Shown here: piece by piece, positions 1 to 64,000 of the stretch
How the letters are laid out: each line of letters opens with the position of its first letter
Numbering within the stretch: position 1 is the first letter of the stretch
Origin: Aquilaria yunnanensis
Lineage: Eukaryota; Streptophyta; Magnoliopsida; Malvales; Thymelaeaceae
Length of the DNA stretch: 64,000 bases
Assembly: GCA_039654915.1 (NCBI GenBank)
Contig: CM077600.1
Location: forward strand, 36,812,492-36,876,491
Direction of reading: 5' to 3'
The notes under the pieces: generated by a model
What the model was told of the DNA's origin: nothing
The model's database searches: none
The model's input: the letters and a program-made list of their open reading frames with translations, nothing else
Program-made: the position numbers and the translations under genes

Positions 1-3000
1 TAGAGATCCATTCAAAAGAGCAACACGGCAAGGCTTCACCTCATCATAATAAGTTTTTCTGCACTTGCATGGAAAAGTTGCACGAGATGGTGCTGAATGA
101 AGACTCATTACTATTGTCATGTTCCATTACAAGATTGACAGTGTGAAAAAGTAGACTCATTTTGTTATGTGTCAATGGTACCATTACTTCAAACATCCTA
201 AAGAAATGAACATCCACATATTCATACCTAGTATTTAAGTTGTAACTAAAGGACCTATAAGAATGATGTACTCCTGGATTATTCTTGCTCCTATATGATT
301 CTCAAGAGTAGCCAAGTGGTTTAAGGCAATGGATTGTAAATCCACGATATGATAGCACATGCTGCTCATGAAGACTTAATTTATCATTCACGACAGTGCC
401 CAGTTCTTCTGATTTGACAGTATTTTTCATTCATGGTCACTGATAATATACTCTGGTAGAATGTATAACTATCATAGATGGAAGATGACGAAGGAAAAAG
501 AAAAAACCCTATACTACCTCAAAAGCTGCCCCTTGGCCGCTACTGCAGGCCAGCTCCTGCTCTTTCTCTGAAACCAACATAAGATTTCTTTCTTCAACTA
601 TCTTGCTCATCTCTGTGACTAGTGTCACATGCTTTGAAACATTTCCATGCATTTTTCTGTACTCAGGGTAATTATCAACAAATCTGGCCATGTCTTCTGC
701 AGAAACTCAAAAAGAAAATTTCATTTAATTTTATTGAACAGTTGATATATTACTGTTAGCCAGATGGAAAATACACAAATATTCTATTGGAAGCATACAA
801 ACCTATTGTCTGGATATTTTGGTTGCTCTTTGCAACTTGCTGAAAGTCATCCACCATTCTTTTAATATTCATTCCAATATCTCCAAAATTCTCATACATG
901 TTAGTTTTGAAGAAAGGATCTTGTTCCGAGGACAGCACAAGCTCCTGTAAGAATAAGACAAAAAAATAACAGTTTAGCCCTAAAAAAATGTGCATGGGTA
1001 TCTTTAGCACCGGAAACAATAGGAGTAACCTGCTGGTCTTTTGTGGACTTGCCTATGCTTGTTAAATCCACCTTGTTATCCTCAATACCTATCAATTCAT
1101 GGACCATTGCCTATCATAAAGCAATTCAGTCAATGTAATTGTTCCTCTTCATCTAAACAAAGCTCACTGATTAGCCAGATGATAGTGAGAGAACATATAC
1201 CTGATAGGTCCACTGATTAAGTAGTGGAGTCACAGGATCATCTCTTCTATCAATTATCAGCAGCAATGGAGACAATTCAGTTCTTCTGAAATCAAAAAGG
1301 CCACTTTCTTGCTGGTACATCAGCTTCTGTCATATTTTACAGTATAAATAAAATCCAGCTGAGTGTCCTTTCTGCTGACACCAAAGTTCACGCGAAAGAG
1401 TTCATAATTCTTTATGCTAATTATCATCGTCATACTACAATGTACTCACAACAATTTAAGGTCAGCGACAAGAAGTTCATAATTTCAATTAACTGTTAAA
1501 ATCATATTGGCACTGGAAAACAATTCTTGTGAAAACCAAGTGGCAATATTTTATGGTGCATGCCTTACCAATGCAACTTTATTGTCAAGGGATAATTAAA
1601 TTGAACATGAACACTAATCCTTCCTCAAAGATTTTCCTTTCAATAAATATTGTCAACTTATTTTAGGTCTTGATTCATCAAATAAAAATCAGTCAAGCTC
1701 GTTTTAAACAAATTCTTTTACATAACCAAAAACTCATACGGTGAAACGAAAAGGAAAATAAAGGACAATCCTCGGGTTAGTCCCACCTGTAACAAGTAAC
1801 AGCTGCATCCTATGTATCCCCAATCTCACCAGTATCAACATACATCTTTCCTTTATAATTCTAGCAATTACACCCCTGAAACTGATTCCTCAGAGCAATT
1901 TACTTCCCCAGGCAAAATAATAATACTCTTACCCCCATTAGTATGAATTCTTTTTTGATAAGTCACATTAGTATGAATCTAAAGAAATAACTTAAGAGAT
2001 CAAAACTATAGTACTTCAAATGATTGAGTGAGTGATTGTACTTACTGCTGTTTCATGTGCAATCCTTTTTGCTATGTCAGAAGTCCTTGAATACCTAATA
2101 ACAGGCCTTCGTTTTAAAGCCAAAAAAACTGCAGCAATACCATCTACAACTCGATCACAAAAATGCTGCAAACTTGACGGATCTACAACTGCTGGAAGCA
2201 TGTAAAGGTGATTTGAAGGAATGTTCAAAGTGAGGTGATAAGGATCAATAGAAACAAAATCTGCATAGAACTCCTGCAAGATCAATAAGACAGCTATAAT
2301 GAGCCTTTTTGCTTTTAGGTTGGAATGTGAGAAAATGTTAAAAAGAGAAACCGAAAAAGGTCATCACTACCATTCATGGAGGTGATTAATCAAGTATCAC
2401 ATCCAGGAAACCACCTCCATCATGCACAGTTTATCAAACTCAGCATATAGATGGAATCTGAAAGTTTTAATCTCTTCAAGGAACTTGCAAAACTAACAAA
2501 AAAAAAATATTGGAGAGTGCACACCAAGTAAAATCAAACTGGAAAAGGACTGAAACCAGACTTGGACACCTAATATGAATAAGTACTTCAAGCAATAAGC
2601 AAAAAAAGTGCTGAAACACCAAATTCTGCGAGTGCATGTTTTACTGGAATAAAGATAATCTGCCGTGCATGCTGGATTATTGGACAGCATGATGAAAACA
2701 ACATTTTACCCAAGAGAACGGAAATTTTGATTAATTTCTTTCATGAAAATAGATCAGGTAGAGTACCTAATCCAAATTCCTTTATCACACTCAGAAGAGA
2801 CACATTATATGCAATTACCACCTCACTAAGTTAATAGAGTTAACTCTCTTGATGACAACAGCACGATCAGAGCAAAAGTTACATATTCAACAGTAAAGAT
2901 GAAACCAACATCTTCACAACCAAGAAATATGGTTTCAACAAGACTTGAACTCATAGCATCATGAATCAGAGACTATGGTACTCATTACAAAAAGAAACTG

Positions 3001-4646
3001 ATCCATTCAGGGTGAAGAACTTAAGTCAATTAACTTTAGAATGACTTATTTTTATTCCTGCGTCTTTTTTACCCGGAACTAATTTCAATTAAAATTCAAT
3101 ATTATGTAGTTGCAATAATCCATTAAAAATACAATTTTTGTAGTCTTACTAAATTTTTATGATTTTTTTTTTTTAGTTTAAGGCATTAAAAAAGAAAATT
3201 TCATAAAAATTTAACAAATATCATGAAATTTACTTTGAAATGGATTATTACATCTACATAATATTGGCTCTCAAATGAAATTGGTTTCAGGCAAAAAAGA
3301 TGTAAAATTAAAAATAAGTTAGTTGACTTAAGTTAAAACGAATTTGTAGATTTCTAACAAATTTACTTCAACCTCTAGATGAAAATTGTTAAATAAATTA
3401 CTAAGCTTATCAGCTAAAAGTGGAAGAGCAATCCTACAACCCTTCACGGTGGAGAATTACCTGAACTTGCTCCACTACTTCTTGCTCGTCTGAATCAGCT
3501 AAGAGATGAATCTGGGTATCCTTCAACATGTTTGAGAAAACTGAAAAAGACCAAAACAGAGATTAAAAGGCATCCCAGGAGCTACTGAAGATGGTATCTC
3601 CAAATAGTAATTCTGGGTCATTTGCAGCAAAACGAAATTATGTTCTCCTAATATCTCAAAAATAAATAAATAAATAACTTACATATGTAATATTTCCCAA
3701 ATCTAGGATTAGAGAGTTGCCGCCGCAAGTGCTGAATATTCTCAGATGTAGGTCTGAGGAAGTAAACTGCTTTGAGATGTGACATTGACTCTCTAGACTT
3801 GGAAATGGAATCAATTAATTCTACTAAAAATACTTCTTTCTGAAGTAGATCTGACTGCGAGTATACTACACTCACAATACTAACCTGCAACCAAGAAAAT
3901 AATGCTGCTTAACTGCGATCCAAACCATAAGACTGTTTTCCCAACACAAACATAGTCTTCTTACATATAAGGTTTTAAACAGCAGTTCTATTAGGAAAGG
4001 TGTAGACAAGGTTCATACAAAACTGAAATTGACTGAACTAGAGGCAAGTTTACTAGGTTGAGTTGTATCGAATCCCAACTACATTAAGGAATCTCAACCA
4101 AAATGAACTAATCAGCGAATTTGATTCCTTGAATTCAAAGCAATGCAACCAAACAAACATGATCTTGAAGGGATAAGTTTAAATAGGACTAATAACAAAT
4201 CTCTTAAGCTCTAACGAATCATAGATCCCCACTCATGTGTCATGTATATGGCAAACATAAAAATGCGGTCCAGCTACCAGGGCGAAAACTCAACTTTTCA
4301 ACAGACTGAATTTGCAAACAGCAACAACAAACTATAGCTTGATCAGGCCTCTTCACCATGGAACAATTTTCCACAAGAAGTTAATATTCTACTTCCAAAT
4401 AAATAAAAAAAACCAGCCTCCCTCACATCAGCACATGATTTCTTACTGGATTCCTAAAATTCCATTAGATCTGTTGCAACAAAACCATGAAAGATGAAAC
4501 TAAAAGAATGATTAATTACTGAATTATAGCAATAATTATGAGTAGATGACGGTTACTGTTTGGGAGTCGAGAATGAGAACTTTCATGCCGGAGATTTCAT
4601 TCAACATCCGGTTGACGTAATCCCGTGCCGCCGATACCATAACCAT
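1..4646 (-). CDS. VPS45: VPS45, Sec1/Munc18-family vesicle-fusion regulator (N-terminal part; gene continues past the left edge)
   Basis: VPS45 binds syntaxin-type SNAREs and controls vesicle fusion at the trans-Golgi network/endosome. Eight exons join in phase with GT-AG borders: 4557-4646, 3683-3884, 3461-3540, 2046-2273, 1201-1326, 1030-1110, 803-944 and 518-696. Together they give 1128 bases, residues 1-376 of a protein usually near 570. The product follows plant VPS45 throughout, for example [14 protein letters not shown] across intron 1, [55 protein letters not shown] and [18 protein letters not shown]. The start at 4646 is the first of two near ATGs (the other is at 4640) and gives [15 protein letters not shown]. 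The last visible exon ends ...GQGAAFE before a GT donor; the C-terminal exons lie left of position 1. No broken codon was seen. Positions 1-517 are intron. Confidence 0.93.
303..346 (+). other. tRNA-Tyr-like 5' half inside a VPS45 intron
   Basis: The stretch reads like the D arm and anticodon arm of a tRNA. GTAGCCAAGTGGTTTAAGGC has the usual D-stem/D-loop pattern, followed by the GGATTGTAAATCC stem-loop with anticodon GTA (336-338). No T-arm (GGTTCGAATCC) follows within the next 80 bases, so this is at most a 5' fragment. The pattern looks more like an organelle class II tRNA-Tyr than the nuclear type, which suggests an organelle-DNA insertion. It lies antisense to VPS45. Confidence 0.4.
3018..3334. 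mobile_element. Small inverted-repeat element (MITE-like) in VPS45 intron 3
   Basis: The ends are imperfect inverted repeats of about 100 bases. AACTTAAGTCAATTAACTT at the left pairs with AGTTGACTTAAGTT at the right. Inner parts also match: AATATTATGTAG and AATAATCCATT recur in inverted order. There is no ORF. It sits between exons 3 and 4 and does not touch a splice site. No clear target duplication was seen, so the superfamily is unassigned. Confidence 0.6.
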
Positions 4647-5120
4647 CTTTCCTACCTCTATATTGGTATTCTCTTATCCACAACTCTGGCTCCTAAGTTG
4701 CGATACCGGTGCTGCCGCTTATGCTTGATCGTTGTCGAAAAGAATGAGCACCGCTGAAGATGAGTTTCCTTCAGATCTGCGGGAATTAGAAGCCGTAAAA
4801 CGCAGCGTTTTGCGATACCCGGGATCAATGAAGTCGTCCTCGAATAAGGACTGGACGTCGTTTTCGGTCCCCAAACTATGTTCGTGTTTCTCACAATCGT
4901 CCATACGCTTTTATTTGTTTGTATTTGGCTCTCGAATCAGTAACGGGTGTGCACGGCAGCACGGGTCAACTCGAGCTTTCTCCAAAATCTGATCTGAACC
5001 AAATCGAACCGAAAAAAACACGAGTCCGGTTGGGTTGATTCTCGGGTATCCATTGTAACTTGTCAAAAGGCAAAAATCATGGGAAAAAAAACCCATCATT
5101 GATTCTGGTACAACTTGATT
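4647..5120. other. 5' flank of VPS45
   Basis: This should hold the VPS45 5' UTR and promoter on the minus strand. It is less AT-rich than the DNA to its right. No convincing TATA box was found. The short open frames on both strands here overlap each other and resemble no known protein. Confidence 0.4.
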
Positions 5121-6275
5121 CACCCACTAATATTTTTTTTGGACCAAATAAACCACTGATATTTTTGAGTTTGCTCAAATCAACCACTTTTACAACTTTA
5201 ATAGTTAAATCTAATAAAATCTCAGTATAAAATAACAAGTTTAGTCCCTATATTTTTTATTTCTGCTCCCAAGATCTCTAAAATTTGTGGATCTAACATT
5301 TCAACTATTTTTTCCAAATTCAAACAAAAAAATAAAAAGGGTCAAATTTCTTTCTTTTCCTCCATCTTTCTCTACATCCATCCTCTACCTTCTTATTACC
5401 TCTGCTTTCTCTCTCTAAGATACTTGTTTCCCTTCCTTGCACGAAACCCCAAGCTTGTTTTGTAGAAGCAAATTTGTCGGAAATGGAAGCATAGGTTCAT
5501 GCTCAACCTAGAACCCCTCCCTCACAACTGTAATTTTCTGGCATTTTGTGCTTAAACATTAATGACTTTTGCCATCTAAATTGGGGTAGAGGCTCTTAAT
5601 CGTATCAAACTGGCTGCCCAATTCTAGAATTTTGAAATTGAGTTTTTTATTATTTGAGTGTAGGTTCAACTAGTTTGCATAAACAAGCGTAAGATCAATG
5701 TTGGACTCATATGCAATGACGGGATTGGACTCCTATAAAGAGCTTGTGCTCATCCTGATGGCACAAGGATACTGGCTGAGTAAGTCACAAGGAAGGTCGA
5801 TGGATGTGCCCTTGGAGGTGAAGCCTCTATCATTGGGGAACCTCTAGGGCTTGGCACAACAGATCTTCCACAGCCACCACCAACAAGAACGTTGTAGATG
5901 GAGCCCCCTTTTGTCCTGTATCTTCTACAGCCCTTTGTAGAAGTGTTGGACTATGTCAAGTTGTAGTTGTTGTAATGGCATAATTCACCCTTGTTGAAGG
6001 AGGTGGTAGTGGAGTTGAATTTGCTAGTCTTGTTGTCATTGAGGAGGAATCTGTTTTTATTTGTTTGGTTTGAAAGGGAAAAGGGTTGAAATGTTAGATT
6101 AATAAATCTCAGAAGTGCTAGGAGTAGAAGGAGAAAATCTAGGGACTAAACCTAGAATTTTACGTTGATATTCTGTCAGAGTTAATTGCTAAAGTTATCT
6201 TAATAGCCTATTTGAGTCAATTCATAAAATTTAGTGGTTTATTTTGCAAAAAAAAAAAAAAAACATTAGTGGGTG
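5121..6275. mobile_element. Long-TIR (MULE-like or fold-back) element A
   Basis: About 220 bases at each end are imperfect inverted repeats. CACCCACTAATATTT at the left matches the reverse complement of the right end (CACCCACTAATGTTT). Shared inner blocks are AATAAACCACT, TTTAGTCCCTA and TCTAACATTTCAAC. The centre (about 5400-6050) is richer in GC. On the minus strand at about 5720-5900 it has a nearly open stretch containing VVPSPRGSP and SPPRAHPS, which may be a captured gene fragment. The exact target duplication is unclear. Element type is inferred from architecture only. Confidence 0.65.
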
Positions 6276-8171
6276 AAGTGAATCAGTCCAATGCTAAGCA
6301 TTAGTGGTTTATTTATATATTTTTTCATGTGAAATGTAGGCGGATGAAATAATTAGTAGATAAATAGTAAATTTAAATTTTTTTAAAAAAACTAAAAATG
6401 CCGTATTTAATTTAATTATCGCTAAAAAACAATACTTATTTTGTGGGTTTAGGTGTATATAGACTAAGCTACATGTATTTGGGGTAGGATTAAATATGTT
6501 AAAATGCATGTAGACCACAATAAAATTCTTTACTTTATTTTCTTTTTTTTACTTAATTTTAATTTGAATTTATTTATATTATTATTTACTAAAAAATTTA
6601 AAAAATCATATTTAGAAACTATAAGGCTTATAGTTTTATACATAATTTTTAAAAATTTTATCACATAATAATATAAATAATTTAAATTAAACTTAAGTTA
6701 AAACAATTAAAATAGTACAAATAAGTTGGGACGGAGAGAATAATATATTAATTTTGGATTGTGTGGGTGGACACACATTTTGAAAATTTGAAACCCAAAC
6801 CCGACCCAACTAGGCATTTAATTTTCAGGTTTTCAGTTTAGCGTGTTCCAGGCGAGGTGAATTATATCAGATTTTCAAGTTGAAAATTGTTTTTATACCC
6901 TTATAAATCAGAAACTTATAAGTTTCGCAATGAAAAATTGACCGCGGAACAACATGGCTGAAGGCAAAAAAACGTTTGCATAATTACTTTAATTAAAAGT
7001 TTGGCTTATAATACAATAAAAAAAGTTTTAAAAAGTTTGGGCACATGCAACATTGCCCGATATAAAATTGAGAAGGTATATTTTTACCAACACATTGTAG
7101 TGAGTATTTTTTTTAATAAATTTAGCATTAAAATAAATATTAGCAAAAATAACAAAAAAATTTCACCAATAAATTTATGTTAATCAATTAAAATTTGAAT
7201 TTATTTTAATTTTGATTTTAGCTCTTTTTATTTTATTTTCTTTCATTAAAATGATTAGTTATAAAACCATAATACTATGAAACATAACATTGCATGTGTT
7301 TCAAAATGATGAATATTTTTTATCATAAAAAACAATTTACTAAAAATTTACATCTCTTATAAACTCAAATTCCAATTTTTAATGTTGTTGAGAAATTTAT
7401 TTAGAAAAATCACTTTTGATTTCAATAATTATGGATCAAATTACTTTATTAAACCATGGAGTTTCCGAAGTAAATAAGTCATGCAACAATTATCAATAAC
7501 AAAAAGTATAACCAAAATAGAAAACTGTTTTTAATCATTATGACTAAAGTTTTGTTTTAGAACACAATAATACTAAAAAGAAATAAGAAAAGTTTGGGGA
7601 TGAAGATAGGATATGGAAAGACTTTAGGAATTAAGGGTTTGAATTGACTTAATAATGAATAAAAAAAGAGAAATGGTTTATCTAAAAAATAATAAATTAT
7701 GGTGACCAATGTTTTACTAAGATAGTACATAAAAAATAGCAAAAAACAGTTTGGGGACCAAAGGAGCAAATAGAAAGAATCTAGTTAAGTAATTATTATG
7801 TTCAGGGACCAAAACGTCGATAGTCGAAAATAAGGACTGAAATGTGGAAAGGTATAAATCCAAAGACTGAAATCGATTTTATCCAAGAGAAATAGAATGA
7901 AATGGAAAAATAATAATACAGGCCCTCAAAAACACAATCACCTTGCAGAAACCACATCAAACTTCAAAAGGAGTTGATTAAGTTCAGGAAAAACAAAAAC
8001 AAAAAAAGGGTCTAGAACGGTTCATGAATAATGATCATTTCACACATTTTAGAATATAGATATAATATTTATAATGTAACTTTTTATTAGCGAACAAAAC
8101 TAGTTTTATCAGGGAAAAAAATTGAGAATGAGTATAAATTACTAGTATGAAACACATAAAAAAAAAAAAAA
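6276..8171. other. AT-rich intergenic DNA with MITE remains
   Basis: No gene is visible. A palindromic AT-rich block at about 6549-6700, centred on CTATAAGGCTTATAG near 6625, is followed by TTGGGACGGAGAGAATA, which resembles a Stowaway terminus. The expected left terminus was not found. Positions 7555-7945 form the left member of a diverged direct repeat (partner near 9850-10235). Confidence 0.4.
7555..7945. repeat. Diverged direct repeat, left copy
   Basis: It shares the ordered blocks ATGGTGACCAATGTTTTA, TTAAGTAGTTA-like, CAAAACGTC and CAGGCCCTCAAAAA with 9850-10235. Both copies end in an 'aggccctcaaaaa' segment. The long-TIR element B lies between them. They may be remnants of an old pair of LTRs or of a duplicated repeat. 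Confidence 0.4.
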
Positions 8172-9521
8172 GCTTAAAAACCGCCCGCCCAAAAAACAAT
8201 CACCACTTGGACAAATGGCCCTCTCAACTATGACTCGTTATGACTTAGTCTCCAAACTATTAAAAATCGAATGGATAACCCTTTGACACGGTCACGTACT
8301 ATCATGTGGGTTACCCAGCCATTAGTCTTAACAATAGCTTAAGTTTCCATCACCTAGACGTCAACTTTTATGGGCAAATGACCCCCTCAACTATCACTAC
8401 TTAAATATATTACTCCTTCAACTATCACCACACGGACAGATGACTCTCTCAACTATGTATAAAAATATATTTATTTACTTATTTTATTATATTTGATTTC
8501 AGCATCATCTAACAATGAAATTTACATAAAATAATGAATTTAATTTTTCAATTATTCGCAGTATTATTTTTACTAGATATATCAATATTGAGTTATATTA
8601 ATATTTACATACATTTTTTAGTTATTAATCATTTCTTATCAATTTTATCCTAAGTAATTATTTCTCACACACACCATAAGCACCATTGTGCTTTGTCATG
8701 AGTAACTTAAAAAAGGGGGGGGGGAATAAATCAATTGTTTCATTTAAATTTTCATTTTACCTCATTATCAACATATTTAAAATAATTAAATTAAATTAAT
8801 TATATTTTAATTTTAATAATTAGAATTAAAATAAAAAAAATATTTGGGAGCAACTGAACTAGCAGATGTTAAGGCAAGCGATTTAACATTTAGTCACTCC
8901 AAGTTTGGGGTCATACTCCATTTGAGTGATTGAACTTTTCAATTGTCAGGCATTATCACTTTTCAGTCACGACAAGCATTTTTGCCACTGAGATTTCAGT
9001 GGTTTGCTACAACTAATATGTGACTGGAAGCTCAATCACATTGTTGCTTTGTTATTGTAGTGTTATAAATTAAAATAAAATTAGTAATAAATAATTAATA
9101 ACTACAAAATGTATGTAAGTATTAGTATAACTCAATATTCATATATCTAGTAAAAATAATATTGTGAATTAATTAAAAAATTAAATTTATTATTTTCTGT
9201 AAATTTCTTTTTTAGGAGATGCTGAAATCAAATATAATAAATAAATAAATAAATACATCTTTATAGGTGGTTAATGGGGGGCCATCTGTTCGCATGATGG
9301 TGGTTGAAAGTGGCCATCTACCCATAAAGGTTGATGGTTGGGCAACAAAAACTTGAGCTACCGTTTAGACTAACGGTTGGGTGATTCATGTGACAGCACA
9401 TGACCATGTTAGAAAGTTATCTGTTCGATTTCAATAGTTGGGGGATTGAGTAGTAGTGAGTCATAGCTAAGGGGTCATATGTACATGTGGTGATAGTTCA
9501 AGAGGTGGGTGGTATTTAAGC
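8172..9521. mobile_element. Long-TIR (MULE-like or fold-back) element B
   Basis: Each end carries an inverted repeat of roughly 450 bases. The left end GCTTAAAAACCGCCCGCCC matches the reverse complement of the right end (GCTTAAATACCACCCACC). Homology then runs on through CAACTATCACCACA, ATTTGATTTCAGCATC and TTTTTACTAGATATAT. The unique centre (about 8650-9060) is non-coding. The flanks 'aaaaaaaaa' and 'aataaaaag' are a weak 9-bp target-duplication candidate in low-complexity DNA. It has no transposase, so it is non-autonomous. Confidence 0.7.
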
Positions 9522-10640
9522 AATAAAAAGCCCTCAAATCAAACACCTAATGAAATGAATGGAAACAACCAAAAGCGAGCATGAAAAACCGATCTTGTGA
9601 TGACTTTATTATGGCATCTTATCTAAAGAATTAGTAATGCATACAGGCCTTAACAATTTGTATAAACTATAGACAAATGGCCATGTGGAATCATATAAAG
9701 ACTATCCATCAAGTGAACCTATTAATAAGGCTTGTGATAAAGCGAATCATTTTACAAGTTATGAATCATAACATTTTTACATGCTAGCACACATAAACAT
9801 GTCTATATAGACTAATATGAGGTTCAAAAGGCTCGCATATTGTGACGGTCATATAATGTCACAATATTAAACAAAATAATAATAATAAAAAGAAATAACA
9901 ATAGTTTTGGGACTCATAAAGAAAATGTAAAAACCTTATACATTAAGAGTTTAACAATTAACTTAGAAAAGGTTAAGGGAAAAAGCTCTATTTTACTTTA
10001 AAAAAAATCATGGTGATCAATGTTTTAGTTTAGAAAACAACACACCATAAAAAAAAACCAAGAGATTAAACAAAAACACTATAATTAAGTAGTTACTAAG
10101 TTTAGGGTTCAAAACGTCAAACCGATCAAACTTAGGGTCTAATATGGGAAACAGAAACAATATACGGACTGGAAATGCGTTTTATTAAAATGAAATGAAA
10201 GTGGGAGAATAGCAAAATAGGCCCTCAAAAAGCTATTGTCTTTCAAAAATCTAACCAATCTTCTAAAAGAAGCAACTGTGTAAAAAAACATGTGAAAAGG
10301 CCTCTTAAAAGAAGTAATCGCGTAAAAAAAAAACATGTGAAAGGGCGGGCTGCAACCTAGCCCAAAACCAAGAGGCAAAAGTGGAAAGACACTGTAATTC
10401 ACTGTTCATTTGAACAGTAACCTAAAACAGCTTTTAGTATATAGTATAATGTGTGATGAGACTCTACTCAGATTTGGGACTGGCTGAATGGCATCAAGTC
10501 AAGCAGATGTGGCCTTTTTGTTTGTGTCGGCTTGGCTCCTTATAAGCCCCACATAGAGGTCAAAAGAGCCTAAGTTGGGATCCCTACACACAAGAGCGAA
10601 GCTAGTGGGGGTTGGGTGTGTCTCCTCTCATATTTTTCTT
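9522..10640. other. AT-rich intergenic DNA with right copy of direct repeat
   Basis: Positions 9850-10235 match 7555-7945 in block order. A short local duplication (GAAGYAAYCGCGTAAAAAAA-like, 10268-10340) follows. No gene was found. Confidence 0.35.
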
Positions 10641-10656
10641 AATTAATTAATTAATT

Positions 10657-10697
<41 letters not shown>
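10641..10697. repeat. AATT/AT microsatellite
   Basis: (AATT)n is followed by about 18 AT dinucleotides. Confidence 0.9.
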
Positions 10698-10698
<1 letters not shown>

Positions 10699-12480
10699 TA
10701 AATAAAATTAAAAAAAAACAACTTTAACTTTTTAATGCAAAATTTTATACTCAATATTAATGTACTAGCCTCAATTTTTCACTTGCAGCTGAAAATTCAA
10801 TTAGTTTTTGAAATAAATTTTTTTATTGTCAAATTGGAATTGGCTTATAATGTGAGGGAAAAGATAAGTGATTATATTAGCTCACATAATTTGCTTTATT
10901 TATGGGGTGTAAGAAATAAAAAATAGATCGCTCAAAACAGAAAAAAATAAAAGTTGAGTTTGGGACAACAAAGTCGAGAAGTACTAGGTGACAATTTTTT
11001 ATTTTTTGTAATTTTTTGACTTGTATGTTTATCAAATTTATCTAATAGGTTTGATGGCAATTTTCTTGTTGTCAAAATAGTACAAAATCTCTACTGCTGC
11101 ACTTGATAAAAAAGAGTCAAGCTAATACCACAACAATTGTTGCAAATTGGAACTTGTAATTTTTTTCATTATCTACGCTGCTCACTGCTAATTTTTGTGA
11201 GTTACTTTATAAGTTTTTTTTAATTTCTTTACTTTTTTATTTGTTATTTTTTACTTCAGTGGACTTCTTACTAAAATTGCTATATGACTATGGAGATTGG
11301 AATTAGTAAGTTAAATATTTTTAGTTGTAGGGATCAAATTATAATTTTACTATATTTTCCTGGAATTTGAATAATTTTTATATATAAATTTTATTTTAAA
11401 AATTTTTAAATCTCGCTGTCTACCCATGTTGGCCCCCTATTGATTTGAGGAGTTTCATACCACCCAAAGCCTATAAAAACCTTATTACCCGTCATTATTA
11501 GGGGATCCTCTTTATATATTCATTACTATAAAACCTTAATTCTCTTCCACATCCCTATACCCAAATGCTAGACAGGAGCTTGGCCTACCATCTCAGAACC
11601 CAAGTTCCTTTTTTGGCTAATTCTCATGGACTTAGATTTAACATTGGCACCATATGCTGGAAATGCGGTGAAAGATCCAAAGGATAACTTGCCCAGGAGT
11701 GAAGCAACATATCCTTCACCTCCAATTATGTTGGTTGTTGGGCTTCTGCTAATGCTTAGGGCCCTACCCATCTGATAACAGTCATCATGAAGATGTTCCA
11801 ACAACTCTTGACAATTAGAAGTCATCACTCGTGTTTTCCAATTGTTCTTCCCCTTTTCCATCTTGGAGAATACTTATTCGATCAAAGATCTGACCCCTTT
11901 GGCCAATAATGGGGTGCCTCAACCTAGCCTAAGGAGGCTCATCTTCCCAAACACCCCTATAGAGCAGGAAGATGGATAAGAATTTTCTCCTTTAATTACA
12001 TTATGCTTATTAAATGATGAGAAAACATAATGTGATGTAAACTAAATTTGAAGATTATTGTTCTCAAGAACTCAAGAGTCCTCAGACCCCATCCTGTCCC
12101 AGGAATAGCATCCTCAGCATAGTCGATCATGTCCTCCAAGATAGCATATGGGCCACCACATTCTTATGGGACCAAGCCAATTATAGGCCAATTGTCGCCC
12201 TCCAACCTGCTACATATAAGCCAGCAATCTTCCAATTATTGGCAAACCATCCCCTACGGAGCTGCAACTTACAAGCCATCAATCTCCTATGGGACCAAGC
12301 CGATTATAGGGCAACCACCACCTTTTAGGGCCACCTCATATAGACCATTAACATCCTACACACTCAACCATCTTTTGTTTCCTTTAGTTTAGAAGTGAGA
12401 TCCTTTATGAGTAGGGATAATATGGTAGGTGAGTCCCTACAAACCTTCCATATCGATAGACCAAACAATCTTTCACGTTG
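10698..12480. other. Intergenic DNA, no recognised gene
   Basis: AT-rich to about 11550, then more mixed. An open minus-strand frame (11568-11861, 97 codons) and an open plus-strand frame (12129-12392, 87 codons) show no recognised domain. The second contains an internal duplication (SYGTKPIIGQ twice, about 125 bases apart). As it lies just upstream of a Ty3 reverse-transcriptase relic, both may be decayed retroelement sequence. Confidence 0.3.
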
Positions 12481-12496
12481 GAGCAATAGAAAACCA

Positions 12497-12790
12497 TCTG
12501 ATCAAAAGTCAACAAGCTCCTAATGGCAGGCTTCTTCACCAAGGCGTGCTATCCAACCTAGTTCGTTAATGTCGTGTTGATAAAGAAGCACGACAGCAAT
12601 TGGATGATGTGTATAGACTTTGGCGGCTTGGATAAAATATGTTAAAAGGATAGCTACCCATTGTCTCGTGTCGACATGTTAGTGGATACCACCTCTTGCC
12701 ACGAACTCCTTAATTTCACAAACACCTACAATGGGAACAACCAAATATTCATAGATCCCGAGGACATAGATTGCATATTGGAGATACTCA
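12497..12790 (+). pseudogene. Ty3/gypsy reverse-transcriptase fragment (dead)
   Basis: One plus-strand frame matches the N-terminal part of plant Ty3/gypsy reverse transcriptase: K-L-L-x-A-G-F-F..., VNVVLIKKHDSNWMMCIDF, then DSYPLSRVDMLVD. The frame contains at least two in-frame stops and ends well before the YxDD catalytic motif. There is no LTR, integrase or gag nearby, so this is a small old relic. Confidence 0.7.
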
Positions 12791-13430
12791 TATACATAAA
12801 ATGATGTGCAACAGATAAATTTTAACATAAAATAGTTTTATATACACTATAGAGTATATACTATTTAGTTTAATGTACAAATGATGAAACTTCTTTGTTA
12901 CACATATAAATGGTATTGTCTTAATTTACAAAGCAGTTAAAGTAAAATCAAATTCCAAATCTATATAATACATTAAAGGGTAATGAGAGAAGGGGATGGC
13001 AACACCTGTTAGTTTGTTGAGTGGTTAATGACAATTTTCATCCTCATGCTTTGATATTGGTTATGCGGGAAGCGCTATACACCGAATGTTTGCAATTGTA
13101 CATTTGTTGTGATGATGCCACATGTGCTCATGGTTGTGGTTTAACTCAATAGTGATCACTGTAGTTTTTCTACTTTTGTGTGTAGCTCATTCTTTCTCCA
13201 ATTGCTGCAATCATACTCCTATAATAAGGTACCTGTTTCGATGTAGAAGTTGTATTGGGTTAGTATTGGAGGACTAGAGCTTTTGTTAAATTGTTGGATC
13301 TCCATTATTAGTGGGTATTGTGTGATATGATATGGGCATATTTGTCGTTTGGACAACTTGGGGGATTTATGAGATGATCAAAATGTCAATTTTGGGGTAA
13401 TTCTAAAAAAGTTATTAACAAGTTTTGTTT
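12791..13430. other. Intergenic DNA, nothing recognised
   Basis: AT-rich at the left and mixed at the right. No open frame of note, no clear repeat. Confidence 0.3.
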
Positions 13431-13448
13431 GCTTCCTGTTGAGGGCCT

Positions 13449-13881
13449 GCGCATGGTAGTTTAACCGTTGGAGACTGTCGACTTTGCTTTGCCAGGAAGA
13501 CCAAATTAGGTGCCAAAGGTTGTGCTCTATCACTAGAGCTCGGGAGACGAAGCCAGGGCTGGAGTATTAACTTCCCTAAACCCCTCCTTTTGGTGCCGCT
13601 TTGGCCGCATAACTCGCGACGCAGAATGTTTATTTCAATCATGGCCTCCTCGGACGCACTGAATTCCACCACTTCGACTACGAGTGTTAGGGAAGTGGAG
13701 GAACAATCAGGTGCTCGCCCTTCTGCTTCGGTAACATTTGTTGCTCCTCCGAATTTCAAGCCACCAAAGCCCAAAGCGTTAAGGATCGGACCCAAAAAAG
13801 ATGTGGGAGGTGTTCGGGGCATCGATTGGGCTCTTCCTCCAATTAGGCACAAGTGTTTTTAGTTCTGGGTATGGTTGCCTC
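13449..13881 (+). pseudogene. Frameshifted fragment of a plastid-type gene, possibly a thioredoxin-fold/GST-like protein
   Basis: A plus-strand frame is open from about 13449. It starts with a basic, Ser/Leu-rich stretch like a transit peptide (LSLELGRRSQGWSINFPKP), then NSRRRMFISIMASSDA, an STT-rich linker, and APPNFKPPKPKALRIGPKK. At about 13842 the frame is lost, and the likely continuation LGTSVFSSGYGCLF lies in another frame before TAG. The FKPPxPK...LGTSVFxSGYG pattern recalls a plant plastid thioredoxin-fold/GST-like protein family, recalled from memory and not checked. No initiator ATG is seen for the transit part. The opposite strand also has a 145-codon open frame, judged a shadow. 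Confidence 0.4.
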
Positions 13882-16330
13882 TTTTAGTTTGTCCTCTACT
13901 ATGAGCCCCAATTGGCTGATTTCGACCTAAGATTTCAAGTTCCACGCGTCAAACCATGTTTTTTTTTTTAGAAAACATCCAGAAAAACACGTTTTTTCAT
14001 GGAAAAAAAATCAGCTTCGCCTATGGGAGGTTGGAGGTGACCTTGGTGCCCAGAGTGAGGTTGGGCTCCATCGGAAAAGGAAGCTTCACGAAGTCGACGA
14101 TGGCGGGAGAAAGATTTTGGGATTTTGGTTTTGGGGAGGCCATCAATGTGTATTGGGGTGGAGATGAAGGAGATTTTGTGAGTCACTTCAGCGGTGATGA
14201 GAGATAGATAGACAGATAGATGGGAGCAAATATTAGATGAGATGAGAGGGCCGAATAGAGATGAGGGAAGAAGATGATGATGAAGATTGAGTCAAAATAC
14301 TCAAAAACCCTCCGCTCAGTTTTCCTTTTAATGGTTTAATTTTTTGGCGGGAAGAGAAAATATTTTAATGATTTATAAAATCTGTAAATATTGAAAATCT
14401 TTAAATTTGTTCTTACTTTAAGCCGCTGAACCCTTTGAATTAATGGGTTATTAAATCAATTTTTTTGGTCCATAAAAAGTTTGTGTGGTAGTCTCTAATG
14501 AAAGCCGGGAATAATTCCCATTGACCAGCAATAATTTTTTTGTGGAGATAAAAAAATGTGAATTACTTTTTCTCAACTAGATGAAAATGATAAAATTTTA
14601 AAAGAAAAAGAGAACAAAATTATTAATTTGTAATGATCATTTTTATGGAGATAATAATTTTTAAATAAAAATAATAAATAATATTTTATTAAATTATGTA
14701 AAATATGTGATTTAGTGATTTTTATTAAATAAAATTTAATCTAAACAGTAATTTAATGAAGACGCTTGTGTGTGTGTGTGTAGACCCTTTTATACCTGGG
14801 AATTGAGGCTACTATATGCATTTTTCCCCCCCAATCTGTTGAAGGATTGAATGAATTAAGCTTTTAGTCATTTGTTTTTCTATTATCTAGATTATCCACT
14901 GTTTATTTGACTCTTTGAGCTGCCATTTAGATTTTCACTATCTATATAACTAGGGTATTATGCCAACAATATTAAAAGTTAGGTTTTGCTTTAATGATAG
15001 TAATTTCCTATAATTATTAATTTTTATATCATCTAACTTACACATTCCACCTCTAATACAAGGAAAATCTCATATATCTCAAATACTTTCTTCACAAATC
15101 AACAAGAAATTGAGCTAAATCCAAAAAATATCAGATGAAAATTATAAGTCATATGCTACTTAATCATCATCCCATCCATTAACATTTATTTATTTCAAAT
15201 CTTATATTTACTCAGCCGTTTGCTATTGCTTAGGAATTTTGCTGAACCATTGACCAAATAAAATGAAAAAGCACCAAGACAAGAACACAAGGGTTAACAG
15301 ATAAATGGAGGACAACATCAAGAGCACATTAGCAAGCTATTTTCTACTTTTATGTACTATTTTCTGTAATAAATAATAAGAAAATATGCCACTTTAAAAC
15401 ACTTGTAATGACGTGTCTGCAATATTTTGTACACCATATACCAAACTTAATCACTAAATACCTTACTAAGGCACCAAATTACAATTTTATAGCAAAAATC
15501 ATAGCTATCAAGTTACAACTTGGTGCCCGCTGCGGGACCTCCCCTAGTAAAACTTAAATGTAGAAACACTTTTCAGATGTTATCAAACTTCACTTGATTA
15601 ATTAATTATAAGTTTGGGGAGATTCTAGCCTACTTTTAGCTTATGATTTGAGTATTAGCAAGCTCAACTTAATTCGATTATCTAACTAGCGAAACTTTCA
15701 AATAGTATCCGATATAAGTGATTCAATCAGTCATGCCTAATATTCTATTACCATCACTAATCTTTTTTTTTTATGGGTTTATGATGAACCTTATTTTTTC
15801 GGTTATCAATTTTATATACTAAAACAATCGCGAGAGAAGGGCAATTCTCAACTACCAAAATAAATAAATGGGCAGCTGTAGCATCATGCCTTTTTTTTTT
15901 TTTTTTTAGTTTTATTTGATGATTTGCCATTTGTTTAGTGACCATAAACTTCACTTCTCCCACAACTACCACAACCCAATTTTCAAATACAGTCCTGACA
16001 AGTGACAACTACCTCAAACAAACTTCAATAAATTAATAAAGTTCAGGAAACCTTTTATAAGCGGCTAAGCCCTCGAATTTAGTAAAAAAAAAATTCTAGG
16101 ACTTATGGTTTCCAATATCCTAAAATCTTTTAGTTTAGTAGTCTTCTTTTCCTATGGAAAAAAAAAAGAAGAGAAAAAGTCAATTTGACTATTACGAGTC
16201 TAGTAATTTCTGGGTTTTACAGTATTGAATGCAAACATGTTTCAATTAAAAATATGTAAAACAGTAACCATTGATGTCATCTACATTGCATTAAAATCGC
16301 TCACGCATCACGCTCCTGGACCTATCCCGG
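13882..16330. other. Intergenic DNA upstream of the GUX gene
   Basis: Positions 13950-14320 are GC-richer, with a (GATA)n-like run (14206-14220) and GATGA-rich tract. Short overlapping frames on both strands here match nothing known. The rest is AT-rich with poly-T runs near 15770 and 15890. No gene or clear mobile element was recognised. Confidence 0.35.
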
Positions 16331-16338
16331 GAAAAAAG

Positions 16339-16350
16339 ATTATATATATA
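16339..16350 (+). promoter_or_regulatory. Possible TATA box of the GUX gene
   Basis: ATTATATATATAAA lies about 130 bases before the inferred start codon at 16477, a reasonable distance for a plant promoter. There is no transcript evidence, and the A-rich run beside it makes chance likely. Confidence 0.35.
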
Positions 16351-16476
16351 AAAAAAAAAAAAAAGAGGCCACCTGAGAGCTGAGCTGTTCCAAAAACTTC
16401 GCAAATTAAAATGAAAAAGAAAGGAATAAAAATTCAGCTTCGTCATTTCCCGGGATCGGACCCCGATGAGACGAGG

Positions 16477-16534
16477 ATGAGAGCCGCCTCCCCCAGTCCC
16501 GTCGAGCCCAGGCACCGCCTCTCTGCTTCCAAGT

Positions 16535-16571
<37 letters not shown>

Positions 16572-19500
16572 GTTTCTACCATCATTTCGTTCGTTGTTTG
16601 CTTCCAAGTCCAACTTGTTGATTTTACTGGTGAAGCGTCCAACTGGGTGATTCTTTACACGTGTAGCCTCGAACTTGCTGATTCTTAGTTGTATAGGGTA
16701 TAGGTTCGATTCTAGTTCACTTGTATTTGTTTTGTTCATTAAGCTCAGCCCCATTGTTTTTCCGAGTGGCCTGATTTGGTTTGAGCTTCCTTGGGATCTA
16801 GCTGCGGAAATTTCTGCTTCTCGTTGCAAGCGTCAGACCTTCACTTTCCGAGGGCATAAATGATTGTCTGTTTTGCTGAGATTAGTGTAGTTTTACTTAG
16901 TACTCTCATATCCAAATCCATTGAGATACTTTTTGATTGATCTCGACTTTTGAACTGCTTTGACTTCAAGAATTAATCATGTCTTACTCTCAAGTTGTTG
17001 GTGATACAGTATCTTCGTTTGGTTTCAAATTAAACAATCAGACTCATCTTTGTAAATTTAACCTGTCAAACGTTAATGGCATCAACATTTCCATAGTGGA
17101 ACTTGAACTGTGAGTTGAAACGAACAGACTGAAATTTTCTGAAGCTTATTCACTCCAAATCAGTTCTATGAAATCTTAAGGCTGTCAGCCATCCCCATTT
17201 TATGACGTGATGCCTTTTGTTGCATATACCTGTGAGTATTTGGTTGTTGACAGTTGATGTTTTTCTTTTACAAAATTCCTTATAGCGCAAGACTGATATA
17301 CTGACGAATTTGTTTTTTGCAGTGAGGAACCAAACAAAAGAGGATACCAGCGATACAAGAATTTTAGAGATGTTGAGAAGGCCCTTCATGTTCCCATTCG
17401 ATACAGGAATTTTAGCTGCAAAAAATCGTATCTGAAAGTTGTCTTGGTGATTATTCTGTTCGGAACTCTTCTGACATTTTTCCGCTCCCCCTCAGTTCAT
17501 ATTTCGGATCATCCATCTCCTTTTCATTCTAGGTATTGTGTACTTGTTCAGCTGCTTTTGCTGCTTCCAAAGTTTATAGGATGAAATTTCAAATTGTTGA
17601 TTAAAAGTAAACTGTGTAAATCATATCTCATCTCAGTGAGACTTCAATACTAAATTTGTGTTGGGTAGTGATGCGTGCTCCTGGAAAACAGATGCAGTTC
17701 TTCTATCTGTTCTAGATTGTATTTTCATCTGCCACTGACTTGAAGGATAATTTCATTATGCAGGCTAAATTCTTTGGAAAGATGGATAGGGAAAGGTGCC
17801 ACAACAGACCCTCGCTATGCATCAATGTTCAGTGTGAATTGGGACCAAGTTTCTGATGTTGTTGAGAAACTGACAGACAGGAGCGACTACCAAGGAATTG
17901 GCTTGTTAAACTTCAATGAGACTGAAGCTGATCACTGGAGGCAGCTGATACCAGATGCTGAGCTTGTTTTTTTGCATTTGGAATATCTGTCTGAAAATGT
18001 TACTTGGGAATCTTTATACCCCGAATGGATAGATGAGGAAGAAGAGTTTGAGGTTCCTTCTTGCCCTTCCATACCCAGTATTCAAGCTCCTGGAAAACCA
18101 AGGCTTGATCTTATTGCTGTAAAGCTTCCCTGCAACAAGTCGGAAAGGTGGTCAAGGGATGTGGCCCGTCTGCACTTGCAGTTGGCAGCTGCAAGGCTTG
18201 CAGCCTCTGCTAAAGGGCTTCATGCAGTGCAGGTGATTTTTGTGACCGACTGCTTTCCTATTCCTAATCTTTTTACGTGCAAGGATCTTGTTGCACATGA
18301 GGGAGATGCATGGCTTTATAAACCTAACCTACATAGGCTGAGAGAAAAGATACGGCTCCCTGCAGGATCGTGCGAACTTTCAGTTCCTCTTGAGGCTAAA
18401 GGTTAGTTCTTTGTTGGCATTGCCAGGTCTCTCTTTGTGTGCAATATGTTCGTATTACATGTGGCTTTGTATACTGATGGCTTGGCTATTCCTTGACCAT
18501 GAAATTCACAATGGTTTAGTTGGTTATCCACACACTTTGGTGTCAAATGGCAGAAATGTCTAGTAATATTTAATTTGGTTTAAAGAAATAATGAGTTGGG
18601 AACCTAATTGTGCCTCTTTTTTGGTTTCTTTAGCTGTTTCTTTTCTACTCTTTTCATTACTGTTCTGCGCATGTGGTGCCTTGAGAGATTATTTGATTTT
18701 CAAAGACTGCTGATTTTCATCAAGTTACATTAGAAATCAGAGAGTACAGGGGGCATGCTCATATAATTGCAATGACTTATTTTATTTATTTTATTTTTTG
18801 GTCTATAATATGTGAAGCAAAATTTCATGTATTTATTTTCTATTAGAAATGGATTGAAGGGCATTTCATCAAGAATGATCTTGAATTTCAAATAAACATG
18901 TCTACAGTCCTTAGTGAGAGAATTGTTAACTGCGTGATGTAATGATATGCTAATTATTTACATTGGACAGAGAGTTTCTATTCAGCGGGATCACGCCGTG
19001 AAGCTTATGCAACCATCCTGCACTCCGCACACATATATGTTTGTGGTGCCATTGCTGCAGCTCAGAGCATTCGTATGGCTGGTTCAACACGTGATCTTGT
19101 AATTCTTGTGGATAAAACTATTAGTGATTATCACAGAGGTGGGTTGGAGGCTGCAGGCTGGAAAATACACACGATCCAGAGGATCAGGAATCCGAAGGCT
19201 GAGCCAGAAGCATACAATGAATGGAACTACAGCAAATTCAGGCTCTGGCAATTGACTGATTATGACAAGATCATTTTCATTGATGCTGACCTTCTTATAC
19301 TTAGGAACATCGATGTGCTATTTGAGATGCCAGAAATATCAGCTATAGGAAATAATGCTACATTGTTCAATTCAGGTGTTATGGTTATTGAACCATCAAA
19401 TTGTACATTCCAGCTGCTAATGGATCATATCAATGAGATTGTGTCCTACAATGGTGGGGATCAGGGCTATTTGAATGAGATTTTCACTTGGTGGCACCGG

Positions 19501-20001
19501 ATTCCAAAGCACATGAACTTCTTGAAGCATTTCTGGGAAGGGGATGAGGAGGAGAAGAAGCAGATGAAGACTCATCTCTTTGGAGCCAATCCTCCTGTTC
19601 TCTATGTGCTCCATTACCTGGGCAATAAACCATGGCTATGCTTCCGAGACTATGACTGTAACTGGAATGTGGACATCCTGCAGGAATTTGCCAGTGATGT
19701 CGCTCACAAGACATGGTGGAAGGTTCACGATGCAATGCCAGAGAACTTACAGAAGTACTGCTTGCTTCGGTCCAAACAGAAGGCAGCATTAGAATGGGAC
19801 AGGAGGCAAGCAGAGAAAGCAAACTACACTGATGGACATTGGAAAATTAAGATTAAAGACGAGCGTTTGAACACATGTTTCGAGGACTTTTGCTTCTGGG
19901 AGAGCATGCTGTGGCACTGGGGTGAGAAGAACTGGACAGATAATGGGACAACAATTCCTCCACCTCCTCCTGTTACCAAGGCAGCCCTTTCTTCATTGTG
20001 A
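16477..20001 (+). CDS. GUX3: GUX/PGSIP-type xylan alpha-glucuronosyltransferase (GT8)
   Basis: GUX enzymes add glucuronic acid side chains to xylan in the Golgi. Four exons join in phase: 16477-16532, 17323-17532, 17764-18401 and 18971-20001, giving 644 residues (Arabidopsis family members are about 600-660). The start MRAASPSPVEPRHRL is chosen because the exon 1 donor (AA|GTCAGT) joins to exon 2 to give SASNEEPNKR. Residues 56-72 form one membrane anchor (type II Golgi topology). The GT8 features are intact: FIDADLLILRN with the metal-binding DxD at 406-408, FNSGVMVIEP (433-442), GGDQGYLNEI (463-472) and HYLGNKPW (516-523). It ends FCFWESMLWHWGEKNW and a Pro-rich tail. A (TC)n run follows the first donor. 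The neighbouring VPS45 and RimP-like genes favour the GUX3/PGSIP2 orthologue; GUX1 remains possible. Confidence 0.92.
16534..16567. repeat. (TC)n microsatellite at the start of GUX intron 1
   Basis: About 16 TC/CT dinucleotides immediately follow the exon 1 donor. Confidence 0.85.
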
Positions 20002-20283
20002 TGTCTCTTTTAGGTTTGCTCCGATACATAGTTACATACTATAATACATTAACTATATGTAGGTGTTCTAGTCGATTATCAAATGTATGTAGTTCGAGTT
20101 CCATAAGATGTGGTTCATAGGGTGCGGATTCTCGAACTCTCAGTAGTTCACTTGTGCATTACATGCATGTTCCGAAATTTTATAGAAGCAAAATTTCAGG
20201 AAGATCATGTTTCTTTTTACCGCCCCACGATATGGGATGTGTGCTTTTTTAATTGGTGCCTGTACTTTCGAGTGCCAGTTACT

Positions 20284-20394
20284 ACGACAAAACAATTTTC
20301 TTTTTTCTTTTTCCCTTGATTAAATGACAGGTTTTAGCTAATGATGAAATGATAAATTTCAATTACTTTTCTGTATTGGAAATTTTTAGTATAA
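20284..20394. repeat. 110-bp direct repeat, copy 1 (GUX 3' flank)
   Basis: It is nearly identical to 21494-21603: AAACAATTTTC, then CCCTTGATTAAATGACAGG, GCTAATGATGAAATGATAAA and ATTACTTTTCTGTATTGGA. The segment between the copies (20395-21493) is AT-rich with no gene. Confidence 0.85.
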
Positions 20395-21493
20395 CCAGTT
20401 GACACACTCAGCGTTGTCATGGGGTGAAATGTGTATTCGGTGATTGGAAATGTATAAATATTTAAATGTATAAAAACATTATAGAATAATAACTTCATGT
20501 AACATTAGAATAAGATATTCTAATGTAGTATCACCAACAAATTTATTTGTCTCCTCAAACCTTTAAGTCATGCATAACAAAGGAATCAATTACACATATC
20601 AGCATCATGTAAATGCTTTTCCCCCATTTTGTTGTGGAGTAACAGACTGCAATAATTTTTCTTATATAAAAGCGTGTCATATTAGAATACGAAGTTTTGA
20701 GAAAATTTTAGGTATTAAAGATTTCTATTTATGAAAAAAGATTTGAGCTTGTGCATCAAGTCAATCAATTCATCATCTAATGTAGAAACATTTGTGAAAT
20801 GAGTTATCGGATGAGTACGCAATTCACTGCATAATAAAAAACATGCAATATTTGGTTTCTGACAAAAAATAAAGTTATATGAATAGGTGGGACGAAGTGT
20901 TAAGAGGTTGGACGAAGTTTTAAGACTCATATTATATCTGCATATTGAGAATGTTGGGATAACAATCTCTTCAGTAGGTCTTCATGTGACGGAAGGTTAT
21001 TAGATGTGGTGTCACTTGAAGGACTACAAAACTCACATTTAGTTAATATGTAGATTATAAAATGAAGGCTAATAAAAAACATGATATTACAAATAATATA
21101 ATAAAAAAACATTAAAAGTATAGAAAAGTATAGTTAAATGCCTTTTATTGGTTATACTGGGTGCACGACTAATATTATCTATGCTGACTACATGAGTAAC
21201 AACAGGAGAATAGTCTAAGGCATTACTTGTTTCACTATACAAGTATCAACTGGGTATAATTAGTATGAGAAAAAATATTTAAAGAAACAATAACTTGCAA
21301 TATTTTGAAAAGTGAACAGATTATGACCTAGGGTAGCATTGCCGTTTATAAAGTTGAAGATTTAATTCCATTTTATTGGAGGAGTGTTTTTTCAAGGTTG
21401 AGCTTCCTTTACCATATGATTGAAACTAAAAAGCATAGTAATAATAGTAGTGTTATTAATCCATACTAATCCATACTAATATGCTGATATACT
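20395..21493. other. AT-rich segment between the 110-bp direct repeats
   Basis: No gene was seen. It may be an insertion bounded by a duplication, or the product of a segmental tandem duplication whose middle has diverged. Confidence 0.35.
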
Positions 21494-21603
21494 ACGAAAA
21501 ACAATTTTCTTTTTTTTTTCCCTTGATTAAATGACAGGTTTTAGCTAATGATGAAATGATAAATTTCAATTACTTTTCTGTATTGGACATTTTTAGTATA
21601 ATT
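21494..21603. repeat. 110-bp direct repeat, copy 2
   Basis: Partner of 20284-20394, same orientation, with only a few differences by eye. Confidence 0.85.
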
Positions 21604-21930
21604 TACATTCATCACCTCTCCATTTCAGAAATCTTTTGAAATCCTTCTTAGGTTTGTTGAAATAAAAAATTACCGCATTGGTCAAACTTTCAAACATGTA
21701 AGGTGGCAAGAATGACCTATGTAAGCTATCCCAAGGGTCTTTAACGTTCTGTTTTCTATTTAATATTGATCTCAAGTTCTCAACACTATATTTTTCAACT
21801 CTGTCGTCTCCTTTTTCTGTTTTCTTTTTCTTTTCTTTTTGGATGACTTTCTTTTCTAGTTTTTACTATTTGCTTCTTCAAAATTAAGTATTTTACTGTA
21901 ACAACTATGTTGTTGACTTTTAGATATTTC

Positions 21931-22653
21931 AACTTGGTCATAATAGAAACACTCATAACTTGGTTAGAATAGAAATATTCATAAACATTCACAACTTGGT
22001 CAATGTTTCTGTTTTAACTAAGTTGTGAATGTTTATATTCTAACTAAGTTATAAATCTTTTTAATTAAGTTATGAATGTTCCTATTCTAACCAAGCTGTG
22101 AATGTTCTTATTATAATTAAGTTGTGAATGTTTCTGTACTAACCAAATTGTGAATGTTTTTATTCTAATCAAATTGTGAATATTTGTATTCTAAGTTATG
22201 AATGTTACTATTCTAACCAATATGTGAATATTTCTATTCTAATTAAACTGTGAATGTTTCTATTGTAACAAGTTGTAAATATTTCTATTCTAACTTAGTT
22301 GTGAAAGTTTGTGAATGTTTTTATTCTAAATAAGTTGTGAATGTTTCTATTTTAATAAATTTGTGAATGTTTTTATTCTAATCAAGTTCTAAATGTTTTT
22401 ATTCTAACCAAGTTCTGAATATAAAAAATTGTTTCTATTCTAGTAAAGTTATGAATGTTTCTATTATAACCAAGAACATTTACAACTTGGTTAGAACAGA
22501 AATATTCACAACTTGGTTAGAATAAAAACATTTGATAACTTGGTTAGAATAGAAGCATTTACAACTTGGTTAGAAAAAAAACATTCATAGCTTGGTTAGA
22601 ATATGAACATTCATTCATAATTTGGTTAGAAACATTCACAACTCATGATAAAG
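21931..22653. repeat. Tandem array of ~27-bp units with inverted ends
   Basis: The unit is roughly AAGTTGTGAATGTTTCTATTC plus TAACC. About three units in reverse orientation (21931-22000, CAACTTGGTTAGAATAGAAA-like) are followed by about 17 forward units (to about 22470), then about seven reverse units (to 22653). The forward and reverse blocks could pair into a long imperfect hairpin. No coding capacity. Confidence 0.85.
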
Positions 22654-23918
22654 TGGAAGGATGGGTGGCAAACCGATGAAGTTAAAGTTCAAGGGAAATA
22701 AGCTCTACTTGATGAAATGGCAAAGTCCAAGGTCTTGTCATTTAAATTTTCTCGGCCTAATGTAGTAGCAACAACTGAACTTTTTAAAATCATATGACTT
22801 GTTCCTTAAACTAGAATTTGGTCACCATAAGCCCTTGATTTTTCAAGCTTGAATCATGTGGTGTAGGTCTATCATTAAATGAGAGTATCACCTTTACCCA
22901 CATATAACTGGCACTGTCCAACCCCATAGTTGACCATGAATTCCCATATGAAAAGCCGTGACATGGTGGACGAACTCCAATTTGCTGTAGTCCGCATCAG
23001 AACCGCTTCCTTTGCCATCCTCTGTCGTTCAATTCACTATGATTGGTTCACCATTCACTGCCAACTTCTCCTCCCTCTCCTTTGTCTCAAGTGAATGCAT
23101 ATGGCTAACTTTCGCCATCTTTAGACCGACAATGGGATGAGGTTAAAACTCAAGGCCCAAATTATTGCCGATCTCTTTAACTTTATCAACTCGCTCAAAA
23201 GAGCCTATGAACTTTGGTATGATGCAACATGATCCCCAACTATAAAAAGTGGTGCACTTAACCATTTCAACTAGCTAATAATAAATAGAAAGGAAAATTA
23301 CATGCTCAACTGCCCAGCTTTTTATTCTCGCTTTTTTGCATAGTTTTACCATCTGCCACCTATGCTTCTATCCCAACTCATCTTCCCTTCTTCCACTTCT
23401 ATGCTACGTATCCCTTCACCGTTTGCTGCTCGTGGAGCTGCAAAGACCGGAGCCTTCCCTGCCTCCACTAACAATTTCCAAACCGGTCATTGTTGTTAGT
23501 GATGGTCCAACAAACGTACATAACTCATTTAGATCACGGGTTGACCGGTTTAGTGATAGCAATTATTGTGGTCATCAAGATCCTTGGAAGATAGTTAACA
23601 TGATAATGAGACTGTGTCATTGTTTCCTAATCATTAGTTATGGGAACTACGGTTTGGAAGGCTAGGTTGAGAAGAAGTGCCTTTCCTGCATCAACGCGCA
23701 GGTGGGCCCACCTTCTGTTCGGCCTATTTGGGCACTTGTGGTAGTGAAGAAAGAGAGGCAATGGTGGACCCATAGGAGAAAAAAGAAAATGAAGAAAAGA
23801 GGTTCAAAAGTAAGGGGATTACGGATGCAAAAAATACTCAATTTGCCCTTACTCTCTCCCCAAATCCAACCACTAGACCCAAACCCAAACCTGACCCTCT
23901 CTTCACCACCCCCAAATT
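22654..23918. other. Intergenic DNA with short unidentified open frames
   Basis: A broken plus-strand frame near 23100-23240 encodes KLKAQIIADLFNFINSLKRA, which looks protein-like but is interrupted by stops on both sides. Open frames at 23336-23665 and 23702-23920 match nothing I know. They may be remains of an old gene or transposon. Confidence 0.3.
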
Positions 23919-24506
23919 GAGTAAATTTTATAAATTGTCTATAATCTTTAGTTATTGTTCATTTTAGTCCCTAACATATTAAATGTTCTTTTTTAGTCCT
24001 AAACCTATTAAAGTGTTTTGTTTTAGTCCTAAATATATTGAAAATGTTTCATTTTGGTCTCAATTTGATGAAATTTGTTAACTCAAAACATTTATCTGAT
24101 AACAATTTTTTTACATAATAATTTAAACTATCCGATAACTGTCTTACAATAAATTTAATATGTGTAATAATTTTTTTATAGTTAATGAAAATTTTGAATC
24201 ACCTTTTTTTCTCTTTGTAAATTGAACTTATATCATTCAGAAAGAAAAAATTATTAATTTAAATTATCTATTTACTGTTAAAAAATATTAAACTATTTAA
24301 ATTTATTGAAATACATTTATTGAATATTTAAACTAGAATTTAAAAATTTTATGTCAGGCAATTATTCTGAATTAATAAATTTCACTTGATGAAGGACCAA
24401 AATGAAGTAATTTTAATAGATTTAGGACCAAAACACAATAGTTAATAGATTAGGGACTAAAAGAAAACAATGACTAAAGGTTAGGGATCATTTATGCAAT
24501 TTACTC
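23919..24506. mobile_element. Long-TIR MULE-like element C with 10-bp target duplication
   Basis: The ends GAGTAAATT...AATTTACTC are inverted repeats. Homology extends about 150 bases inward (TTTAGTCCCTAA, TTTTAGTCCTAAA, TTCATTTTGGTC on each arm). The flanks CCCCCAAATT (23909-23918) and CCTCCAAATT (24507-24516) match at 9 of 10 bases. Target length and TIR length fit Mutator-like elements. No transposase; non-autonomous. Confidence 0.8.
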
Positions 24507-25481
24507 CCTCCAAATTAGTGTATTTATTTTAAAAATATGATTTTATTGTAAAATAAAATTATAATTTCACATAAATTACCACATAGTACTTTAGTTTATG
24601 ATTTTTTAATTATTAATTAAATGTAAATATGCCTATTCTTTTAAAAGTATACGTAAAAATATAAAAAGAAAATTAAAAAAATTAAACATATACCTTAAAT
24701 GGGTTGGCAAGTAATACCATATGTCTATGCAATAGGTCCTAGTTCAACCTGACCCGAACTTGACCCTTTGACATCTCTGCAAGGGATAGAACAGGGTGGA
24801 CCAAAAACAAAAGGAAATAACCAAACTTGATTTAATCTTTGACGTGATTATGGATTTCAAGCTAAAAGACTCGTTTGATTTTTTAATCTTAGATTTGATT
24901 TTATGGGTGTTGAGCCAACTTTTGGGGTGTTTTGGGGCAATTATTAAAAATTGATTATAAATTATATTCCTTGGGACGGAATGAAGCATATTTCTCTTTG
25001 ACCTATTCAAAAAAGAAAGAAATATATATATTTTTTGAAAAATTTTTAACATCCAATTTACCTTTCTATTCTCATTAAATTCTTGTCACACAAAACCAAA
25101 AATAAAAAATTATTTTTAATCTTTATTTAAACTTTCACTACATAAAATCTCAAAATAAATAATTTATTTTCAATCTTTAAGCACTTCAAGTTATGCATTT
25201 TTACATTTTAGTAACTAGGGCTTTAAATTCTTACACTTATGCCACCTAACCGTCAGAAATCTAACAGAGTTAAAGTGATATGCCGGCAACTTAACCAAAT
25301 TAATGAGTTAAATAGGTTAAGTGTCTTGATGTATATAGTTGGAAGATTGAGTTGCACCACACAAAAAATTAGGGGCGAAAATAACTGAGTTAGCTAAATT
25401 CAAGGTATCAAAAGTGATTAAGCCAACGTTTAGGATCAACTCGACAAAAGTTGAAGGTCTGATACAAGGAGAAGGGGTTCT
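24507..25481. other. AT-rich intergenic DNA
   Basis: No gene was found. The minus-strand open frame at 24744-25052 is low in complexity and Lys/Ile/Ser rich, and is not thought real. Confidence 0.3.
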
Positions 25482-28400
25482 TGTCGTGCCCTAAACTGCC
25501 CCTGGCCTATTTGGGCCTGATTTTTTTTTTTTAAACATGCAGCGGAAGTTTTCATTACACAGAAGGGGCTTTTAAAACTCACTAAGACTTATGGGCACGA
25601 ACCCCAGGATACTTATCGGTACTAGCTCGTTAAGTTCTTTAATTAAGGTTAAGTTGATGTGCTCTCAGAAACAAGCTAGTGCCTATGTGGATTTCATGTG
25701 TTCATTTTCATGGTCTTTACCGAGCTTAGCCAAGAATATGCATGGCAACTAAAACACCAACTTAAGTTTAAAAACTTATTTTCATGCATATGCTTTGCAT
25801 GCTTATGCGTTTTGGAGTTCACTAGTGCACATAATCACTTAATGCCTTTAAATGCAACTAATGCTTAGGCATGTATTAATTCACATACGTGCATTTAAAT
25901 TTCTTATTAGCCAAACTTTACACAAGCATCCAATTTCATGCTTTTTCTAAGTTTACTTGCATGTTCTTTACTAAATGAGCATACATAGCCAAACATTGCA
26001 TGCTTTTAACATAGACATGGGCTTATGGGCCTTTTAGTACTTAACATGCATATGGCCCAAAATTAACCAAGAATAAAATCAAAATTTTTAAGTTCTTATT
26101 TAAGCCCAATTTCAACATGCTTCAAATTTCATGAAAACATAACCCATAAATTCATGCATGGGCCTTGGTAAGTCCACCAAGCAATAAAAATACCCGAAAA
26201 TGTCCAAGTCCATAATATAAGCCCAAAGCCAAGTTTTGGCCAAATTTTAGCTAAGTCCATAATTTGGTCACTAAAGTTAGACCAACAAAAACATGCTTAA
26301 AAGCAACCCATAAATTCACAAAGCCATGGAACACAAATTTCCACCTTAATAGACCTTGTTCCCACAATTCTAAGACTTCAAGTCCTGCACAGAAAGTCCA
26401 CATTTTTTTTAGCTTGTTTACAAGCAGCTTATATACTTAGAATACTTAGAATATTTTGAGCAATACCATACACAAATCCAACCTTAGAATACAGAAAGAG
26501 TACTCAAGACTCTTAGCTTGATCTTTCAAGCAAACCTTTACCTACAAAAGTAGAGTAGGGCGGGTGAGTTATAAAACTCAATAAGGATTCCGTGGCATCC
26601 AATGCCTAACTTATGGCCTCCAAGGCCTAACATATGCCAAGAATGTAATGGCAAAATAATCCTTATTCCTGCAAAGGAAACATAAAGACAAAGAAAACAA
26701 AAAGATACATGCATATAGCAATAATATCATAATCGGGGGTTAGCATGCACAACAAATCAAAGAAGCACACAAACACACCCCACTTAACACTTTGTTCACA
26801 GAAGGGCAGCAAGCATCCCTCAAGTTTTAGTTCATTAATTTCATATACTTAATGTTTTCGGAGAGCTCACTTAGCATAGGAATTAAGGTGGCCGCCTTAA
26901 CTCCTAGCCCATAATGCTTGCTTACTTAACTTAGCTCATGAGCAAAACAGAATTGCCGAAGCAATAACATAACTTAAGCCCTCTTAGCACTCCTAGGATC
27001 ACATGGTTCTTTGACCATCACCTAGGGGCCCGAATACTCACACAAAAAATCCATGGAACTAGGCCATGCAATAAAGTGAGTATAGGAATCCTTACCCACA
27101 ACACCGAAAGCTTTAGAAGCTTATTTTCCTTCGTTTTCCTTGCTTGTTGACTCTAGAAATTATTTTCTAGCATAAGAACCAAGATGGGCCGAATTTTATT
27201 AGTAACCATAAGATACCAAGAACACTTGGTGATTAACTCAAATAACACAAAATACCAAGAACACTTGGTGTACACTTACAGAACCTCACAGAAGAGGTAA
27301 GGCCAATTTCTTGTGCTTGATGTTCTTCAAGCTTTTTCTTGATTTCTTGCTTCTAATGAACTTAGGAACTCAATCACACAAAGAGCTCCTTGAGTGGAGT
27401 TTAAAACCTCCAAGAAATGGAAATGGCCGAATTTTCCTCCTTGGTTTTCTTTGAATTCTTCACCTGATTCTTGCTCTTTATGGTCTTAGAGCTTGAATTC
27501 AACCAAGAATACTTGGTTTTAATTTGAGAAATGATTATTTCTAGCTATGGACGAATATTTAGATGAGAAAAGAGTTGGAAATGTGTTTGGAATGATGAGA
27601 CTTGGTATGGAAGAAAATGGAGAGAGAATGAGAGAGTTTGAGAGCAAATGGCTTTGAATGAGTGGAGTGATTATGTTTTAATGTGTGGGAAGGTGATGGC
27701 CAGCCATATGGGAAGGAAAATGAGTGTATAATGTGCTTGGAAGGTGGGAGACAAGATTAAAAGAGATGAAGACTAATTGGAAGACTTTTGGGTAAGTTTG
27801 GTAGAAAAAGTCAAAAGTAGGTGAAGAAAGAATCCAAGGTAATGATTAAGGGTGGGAGGTGGATTAAAATAATAGGAAATTAATAATGTGTTTGAAATGA
27901 GTGGGAGACAAGATTTAATGGATGGAAGACTAATTGGAAGACTTTTGTGTAAGTTTGGTAGAAAAAGTCAAAAGTAGGTGAAGAAAGAATCCAAGGTAAT
28001 GATTAAGGGTGGGAGGTGGATTAAAATAATAGGAAATTAATAATGTGTTTGAAATGAGTGGGAGACAAGATTTAATGGATGGAAGACTAATTGGAAGACT
28101 TTTGTGTAAGTTTGGTAGAAAAAGTCAAAAGTAGATGAAGAAAGAATCCAAGGTAATGATTAAGGGTGAGAGGTGGATTAAAATAATAGGAAATTAATAA
28201 TGTGTTTGAAATGAGTGGGAGACAAGATTTAATGGATGGAAGACTAATTGGAAGACTTTTGTGTAAGTTTGGTAGAAAAAGTCAAAAGTAGGTGAAGAAA
28301 GAATCCAAGGTGATGACTAAGGATGGGAGGTGGATTAAAATAATAGGAAATTAATAATGTGTTTGAAATGAGTGGGAGACAAGATTTAATGGATGGAAGA

Positions 28401-28868
28401 CTAATTGGAAGACTTTTGTGTAAGTTTGGTAGAAAAAGTCAAAAGTAGGTGAAGAAAGAATCCAAGGTGATGACTAAGGATGGGAGGTGGATTAAAATAA
28501 TAGGATTTGGAGGAAGGTGACATAAAATATTGGGAATTGGAGGGGCATGGCTGGCTAAGGCATCCAAAGCCATTAAAATGGCATAATTCCCCCTTTAGTC
28601 CTCCAACTTTCTAAATTTGGGCAATTGAGCCCAACCACTAAAAATCCCTTTGTTCAATTTAGTCCCTCATCTTTAAAAACCACCATTTTCATTACTATTT
28701 CTCTTGGCCTAAGCCAAGCTTATTTTTAAGATGTTCAACACTCAATTATGCACATGCCATATTGTCTTCTCAATTTAATTGAGCTAAATTCCTAATTAAG
28801 GAAAAATTCTTATGCTCCAAATCCATTTAACCCGGGACCTAATCACTTTGGATTGTCCGGGCATTACA
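25482..28868 (-). mobile_element. 3.4-kb probable solo LTR
   Basis: It begins TGTCGTGCCC and ends GGGCATTACA, and is flanked on both sides by GTTCT (25477-25481 and 28869-28873), a perfect 5-bp target duplication. No internal direct repeat of the ends was seen, so it is one LTR, not a whole element. Read on the minus strand it starts TGTAATGCCCGGACAATCC and ends GGGCACGACA, which resembles long LTRs of plant Ty3/gypsy elements, so minus is the likely sense. It includes a 157-bp tandem array at 27730-28504. No coding frame. Confidence 0.75.
27730..28504. repeat. 157-bp tandem repeat, ~5 copies, inside the solo LTR
   Basis: The motif GTGTTTGAAATGAGTGGGAG recurs at 27888, 28045, 28202 and 28359, exactly 157 bases apart. 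A more diverged first unit starts near 27732. The later units are almost identical, so the expansion is recent. Confidence 0.92.
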
Positions 28869-28988
28869 GTTCTAGTAGGGCCAAAATCCATAATGAACCC
28901 TCAAACTCGACCAAAATGTAAAAATAGCTCCTTGAAAGTTGACTCGGCATACAAGAGGCCTCACACTCGCTAAGTCAGTACACTTAAG

Positions 28989-29495
28989 TTGGGATGATTA
29001 TTCGGTTTGTTCAGTTTAAATCGAACCGAATTAGTTAGTTTATTCAATTTTCGATTTTGGATGCTAAGAAACCGAATTAACCGAATTAGTCTATAAAAAC
29101 CGAATTTAAACCAAACCGAAATATTTCGGTTCAGTTTGGTTCAAACCGAATTAACCGAAAAAATGGTAGTTAAATTCTATAAGAGATGAAATGAGATAAA
29201 GATATTATTTTTCTTTTCAAATTTCATTCAATATAGAATATTCATTGTTCATGGAAAGAAAGAAAATAAGAATCCAAGCTAATTTGGGTTACTTGGTAGC
29301 ATTATTGTTCATGAAACAAATAAAAAAAATTTTGGTATAAAAAATTTCGGTTATTTCGGTTACCAAATTCTAAAACTGAAACCAAAATTTTTGTTATTCG
29401 GTTTCAACCGAAACCGAACGAAATTACCAAATTAAACAAACCGAATTTCAAAATTATTTCAGTTTTTTCGGTTTGAGCCGAATACTAATCACCCC
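28989..29495. mobile_element. Inverted-repeat element D rich in AACCGAA, 10-bp target duplication
   Basis: The perfect duplication TACACTTAAG flanks it (28979-28988, 29496-29505). The left end GGGATGATTATTCGGTTT pairs with the right end GCCGAATACTAATCACCCC. The arms are packed with CCGAA/TTCGG motifs (AAACCGAATTAACCGAA). No ORF. Fits a hAT-like or MULE-like MITE; the 10-bp duplication leans to MULE. Confidence 0.8.
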
Positions 29496-29841
29496 TACAC
29501 TTAAGCGCTTATGTCACCCTCCATTATTATCATCTGTGTTTTCTTGGATGTTTCATGAAATTTTGGACAAAATATCAATAATTATTTGGAGAATCACAAA
29601 AACCTTAAGATTTGGTATTACTTACATTTTTCCCTTTTATTTTTTGAAACCCTATATTTTACCCCTACCTTTTCTACACTTCCTAAAAGAAACATTTGAG
29701 ATCATAATTTAAATTATATATTAGCTATCTTTTAGTCATTTTAATTTTTTTAAATATTTTTTAAAGTTAATAAATATTTTAAATTATTAATTATTCTTAT
29801 TTGTTAGGATTTTAGAAGTTGCTACATAATAGTGTAAAAAT

Positions 29842-30919
29842 GGGTAAATTGTACATGTGGCCCCTAGTATTTTATTATTGTCCTATTTTGGACCATAACA
29901 TCAAAATCTCATATAGGACATTCTTAACCTCAATTTTTTGTTCTATTTTAGACATTTTTGCAGACGGAAAGTGGTAAAATTGACGAAACTTGCCATATGG
30001 CATGTCAATGTAGGAGATTTGCCACAGTGGCACTAATGTGGAATAGGAAGAAAGAAAAAAGTATAAAAAGTAAATAGCAACTTAGATCCTTAATTTTTCA
30101 CTTCCTTCCCTTAAAACCCTAACTTTTCATCAACTGCCGCTCCTATCTCTTAAAACCCTGGATTACCGATGGGCTACTACTCCCCTTAGCTCACCGTCTT
30201 TCCTTCACCGCACCACCATCCCCTGTCAAATCCGCCAGTCCTAAGCCACCATCATCCCCTATCTCCCTCCGTAGCTGAACCCTAAACTTGCTTGAACACT
30301 TTCCTGGTTTTTTCTGTCGGCCAAAATGCATTGGGAGGCAGTGATGGAGAACGAAATCAAGGACAGTTTAAGAGGCAAGCACAATCAATGGGAGAATCAA
30401 ACAGTGAGCGAAATCGAGAATGGTGGAGGTGAATGGAGAATGAAATCAGGGGTGAAATCGAGGGTTGAAACAGAAAGTTAAAATTGAGGGTTGAAATCGA
30501 ACGACATTTGAGGGTGAAATCGAAGGTTGAAACCAGGGGTTGAAATTGGGCGAAATAAAGTAGCAATCGGATGCAATCGGCCAACATTAGAGGAGGTGGG
30601 GGAGGGAGGAGAAAGGAGAGATATGGGCTAACCCCACATATGCCTTAAATTTCTTCATTTTTTTGTAGCATAAGCCTTAAATGTCTAATGTGGCAAATTG
30701 CAGGTATCTATAGCTAGTGATTCACTGTGCCACATGGCCAACTGCCCCTAACTGGCTTGCCATATGGCAATTTCCATTATTTTTAATACTTTCTGTCTTC
30801 CAACGTTTTAAAATGGAACAAAAAATTAAGTTTAAGGACGTTTCATATGAAGTTTTAAAGTTAGAGTTCAAAATAGGATAATAATAAAAGATTATGGGCT
30901 ATGGGTGCAATTGACCCCT
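29842..30919. mobile_element. Long-TIR MULE-like element E with 9-bp target duplication
   Basis: Arms of about 200 bases are inverted repeats: GGGTAAATTG at the left against GGGGTCAATTG at the right (reverse complement), with shared TTTTATTATT, TCCTATTTTG and AATTTTTTGTTC. The flanks TGTAAAAAT (29833-29841) and TATAAAAAT (30920-30928) match at 8 of 9 bases. The GC-richer centre (30100-30600) has a CCACCATCATCCCC-type stretch and, at 30440-30550, several copies of GGGTTGAAATCGA-like units. The centre may be captured gene DNA. No transposase. Confidence 0.78.
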
Positions 30920-30928
30920 TATAAAAAT

Positions 30929-31447
30929 AGGATGTAAAGTGCAAGTTTTCAAAAAAAGGTAAAGTACAAGTTACGTTAACAATTATAGAAATTTTTGTAG
31001 TTTCTCCTAAATTATAACTTATATAATGTCCTTCACATTTTAATAATTTTAACTTGGTTAAAATTCGACGTCACGCTTTTCCACTCTGCAAACGCCGCCT
31101 CCATGTTTCGGGAGCACAGCTTCACTATTGTTGTCACAAAAAGTTCCCCCTTACCCACTACTCATATCTATCCCTTCCACCTCCTATGGCGCAGGATATC
31201 AACCGATTAGCTTGAACTTTCGGGTCTTGAGGTCAAGGACGGAATTCAAGAACAGTAAGTCATGAAGTCTGGGTTGATGTTGTTGCCTTCTTGTAGGCGA
31301 TGTTAGCATGGAGCGGGTAGTGAGCTTCGGTCATTAAGCTGGAGGATGATGGGTTGGGTTGGTACAAAGGAAGAACCTTCCTCTCCCAAGCGACCTTTTC
31401 CATAGTAGTGTTGTTGGAGTCGCTGCCATGGCCGTTCATGTTGCTCC
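30929..31447. other. Target region of the Copia insertion, with a possible minus-strand coding remnant
   Basis: On the minus strand an open frame runs from the insertion site to about 31260 and contains MEKVAWERKVLPLYQPNP and EAHYPLHANIAYKK. Removing the Copia element joins this to 37415-37450, where the same frame stays open (LLVGGSNMNGHGSD across the junction). The product is not recognised. The insertion may have split a small gene or a captured fragment. Confidence 0.35.
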
Positions 31448-32096
31448 TATTGTCAAGTATTTCAAAAGACATATCCCACATTGTTTGGACAAGGAAAGCT
31501 TCTAGACTTTATAAATTACCATGCCCAAGTTGGCTAGGTAAGAAAGAAAGTAGTAATGGGCTCGCGCGTACAAGATGAGCCAAAACAGTGGGAAGAGCCC
31601 GATTTGACCCCCTGCGTGCAAAGTATCACGATGCCAGGTCCAAGTCAATTTTTACATTTTCCTGAATTTACTTTTTTACCCTTACCCGGAAAACTTGTTT
31701 TTCACATGTTGGAAATCAAAACCGGCTCAACGTACAAAATCATAACCGATATTAATTTTTTAACTTCCAACATTACTACCCCAATGTTCAAATTCGGACC
31801 ACTGCTACCTATAAATACCCACCCCCACTCCACTTTCAGATTACCCCGCTTTTGAACTCTCTCTTCTTTCCCCCTCCTGCTCTGATCCTCGCTGGTTTTT
31901 GTGTTTCTGCTGATTCCTAGAGTATTCTGGGTGTGAGTGCACACTTCTCGGAAAACCTGTTGTATCCTAGGGGATTTTCATAGACTTGTTCTCCTGCACG
32001 TTTTGGAGAGTCGCGAGCTATAATCCTTGAGGACAGTATATACACACATCAGGTCGCTGGTGGTTCGTGATTGTTGTAACTCAGTTTTTTCCAACA
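31448..32096 (+). repeat. 5' LTR of the Copia element
   Basis: It starts TATTGTCAAG (the other LTR has TGTTGTCAAG, so the second base has mutated) and ends TTCCAACA. TATAAATA at 31810-31817 is the probable TATA box. Confidence 0.92.
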
Positions 32097-32113
32097 ATCT
32101 CAAGGATTATAGC

Positions 32114-35100
32114 ATGAATCCGAACCACAACAATGGTGCTCCAATCATCGATCCTTTGGACATTGTCCAAGAAGAGCCTGCTGATATCGAGGCTGAAGCT
32201 GCCAACTGTGAGAAAGCTCTTGCAACTACAATTGCGCAAATTGATCGCGAGAAAGATCCCGACCTTGCTGCTGCTTGCGGTAGGGCGCTCGCTGATGCTC
32301 GATTCTACATGAAAGCTGCATCCAATGCCAGGATGCCGATTCTTCCAACCCCTCCATCGACATTAGCAAAGCCATTCCCTGACATTTTAAAAATAGAAGT
32401 GTTTAGTGGAGAAAACTACAAGAGATGACAGGAACGCATTTACATGCTGCTAGATGTGCATGGAGTTGCTTTCGCACTGAATGAGTCCAAACCGACTGGC
32501 CCCAAGCTGCAGGAGTCTTGGACTTATGCAGATAAGGTATGCCGTCACACAATAATTTCAACTTTATCTAATGAATTGTTTGATATCTACATTAAGTACA
32601 AGGAAGCAAAGGAAATATGGGAATCCATGCTGCTCAAATACACAGCGGAGGATGCAGGCAAGCAAAAGTTCATGATCGGGAAATTCTATCGATGGGAAAT
32701 GGAAGATGAGAAGGATGTAAAAACACAAATCAATAAATACCACAAGCTTTTGAAGGACTTGAAAGGAGAAAAAATCACATTACAAGAAGAGTTCGTAGTT
32801 GGCTTGTTGATTGAGAAACTGCCACCATCATAGAGAGAATACAAGCAACAACTAAAGCTAAAGCACAAGCACAAGCAGTTGTTTTTGGCCGACCTAATCA
32901 CTCACATCATCATCGAGGACACCAATAGGAAGGAGCAGCGCATAGCTAAAGGGAAGCAATTGACCTCCAGTGCCAATCTCGTCAACTCCAAGAAGTACAA
33001 TCCAAAACCGAAACCCAACAATAACTTCAAGCCAAGACCAATGCCAGCCAATAATGATGAAAAAAAAGTGCCGCCTTGCTTCATCTGTGAAAAAAATGGG
33101 CACTTTGCTCGACAGTGCCGGAAAAGAAAGCACTTTGATAAACCTCCTAAGCCAAGGGCAAATCTAGCTCATGGGGATGATGATGATGACATCATTGCTG
33201 CAGTAGTTTCACAAACATACCTTACTGCTAATTCAAAAGAGTGGACGATAGATTCTGGTGCCACCAGACATATTTGTGGCAACAGAAATGCATTTTCCTC
33301 CTATACTCCACTAGGAGAAGACGTTGAAACAGTGTATCTTGGTGACTCCCGAGGTACACCAGTTCTGGGCAAGGGTAAGGTACTTCTGAAATTGACATCT
33401 GGAAAGACACTAGCTCTAAGCGATGTATTGCATGTACCCACCATAAGAGCCAACTTGGACTCCGTGTCTTTGCTGATGAAGGCTGGCATCAAGGTCATAT
33501 TTGATTATGACAAGATAGTCATGACTAGAAACAATAATTATGTGGGCAATGGTTATTATAACCAGGGTCTCTTTATACTGAGTGTTTCTAATATCATCAA
33601 TAACAATGATGCAACTTCTTCTGCTTACTTGGTTGAGTCTCTTGATTTATGGCATGCTAGATTAGGACATGTGAGTATATCTTATTTGAAAAAGATGCAA
33701 TCATTAGGTTTAATCACATCCCCTAGTAACACAAGTTTTGATAAATATGAAATATGTGTTGAAACTAAGTCAACAAAGAAAACTTGTGCTTCAATTGAAA
33801 GAGAATCAGAATTATTAAGTTTAATTCACACTAATCTTGGTGATTTGAAACATACTATGACTAAAGGAGGAAAAAGGTATTATGTGACCTTCATAGATGA
33901 TTTCTCTAGATTCACCAATGTTTATTTGTTAAGAAACAAAGATGAGGCTTTTGATATGTTTTTTTTGTATAAGTCTGAAGTGGAAAATCAATTGAACAAA
34001 AGGATTAAAAGAGTTAGATCAGATAGAGGAGGTAAGTTTTTATCGTTTAATGATTTCTGTGAAAAAAAAAAGATAATTCATGAGTTAACTCCACCATACT
34101 CTTCTGAATCAAATGGTATAGCTGAAAGAAAAAATAGAACTTTGAAAGAAATGATGAATGTCATGCTTGTTAGTTCTTCTGCTCTTGATAATCTTTGGGG
34201 AGAAGCTATCTTATCTGCTTGTCATTTGCAAAATCGAATTCTTTCTAAAAAGACTGATATAACTCCATATGAAATATGGAAGGGTTATCCCCTAAACTTA
34301 AAGTACTTAAAAGTTTGGGGATGTCTTGCAAAGGTTATGATTTCTGAACCAAAAAAGCGTAAAATTGGATCAAAGACATCCGATTGCATATTTATTGGAT
34401 ATGCAGAGCATAGTGCTGCATATAGATTTTTAGTGTTGAGAAGTGATGTATTGGACTGCAACACCATAATCGAAAGAAAAAATACTGAGTTTTTTTAGCA
34501 TGTCTTTCCTTTGAAGAAGGAAAAGATTTCTCGTGCCTCCACCGATGAAAATATCCCTGAACATCAAGTGGAAGATTTGAGAAGGAGTAAAAGAAAAAGG
34601 AAAGAGAGTTCTTTTGGACATGACTTTTACACCTACCTTGTAGATGATCCCATAACTTTTAACCAGGCAATTTCTTTGAAAAAATCTGTTTTCTGGAAAG
34701 AAGTAATTCAAAATGAAATAGATTTTATTTTACAAAATAAAACATGGGATTTGGTAGATTTACCACCTGGTGCTAAACCCATTGGTTATAAATGGATTTT
34801 CAAAAGAAAACTTAAGCCTGATGGCTCGGTTGACAAATATAAAGCAAGATTGGTAGCAAAAGGATTTACTCAAAAAGAAAATGTTGATTATTTTGACACT
34901 TTTGCACTAGTTTCTAGGATTTTTTCAATAAGAGTTTTATTTGCCTTGACTTCTGTACATAAACTTATTATACATCAAATGGATGTTAAAACTGCTTTCT
35001 TAAATGGGGATCTACAAGAGAAAATATATATGGTCCAGCAAGAAGGCTATGTTGTTTCTGGACAAGAAACAAAGGTGTGCAAGTTGCGAAAATCCTTATA

Positions 35101-36184
35101 TGGATTAAAGCAAACACCTAAACAATGGCATGAGAAATTTGATCAAGTCTTGTTACGTAATAACTTTTCAACTATTGGAGTTGATAAATGTGTTTACACA
35201 AAACTTAAAGGTGGTGAATGTGTAATAATTAGCCTCTATGTGGATGATATGCTCATTTTTTGAACTACTCTTGAAATAGTTGAACACACCAAAAGCTTCC
35301 TATCTTCACAGTTTGACATGAAAGATCTAGGGGAAGCTAGTGTAATTTTGAGTGTTAAAATCATAAGGAAAGAAAGTTGCTTAATGTTGTTACAAGAGCA
35401 CTATGTTGAAAAACTTTTAATGAAGTTTAACTATTTTGAGATGACACTTGTGAGCACTCCTTATGATGCAAACACACAATTAAAGAAAAGTAAAGGTAAA
35501 AGCGTTGCTTAACAAGAATATGCACAAATTATTAGAAGTCTCATGCACCTAATGAACTTCACTCGACCTGACATAGCTTATGCTATGTGTAGATTGAGTA
35601 GATATACTCAAAATCCAAATAAAGAACATTGGAATGCTCTGGTAAGAATTATGAAATATCTAAAAGGTACCATGAAATATTGTATCATGTATAGTGGTTT
35701 TCCCTCTGTACTAGAAGGGTACAGTGATGCTAATTGGATTTTTTACTATGATGAAACCAAATTTACTAGTGGGTACATTTTCACTCTTGGTGGTGGAGTT
35801 GTGTCTTAGAAATCTTCAAAGCAAACCATCATTGCCAGATCTACTATGGAGTCAGAATTTATAGCCTTAGAAATGGCTGGAAGTGAAGCTGAGTGGTTGA
35901 AAAACTTCTTAACAGATATACCGTTGGGTATAAAGCCAATGCCTTCTGTGTCTATGCATTGTAATTGCCAAACGACAATAGCAATTGCAAAAAATAAAAC
36001 TTACAATGGCAAAAATAGACACATTCGATTAAGACATGATGTTGTAAAGCAGCTGCTTAATGATGATGTTATATCGATCGATTATGTAAAGTTAGAAGTG
36101 AATTTGGCCGATCCTTTGATTAAACCTCTGGAAAGGAAAATGATATATGAAACATCGAGGGGAATGAGACTATTGCCAACCTGA
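32114..36184 (+). pseudogene. Copia gag-pol, one frame broken by six stops
   Basis: A single reading frame runs from ATG at 32114 to the stop at 36182-36184, with no frameshift but premature stops at 32426, 32831, 34496, 35261, 35510 and 35807. In order it shows: gag; a CCHC zinc knuckle (CFICEKNGHFARQC, about 33082); protease (DSGATRHICG, about 33250); the integrase HHCC region (WHARLGH, about 33652), in which one Cys is replaced by Tyr; the integrase core (FIDDFSR, NGIAERKNR), whose first expected Asp is Asn; reverse transcriptase (KWIFKRKLKPDG, LYVDDMLIF) and RNase H (GYSDANW). Several stops fit G-to-A change. The element cannot make a full polyprotein. Confidence 0.95.
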
Positions 36185-36759
36185 GTCAATAGTGATGGTA
36201 ACCCAACCTATATGATTGGAGATCCCATGAATTAGGTTCATATGGGTAATAACAAGTCACTGTTAGACCTGGAAGCATTATCGAAACTTTTCCTTAAAGG
36301 TCTCTCCTATGGTGTAGATAATGCAAATACTGCATTTACTAGAGGATGAGCAAAAAGCTCTTAATGATTTATATAAGCCATGATGGGTAGTGTATTTATG
36401 CAGTATACACTTGATGAAATCACCTATATGGGTATAGGAGTGAAGCCGCTCCTATGAGATTTGTGGCAGAATCTGTAAAGCATTCATGAAAACCAGGACA
36501 TGCGCATGGTCGATAAGCGCAACACCGCGATGAACAGCAGAAATTGTGGGGGTGTAATGTGATCAATGAATCATTTAAATTACAAAAGGGTATTTGGTTC
36601 ATAGAAACTAAATGCTTCACCAAGTACTCTGTAATTTAAGTATCATTGGCTCTAAGACTGGTTTATAGTCTAATAGACACCAGCCATGATGCATTGCATT
36701 CTTGAGCTTGAAGCCAGCAAGAAACCTTGAAGTAATGCCTTTTGAAATATGTGGGGGAT

Positions 36760-37409
36760 TGTTGTCAAGTATTCCAAAAGGCATATCCCATATGGTTTGG
36801 ATAAGGAGAGCTTCTAGACTTTATAAGTTACCATGCCCAAGTTGGCTAGGTAAGAAAGAAAGTAGTAATGGGCTCTCGTGTTCAAGATGGGCCAAAACAG
36901 TGAAAAGAGTCCGATTCCCCCCCCCTGCGCGCAAAGTATCACGAGGCCCGGTTCAAGTCAGTTTTTACATTTTCCTGAATTTACCTTTTTACCTTTACCC
37001 GGAAAACTTGTTTTTCATGTGTTGGAAATCAAAATGGGCTCAACGTACAAAATCATAACCGATATTAATTTTTTAACTCCCAACATTACTACCCCAACGT
37101 TCAAATTTGGACCACTATTACCTATAAATACCCACTCCCACTCCACTCTCAGATTACCCCGCTTTCGAGCTCTCTCTCCTTTCCCCCTCCTGCTCTGATC
37201 CTTGCTGGTTCTTGTGTTTCTGCTGATTCCTAGAGTATCCCGGGTATGAATGCACACTTCCCGGAAGACCCGTTGTATCCTGGGGGATTTTCGCAGACTT
37301 GTTCTTCTGCACATTTTGGAGAGTCATGAGCTATAATCCTTGAGGACAATGTATACACGCCTCAGGTCGCTAGTGGTTCGTGATTGTTGCAACTCAATTT
37401 TTTCCAACA
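36760..37409 (+). repeat. 3' LTR of the Copia element
   Basis: It starts TGTTGTCAAG and ends TTCCAACA, and matches 31448-32096 along its whole length at roughly nine bases in ten. Confidence 0.93.
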
Positions 37410-37414
37410 GCTCC

Positions 37415-37805
37415 CGCCCACTAGGAGGAAGATGTCGTGGTAGGTTGTGAGAAAAAAGCTTGGGTTAAAATTGTTATGTGGAGGAGATCATCCAAGTTAC
37501 AATTTATTGGCATTTCAGTGTATAGCATTGTGAAAAGTTGCGAAAACAAGCACGTTAGTAATGGAGGATGATGGAAGGGCTTAAAAGTGTCCCGATTCAG
37601 CGAGTTCGAGGGCTTACGGCAGCCGATTTAACGTTTGGGAGCTATCTGTCCGTTTTATTTAAGTTTGAGGGCTAATTATGGTTTTTGGCCCTGCCGCCAA
37701 TGGTCCAGTACGCAGAAACTCACCGGCGACCGCTGAGCTGAGGCTGAGACAGAAGAATTTCCTCATTTCTCGGCTTCATAAATCGAGCAAGAAAACGCAG
37801 GGAAA
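37415..37805. other. 5' flank of the RimP-like gene
   Basis: It presumably holds the promoter and 5' UTR of the gene starting at 37806. No clear TATA box was found. The first 30-40 bases continue the possible minus-strand coding remnant cut by the Copia element. Confidence 0.4.
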
Positions 37806-40681
37806 ATGTATTTAGCTTCGCTTTCCCATTTGATCAAGCCTTCACAGATGGGTTTCTTCTACAAACCTTCGGTATTGCTTGGAAACTTTTCGTTCCCGTT
37901 GAGGGCGTCTCAGTTCGCTCAAATTCCCAATAAGTCTCTTGCTTGTTCCACACGCGCAAATTCTATAAAGAGAAGCTCAGAGTCTCAGCCGCTTATCGAA
38001 CCCACCATTGTTGAAGAAGTATCAGTCGAAGAAGAAGAAGATGAGCAGCTCCTTCTGGACGACTTCGAAGATGGTAAATATTACTATACCGTAACTTCCA
38101 ATAATTTTACGTGGTGTAGAACTGAATCCCTAGTTTTTCAAGCGTCTAATTCTTCGTTTCTTTTTGTAGATATATCGGGAGATGAAGACGACTATTTTGA
38201 TGATGATTATGCAGAGGTTGATGAATTACATGTAAGCGAGTTTGGGTATTTTGGTTGGTTTGTCTTATGATTCTTTGTAAAATGTTCCAGTTAGAGCTGA
38301 CAAAGAGTTTGCTATACTATGGAAGGTTGGGGATGGCAGTGGGGGAGGAGGAATTTCCCTTGCAGGGACATGGTGGGACAAAAAAGCACTAGCATTAGCC
38401 GAAGATGTGCGTCTATCCTTCGAAGGTGAACTGGGAATATATGCCTTCAAAACCTTGTCAAATTCCACTGTTCAAGTTCGAATTGAGAGACTTACCAATA
38501 AGTAAGTGTTTGTTTATGCTTTTCTGTAGAAAGGGTCGAGTATTGTCGTATTGATGGGTATTATAGATGATATATTGAGAGGGTTGTGGTTCAGTATTTC
38601 TTTGTGATGGATCATGGTGCCAGAAGAGGTTGGTAGGAAGAGAGGAAAAGTAAAAATTAGGAGTTGGTTCAAAGAACTGGGAAAATTTAAAGGAGGATTT
38701 GAAGAAGAGGTGGACTAGAAGGGGAAAATAGAAAGAACATGTGGAGGGAGGAGTAGGAACAGAAAGAAGCATGGGAAAAGGAAAGAAGACAACTCAGATC
38801 AGGAAACGAAGGTACAATACAACCAAAAAAAAAAAAAGGTTAAAGAACTAAAAAGGAAGAACCATTAGAATTTCATTCTTTAATCTGTCCAAAGCTCCTT
38901 TAAACGTCAAAATGCCTACATATAATAGAATGTCTCATCCCCTTTCCAAGACAAACCTAATAAGCCACTCGTACTAATAACCTTATTCATCCATCTAATA
39001 AGCTACTTAATCCATGTGATAACCTACTTTGTACTTCTTAGTCAGTGAGAGACATGAGTCTGCTGAATAAAAACAAAAAATCTAATGTAAGGGGATATTA
39101 GGAGATCCTTGGATACATTGTCCTGCATCACTTTGCCGATGGCTTCATCTGATTTGAGTGAAATGCACTTCTGTTTTTTTCATATTGCATCTGTTCTATT
39201 CTATCTAGCTCAAAGAGGCTTAAGTTTGCTTTCTAGTTTCTTATTTAACATATAGATTGGGGAAAGTATTTCCTTCTTGAATCTGACTCTGAAGTGAAGG
39301 TAATTGTTTCAGTTCCCTTTTCGCAAGCACTGTCCTCAACATATAGTTTTTTCACCTTGAATCCCTAGTCATATTCTCTGGGTATTAGCTTTTTGGGGTC
39401 TATAGAATTACAGAAAAGACAACAGCAATATCATGCATTTCTTCTTTGGGATATGAGATTAGGTTTAGAAATATTTTTTTGCTTAAGTGCTAAGGAAGTT
39501 CTTTTTCTAAACCATAGGAGGAACATGCAGTAGAATAGGTGGGAAGGTATGTAGCTGCCTTTTTGAACTTATCAATAGCAGTCACTTATCAGTGGTTCAT
39601 CCATTAAATTTTCAGTTCAACAAAATGAATTTTTTTTTTTTAATGTGTCCTGGCTAATTTTCTAGCATTTGAGTTCTCTTCTGTATGTGTTCAGTTGGCC
39701 ATCTGCTTTTTGATTCGCCGTTCAAAGAACTTGCTAGCCAAGTGAAGAAATTGTTATCAGAATCCCTATTTGTCAGATCCTTCTGTGCATTTATTTTTTC
39801 TTTTTCCTAAATCCATCTGCATTCTATATGTTTTATTTGCTCTCCTTCACAAAATAAAATTTTATTTCCTAGAAAATTTAGGTGGAAAAGCATTCAGAGC
39901 ATTGTCCATAATCGTGCATCACAGGTCTGGTTCCCCCAGCATGGAAGATATTGAAGCCTTTTCCTTAGCCTTTAGAGAAAAGTTGGATGAAGCTGAGGTC
40001 TCTAAGTCGGTACCTGAGAACATAACTTTAGAGGTACTGAATTTTTTCTTATTGTTCTTTCTGTTTCTTCATTAAACTGCCCCCATGCATGGCTGCTACA
40101 AGGCCGTGTCTTGCATCCTAGCAAATAGCAACATTGTTGATAATATATTGCTCAATGGAACTTAAAAAAGAAAATACCTACAATGCTCTTGTTCTCTTAT
40201 GTGCCTTTGTCATGGTCATGGCCAACATTTTACTAAATACTAATAAAAGATGTATCAAGCTAGTAGTTCTTCTGTAAAATTAGATAATTCTTGCAACAAA
40301 CTTAAAGTTAGGAGTATGCATCTTATAGTTGTTTTGAACTATTTTTTATCAGAAGATATCCATTTCAATGACCAGGTTTCATCTCCTGGAGTAGAAAGAG
40401 TAGTGTGGATTCCTCAGGATCTCAATAGGTTCAAAGATCGGCCTATGTTTGTAAAGTATGTTAGTGAGGTAGCTGCAAATTCATCCTCAGAAGGTGAGGG
40501 TGTTTTCAGGCTTGTCTCATTTGACATGGAAAGGAAATGTTGCACTTGGGGTTTAGCAGATGTGAGGGTCAATAGAGAAAAAGCAGGGAAAGGGAGGCCA
40601 CTTAGCAAAAAGCAGAAGGAATGGCGCTTGGACACTACTTTTGGCTCCTTGCTCCTAGTCAGATTATATTCTGAAATATGA
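37806..40681 (+). CDS. RimP/UPF0090-like ribosome maturation factor, probably organelle-targeted
   Basis: RimP assists 30S ribosomal subunit maturation in bacteria; plants have nuclear-encoded relatives predicted for plastids. Exons: 37806-38073, 38170-38231, 38308-38501, 39925-40033 and 40376-40681, giving 312 residues. The N-terminus is a Ser/basic-rich probable transit peptide, then an acidic stretch (EEVSVEEEEDEQ, DEDDYFDDDYAEVDE). The conserved part follows: VGDGSGGGGISLAGTWWDKK, FKTLSNSTVQVRIERLTNK|SGSPSMEDIEAFS, VSSPGVERVVWIPQDL (the RimP core) and REKAGKGRPLSKKQKEWRL. The acceptor of intron 2 is uncertain. CCAG|TTAG at 38290 looks better but is out of phase; AAAGAG|TTT at 38307 keeps the frame and gives a 76-base intron. 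It resembles Arabidopsis AT1G77122. Confidence 0.85.
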
Positions 40682-42187
40682 AGGTTAATCTTCCTTGTTT
40701 GACTATTCCCATTTCTTTATATCTGTTTTGCATCCACAAAAAAGTAGAAAGGCAGTTTTTTAGATTTCTAGACACTCAACTCAATAATTAAACTGACTGT
40801 TTACATCCTCTCTGGCAATAATTCTCTTATACATCAATTTTTGGAAAAATAGGCATGAATACTTCTGTTGACCTGCATAGTTATTCTCTGAGTACACTCT
40901 TTTGCTCTTGCACATTAGACTGGATGAGCTAAGGGAGCAAACTGATTTTAGGGACATATTGCTGCCACCAAGGTTGCAGCAATGTAGTTGTCATGCAGTT
41001 GAGGTCTTGAAAATCTGTATGTTCTGGTTTGTACTACTTGTGAGAATTCTGCATCTGCATGTACATTCTTTTTATAAATCAGTAAACAAAGACTACCATT
41101 TTCATGCCTAGTGAGGGCTCAGCGCTGTCCTGATCCAGGTAATTGACAACACCAGACCTAGTTTCTGGTTTTTGTTTGACTTCATATCTTGTCATATTCT
41201 TAATTTTCTTGGTTTTTCATATTTTTTTGTTCCCTAGGTACAGCATGTGCCATTTGTTGGAAGAGTGGCAGCCAAGCAGGACAGGATTTTCCACAAATGC
41301 CCGTGCACTACCTCTTGTTACTCCGCATTTTCTTCTGAATTCCTGGTCCTTTCTCCATCCTTCAACTTCCACGAAGCTTTGACCTGTGTTGCTGTATTGG
41401 CTGATAGAGAAAACTACAAATTCTTCTGGGTTTAGCATGAGCTTAGCTGTCTGAGCTTGAGGATGCAGAAAGCTTAAATTTGTTAAATTTGTTTTATCTT
41501 TAATTTCTGGATATAGTTCAAGTTAAAAATGAAAGCATGCCGTTACCTCTTTTGTTAAAGTACTTGAGAGTCCTGAAGCAATGACTTTCTCGTGCCCCTT
41601 GACTTCCTCTCTGTTTGTCAAGTGTTTCTTTTTGGTTATAATGCTGGTTTTGAATATCCAGGAATTATCAGCTCAACTTAAGGAAAGCATGAACCCCAAA
41701 TAAGATTTATGTAGATCGAATCAGAATTGAATTCTATGCAGTTATTTGCTCGTTGCTGTAATTATCTTCTCTTAGAAGTTTGTCCACTTTAGTGCTTGCC
41801 ATTAGACTTTTGTCTGGTGTCTCAGTGGTTATCTATTGGTATTATCATACTTGGGAATCTTTTTTGTTCATGAACTTTTTTATATTGTTCTATAGACAGA
41901 AGAAGATGGTGCATGTAGAAATATGATTCAGATCATCATCATTTGTGGAAAGAACAAGCATAGTTGTGCATATTACTATTTTGCCACAGTAAATTGCTCT
42001 TTGTTGTTCCATTTTCTACCACTTTTATGGGCATGCACCTTTTCTCTGTGTATTACCGTGCTGTTTTTAGTGGCGCCAACATGATGATCGCAGAGAAAAT
42101 TGAACATCTTTTTTCACCCTTCCTATTGCCTTGATTTCAAGATGGCGGTGTCCCACCGAGCCAACAAACTCTAAAGCCTCATTTTTC
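40682..42187. other. 3' flank of the RimP-like gene with exon-like pieces
   Basis: Two stretches look coding but are not recognised: after an AG at 40919, LDELREQTDFRDILLPPRLQ, and at 41240-41435 a frame beginning VQHVPFVGRVAAKQDRIFHK. They could be 3' UTR exons, an alternative ending of the RimP-like gene, or remains of a neighbouring gene. Confidence 0.3.
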
Positions 42188-42636
42188 GGGGATAATTACA
42201 ATTTACCCCTTGAGATTTAGGTGAAACTACACTTTATCCCCTCTTGTTTGAGAAATACATACTTTGCCTCTGTCTTTTTAATACGGTCCAATAATAACTT
42301 CTGAAATCTTAATTTAGATATTACAGTAGTTATTCTTCAGTAATTTCAATCTGTATGATGTTTCTTTTATAGTTAACGGACATTTTAAATTATCAATTTT
42401 TTCTTTCTGTATTTTTTTCAGCTTTTAAAAAAGTATTTTTTAAATGTCAATTAATTATTAAAAAAATACTATAAATATTAAAATTGCTTTAAGATGACAA
42501 CTGTAAAGTCTAAATTAAGATTTTAGAAGTTGTTGGATTGTATTAAAAAGATAGTAGGTAAAGTGTATATTTTTTTAAACAATAGGGGGTAAAATGTAAT
42601 TTTACCTAAACCTAATGGGGCAAATAGTAATTAACC
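42188..42636. mobile_element. Inverted-repeat MITE-like element F
   Basis: Arms of about 150 bases are inverted repeats. GGATAATTACAATTTACCCC at the left pairs with GGGGCAAATAGTAATTAACC at the right; TTTTTAATACGGTCCAA and TTGGATTGTATTAAAAA also pair, as do the AATCTTAATTTAGA blocks. No ORF. The target duplication is unclear in T-rich flanks. Confidence 0.7.
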
Positions 42637-43639
42637 TTTTTTTTGTGTTATGATAAGGGAGATTCTGTATTGCTGTGGTGGCAAGATGCCGTAGCACTTT
42701 TAACCATTAAACGACAAAATAACTTTATCTAAAATGTACTGATAATCAGTTGGTCCCTGTCCAAAACCTTTTCCTCATCAACCTTACAGCTTCTCTTGGT
42801 TGAGCTCGATGCCACTGTGCCCTCTGTTATGAGCTATGACTAGTTGCCCTTCTATTATCCTCCTCATTCTTAAACTTTTCTTGTCTATCTTCCTCATCTC
42901 CTCTATAGGTTGTGACCGCACGCCTTTCTATTATCATCGATGTCTGTTAGTTTTGCTTTGGTTAGCATATGGCAAACTATGACAGTTCTGTTGTTGGCCC
43001 AATGGCCTGTTGTTGTAGTTGGTTTTCGCCGTCACCGGAGTTGACTGATCTTGTTCAAGACCTGATATTATTCTGGTGGTATGTATCTTGTGCTTAAATC
43101 CTCAATATATTCCCATTAATCTCACCTAATGATTTTTCGATTAACATCAAGTAGGGTAGCTAGAGACGAAGCATGGCAAACTAGTTATGCTTCTAGGAAA
43201 AGCGATTGCCAAAGGCAGATGAAAAAGCCATAACAAAAGTTAGATCTTTGAAAAAACATAAAATGAGTTCAATTTGGTGAAAGAAACATTGCCACAAAAT
43301 TAAAAAAAATGATATTTATGGTGAAAAAAGCGTTTAGGGGAGAACAAAAGTGTTAAGAGGGGGAAAAAATGTTAGGACAAGGATAAAAGCGTTGAAGCGA
43401 AGAAATAACATTTGTTGCAGAATAATGATTTCATAAGTGAGAAAGTGATATTTATCGTGAAGAAAGTTGTTTAGGATAGAACAAAAGCGGTTGGGGAGAA
43501 CAAAAGCATTTGGGTGAATATAAAAGCATTCAATGTTGCGACAATCCATTTGAGGTGAAATGACATTTTCAGTCATAAAATTTTTAGTCTTTTGTCAAAT
43601 TAGTCCTAAACTTGTGAATTTTCTAATTGAGTCCTAATT
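42637..43639. other. Intergenic DNA with weak short repeats
   Basis: No gene is visible. From about 43270 to 43560, GAGAACAAAAGCGTT-like and GATATTTAT(G/C)GTGAA units recur imperfectly. Confidence 0.35.
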
Positions 43640-44460
43640 ATTCTAAAATGAACTGGTTCACTATCAGACCCCTGAATATGAATCAATGACCCCTTAAATG
43701 TTGACTAGTCCTCATTGGTTTACTTTTGCGGGGTCACTGGTTATCGTTAGGCCCCTGAAAGTGAACCAGTTACCCCTATAAATGTTAATTGGCCCTCACT
43801 AGTTAACATTCAGGAGGTCAGCGGTTCACCATCAGACATTTAAAAGTGAACCAATAATCCCTACAAGTAAACCTATTTTCAATGGTTCATTTTTAAGGGG
43901 CTATTGGTTCACCATCAAACCCTTGAAAGTAAACCAGTAACCCCTTTAAATGTGAACCAATGAGTTACCGGTTCACCATTAGGTTCCTGAAAGCGAACCA
44001 ATGCCCCCTCAAAATGTGAATCAGTCCCAACAGGTTTACTTATATGGGGTCATTGGTTCACCGTTAGGCCCCTGAAAGTGGACTAATGACCCATCTAATG
44101 TGAATCGGTCCTCACTGGTTTACTTTTAGTGGTCTAACAGTGAACTAGTGACCGCTTAAAAGTAAACCAGTGAGGACCGATTCACATTTAGGCGGGTCAC
44201 TGGTTTACTTTCAGGGGCCTAATGAGAGGCCTAATGGTAAACCAATAACCCCCTAAACGTAAACCGGTGGGGACCGGTTCACATTTAGGACACTGGTTCG
44301 CTTTTAGGGCCTGATAGTCAACTAGTGACCTCTTGGTTCACATTCAGGGGGTCACTGGTTCACTTTTTAGGAGTCTGTTTGTAAACTAGTGACCTCCTAA
44401 AATGAAAAATGAACCATTGAAGACCGGTTCATATTTATGGGGGTTACTTGTTCATAGCAA
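43640..44460. repeat. Array of alternating GGTTCA/TGAACC units
   Basis: The ~40-base motif (TGAACCAGTGACCCCTTAAA and its reverse complement) recurs about 20 times in both orientations. Part of it forms a perfect 28-base inverted repeat, 44101-44128 with 44157-44184, separated by 28 bases. No coding frame. Confidence 0.85.
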
Positions 44461-44541
44461 AAACTAATGCTAGCTTTGTGCAGCTTAAAGACAATTCAGT
44501 TTCCCAAAAAGCAATTCCGCTTTGTAAAAATGATTACTTGC

Positions 44542-45314
44542 TGTGGCAACGTCGGGTTTTCTGGAGTCGCCACCAATCCGTTTACCTAGGTCGATTGGTC
44601 ACCTTAAAATTGGTCTGCGAGAGTTCGGGGATCGGGAGTACGGTTACGCTAAAACAATATTGTTATAGCGCCCAAAATTAGCACCTTAGTTGATTTTAAT
44701 TTTTGTTTTACTTTGCTTTTAAATAATTTTCAGTTAATGTAGAAATTTTAACTGAATTAGTCGAAATGTGGATTTTTAAGTTAATTTGTATAGAATTTTA
44801 TACTTCCGAACCATGGACTCTGCCGAGTCATTTGGACACGGAAGATTTGATTCCGAACCATGGACTCTGCCGAGTCACCCGGACACGGAATTTGACGAAA
44901 TTTTAAAGAATTTAATCCATATCGTTAATATGGATTTTTTTTCTTTTTATTTAATTTATTTTAAAAAGGTTGATATTTTCCAAACCGTAGATCCTGCCGG
45001 ATCATCCGGATATGGAAATTATTTTAATTTATTGTTAGTTATATAATTATTAATGGCCCACATAGACCGAAATTTTCAAAAATGTGATTTTTATTTTTAA
45101 TATGTCAAATTAATTTTTTAGATTAATTATTAAAAAGTCTATCTAATCTAATTATATAATTATACTTAATATTAATTCCTAAACTGATAGATGGCTTTAA
45201 TGAACTGAACAAACATAAAAGAAAATAAGTAAAATCAGTTATCGAAATATACAAAGCAGAAAATTTTCATGGCAAACGAACGATTTAGTAATTATTTAGG
45301 CTATAAATGACCAA

Positions 45315-45379
<65 letters not shown>

Positions 45380-47334
45380 TTTAGGGCCTAATTTATCACA
45401 AAGATAATCTAGAGGATCCATTTTTGTCATTAATCCAAAAGTTAGGTAAATACCATCTCAAGTCATCTTCTTCGATTTGTTCTCTGTGGCCTTCAACCAG
45501 AAAAGCACCCTTTTTAATTCAAACAAATATCATGCTGATTTCAATCCAAAATCAAGGTTATATACAATCTCATGTGCGGATTTTAATAAGACTAACAATA
45601 TCCAATGAGGAGAGCACAAAAAATTAAACCAGGAAAATAGACAGATGCTGCCACTTTCTCCTCAATCCTGTAATTTTATTAAACCCACGTAGAATGAATT
45701 CTCGAAAATTAATTTTGAAACACATCGTATAGATTCAATCAAAATTACAAAGATTTTAAGATAAAAAAAAATAAAAATAAAAACAAAAATAAAAAACAAA
45801 AATAAAAAAAAATAAAAAAAAATAGATATCCTAACTTGTATTCCTATGTGAATTTATTAATTAAATTGATGCATGGCCAAATCATCAAATGAACAAAGAA
45901 CAAAAAGAGAAAGAAAAAAAAAAAAAAGTATTGTCAGTGACTGATTTATAGGATAAAATGAAATTAATTGCTTAACTGGATAAAATAAAAATAACTCAAG
46001 GGTAAACAAGAATTATGCCAAAACTATGGACTTTCAAATCAGATCCGAAGCAACAACGAGTCGATTTGCGATCTGGATTTCGTTATTTAATTTTTATTTT
46101 TATTTTTTGTCTGCTTTAAATAATATCAATTAATATCCAAACCATGGATTCTAACCGAACCACCTGAATATGGATTTTGTAATTTATTACCGTCCTAAAT
46201 TCATTTTAAAATTTTATTAAATCCACACGGAATGAATTTTTTTTAGATATGATTTTAGACGCATTGTGAATATTAAATAAAAATAAAATTGAACTATCCA
46301 AAAATTAAAGAGATAAAACAAAATAAAAAAAATTGAGATTATATTCCTATATGGATTTTATGGCTAAATTTAATGAATGGCCAAAATAAACAGATAAACA
46401 AAAGAAATTAAAGAAAAGAAAACAACAAAATAATAAAAGCTTGCTGTTAATGCTCAAACTGCAAAAAAAAAAAAATAAAGTTAGTGACTTAGACGGATAA
46501 AATAAAAATAACTAAGGGCTAAATAAGAATTTTACCAAAAAATGAATTTGACTCGGTCAAAAAAAAATGAAGAAAACGCGTCTGACGAGTTTCCTTTATC
46601 TTTCCTTCTTCGTCTTCTTCCTTCAGGCACAACGATGCACGGACGGGAAGCTGGAGACGACACGGTGGCTGGCGGAAGCATGAGGCGACGCAGGCGGAAG
46701 CAGGAGGCGACGCAGTGATGGGAGGCCGGAGGAGCACGGAGCGCGAGCGTGGTATGGCAGAGCACGAGGCGTGGGCGCGGTGGTGGAGGGACGGCAGCGT
46801 CACGATGACGTCGAGGCTATGGACGGCGGGGGTAAGAGGTTACGGTGCTGCTTGACGGAGCAGGGCCGAGAGAACGGCAGCAGAGGAGCGCAGAGGGGAG
46901 GGGAGGAGCGAGAAGAGGGAGAGACAGAGAGATGAAGGTAAGAGCTCGGAGATCAGAAGCATGTGTGTGTGAGCCCAGATGAGGGAGAAGCGATGTGATC
47001 GTGAGAGTAGGAAGATGAGAGAGCGAAGCTGAAGAGAGAGATAGCGAAGGTCAGAGGGAGAGGAGAGTGAGAGAATTGTTTTTAGAGAGAGTCAGAGATC
47101 AGAAGGAGAGGAAGATGAGAAGGAGCTCTGTTGTGAGCTCCCCCCCCCCCCCCCCCCTCCCCCGGAGAGAGCTCTGATTGTTGGATAAGTAGAAAGAAAA
47201 GAAGAAGCGAGAAGGCTCCGGAGAAAGACAAAGAGGGGAGAAGTCTCTGGAGAGGGCCAGATTTTTATCTTTTTTTTTTTTAATAATAATAAATAATAAT
47301 TAATAGATAATTTAACTTTTTAATACACACACAG

Positions 47335-47365
<31 letters not shown>

Positions 47366-47415
47366 AAATAAAAATGTACCCCATAAATTTTTTTTATTTA
47401 AAAGTTTTTTATTTT

Positions 47416-47458
<43 letters not shown>

Positions 47459-47523
47459 TTATTTTTTTTCTAATTAATTTTTTTAAAATTTTTTTAGTGG
47501 CCGGACGAAATTGGGTGTCAACA
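44542..47523 (-). repeat. 3' LTR of the 19.2-kb element
   Basis: It matches 60782-63775 with roughly a dozen substitutions by eye, plus length changes in the (ATA)n, (AT)n and C-rich runs. It includes a short duplication (CCGAACCATGGACTCTGCCG twice, 44806-44870). Open frames inside it also occur in the other LTR and are not thought to be genes. Confidence 0.95.
45309..45376. repeat. (AAT)n microsatellite in the left LTR
   Basis: About 22 AAT triplets; the matching run in the other LTR (61557-61610) is shorter and interrupted. Confidence 0.9.
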
Positions 47524-47536
47524 GCTGCCCCCCTTT
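47524..47536 (-). other. Polypurine tract of the 19.2-kb element
   Basis: On the minus strand AAAGGGGGGCAGC directly precedes the TGTTGACACCC start of the 3' LTR, the expected site for second-strand priming. Confidence 0.8.
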
Positions 47537-47760
47537 GCATGCTTCATGGGACATGATGTATGCAAAGTCGTTACCAAATTTCGTCCGGCTTAGCTAGGCA
47601 TTGAGAATCTTCTCGTCGCCTAAACCATGAGCTTAAGGAATCTTCCTTAGAATCTTTACGATAGGAATCTTCCAACCGTTGAAGGAAAATTGATGATTTT
47701 GAGGTTAAGGGTCCTACCTTAGAACCTCGACGATAGGAACTCTCCTATCGTTTGAAGTTT

Positions 47761-50700
47761 AAGGAAAGGTCCTTAGAACCTCTAACGATAGGAAAGGTTC
47801 TATCGTTGTAAGATGAACTGAATGATTGATTGTTTGTTTGAAGTTAAGGAAAGGTCCTTAGAACCTCTAACGATAGGAAAGGTTCTATCGTTGTAAGATG
47901 GACTGAATGATTGATTGTTTGTTTGAGGTTTAAGGAAAGGTCCTTAGAACCTCTAACGATAGGAAAGGTTCTATCGTTGTAAGATGGACTGAATGATTGA
48001 TTGTTTGTTTGAGGTTTAAGGAAAGGTCCTTAGAACCTCTAACGATAGGAAAGGTTCTATCGTTGTAAGATGGACTGAATGATTGATTGTTTGTTTGACG
48101 TTAAGGAAAAGTCCTTAGAACCTCTAACGATATGAAAGGTTCTATCGTTGTAAGATGGACTGAATGATTGATTGTTTGTTTGAGGTTTAAGGAAAGGTCC
48201 TTAGAACCTCTAACGATAGGAAAGGTTCTATCGTTGTAAGATGGACTGAATGATTGATTGTTTGTTTGAGGTTTAAGGAAAGGTCCTTAGAACCTCTAAC
48301 GATCGGAAATGTTCTATCGTTGTAAGATGGACTGAATGATTGATTGTTTGTTTGAGGTTTAAGGAAAGGTCCTTAGAACCTCTAACGATAGGAAAGGTTC
48401 TATCGTTGTAAGATGGACTGAATGATTGATTGTTTGTTTGAGGTTTAAGGAAAGGTCCTTAGAACCTCTAACGATAGGAAAGGTTCTATCGTTGTAAGAT
48501 GGACTGAATGATTGATTGTTTGTTTGAGGCTAAGGAAAGGTCCTTAGAACCTCTAACGATAGGAAAGGTTCTATCGTTGTAAGATGGACTGAATGATTGA
48601 TTGTTTGTTTGTTTGAGGTTAAGGAAAGGTCCTTAGAACCTCTAACGATAGGAAAGGTTCTATCGTTGTAAGATGGACTGAATGATTGATTGTTTGTTTG
48701 AGGTTTAAGGAAAGGTCCTTAGAACCTCTAACGATAGGAAATGTTCTATCGTTGTAAGATGGACTGAATGATTGATTGTTTGTTTGAGGTTTAAGGAAAG
48801 GTCCTTAGAACCTCTAACGATAGGAAAGGTTCTATCGTTGTAAGATGGACTGAATGATTGATTGTTTGTTTGAGGTTTAAGGAAAGGTCCTTAGAACCTC
48901 TAACGATCGGAAATGTTCTATCGTTGTAAGATGGACTGAATGATTGATTGTTTGTTTGAGGTTTAAGGAAAGGTCCTTAGAACCTCTAACGATAGGAAAG
49001 GTTCTATCGTTGTAAGATGGACTGAATGATTGATTGTTTGTTTGAGGTTAAGGAAAGGTCCTTAGAACCTCTAACGATAGGAAAGGTTCTATCGTTGTAA
49101 GATGGACTGAATGATTGATTGTTTGTTTTTTTGAGGTTAAGGAAAGGTCCTTAGAACCTCTAACGATAGGAAAGGTTCTATCGTTGTAAGATGGACTGAA
49201 TGATTGATTGTTTGTTTGAGGTTTAAGGAAAGGTCCTTAGAACCTCTAACGATAGGAAAGGTTCTATCGTTGTAAGATGGACTGAATGATTGATTGTTTG
49301 TTTGAGGTTTAAGGAAAGGTCCTTAGAACCTCTAACGATAGGAAAGGTTCTATCGTTGTAAGATGGACTGAATGATTGATTGTTTGTTTGAGGTTTAAAG
49401 AAAGGTCCTTAAAACCTCTAACGATAGGAAATGTTCTATCGTTGTAAGATGGACTGAATGATTGATTGTTTGTTTGAGGTTTAAGGAAAGGTCCTTAGAA
49501 CCTCTAACGATAGGAAAGGTTCTATCGTTGTAAGATGGACTGAATGATTGATTGTTTGTTTGAGGTTTAAGGAAAGGTCCTTAGAACCTCTAACGATAGG
49601 AAAGGTTCTATCGTTGTAAGATGGACTGAATGATTGATTGTTTGTTTGAGGTTTAAGGAAAGGTCCTTAGAACCTCTAACGATAGGAAAAGTTCTATCGT
49701 TGTAAGATGGACTGAATAATTGATTGTTTGTTTGAGGTTTAAGGAAAGGTCCTTAGAACCTCTAACGATAGGAAAGGTTCTATCGTTGTAAGATGGACTG
49801 AATGATTGATTGTTTGTTTGAGGTTTAAGGAAAGGTCCTTAGAACCTCTAACGATATGAAAGGTTCTATCGTTGTAAGATGGACTGAATGATTGATTGTT
49901 TGTTTGAGGTTTAAGGAAAGGTCCTTAGAACCTCTAACGATAGGAAAGGTTCTATCGTTGTAAGATGGACTAAATGATTGATTGTTTGTTTGAGGTTTAA
50001 GGAAAGGTCCTTAGAACCTCTAACGATAGGAAAGGTTCTATCGTTGTAAGATGGACTGAATGATTGATTGTTTGTTTGAGGTTTAAGGAAAGGTCCTTAG
50101 AACCTCTAACGATAGGAAAGGTTCTATCGTTGTAAGATGGACTGAATGATTGATTGTTTGTTTGAAGTTAAGGAAAGGTCCTTAGAACCTCTAACGATAG
50201 GAAAGGTTCTATCGTTGTAAGATGGACTAAATGATTGATTGTTTGTTTGAGGTTTAAGGAAAGGTCCTTAGAACCTCTAACGATAGGAAAGGTTCTATCG
50301 TTGTAAGATGGACTGAATGATTGATTGTTTGTTTAAGGTTTAAGGAAAGGTCCTTAGAACCTCTAACGATAGGAAAGGTTCTATCGTTGTAAGATGGACT
50401 GAATGATTGATTGTTTGTTTAAGGTTTAAGGAAAGGTCCTTAGAACCTCTAACGATAGGAAAGGTTCTATCGTTGTAAGATGGACTGAATGATTGATTGT
50501 TTGTTTGAGGTTAAGGAAAGGTCCTTAGAACCTCTAACGATAGGAAAGGTTCTATCGTTGTAAGATGGACTGAATGATTGATTGTTTGTTTGAGGTTTAA
50601 GGAAAGGTCCTTAGAACCTCTAACGATAGGAAAGGTTCTATCGTTGTAAGATGGACTGAATGATTGATTGTTTGTTTGTTTGAGGTTAAGGAAAGGTCCT

Positions 50701-51449
50701 TAGAACCTCTAACGATAGGAAAGGTTCTATCGTTGTAAGATGGACTGAATGATTGATTGTTTGTTTGAGGTTTAAGGAAAGGTCCTTAGAACCTCTAACG
50801 ATAGGAAATGTTCTATCGTTGTAAGATGGACTGAATGATTAATTGTTTGTTTGAGGTTTAAGGAAAGGTCCTTAGAACCTCTAACGATAGGAAAGGTTCT
50901 ATCGTTGTAAGATGGACTGAATGATTGATTGTTTGTTTGAGGTTTAAGGAAAGGTCCTTAGAACCTCTAACGATAGGAAAGGTTATATCGTTGTAAGATG
51001 GACTGAATGATTGATTGTTTGTTTGAGGTTTAAGGAAAGGTCCTTAGAACCTCTAACGATAGGAAAGGTTCTATCGTTGTAAGATGGACTGAATGATTGA
51101 TTGTTTGTTTGAGGTTTAAGGAAAGGTCCTTAGAACCTCTAACGATAGGAAAGGTTCTATCGTTGTAAGATGGACTGAATGATTGATTGTTTGTTTGAGG
51201 TTTAAGGAAAGGTCCTTAGAACCTCTAACGATATGAAAGGTTCTATCGTTGTAAGATGGACTGAATGATTGATTGTTTGTTTGAGGTTTAAGGAAAGGTC
51301 CTTAGAACCTCTAACGATAGGAAAGGTTTTATCGTTGTAAGATGGACTGAATGATTGATTGTTTGTTTAAGGTTTAAGGAAAGGTCCTTAGAACCTCTAA
51401 CGATAGGAAAGGTTCTATCGTTGTAAGATGGACTGAATGATTGATTGAT
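47761..51449. repeat. 86-bp tandem array, ~43 copies
   Basis: The unit starts AAGGAAAGGTCCTTAGAACC and repeats every 86 bases (for example 47941 to 48027). More diverged half-units precede it at 47588-47760. Each unit contains AACGATAG-GAAAGGTT-CTATCGTT, an 8-base perfect stem with an 8-base loop, and a second short AAGG...CCTT palindrome. Units are nearly identical, with a few variants (GATCGG, TATGAAA). It occupies the 3' untranslated part of the element, a place where Tat/Ogre elements are known to carry tandem repeats. Confidence 0.96.
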
Positions 51450-52160
51450 TTCGAGGCAAATGTTCCATCCTTAAAACCTTGAATTGATTGATTGATCTCG
51501 AGGCAAAGATTTCATCCTTAAAACCTCAGATTGATTGATTGATGTCGAGGCAAAGGTTCCATCCTTAAAACCTCAGATTGATTGGTTGATTTCGAGGCAA
51601 AGGTTCCATCGTTAAAACCTCAGATTGATTGATTGATGTCGAGGCAAAGGTTCCATCCTTAAAACCTCGGATTGATTGATTGATGTCGAGGTAAAGGTTC
51701 CATCCTTAAAACCTCGAATTGATTGATTGATCTCGAGGCAAAGGTTCCATCCTTAAAACCTCGGATTGATTGATTGATTTCGAGGCAAAGGTTCCATCCT
51801 TAAAACCTCGGATTGATTGATTGATGTCGAGGTAAAGGTTCCATCCTTAAAACCTCGAATTGATTGATTGATGTCGAGGTAAAGGTTCCATCCTTAAAAC
51901 CTCGAATTGATTGATTGATCTCGAGGCAAAGGTTCCATCCTTAAAACCCCGATGATGAAAATTGATTGTTTTCGAGGCAAAGGTTCCATCCTTAAAACCT
52001 CGGATTGATTGATTGATGTCGAGGTAAAGGTTCCATCCTTAAAACCTCGAATTGATTGATTGATCTCGAGGCAAAGGTTCCATCCTTAAAACCTCGGATT
52101 GATTGATTGATTTCGAGGCAAAGGTTCCATCCTTAAAACCCCGATGATGAAAATTGATTT
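51450..52160. repeat. 47-bp tandem array, ~15 copies
   Basis: The unit is TCGAGGCAAAGGTTCCATCC then TTAAAACCTCGGATTGATTGATTGA. TCGAGG...CCTCGA can pair within each unit. It directly adjoins the 86-bp array, and both contain GATTGATTG, so the two may share an origin. Confidence 0.93.
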
Positions 52161-52705
52161 TGAGGCTAAGGAGCTTTCCTTAGGAACTCGAGCGAAATTT
52201 ATATGAAAGAAATTGAAATTGGAATAATTTTTTTTGAAAGTGTGAATTTTCATAATAGGCGAGCGCAAAGAATTAGGCTTCGATAAAACGAGTGAATCTT
52301 GATGATGACAATAACACTGACAAATTATGTAAAGGGAACGGATGTTTGGAATCAATATTTAAGGTTCATCTAATATTTTCTTCAGTAAATATAGATTCCC
52401 TTGTGAGATATGTCATCCGAATAAGGTTAAAGCTTAACTACCCCAAAATGTTATGCCTAGTAGACCTAATAGGATGCGTCTCAAGAGTAACAAAAATTAC
52501 TCTTTACTCAGCCATTCCAACCTAAAGGCATTGTCCTATGGTTTTAATATCAGCATGGACGAAACTATATTATAAAAAAAGAAATTCCCTGAAAAGAAAA
52601 ACTGAAACGCGAAAGAAAATGCTGATAATAAAACTAAAGGACAAAAAAAACGGATTAGATCGCTTCTTTCTTCCACAATACTTCAACAGGGTGAGTAGAG
52701 GACCA
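52161..52705. other. Spacer between the tandem arrays and LOG
   Basis: This is the 3' flank of the LOG gene in the element sense. No convincing gene; the overlapping short frames on both strands are unremarkable. Confidence 0.35.
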
Positions 52706-53350
52706 TTATGGGAGTGAACTGGTCGGGAAAGACTGTCGTGTCCAGTCTATCTGAATCATTGCTGGATCTGGTTCAGGAACAAAAGCTTGTATTTTATCTA
52801 CCAATTCTTCAGCAGTTGTTGCGGATATTATGATTCGTCGTGCCATTCTTGATATGAAATTCTTCTGCATAGCATAATCCATAAAAGCTATCAGACCTGT
52901 AAAGAAATTGTTAACATTTAAAAGCCCAATGGGTTTCTTATGCAAATTAAGTTGGGCCATGGAAGCAATTTGAAAGACTTCTCCCAATGTGCCAAAACCA
53001 CCTGGTAGAGCGATAAAAGCATCAGCATTTAAAAGCATTTGTAACACACGCTCTTGCAAATTTTTAACCACTAATTCTTCTCCAATCGTGCCCCCAGAAA
53101 TAAATTTCAGAGGTCCAGGGATAATGCCCAGAACTTGACTTCCTCCTAGAGATGCTGCTGATGCTACACCTCCCATTAATCCGACACTACCTCCTCCATA
53201 AACTAAATGTATTTTTCGCTCAGCTAATACTCTACCCAAATGGTTGGCTGCTTTTAAATACTCTTCATCTTTTCCAGGAAAAGCCCCAGAAAATACACAA
53301 ATACTTCGGGATTTACGAGTTGGGGTTTTCTCCATTCCTATCCTTACCAT
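52706..53350 (-). CDS. Intronless LOG-type cytokinin riboside 5'-monophosphate phosphoribohydrolase, retrotransposon cargo
   Basis: LOG enzymes release active cytokinin bases from their nucleotides in one step. The frame from ATG 53350 gives 214 residues, close to plant LOGs. Motifs are YGGGSVGLMGGVA (51-63), LPGGFGTLGEVFQ (115-127, the PGGxGTxxE signature) and IGLLNV (141-146). The usual Met-x-x-Arg-Lys site reads LQERV (98-102): the Arg is kept, the Lys is not. Plant LOG genes have several introns and this has none, which points to capture from spliced RNA. A TATA box (53368-53375) lies only 18 bases before this ATG, so the ATG at 53335 (209 residues, MEKTPTRKS) may be the real start. It is the last gene in the sense orientation of the retroelement. 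Activity is unproven. Confidence 0.88.
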   Translation of the reverse strand: MVRIGMEKTPTRKSRSICVFSGAFPGKDEEYLKAANHLGRVLAERKIHLVYGGGSVGLMGGVASAASLGGSQVLGIIPGPLKFISGGTIGEELVVKNLQERVLQMLLNADAFIALPGGFGTLGEVFQIASMAQLNLHKKPIGLLNVNNFFTGLIAFMDYAMQKNFISRMARRIIISATTAEELVDKIQAFVPEPDPAMIQIDWTRQSFPTSSLP

Positions 53351-53367
53351 TGTGAGAAAAGAGGATA

Positions 53368-53375
53368 TATTTATA
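53368..53375 (-). promoter_or_regulatory. TATA box before LOG
   Basis: TATAAATA in CTCTATAAATATATCC on the minus strand. The usual 25-35 base spacing would place transcription start near 53340, downstream of the first ATG. Confidence 0.6.
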
Positions 53376-53399
53376 GAGATGAAGAGATAAGGCAATAAT

Positions 53400-53890
53400 T
53401 TTATTTTCAAGAATGGATACATTATTGCCAGCTATTCACAGTAGTCACAAGTATGACTTTGGTCAGGTATGGGTACATTATCGTTAAAAGAGGAGGAAAA
53501 TTTTCAAAATAGTTGCTAGCATGTACAGTAGTCACTACTGTAGCTTATGTCAGGAGTAGGTATGTGATTGTTGGAAGAGAAGGAAAATTTTAAAAAGTGG
53601 CAGCTATATACAGTAATCATAACTGTATTTCATGTCAGGAGTGGGTACATTATTGGGAGGATAATTTCAAAAGCGACAGCTAGCATGTACAGTAATCGTG
53701 ACTTTGGTTCACGTCAGGAGTGAATACATTATTACCAAAAGGGGAGGAAAATTTCAAAAGCGACAGCTAGCATGTACAGTAATCGTGACTTTGGTTCACG
53801 TCAGGAGTGGATACATTATTACCAAAAGGGGAGGAAAATTTCAAAAGCGACAGCTAGCATGTACAGTAATCGTGACTTTGATCCTCGTCT
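53400..53890. repeat. ~87-bp repeat, ~5 copies, between LOG and the first virus-like gene
   Basis: GACAGCTAGCATGTACAGTA recurs at 53675, 53762 and 53849, 87 bases apart. Two older, more diverged copies lie towards LOG. Single related segments occur at 54585-54665 and 55405-55500, between the virus-like gene copies, so the unit belongs to the duplicated gene module. Confidence 0.9.
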
Positions 53891-53928
53891 TCCACTGGCT
53901 TTGCGTCCAGTAATGGCTTCAATGCTTT

Positions 53929-54477
53929 CTATGAATCGGTGATTTGCATCTCATCTAGCTTTCTCACAAACTGGCAAACAGGGTCGTTTAGGGTCAGATT
54001 CCCAAGACTGTAACGATCTCGTTCTTTTTGGAAAATTATCCATAATCCAACAACCTCAAATTGCACTATTCCGCAAGAATGCGCTTCAAGAACCTCTCGA
54101 ATATCTTCTAGAGATTCCTTACGCAAGCCATTCTTAATGAATCTTATTCTATCATTACGATTTCTGGTGATCACTCCTGGAGAACGACATTTATTGCCGC
54201 AAATCCACCATCCACAATTATGACAAACGCCTAGCCTCTTTGCTCTTCTTTTTTTGGCATAAGCGCTTTTACCAAAGCCGGGCATACGGGGAAAGAACGC
54301 TTCTGGAACTTCACCAGCTGAACGAACCTTAACTTCGATTAGCCACCGCACATTATCAGGAATGCCTTTGTGCATAAATACTCTGAATCGTTCACATCTA
54401 GCTTGATAAATCTTTTTAAGAACATTTATTGGGAAGGAAGGAAAATACTTTCGTAGGGCGGAAAGAGAAGACTCCAT
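53929..54477 (-). CDS. Virus-like cysteine-rich nucleic-acid-binding protein, copy 1 (open)
   Basis: 182 residues with no stop. The centre has a basic arm (AKKRRAKR, 74-81) followed by a compact Cys cluster, C85-x2-C88-x4-C93-x3-C97, then RSPG. The pattern of a (G)(K/R)S-x-YA-basic stretch next to a Cys cluster and Pro-Gly is that of plant-virus cysteine-rich nucleic-acid-binding proteins (carlavirus and related groups), some of which suppress RNA silencing. This match is from motif recognition only; a modified retroviral-type zinc knuckle is the alternative, but the spacing and lack of His differ. The N-terminal 60 residues and C-terminal 80 are not recognised. It has its own TATA box (54544-54551) 67 bases upstream and lies in element sense. 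Confidence 0.75.
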   Translation of the reverse strand: MESSLSALRKYFPSFPINVLKKIYQARCERFRVFMHKGIPDNVRWLIEVKVRSAGEVPEAFFPRMPGFGKSAYAKKRRAKRLGVCHNCGWWICGNKCRSPGVITRNRNDRIRFIKNGLRKESLEDIREVLEAHSCGIVQFEVVGLWIIFQKERDRYSLGNLTLNDPVCQFVRKLDEMQITDS

Positions 54478-54543
54478 TGATGAAGGAGGTATTTAAGAGA
54501 AGAAAGAAATTAATGATTGTAGGAAACGAAAATAACTAACACA

Positions 54544-54551
54544 TATTTATA
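54544..54551 (-). promoter_or_regulatory. TATA box before virus-like gene copy 1
   Basis: TATAAATA in CTATAAATATG on the minus strand, 67 bases before the ATG at 54477. Confidence 0.6.
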
Positions 54552-54701
54552 GTTATGAAAGGGATAATGCGTTAATTACACTTACAGAAGCAAGTACATT
54601 ATTGTCAAAAGAGAAGACAAATGACAGCTTATATGTACAGGAATCATGACCGTGGCTCTCATCTTCCACTGATTCATGTCCAGTAATGGCTTCAATGCTT
54701 T

Positions 54702-55250
54702 CTATAAGTCGGGGATTTGCTTCCCATCCAGTTTTCTTACAAACTGACAAACAGGGTCGTTTAAAGTCACATTCCCAAGACTGTAACGGTTTCGTTCTTT
54801 ATGGTAAGTCATCCATAAACCGATAATTTCACCTTGCACTTTTCCACAAGAATGCGTTTCAAGAGTCTCTCGGATATCTTCCAGAGATTCCTTACGCAGG
54901 CCATTCTTAATGAATTTTCTTTTATCTTCACGATTTATGGAGATGTATCCTAAAGAGCGACATTTAGTAATACAATTCCATCGCCCACATTTATAACACA
55001 CGCCTAGTCTCTTTGCTCTTCGCCTTTTGGCATAACGGCTTTTACCTAAACCGGGCATGCGGGGCATAAATGCATCTGGAACTTCACCCGCCAGACGGAC
55101 CTTAGCTTCAATTATCCACTGCACATTATCGGGAATGCCTTTGCGTGTAAAAACTCTGATTCTTTCACATCTAGCAAGGTAGATCTTTTTAAGGACTTTT
55201 ATTGGAAGGGAAGGAAAGTATTTTCACAGTGCAGAAAGAGTAGAATCCAT
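54702..55250 (-). pseudogene. Virus-like cysteine-rich protein gene, copy 2 (stop at codon 9)
   Basis: Same 549-base length as copies 1 and 3, with no indel. A TGA at codon 9 (55224-55226) interrupts it. The rest of the frame is open, including the basic arm and Cys cluster (RRAKRLGVCYKCGRWNC). An internal ATG at 55124 could begin a shorter product that keeps the Cys cluster. A TATA box lies at 55370-55377. The divergence from copy 1 shows the duplication predates the recent insertion of the whole element. Confidence 0.78.
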
Positions 55251-55369
55251 TGATGAGAGAAGAATTTGAGAGAAGAGGGAAATGAATCAGTTATTGTAGA
55301 AGACTGGAATAACCGAATTTAGAAGTCACGGGGTATCTTATCCGCTGCTTAATCAGAAGGAAGAACACG

Positions 55370-55377
55370 TATTTATA
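55370..55377 (-). promoter_or_regulatory. TATA box before virus-like gene copy 2
   Basis: TATAAATA in CTATAAATACG on the minus strand, 120 bases before the ATG at 55250. Confidence 0.55.
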
Positions 55378-55539
55378 GTGATGAAAAGGGATAACGTGTC
55401 GATTACACTTAGGGGAGCATGTACATCTGTCAAAAGAAAATGCAAACTTTTCCAAATATAACAAACTGTATGTACAGTAATTGTGACTGTGGCTCACATC
55501 TTCCACTGGCTTTACGTCTAGTAACGGCATTAACGGCTT

Positions 55540-56088
55540 CTATGAGTCGAGGATTTGCTTCCCATCCAGTTTTCTTACAAGCTGGCAAACAGGGTTATTT
55601 ACAGTCAGATTCCCGGGACTGTAACGGTTTCGTTCTTCATGAAAAATGCTCCATAAACCAAGAAGTTCACGTTGCACAGATCCACAAGAATGTGTTTCAA
55701 GAGTCTCTCGGATATCTTCCAATGAGTCCTTACTCAGGCTATTCTTGATGAATCGTATTTTATCTTCTCGATTATCGGAGATCATTCATAAAGAACGACA
55801 TTTAGTATTACAAGTCCACCGTCCACATTTGTGGCAGACTTGTAACCTTTTCGCTCTTCGCTTTTTGGCATAAGAGCTTTTGCCTATACCAGGCATGTGA
55901 GACACAAATGCCTCTGGGATTTCACCCGCCAGACGAACCTTGGCTTCGATTAACCACCGCACATCTTCAGGGATTCCTTTGTGCATCAGAACTCTTAATC
56001 GTTCACAGCGAACTTGGTAGATCTTTTTTAGAATGTTCATTGGGAGAGAAGGAAAATATTTTCGTAAGACAGAAAGAGTAGGATCCAT
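55540..56088 (-). pseudogene. Virus-like cysteine-rich protein gene, copy 3 (stop at codon 101)
   Basis: 549 bases, in line with the other copies. A TGA at codon 101 (55786-55788), just after the Cys cluster (CHKCGRWTCNTKCRSL), splits it into an N-terminal part that keeps the basic arm and cluster and a C-terminal part that is open to the normal end. A possible TATA (ATATAAAAAAT, minus strand near 56240-56250) lies about 155 bases upstream. The 5' leader resembles that of copy 2 (GCGGATA...CCGTGAC). Confidence 0.78.
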
Positions 56089-57399
56089 TTTCTAGAGGGA
56101 AGTAAAAGAAAGAAGAGAGGAAAGAATCAGTTATTATGGGCAACTGAGAGAACCGACTTGAGAGTCACGGAGTACTGTATCCGCCGTTTAACCGGAAAAG
56201 TGGATCCTACTTTATTTTGATGTCATAGATATTTCTTATTTTTTATATCCCATCGGGCTGACGTTGATCCAGTCCTTGATTATTGAATCTATTGGCAGCT
56301 TTTGCCAAATTGTCAACGACAATATTTCATGATGTATACCTTATCCTTGACTATGGCTATCTCTTATCTTGGATACCATTATGCTGACGTCAATGCTGTC
56401 CCTCCAGGTGTAGCAGCTTTTGCCAAATTGTCTACCTTATCGTTAAATTCCTGACGCGGCTTGGTCCAGCGTATTAGCTGTACATCCAGTGATAGGCTGG
56501 TAAGAGCTGATGTCATTGAGATGTCAGCTTATACTATGCCGTGGATGTGATCCCACCTGATCCCTATTATGTAAAAGCCATGTATACATGATGTGAAATG
56601 CATGAATGTAATGCATGCGTAACTGATGGTATTCTTTTATTTTGGATCTAGTTTTTCATGTCTTTGCTTTATTGGATCCCCTTTGTAATTGCCTTCTTGG
56701 ACTATCATTAAATCCCTTTATGCTTCCCAGCTTTTGTCCATTGCCTCAAAAGCCCAACTCTTTTCAAAATCCTTTTTTTTTTTTGACTTGTTCTTGAATT
56801 TTGGCCTCAATTTCTTTAAAGTTGGCCCACCTCATAATTTATATCTCTTTCGGGTACTCATCCATTGTCATGGATTTGATACCATCAAAGGCTTTACTTT
56901 CAATGTCTGTTTTGCCCCTTTTCTTGTGACCGTGCCGACACTTACTTATCCTCATGTTATAATCTGAATGATTGCTCTTCTTATGTTTTGATGCATAAGA
57001 CTTGCCCCCTTGTCTATTGAACTTCTTTGTTGGCAGTACTCCTCTTACGCTTTGTAGAGACTACTTTGCCCTCCTGAATATGGTATTTATGTGGAGAAAA
57101 GGTATCATATCGCCTTTGATTTAACAGAAGGTCGAGCATTTCTAGACCTTTGTGATGACACTTGATCGTAAATTTCTCTTACAAGAACCACATCTTATTA
57201 AAGAAAGACTCAAGCTATCTCCTCACTTTTAAGTCTACATACATTAATGAATAATGGTTTGGCCTTAAAGAAAAACTTTCATCAATTTGCAAAGCTTGAC
57301 AAAGTAATTTACGGTCTTTGTTTTTAATTAAAATATCCTGCCATTCTTCCCTTTTCCAACTCGAAGACATAAACTGTGCAAGGCAATAAGGTAGAAACA
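56089..57399. other. Element interior upstream of the virus-like genes
   Basis: It holds the promoter side of copy 3, then non-coding DNA. GCTTTTGCCAAATTGTC occurs twice (about 56298 and 56408). No gene recognised. Confidence 0.35.
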
Positions 57400-58105
57400 T
57401 GATTCACAATAATAGCCTTTTAACTGAATGAGGATGATATCGAGAGGTAAATGTTAGGTGTGAGGAAAGTTAAGTTTGAATGTTTTTTTTTTTGTGGCAG
57501 TCTTTTAGCTGAATGAGAATAATATTAAGAGGTAAATATTAGGTCTGAGTAAAGTTAAGTTTGAGTGGTGTGAAAGAAGGGTCTTTTAATACTACTCGTG
57601 AGCAGTATTAAATAAGGTAGAAATATGTTTCACAATGATAGTCTTTTGACTGAATGAGGATGTTAGGTCTGAGGAAAGTTAAATTTAAGTGGTGTGAAAG
57701 AATGGTCTTTTAATACTACTCGTGAGCAGTATTAAATAAGGTAGAAACATGATTCACAATGATAGTCTTTTAGCTGAATGAGGATGATAAGTCTGAGAAA
57801 AGTTAAGTTTAAGTGGTGTGAAAGAATGGTCTTTTAATACTACTCGTGAGCAGCATTAAATAAGGTAGAAACATGTTTCACAATGATAGTCTTTTAGCTG
57901 AATGAGGATGATAAGTCTGAGGAAAGTTAAGTTTAAGTGGTTTGAAAGAAGGGTCTTTTAATACTACTCGTGAGCAGCATTAAATAAGGTAGAAACATGT
58001 TTCACAATGATAGTCTTTTAGCTGAATGAGGATGATAAGTCTGAGGAAAGTTAAGTTTAAGTGGTTTGAAAGAAGGGTCTTTTAATACTACTCGTGAGCA
58101 AATTT
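57400..58105. repeat. ~124-bp tandem repeat, ~5-6 copies
   Basis: TTTTAATACTACTCGTGAGC recurs near 57585, 57708, 57831, 57956 and 58080, spacing 123-126. The first unit is diverged. Confidence 0.9.
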
Positions 58106-58254
58106 GATTATGGTGAAAAACTCAATAGTGATGACCTCAATTTGCCACTCTTTCCAGAAAGTTAGACCTCATCTATTGCCCCCCAACTATTGTGATCTTT
58201 ATGCATGCTTGGTTTGAGGGTTGCTTTTGTGTTCTAAACCGCCTTTGCAGGTTT

Positions 58255-58700
58255 TCAGTCTAGAATCCATAGCTCACTTTTTTTGTTTTCTTTCTTTTGC
58301 TCTAGTTTGGGCCCTTTTTCCTTTTTTTTTTTTTGTTTTTTTTTGTTTCCCCCTTGTTTTTTTTTTTTGTAAGCTATGGTGATGACATACTTGATAACTC
58401 TCTTGAAGTGAGATGACTCAAGTGGCCTTGCTTGCTCGTGCTTGTTCTCAGTCCTTTTTGGTTTTGAATTTTCCCTTGTTGTCTTTTTTATGGAAGGGAT
58501 GAATTTCTCTTTTCGGAGATTGTGTTGCAAAGAACTGAGGTCATAGCCCTCTTAAAATGAGATGATTCAAGTGGCCTTACTTGCTTGTGTTTGCTCTCAG
58601 TCTCTTTTTTTTTTGTTTTGGATTTTCCCTTTTAATGGCTTTTGATGAAAGGGATGAACTTCTTTCCTTTGTTGGAATTTGTGTTGTGGAAAACTGATAA
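58255..58700. repeat. Two ~150-bp direct repeats with T-rich low-complexity DNA
   Basis: TCAAGTGGCCTTGCTTGCTC (58417) and TCAAGTGGCCTTACTTGCTT (58567) mark two copies that share TTTTCCCTT and GAAAGGGATGAA-type blocks. The Lys-rich frame on the minus strand arises from the T-runs and is not a gene. Confidence 0.75.
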
Positions 58701-58949
58701 TCTTTTTTTTTGTATTGAGCATTTGTGAGAATTGGGAGGCCACTGAAGTCATTTAATATGAGAGCTACCTTGTTTGGAAGCTAACCCCAGACTTCTTGCA
58801 AGGATGTTGATAACCACTATGAATTCTTCTTTTAAGAGTTGGGGTGCAACATATGAAATCCTTCTTACTAGATTTGACAGCACTTTCAAGATCGCCACTA
58901 TTAAATCTCCCTTAACTTTTTATTTTCACCCACGAGTAGTATCGTTTTC

Positions 58950-59290
58950 AAAGTAAAGTGTGATAGCAATAATGGATAGTATAATGGCAAAGAGTGAGAG
59001 GTGGATATAAAAACGGAATTTTTGGTAAGAAGTGGTAGAATGTGTAGGTGTAATAATTGAATTTTTGGTAAAAATTGGTAGAATGTGTAGATGTAATAAT
59101 GGAATTAAAAAGTGGTAGAATGCACACATAACATCTTTTTGTTGGAGAACAAAAAGAATTACCAGTTGTCGAAAAGTAAAGTGTGATGGCAATAATGGAT
59201 AGTATAATAGCAAAGAGTGTAAAAATGGAAAGTAGTAGAATGCACGCATTACATCTTTTTGTTGTACCAGAAAAAGAATAGCAGGTGTCC
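58950..59290. repeat. Short nested direct repeats
   Basis: TAAAGTGTGATRGCAATAATGGATAGTATAATRGCAAAGAGTG-like segments occur at 58955 and 59177; AGTGGTAGAATG-type segments recur between them. Confidence 0.75.
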
Positions 59291-59610
59291 ATTTAACAAA
59301 GACTACACCCTAGATTCTGGACTAAATCTAGGAGATTTTTACTATTAAATTACTTTTGCAAGCTTTCAAAGATACAAGTTTATTCAAAGGATTCCCTGTC
59401 ATTCAAAAGTGTGTGCGGACTGTTAGGTCAGATCTGACTTGGAGCCCTTCCAAGATTAATGTAATTCCAGCTCAAAATCTTCACTTTCAATTACCAATCA
59501 CATCATGGCCTAGCAACTTAGACTCGACCAACTGTTGGACCTTGAGTTTCAGCACCACAGACTTTTCAGTTACATTTGGGATTTGGGTCATACCAACTTG
59601 GAAGAGAAGG

Positions 59611-59793
59611 TCACTTGGCCTTTGCTACTATTGATATAGATGATAGCAGAATGCCTTCTTCAGCAAAGACTGTGATTAACTTTCCTTCAAAAATGAATTT
59701 CATTTTTTGGTGTAATAAGGAGGGAATTACTCCAGCCATATTTTCTATCTTGGACTCTATATCTATGAGACGTCCTTCAGTTTGTTCTGCCAT
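59611..59793 (-). other. Possible gag N-terminal remnant
   Basis: A 60-codon frame in element sense begins MAEQTEGRLIDIESKIENMA, a polar, coiled-coil-like start of the kind seen in some plant Ty3/gypsy gag proteins. It stops early and no capsid or zinc knuckle follows. Weak assignment. Confidence 0.25.
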
Positions 59794-59860
59794 TAGTCTT
59801 GTTTGGAGCCGAGTTGGATATTGGTGTTGAGATCCAATTTTACTTTTTTTTTTTTTTTAA

Positions 59861-60060
59861 AGTGAGATTCATTTTATTAGATTTTACATGTATATGATTG
59901 ATGCAATGGATGCATGCAATACATAATGAGATTATGTTTTTTATCAAAATTTATATGCACGTGATTGATGTAATGGATGCATGCAATATAAAGTGAGATT
60001 ATGTTTTTATCAGACTTTATATGCACGTGATTAATGTAATGCATGCATGCGATGAGTGAG
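59861..60060. repeat. ~66-bp tandem repeat, 3 copies
   Basis: GATTGATGYAATGGATGCATGCAAT-like units with AGTGAGATTATGTTTTTATC linkers, three times in a row, the last diverged. Confidence 0.85.
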
Positions 60061-60759
60061 TTTGCTTATCCATTATCGTGGAACTTCAAAACTTTTAGTT
60101 GTCATTATAAAGACAAAAAAGTTAGCATAATTTGATGCGTGGTTTTGATGCATGAAGAATAATTGCACAAGAAAGATAAGGTTATTAATAAGTTAAATAC
60201 CAATTAACAACTCATGAAGTATTATGGATAAACAAGTTAAAACCATACGAAGAAAAGTGTAGAGTAACAACACAGCATAACAAGGATATGCTTATGGTGT
60301 TGGTAAAATGGTAGAAATTCTATGGTCAGTTCTATGGTTAAGTGGGGAGTTCTATATGCATAAGGTGGCTTATCAAAAAGGCAAGGGATAGTTCCCGAAT
60401 CCCGTCACTAAATTATAGTGACAGCCCGATTCCTTACCCTCTAGGGTTTATGTAAGGAATGGATTAATTCGAGTCGTAGCTTTTCGTGGGCCCATGCAGA
60501 GACTAACCGTCTCAGGAGGCAATACACTACTTTGCTACTTTGAAACCGGTGAAGGCTTGGAAACCATGGCCTCACAAGGACAACAACACCAATTCCGCTT
60601 AGAAAGAACGTGTTCGATTTGAGGAAGTTCGGGTATAGAGTTTCATGTCGTGAATGCATTATGCATGTTTACTTAAGTAAATATAACACAAGAATCCACA
60701 AAAAAGTAAGCAAAGCAAAACAAAACAAATCAATATTTTAGGCTCGACTCACTAACCGT
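60061..60759 (-). other. 5' leader of the 19.2-kb element
   Basis: Non-coding sequence between the primer-binding site and the inner repeats. The short minus-strand frame at 60441-60659 has no recognised feature. Confidence 0.4.
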
Positions 60760-60778
60760 GTCCCCAGTGGAGTCGCCA
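60760..60778 (-). other. Primer-binding site of the 19.2-kb element
   Basis: On the minus strand TGGCGACTCCACTGGGGAC begins three bases inside the 5' LTR. Its complement resembles the 3' end of a plant tRNA-Arg including CCA, the primer I recall for Tat/Ogre elements. This fixes the element orientation. Confidence 0.75.
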
Positions 60779-60781
60779 AGC

Positions 60782-61554
60782 TGTGGCAACGTCGGGTTTT
60801 CTGGAGTCGCCACCAATCCGTTTACCTAGGTCGATTGGTCACCTTAAAATTGGTCTGCGAGAGTTCGGGGATCGGGAGTACGGTTACGCTAAAACAATAT
60901 TGTTATAGCGCCCAAAATTAGCACCTTAGTTGATTTTAATTTTTGTTTTACTTTGCTTTTAAATAATTTTCAGTTAATGTAGAAATTTTAACTGAATTAG
61001 TCGAAATGTGGATTTTTAAGTTAATTTGTATAGAATTTTATACTTCCGAACCATGGACTCTGCCGAGTCATTTGGACACGGAAGATTTGATTCCGAACCA
61101 TGGACTCTGCCGAGTCACCCGGACACGGAATTTGACGAAATTTTAAAGAATTTAATCCATATCGTTAATATGGATTTTTTTTCTTTTTATTTAATTTATT
61201 TTAAAAAGGTTGATATTTTCCAAACCGTAGATCCTGCCGGATCATCCGGATATGGAAATTATTTTAATTTATTGTTAGTTATATAATTATTAATGGCCCA
61301 CATAGACCGAAATTTTCAAAAATGTGATTTTTATTTTTAATATGTCAAATTAATTTTTTAGATTAATTATTAAAAAGTCTATCTAATCTAATTATATAAT
61401 TATACTTAATATTAATTCCTAAACTGATAGATGGCTTTAATGAACTGAACAAACATAAAAGAAAATAAGTAAAATCAGTTATCGAAATATACAAAGCAGA
61501 AAATTTTCATGGCAAACGAACGATTTAGTAATTATTTAGGCTATAAATGACCAA

Positions 61555-61607
<53 letters not shown>

Positions 61608-63544
61608 TAATAAAAATTTAGGGCCTAATTTATCACAAAGATAATCTAGAGGATCCATTTTTGTCATTAATCCAAAAGTTAGGTAAATACCATCTCAAGT
61701 CATCTTCTTCGATTTGTTCTCTGTGGCCTTCAACCAGAAAAGCACCCTTTTTAATTCAAACAAATATCATGCTGATTTCAATCCAAAATCAAGGTTATAT
61801 ACAATCTCATGTGCGGATTTTAATAAGACTAACAATATCCAATGAGGAGAGCACAAAAAATTAAACCAGGAAAATAGACAGATGCTGCCACTTTCTCCTC
61901 AATCCTGTAATTTTATTAAACCCACGTAGAATGAATTCTCGAAAATTAATTTTGAAACACATCGTATAGATTCAATCAAAATTACAAAGATTTTAAGATA
62001 AAAAAAAATAAAAATAAAAACAAAAATAAAAAACAAAAATAAAAAAAAATAAAAAAAAATAGATATCCTAACTTGTATTCCTATGTGAATTTATTAATTA
62101 AATTGATGCATGGCCAAATCATCAAATGAACAAAGAACAAAAAGAGAAAGAAAAAAAAAAAAGTATTGTCAGTGACTGATTTATAGGATAAAATGAAATT
62201 AATTGCTTAACTGGATAAAATAAAAATAACTCAAGGGTAAACAAGAATTATGCCAAAACTATGGACTTTCAAATCAGATCCGAAGCAACAACGAGTCGAT
62301 TTGCGATCTGGATTTCGTTATTTAATTTTAATTTTTATTTTTTGTCTGCTTTAAATAATATCAATTAATATCCAAACCATGGATTCTAACCGAACCACCT
62401 GAATATGGATTTTGTAATTTATTACCGTCCTAAATTCATTTTAAAATTTTATTAAATCCACACGGAATGAATTTTTTTTAGATATGATTTTAGACGCATT
62501 GTGAATATTAAATAAAAATAAAATTGAACTATCCAAAAATTAAAGAGATAAAACAAAATAAAAAAAATCGAGATTATATTCCTATATGGATTTTATGGCT
62601 AAATTTAATGAATGGCCAAAATAAACAGATAAACAAAAGAAATTAAAGAAAAGAAAACAACAAAATAATAAAAGCTTGCTGTTAATGCTCAAACTGCAAA
62701 AAAAAAAAATAAAGTTAGTGACTTAGACGGATAAAATAAAAATAACTAAGGGCTAAATAAGAATTTTACCAAAAAATGAATTTGACTCGGTCAAAAAAAA
62801 ATGAAGAAAACGCGTCTGACGAGTTTCCTTTATCTTTCCTTCTTCGTCTTCTTCCTTCAGGCACAACGATGCACGGACGGGAAGCTGGAGACGACACGGT
62901 GGCTGGCGGAAGCATGAGGCGACGCAGGCGGAAGCAGGAGGCGACGCAGTGATGGGAGGCCGGAGGAGCACGGAGCGCGAGCGTGGTATGGCAGAGCACG
63001 AGGCGTGGGCGCGGTGGTGGAGGGACGGCAGCGTCACGATGACGTCGAGGCTATGGACGGCGGGGGTAAGAGGTTACGGTGCTGCTTGACGGAGCAGGGC
63101 CGAGAGAACGGCAGCAGAGGAGCGCAGAGGGGAGGGGAGGAGCGAGAAGAGGGAGAGACAGAGAGATGAAGGTAAGAGCTCGGAGATCAAAAGCATGTGT
63201 GTGTGAGCCCAGATGAGGGAGAAGCGATGTGATCGTGAGAGTAGGAAGATGAGAGAGCGAAGCTGAAGAGAGAGATAGCGAAGGTCAGAGGGAGAGGAGA
63301 GTGAGAGAATTGTTTTTAGAGAGAGTCAGAGATGAGAAGGAGAGGAAGATGAGAAGGAGCTCTGTTGTGAGCTCCCCGAGAGCTCTGCTTGTTGGATAAG
63401 TAGAAAGAAAAGAAGAAGTGAGAAGGCTCTGGAGAAAGACAAAGAGGGGAGAAGTCTCTGGAGAGAGGGCCAGATTTTTCTCTTTTTTTTTTTAATAATA
63501 ATAAATAATAATTAATAGATAATTTAACTTTTTAATACACACAC

Positions 63545-63627
<83 letters not shown>

Positions 63628-63677
63628 AAATAAAAATGTACCCCATAAATTTTTTTTATTTAAAAGTTTTTTATTTT

Positions 63678-63711
<34 letters not shown>

Positions 63712-63775
63712 TTATTTTTTTTCCATTAATTTTTTTAAAATTTTTTTAATGGCCGGACGAAATTGGGTGTCAACA
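60782..63775 (-). repeat. 5' LTR of the 19.2-kb element
   Basis: On the minus strand it starts TGTTGACACCCAATTTCGTC and ends GTTGCCACA. It matches 44542-47523 over its full length and has a much longer (AT)n run (63547-63624). Confidence 0.95.
63547..63624. repeat. (AT)n microsatellite in the right LTR
   Basis: About 39 AT dinucleotides; the matching run in the other LTR (47335-47361) is far shorter. Confidence 0.92.
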
Positions 63776-63780
63776 CTTGC

Positions 63781-64000
63781 CAACAAGAGCCTTTCCATAG
63801 GACACCTTTTAAACATATTTTCTTTGAACTTCTCAAAATTAAGAAAATACCAAATTCTACAATACCACTACTCACCTAAATATGTTTGAGAGCCTTTTGC
63901 TCTTAATCCTTCAGGCGTCGCTTTACTTTATATTTCTCTTCCACACTAATGGGATAAAAGTTGTATGTTCTCTCCTTGATGTGTTGATCAATATTGTAGG
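63781..64000. other. Right flank of the 19.2-kb element
   Basis: Host DNA that was joined to position 44536 before the insertion. No gene recognised in this short stretch. Confidence 0.35.

What the first reader, a model, noticed from the sequence alone, without database searches (positions are those of the whole stretch)
44542..63775. Retrotransposon derivative without gag-pol that carries a LOG gene and three virus-like zinc-protein genes
LTRs, a 5-bp target duplication, primer site and polypurine tract are all visible, yet the interior has no replication genes. It carries, in sense orientation, genes of two unrelated kinds: a cytokinin-activating enzyme and a protein resembling plant-virus silencing suppressors. 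I know of no described plant retroelement with this pair. A mobile element that could dampen silencing and promote cell division would gain in meristem cells; that role is inference.
Basis: partly seen in the sequence, partly recalled or inferred. Interest (0 to 1): 0.96.

Follow-up and report, generated by a model that had tools for sequence, protein, structure and literature searches.

The report
Ogre-type jumping gene carrying hormone enzyme
A plant jumping gene that has lost its own copying genes carries a gene for a LOG-type (cytokinin-activating family) enzyme and three copies, two of them broken, of a gene resembling plant-virus silencing suppressors; each of the 15 copies of the family examined in this genome has such a gene set, which is likely to help the element spread by altering its host cell.

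Summary
The window contains a recent LTR retrotransposon (LTRs 44542-47523 and 60782-63775, 11 mismatches in 2942 compared positions, TSD CTTGC), in sense on the minus strand. It carries an intact LOG gene, an intact NABP1, and NABP2 and NABP3 with one internal stop each.

It is not a one-off. The same 842-Mb genome holds at least 150 near-identical LOG copies. I examined 14 others: all 14 have 1-4 NABP genes directly upstream of LOG. One, on contig C8, has every domain of an autonomous element (DUF7745/PMD ORF1, gag, G-patch, RT, two RNase H domains, integrase) plus four NABP genes and LOG, which places the family with Tat/Ogre. The window copy is a deletion derivative: gag codon 38 is fused to the region just after the protease, a junction shared by two other copies. 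LOG is under strong purifying selection, even between gag-pol-less copies.

LOG domains in Gypsy elements (Citrus, Populus) were already reported. My searches listed no report of NABP in LTR elements or of the pair. Cytokinin activation and silencing suppression remain predictions. Verdict: a real new variant of a known kind, with unusually strong evidence that a plant retrotransposon's accessory genes are functional.

The parts
44537..44541 (.). target-site duplication, left copy (CTTGC)
44542..47523 (-). LTR (3' LTR in element sense), 2982 bp
47524..47536 (-). polypurine tract AAAGGGGGGCAGC next to the 3' LTR
   Evidence: same motif at the 3' LTR of the gag-pol-bearing sibling
47750..51447 (.). 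tandem array, 86-bp unit x 43
51438..52140 (.). tandem array, 47-bp unit x 15
52706..53422 (-). LOG gene, single open frame of 238 aa; family alignment and TATA position favour the start at 53335
53369..53376 (-). TATA-like CTATAAAT, 41 nt before the LOG start at 53335; same place in 10 of 10 other copies scanned
   Evidence: window position read from the sequence
53929..54477 (-). NABP1, intact, 182 aa, CX2CX4CX3C and KKRRAKR
54545..54552 (-). TATA-like CTATAAAT upstream of NABP1
54702..55250 (-). NABP2, interrupted by a stop at codon 9
55371..55378 (-). TATA-like CTATAAAT upstream of NABP2
55540..56088 (-). NABP3, interrupted by a stop at codon 101
57543..58100 (.). tandem array, 124-bp unit x 4.5
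59614..59856 (-). deletion remnant: gag residues up to 38 fused to residues 892-920 (just after the protease region) of the gag-pro frame
60761..60778 (-). primer-binding site TGGCGACTCCACTGGGGA
   Evidence: same at L058:4636
60782..63775 (-). LTR (5' LTR in element sense), 2994 bp
63776..63780 (.). target-site duplication, right copy (CTTGC)

Best explanation
This is a recently inserted, gag-pol-deleted copy of a high-copy Tat/Ogre-type LTR retrotransposon family that carries, between pol and the 3' LTR and in sense, an accessory cassette of NABP-like zinc-finger genes plus a LOG gene, predicted to make the host cell more permissive by activating cytokinin and by binding nucleic acid in the nucleus to counter silencing. 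SHOWN: element anatomy; a sibling with gag-pol and the same cassette; a deletion junction shared by three copies; related upstream sequence and a CTATAAAT box before LOG, NABP1 and NABP2; protein-level constraint on LOG and NABP. INFERRED: the window copy moves by using gag-pol proteins of siblings; the cassette genes are transcribed from their own internal promoters; LOG frees active cytokinin and so favours dividing, germline-producing cells; NABP works like carlavirus cysteine-rich proteins, as nuclear activator and/or silencing suppressor.
For: Anatomy. Copy number: 150 LOG copies scored of 4044 first-look candidates, 149 without internal stops. Conserved cassette: 14 of 14 other copies examined have NABP genes directly 5' of LOG (three in 11, four in 2, one in 1). 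Gag-pol-bearing sibling on C8: DUF7745 5.4e-56, PMD 1.1e-8 and gag 2e-11, G-patch 4.1e-10, RVT_1 2.1e-26, RT_RNaseH, RVT_3, integrase, LTRs with 6 mismatches over 3981 aligned columns. Deletion remnant and junction shared with L044 and L048. Selection: LOG of the gag-pol-less window and L048 copies, 21 synonymous to 3 nonsynonymous changes; L046-L048, 21 to 0 (binomial p 5e-11 and 6e-14); NABP1-3 of the window dN/dS 0.20-0.31. Related upstream sequence (LOG-N1, LOG-N2, N1-N2 and N2-N3, 0 of 500 shuffles reach the score); CTATAAAT conserved. Viral CRP precedent: PMC7588395 (abstract and opening text), PMC12172455 (abstract and one section).
Against: No expression, enzyme or silencing assay was available. 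Copies were found by LOG similarity, so LOG presence, intactness and low dN are partly selected for (though picking best matches should not turn a neutral expectation of about 68 nonsynonymous changes into 0). NABP-virus similarity is limited to about 60 residues at E 1e-6 to 1e-8; the AlphaFold model is weak (pLDDT 65.7) and no Foldseek hit passed E 0.001. LOG-N3 and N1-N3 upstream similarity is not significant (33 and 22 of 500 shuffles), the significant LOG stretches lie well upstream of its TATA box, and NABP3 has no CTATAAAT in 10 of 10 copies. Window-L048 N3 gives dN/dS 0.56. The protease match is below the Pfam cut-off in L040 and was not found in L058. The C-terminal LxLxL tail of most related LOGs is missing here. 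At 1250-3000 nt the contig-length coincidences are not clearly above chance (3 against 1.3). LOG fails the stricter cytokinin equivalog cut-off.
Confidence: 0.6

Rival explanations
1. The cassette proteins act, but not as proposed: LOG-like and NABP-like proteins work within the element's own cycle (for example nucleotide salvage for cDNA synthesis, RNA chaperoning or transcriptional control of the element) rather than on host hormone or silencing.
For: Strong protein-level constraint says only that the proteins matter. The NCBIfam cytokinin equivalog cut-off is not met (98.5 of 300 bits). Most related LOGs end in a basic stretch plus LxLxL (99 of 120), a repression-type motif by recall, odd for a purely cytosolic enzyme. 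NABP homologues have CX2CX4CX3C in 112 of 143 and a basic run in 118 of 143.
Against: PGGxGTxxE is kept in 108 of 120 related LOGs, and Arg125 and Glu148 (window numbering) are invariant in the 22 aligned, which points to a working LOG active site.
Confidence: 0.25
2. The cassette is passive cargo, carried because its DNA or RNA is needed in cis (packaging, length, tandem-repeat seeding) or because masters happened to hold it.
For: NABP2 and NABP3 are broken in the window copy, and 8 of 42 NABP frames in the other 14 copies are not intact. NABP number varies from 1 to 4.
Against: LOG 21:0 and 21:3 synonymous:nonsynonymous changes between subfamilies. At least one intact NABP in 15 of 15 copies and an intact LOG in 14 of 15. 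Pol is gone from 14 of these 15 while the cassette stays.
Confidence: 0.1
3. Later nested insertion: LOG and NABP entered this one copy after it inserted.
For: None found.
Against: NABP followed by LOG, with related flanking sequence, in all 14 other copies examined, on eight contigs, and in the copy with gag-pol.
Confidence: 0.01
4. The cassette is a domesticated host gene cluster merely flanked by LTRs of a chimeric insertion.
For: TATA-like boxes before the genes.
Against: TSD, PBS, PPT and 99.6% identical LTRs; at least 150 dispersed copies; the window LOG groups with multi-copy LOGs and apart from Arabidopsis LOG3 and LOG8.
Confidence: 0.02

Closest known systems
Ogre (Tat lineage) Ty3/gypsy LTR retrotransposons
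   Same: In the gag-pol-bearing sibling: second RNase H between RH and integrase, PMD-type 5' ORF, gag-pro and pol frames separated; in both: long LTRs, long pol-3'LTR region with tandem repeats (criteria from passages of PMC6317226, and PMC9289625)
   Different: Extra sense ORFs are a LOG gene and an NABP array; the survey's extra-ORF cut-off of 250 codons would miss both
LOG (YgdH) domain in Citrus and Populus Gypsy elements (PMC9289625 section 12, citing Steinbauerova et al. 2011)
   Same: A LOG-family domain inside Gypsy LTR elements
   Different: No NABP, cassette structure, selection test or deletion derivatives are described in the section read; the cited 2011 paper is not held
Carlavirus/mandarivirus cysteine-rich NABPs (p12 of chrysanthemum virus B, CRP of citrus yellow vein clearing virus)
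   Same: Zinc-finger plus basic region; Pfam Viral_NABP and Carla_C4 above cut-off
   Different: About 182 aa with conserved N- and C-terminal regions outside the match; carried by plant DNA elements, here tandemly duplicated; no suppressor activity shown
Retand elements with antisense TRP28 ORFs (PMC11963269)
   Different: Those ORFs are antisense and TRP28; these are sense, LOG and NABP. That paper reports no known domains in sense ORFs of the region (passage)
Orchid Gypsy elements with an m6A demethylase (PMC9289625)
   Same: A Tat-like element with a captured enzyme whose domain also occurs in plant RNA viruses
   Different: Different gene; activity shown there, not here

Membership tests
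Ogre (Tat) LTR retrotransposon | Additional RNase H between RH and integrase | tested here: met
   L052 pol: RVT_1 165-324, RT_RNaseH 416-517, RVT_3 582-692, H2C2 782-839, rve 858-955; criterion (shared by Ogre and Retand). Tested on the sibling; the window copy has no pol.
Ogre (Tat) LTR retrotransposon | Plant-mobile-domain extra ORF (57% of Ogre elements per PMC6317226) | tested here: met
   L058 ORF1: DUF7745 5.4e-56, PMD 1.1e-8, 35.1 bits against cut-off 34.9. Tested on the sibling; not found in the window copy.
Ogre (Tat) LTR retrotransposon | tRNA-Arg primer-binding site | not tested
   PBS TGGCGACTCCACTGGGGA seen; that it matches tRNA-Arg is recalled
Ogre (Tat) LTR retrotransposon | RT-RH-INT phylogenetic placement | not tested
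   no reference set of polyproteins at hand
LOG (cytokinin riboside 5'-monophosphate phosphoribohydrolase) | Family profile and PGGxGTxxE motif | tested here: met
   TIGR00730 150.2 bits over cut-off 96.35; PGGFGTLGE present
LOG (cytokinin riboside 5'-monophosphate phosphoribohydrolase) | NCBIfam equivalog CtkRMPhLog cut-off | tested here: not met
   98.5 bits against cut-off 300; so family member, cytokinin specificity not certified
LOG (cytokinin riboside 5'-monophosphate phosphoribohydrolase) | Enzyme activity on cytokinin nucleotides | not testable with these tools
   needs assay
Viral NABP / carlavirus cysteine-rich protein | Pfam Viral_NABP or Carla_C4 above cut-off | tested here: met
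   94 and 93 of 106 members (window NABP1 plus 105 of the 143 homologues) match at E 0.01
Viral NABP / carlavirus cysteine-rich protein | Fold similarity to viral NABPs | tested here: inconclusive
   pLDDT 65.7; best E 0.048; of the 25 best BFVD hits 22 are named and all 22 are plant-virus proteins, 20 of them called silencing suppressor or nucleic-acid/RNA-binding; PDB gave one hit at E 5.9
Viral NABP / carlavirus cysteine-rich protein | RNA silencing suppression | not testable with these tools
   needs assay
Non-autonomous LTR derivative (LARD-like) | Intact LTR, PBS and PPT without gag-pol, with propagated copies | tested here: met
   same junction in 3 of 15 elements

The most novel reading that the evidence does not exclude
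A eudicot-wide lineage of Ogre retrotransposons carries a host-manipulation cassette, a cytokinin-activating LOG enzyme plus an array of virus-type zinc-finger silencing suppressors with their own promoters, that works like the accessory genes of a tumour-inducing virus: it drives cell division and disarms silencing to raise germline transposition, and it is kept by selection even after gag-pol is lost, so that non-autonomous copies are cheaters for replication proteins but cooperators for host control.
Probability: 0.3. Interest if true: 0.95.

Novelty: new variant of a known kind. Interest (0 to 1): 0.82.

Why it matters
Whether extra ORFs of plant LTR retrotransposons do anything is an open question; PMC6317226 says so explicitly (passage). 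Here two unrelated accessory genes are found together in each of 15 copies examined, in a family with at least 150 LOG copies, and LOG shows 21 synonymous against 0 to 3 nonsynonymous changes between subfamilies, including between copies that have no gag-pol. This makes function directly testable with a small enzyme and a small zinc-finger protein. If the predicted roles hold, a transposon family would be manipulating a plant hormone and RNA silencing the way viruses do, and NABP-like proteins of flexiviruses and of retrotransposons would share an origin.

Tried and rejected
Viral contig scans with NABP1 and with a NABP alignment gave no relatives; with a LOG alignment they gave 29 distant LOG loci at 26-33% identity, not pursued. 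A Pfam scan of ten stop-free pieces (nine between 56.6 and 60.7 kb, one overlapping the end of LOG) found no replication domain; the gag remnant was recognised only after siblings were fetched. A NABP profile search of solved structures gave nothing; Foldseek against PDB gave one meaningless hit. Nested later insertion and host-gene-cluster readings were rejected. The C-terminal LxLxL tail was considered as part of the mechanism but is absent from the 11 LOG copies of this genome whose ends were printed. Species not identified.

A census by NABP or 5' UTR could not be made: the genome search answered once and was busy in all other tries, so the fraction of family copies lacking the cassette is unknown. 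Before the pooled dN/dS the frameshifted L038 N1 and L044 N3 were dropped, L048 has no N1 or N2, the second N2-like copy of L042 and L052 was not used, and the four copies came later and were not included. In the LOG tree P0081 and proteins of 300 aa or more except P0076 were left out.
Full report
OBSERVATION. The window holds a complete LTR retrotransposon on the minus strand. LTRs at 44542-47523 and 60782-63775 match at 2931 of 2942 compared positions (92 gap columns, about half of them one 50-column gap in a microsatellite); both flanks are CTTGC; the interior (13,258 bp) begins with GCT followed by TGGCGACTCCACTGGGGA and ends AAAGGGGGGCAGC. K2P distance is 0.0037, about 0.14 million years at the recalled rate of 1.3e-8. 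Three tandem arrays (86, 47 and 124 bp) fill about 4.9 kb.

GENES. LOG (52706-53422) matches Lysine_decarbox at 1.5e-30 and TIGR00730 at 150 bits over a cut-off of 96, but not the stricter NCBIfam cytokinin equivalog (98.5 of 300 bits). Nearest solved structures by sequence are Arabidopsis At2g37210 and At5g11950. The three NABP frames pass the cut-offs of Viral_NABP and Carla_C4. All three read as 183-codon units; NABP1 is intact, NABP2 has a stop at codon 9, NABP3 at codon 101. Pairwise dN/dS is 0.27, 0.20 and 0.31 (bootstrap upper limits 0.44, 0.32, 0.51), so the units diverged mostly under constraint.

RELATIVES IN OTHER PLANTS. NABP1 has 73 homologues at E 0.001 among 106 candidates, and a profile search reaches 934 among 3741 (120 listed). 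Every listed row with an organism name is a eudicot (Xanthoceras, Orobanche, Parasponia, Populus, Acer, Rhamnella); most rows carry none. LOG: 7400 hits among 7999 scored candidates; of the 120 listed, 38 (my count) are from Reevesia pubescens on many chromosomes, with Populus, Paulownia, Xanthoceras, Parasponia, Diplodiscus and Thalictrum. In a tree of 118 rows the window LOG sits among 113 rows (support 97/95), apart from Arabidopsis LOG3, LOG8 and the Thalictrum row; one Xanthoceras row (P0136) falls on the latter side of the midpoint root. 99 of 120 related LOGs end in LxLxL after a basic stretch, an EAR-type motif by recall; the 11 copies of this genome whose ends were printed lack it. 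NABP and LOG hits share the exact contig lengths 4511 and 8723 among contigs over 3 kb (2 observed among 25 NABP and 15 LOG lengths, mean 0.04 at shifted lengths), which suggests linkage in other plants; among 1250-3000 nt contigs the 3 coincidences are near chance (mean 1.3, maximum 4).

OTHER COPIES IN THE SAME GENOME. The window lies on contig C8 of an 842-Mb assembly. 150 LOG copies (the window's included) were scored out of 4044 candidates; all cover residues 1-238 at 98-100% identity and 149 have no internal stop. I fetched stretches around 14 others, on eight contigs: ten (the first seven rows after the window plus three lower ones) and four (picked from the list by hand). In 14 of 14, NABP genes lie directly upstream of LOG: three in 11, four in L042 and L052, one in L048. 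34 of 42 NABP frames in these copies are intact. Not intact: L038 N1, L044 N3, L054 N3 and N2, L059 N3 (start lost), L061 N3 and N2, L062 N3. Because copies were found by LOG, LOG presence is by construction; NABP presence is not.

SIBLING WITH GAG-POL. On C8 near 6.93-6.95 Mb, L058, L052 and L053 (read as separate pieces) show a 5' LTR, the same PBS, ORF1 with DUF7745/PMD, gag, a G-patch and a 1144-codon pol frame with RT, RNase H, second RNase H and integrase, four intact NABP genes and LOG, PPT and a 3' LTR with 6 mismatches over 3981 aligned columns. The gag-pro-G-patch frame and the pol frame are about 200 nt apart; PMC9289625 (passage) describes a putative intron between gag and pol in Ogre. 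That it is active is not shown; the protease profile did not match L058 and matched L040 only below cut-off (22.1 of 24.3 bits); no clean 5-bp TSD is seen at the assumed LTR ends (GATAA on both sides, offset by one base). Pol was found in 1 of 15 elements (window included); ten others keep 303-716 residues of the gag-pro frame, one (L061) keeps a diverged part, and window, L044 and L048 keep at most 67. The last three share the same junction in the DNA, while their 5' UTRs differ by 4-10%, so this gag-pol-less form has likely been replicating as such, presumably with proteins from siblings.

SELECTION ON LOG. Over 11 copies pooled dS is 0.052 and dN 0.0028. L046-L048 differ by 21 synonymous and 0 nonsynonymous changes, window-L048 by 21 and 3; binomial p 6e-14 and 5e-11. 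The search ranked copies by protein similarity, which lowers dN, but neutral expectation for L046-L048 would be about 68 nonsynonymous changes (my arithmetic from the site counts). Window and L048 both lack gag-pol, so constraint acts in the non-autonomous lineage too, unless the shared junction spread by recombination. NABP, not used for the search, gives pooled 0.21 (N3), 0.43 (N2) and 0.40 (N1); single N3 pairs range from 0.12 to 0.56, the highest being window-L048.

PROMOTERS. Sequence upstream of LOG is related to that of NABP1 and NABP2 (0 of 500 shuffles reach the alignment score) but not significantly to NABP3 (33 of 500); the matching LOG stretch lies in the distal part of the 560 bases taken, not at the TATA box. 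CTATAAAT lies 41 nt before the favoured LOG start in 10 of 10 copies and before N1 and N2 in every one of the ten that has them, but before N3 in none. LOG seems to sit in a slot at the end of a tandem array of NABP units. Transcription was not tested.

MECHANISM. Carlavirus p12 is described as a nuclear transcriptional activator and cytoplasmic silencing suppressor (PMC7588395, abstract and opening text); a mandarivirus CRP suppresses local silencing, and mandarivirus CRPs carry an NLS and a zinc finger, the latter critical for cell death caused by one of them (PMC12172455, abstract and one results section). LOG enzymes free active cytokinin (established knowledge; PMC9289625 section 12 notes their role). 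Both would favour proliferating, weakly silencing cells. Silencing suppression by virus-derived helicase domains in insect retroelements has been proposed (PMC6338049, passages).

PRIOR ART. A LOG-family (YgdH) domain in Citrus and Populus Gypsy consensuses is reported in PMC9289625 (section 12 read), citing Steinbauerova et al. 2011, which I did not see; from memory that paper names LOGL4-like ORFs in two Athila-like elements. Searches, with rows listed of papers found: carlavirus + retrotransposon (13 of 14), Viral_NABP terms (20 of 4432), Ogre + cytokinin (8 of 8), LONELY GUY + retrotransposon and related (7 of 7; 25 of 436), YgdH and related (15 of 31). By title and abstract start, none listed is about NABP genes in LTR elements or about the pair; only open-licence papers are held and two of the lists are heavily capped. 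PMC3136472 and PMC2714080 (passages) deal with other virus-derived sequences. PMC7264820 has none of the six terms.

Noticed in passing
G000 contigs C7, C4 (two), C6, C1: Five same-strand LOG pairs 13.5-15.1 kb apart; L038/L039 show LTR-interior-LTR-interior, i.e. tandem elements sharing an LTR.
   Followed up: partly
proteins: 99 of 120 LOG relatives of the element type end in basic residues plus LxLxL, a repression-type tail by recall; it is absent in the copies of this genome whose ends were printed.
   Followed up: partly
L048 (C6:10391800-10401700): A copy with a single NABP directly before LOG and more diverged sequence; it may represent an ancestral layout or a recombination product.
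   Followed up: partly
window 32027-35263: Broken Copia-type element (RVT_2 1.1e-58, rve, Pol_BBD).
   Followed up: no
window 27728-28505: 157-bp tandem array, five copies, 97% matches.
   Followed up: no
window 19075-20001 and 40250-40681: Frames with Glyco_transf_8 (1e-11) and DUF7912 (1.4e-37) matches, possibly exons of host genes.
   Followed up: no
L001-L029: 29 viral contigs encode distant LOG-family proteins (26-33% identity).
   Followed up: no
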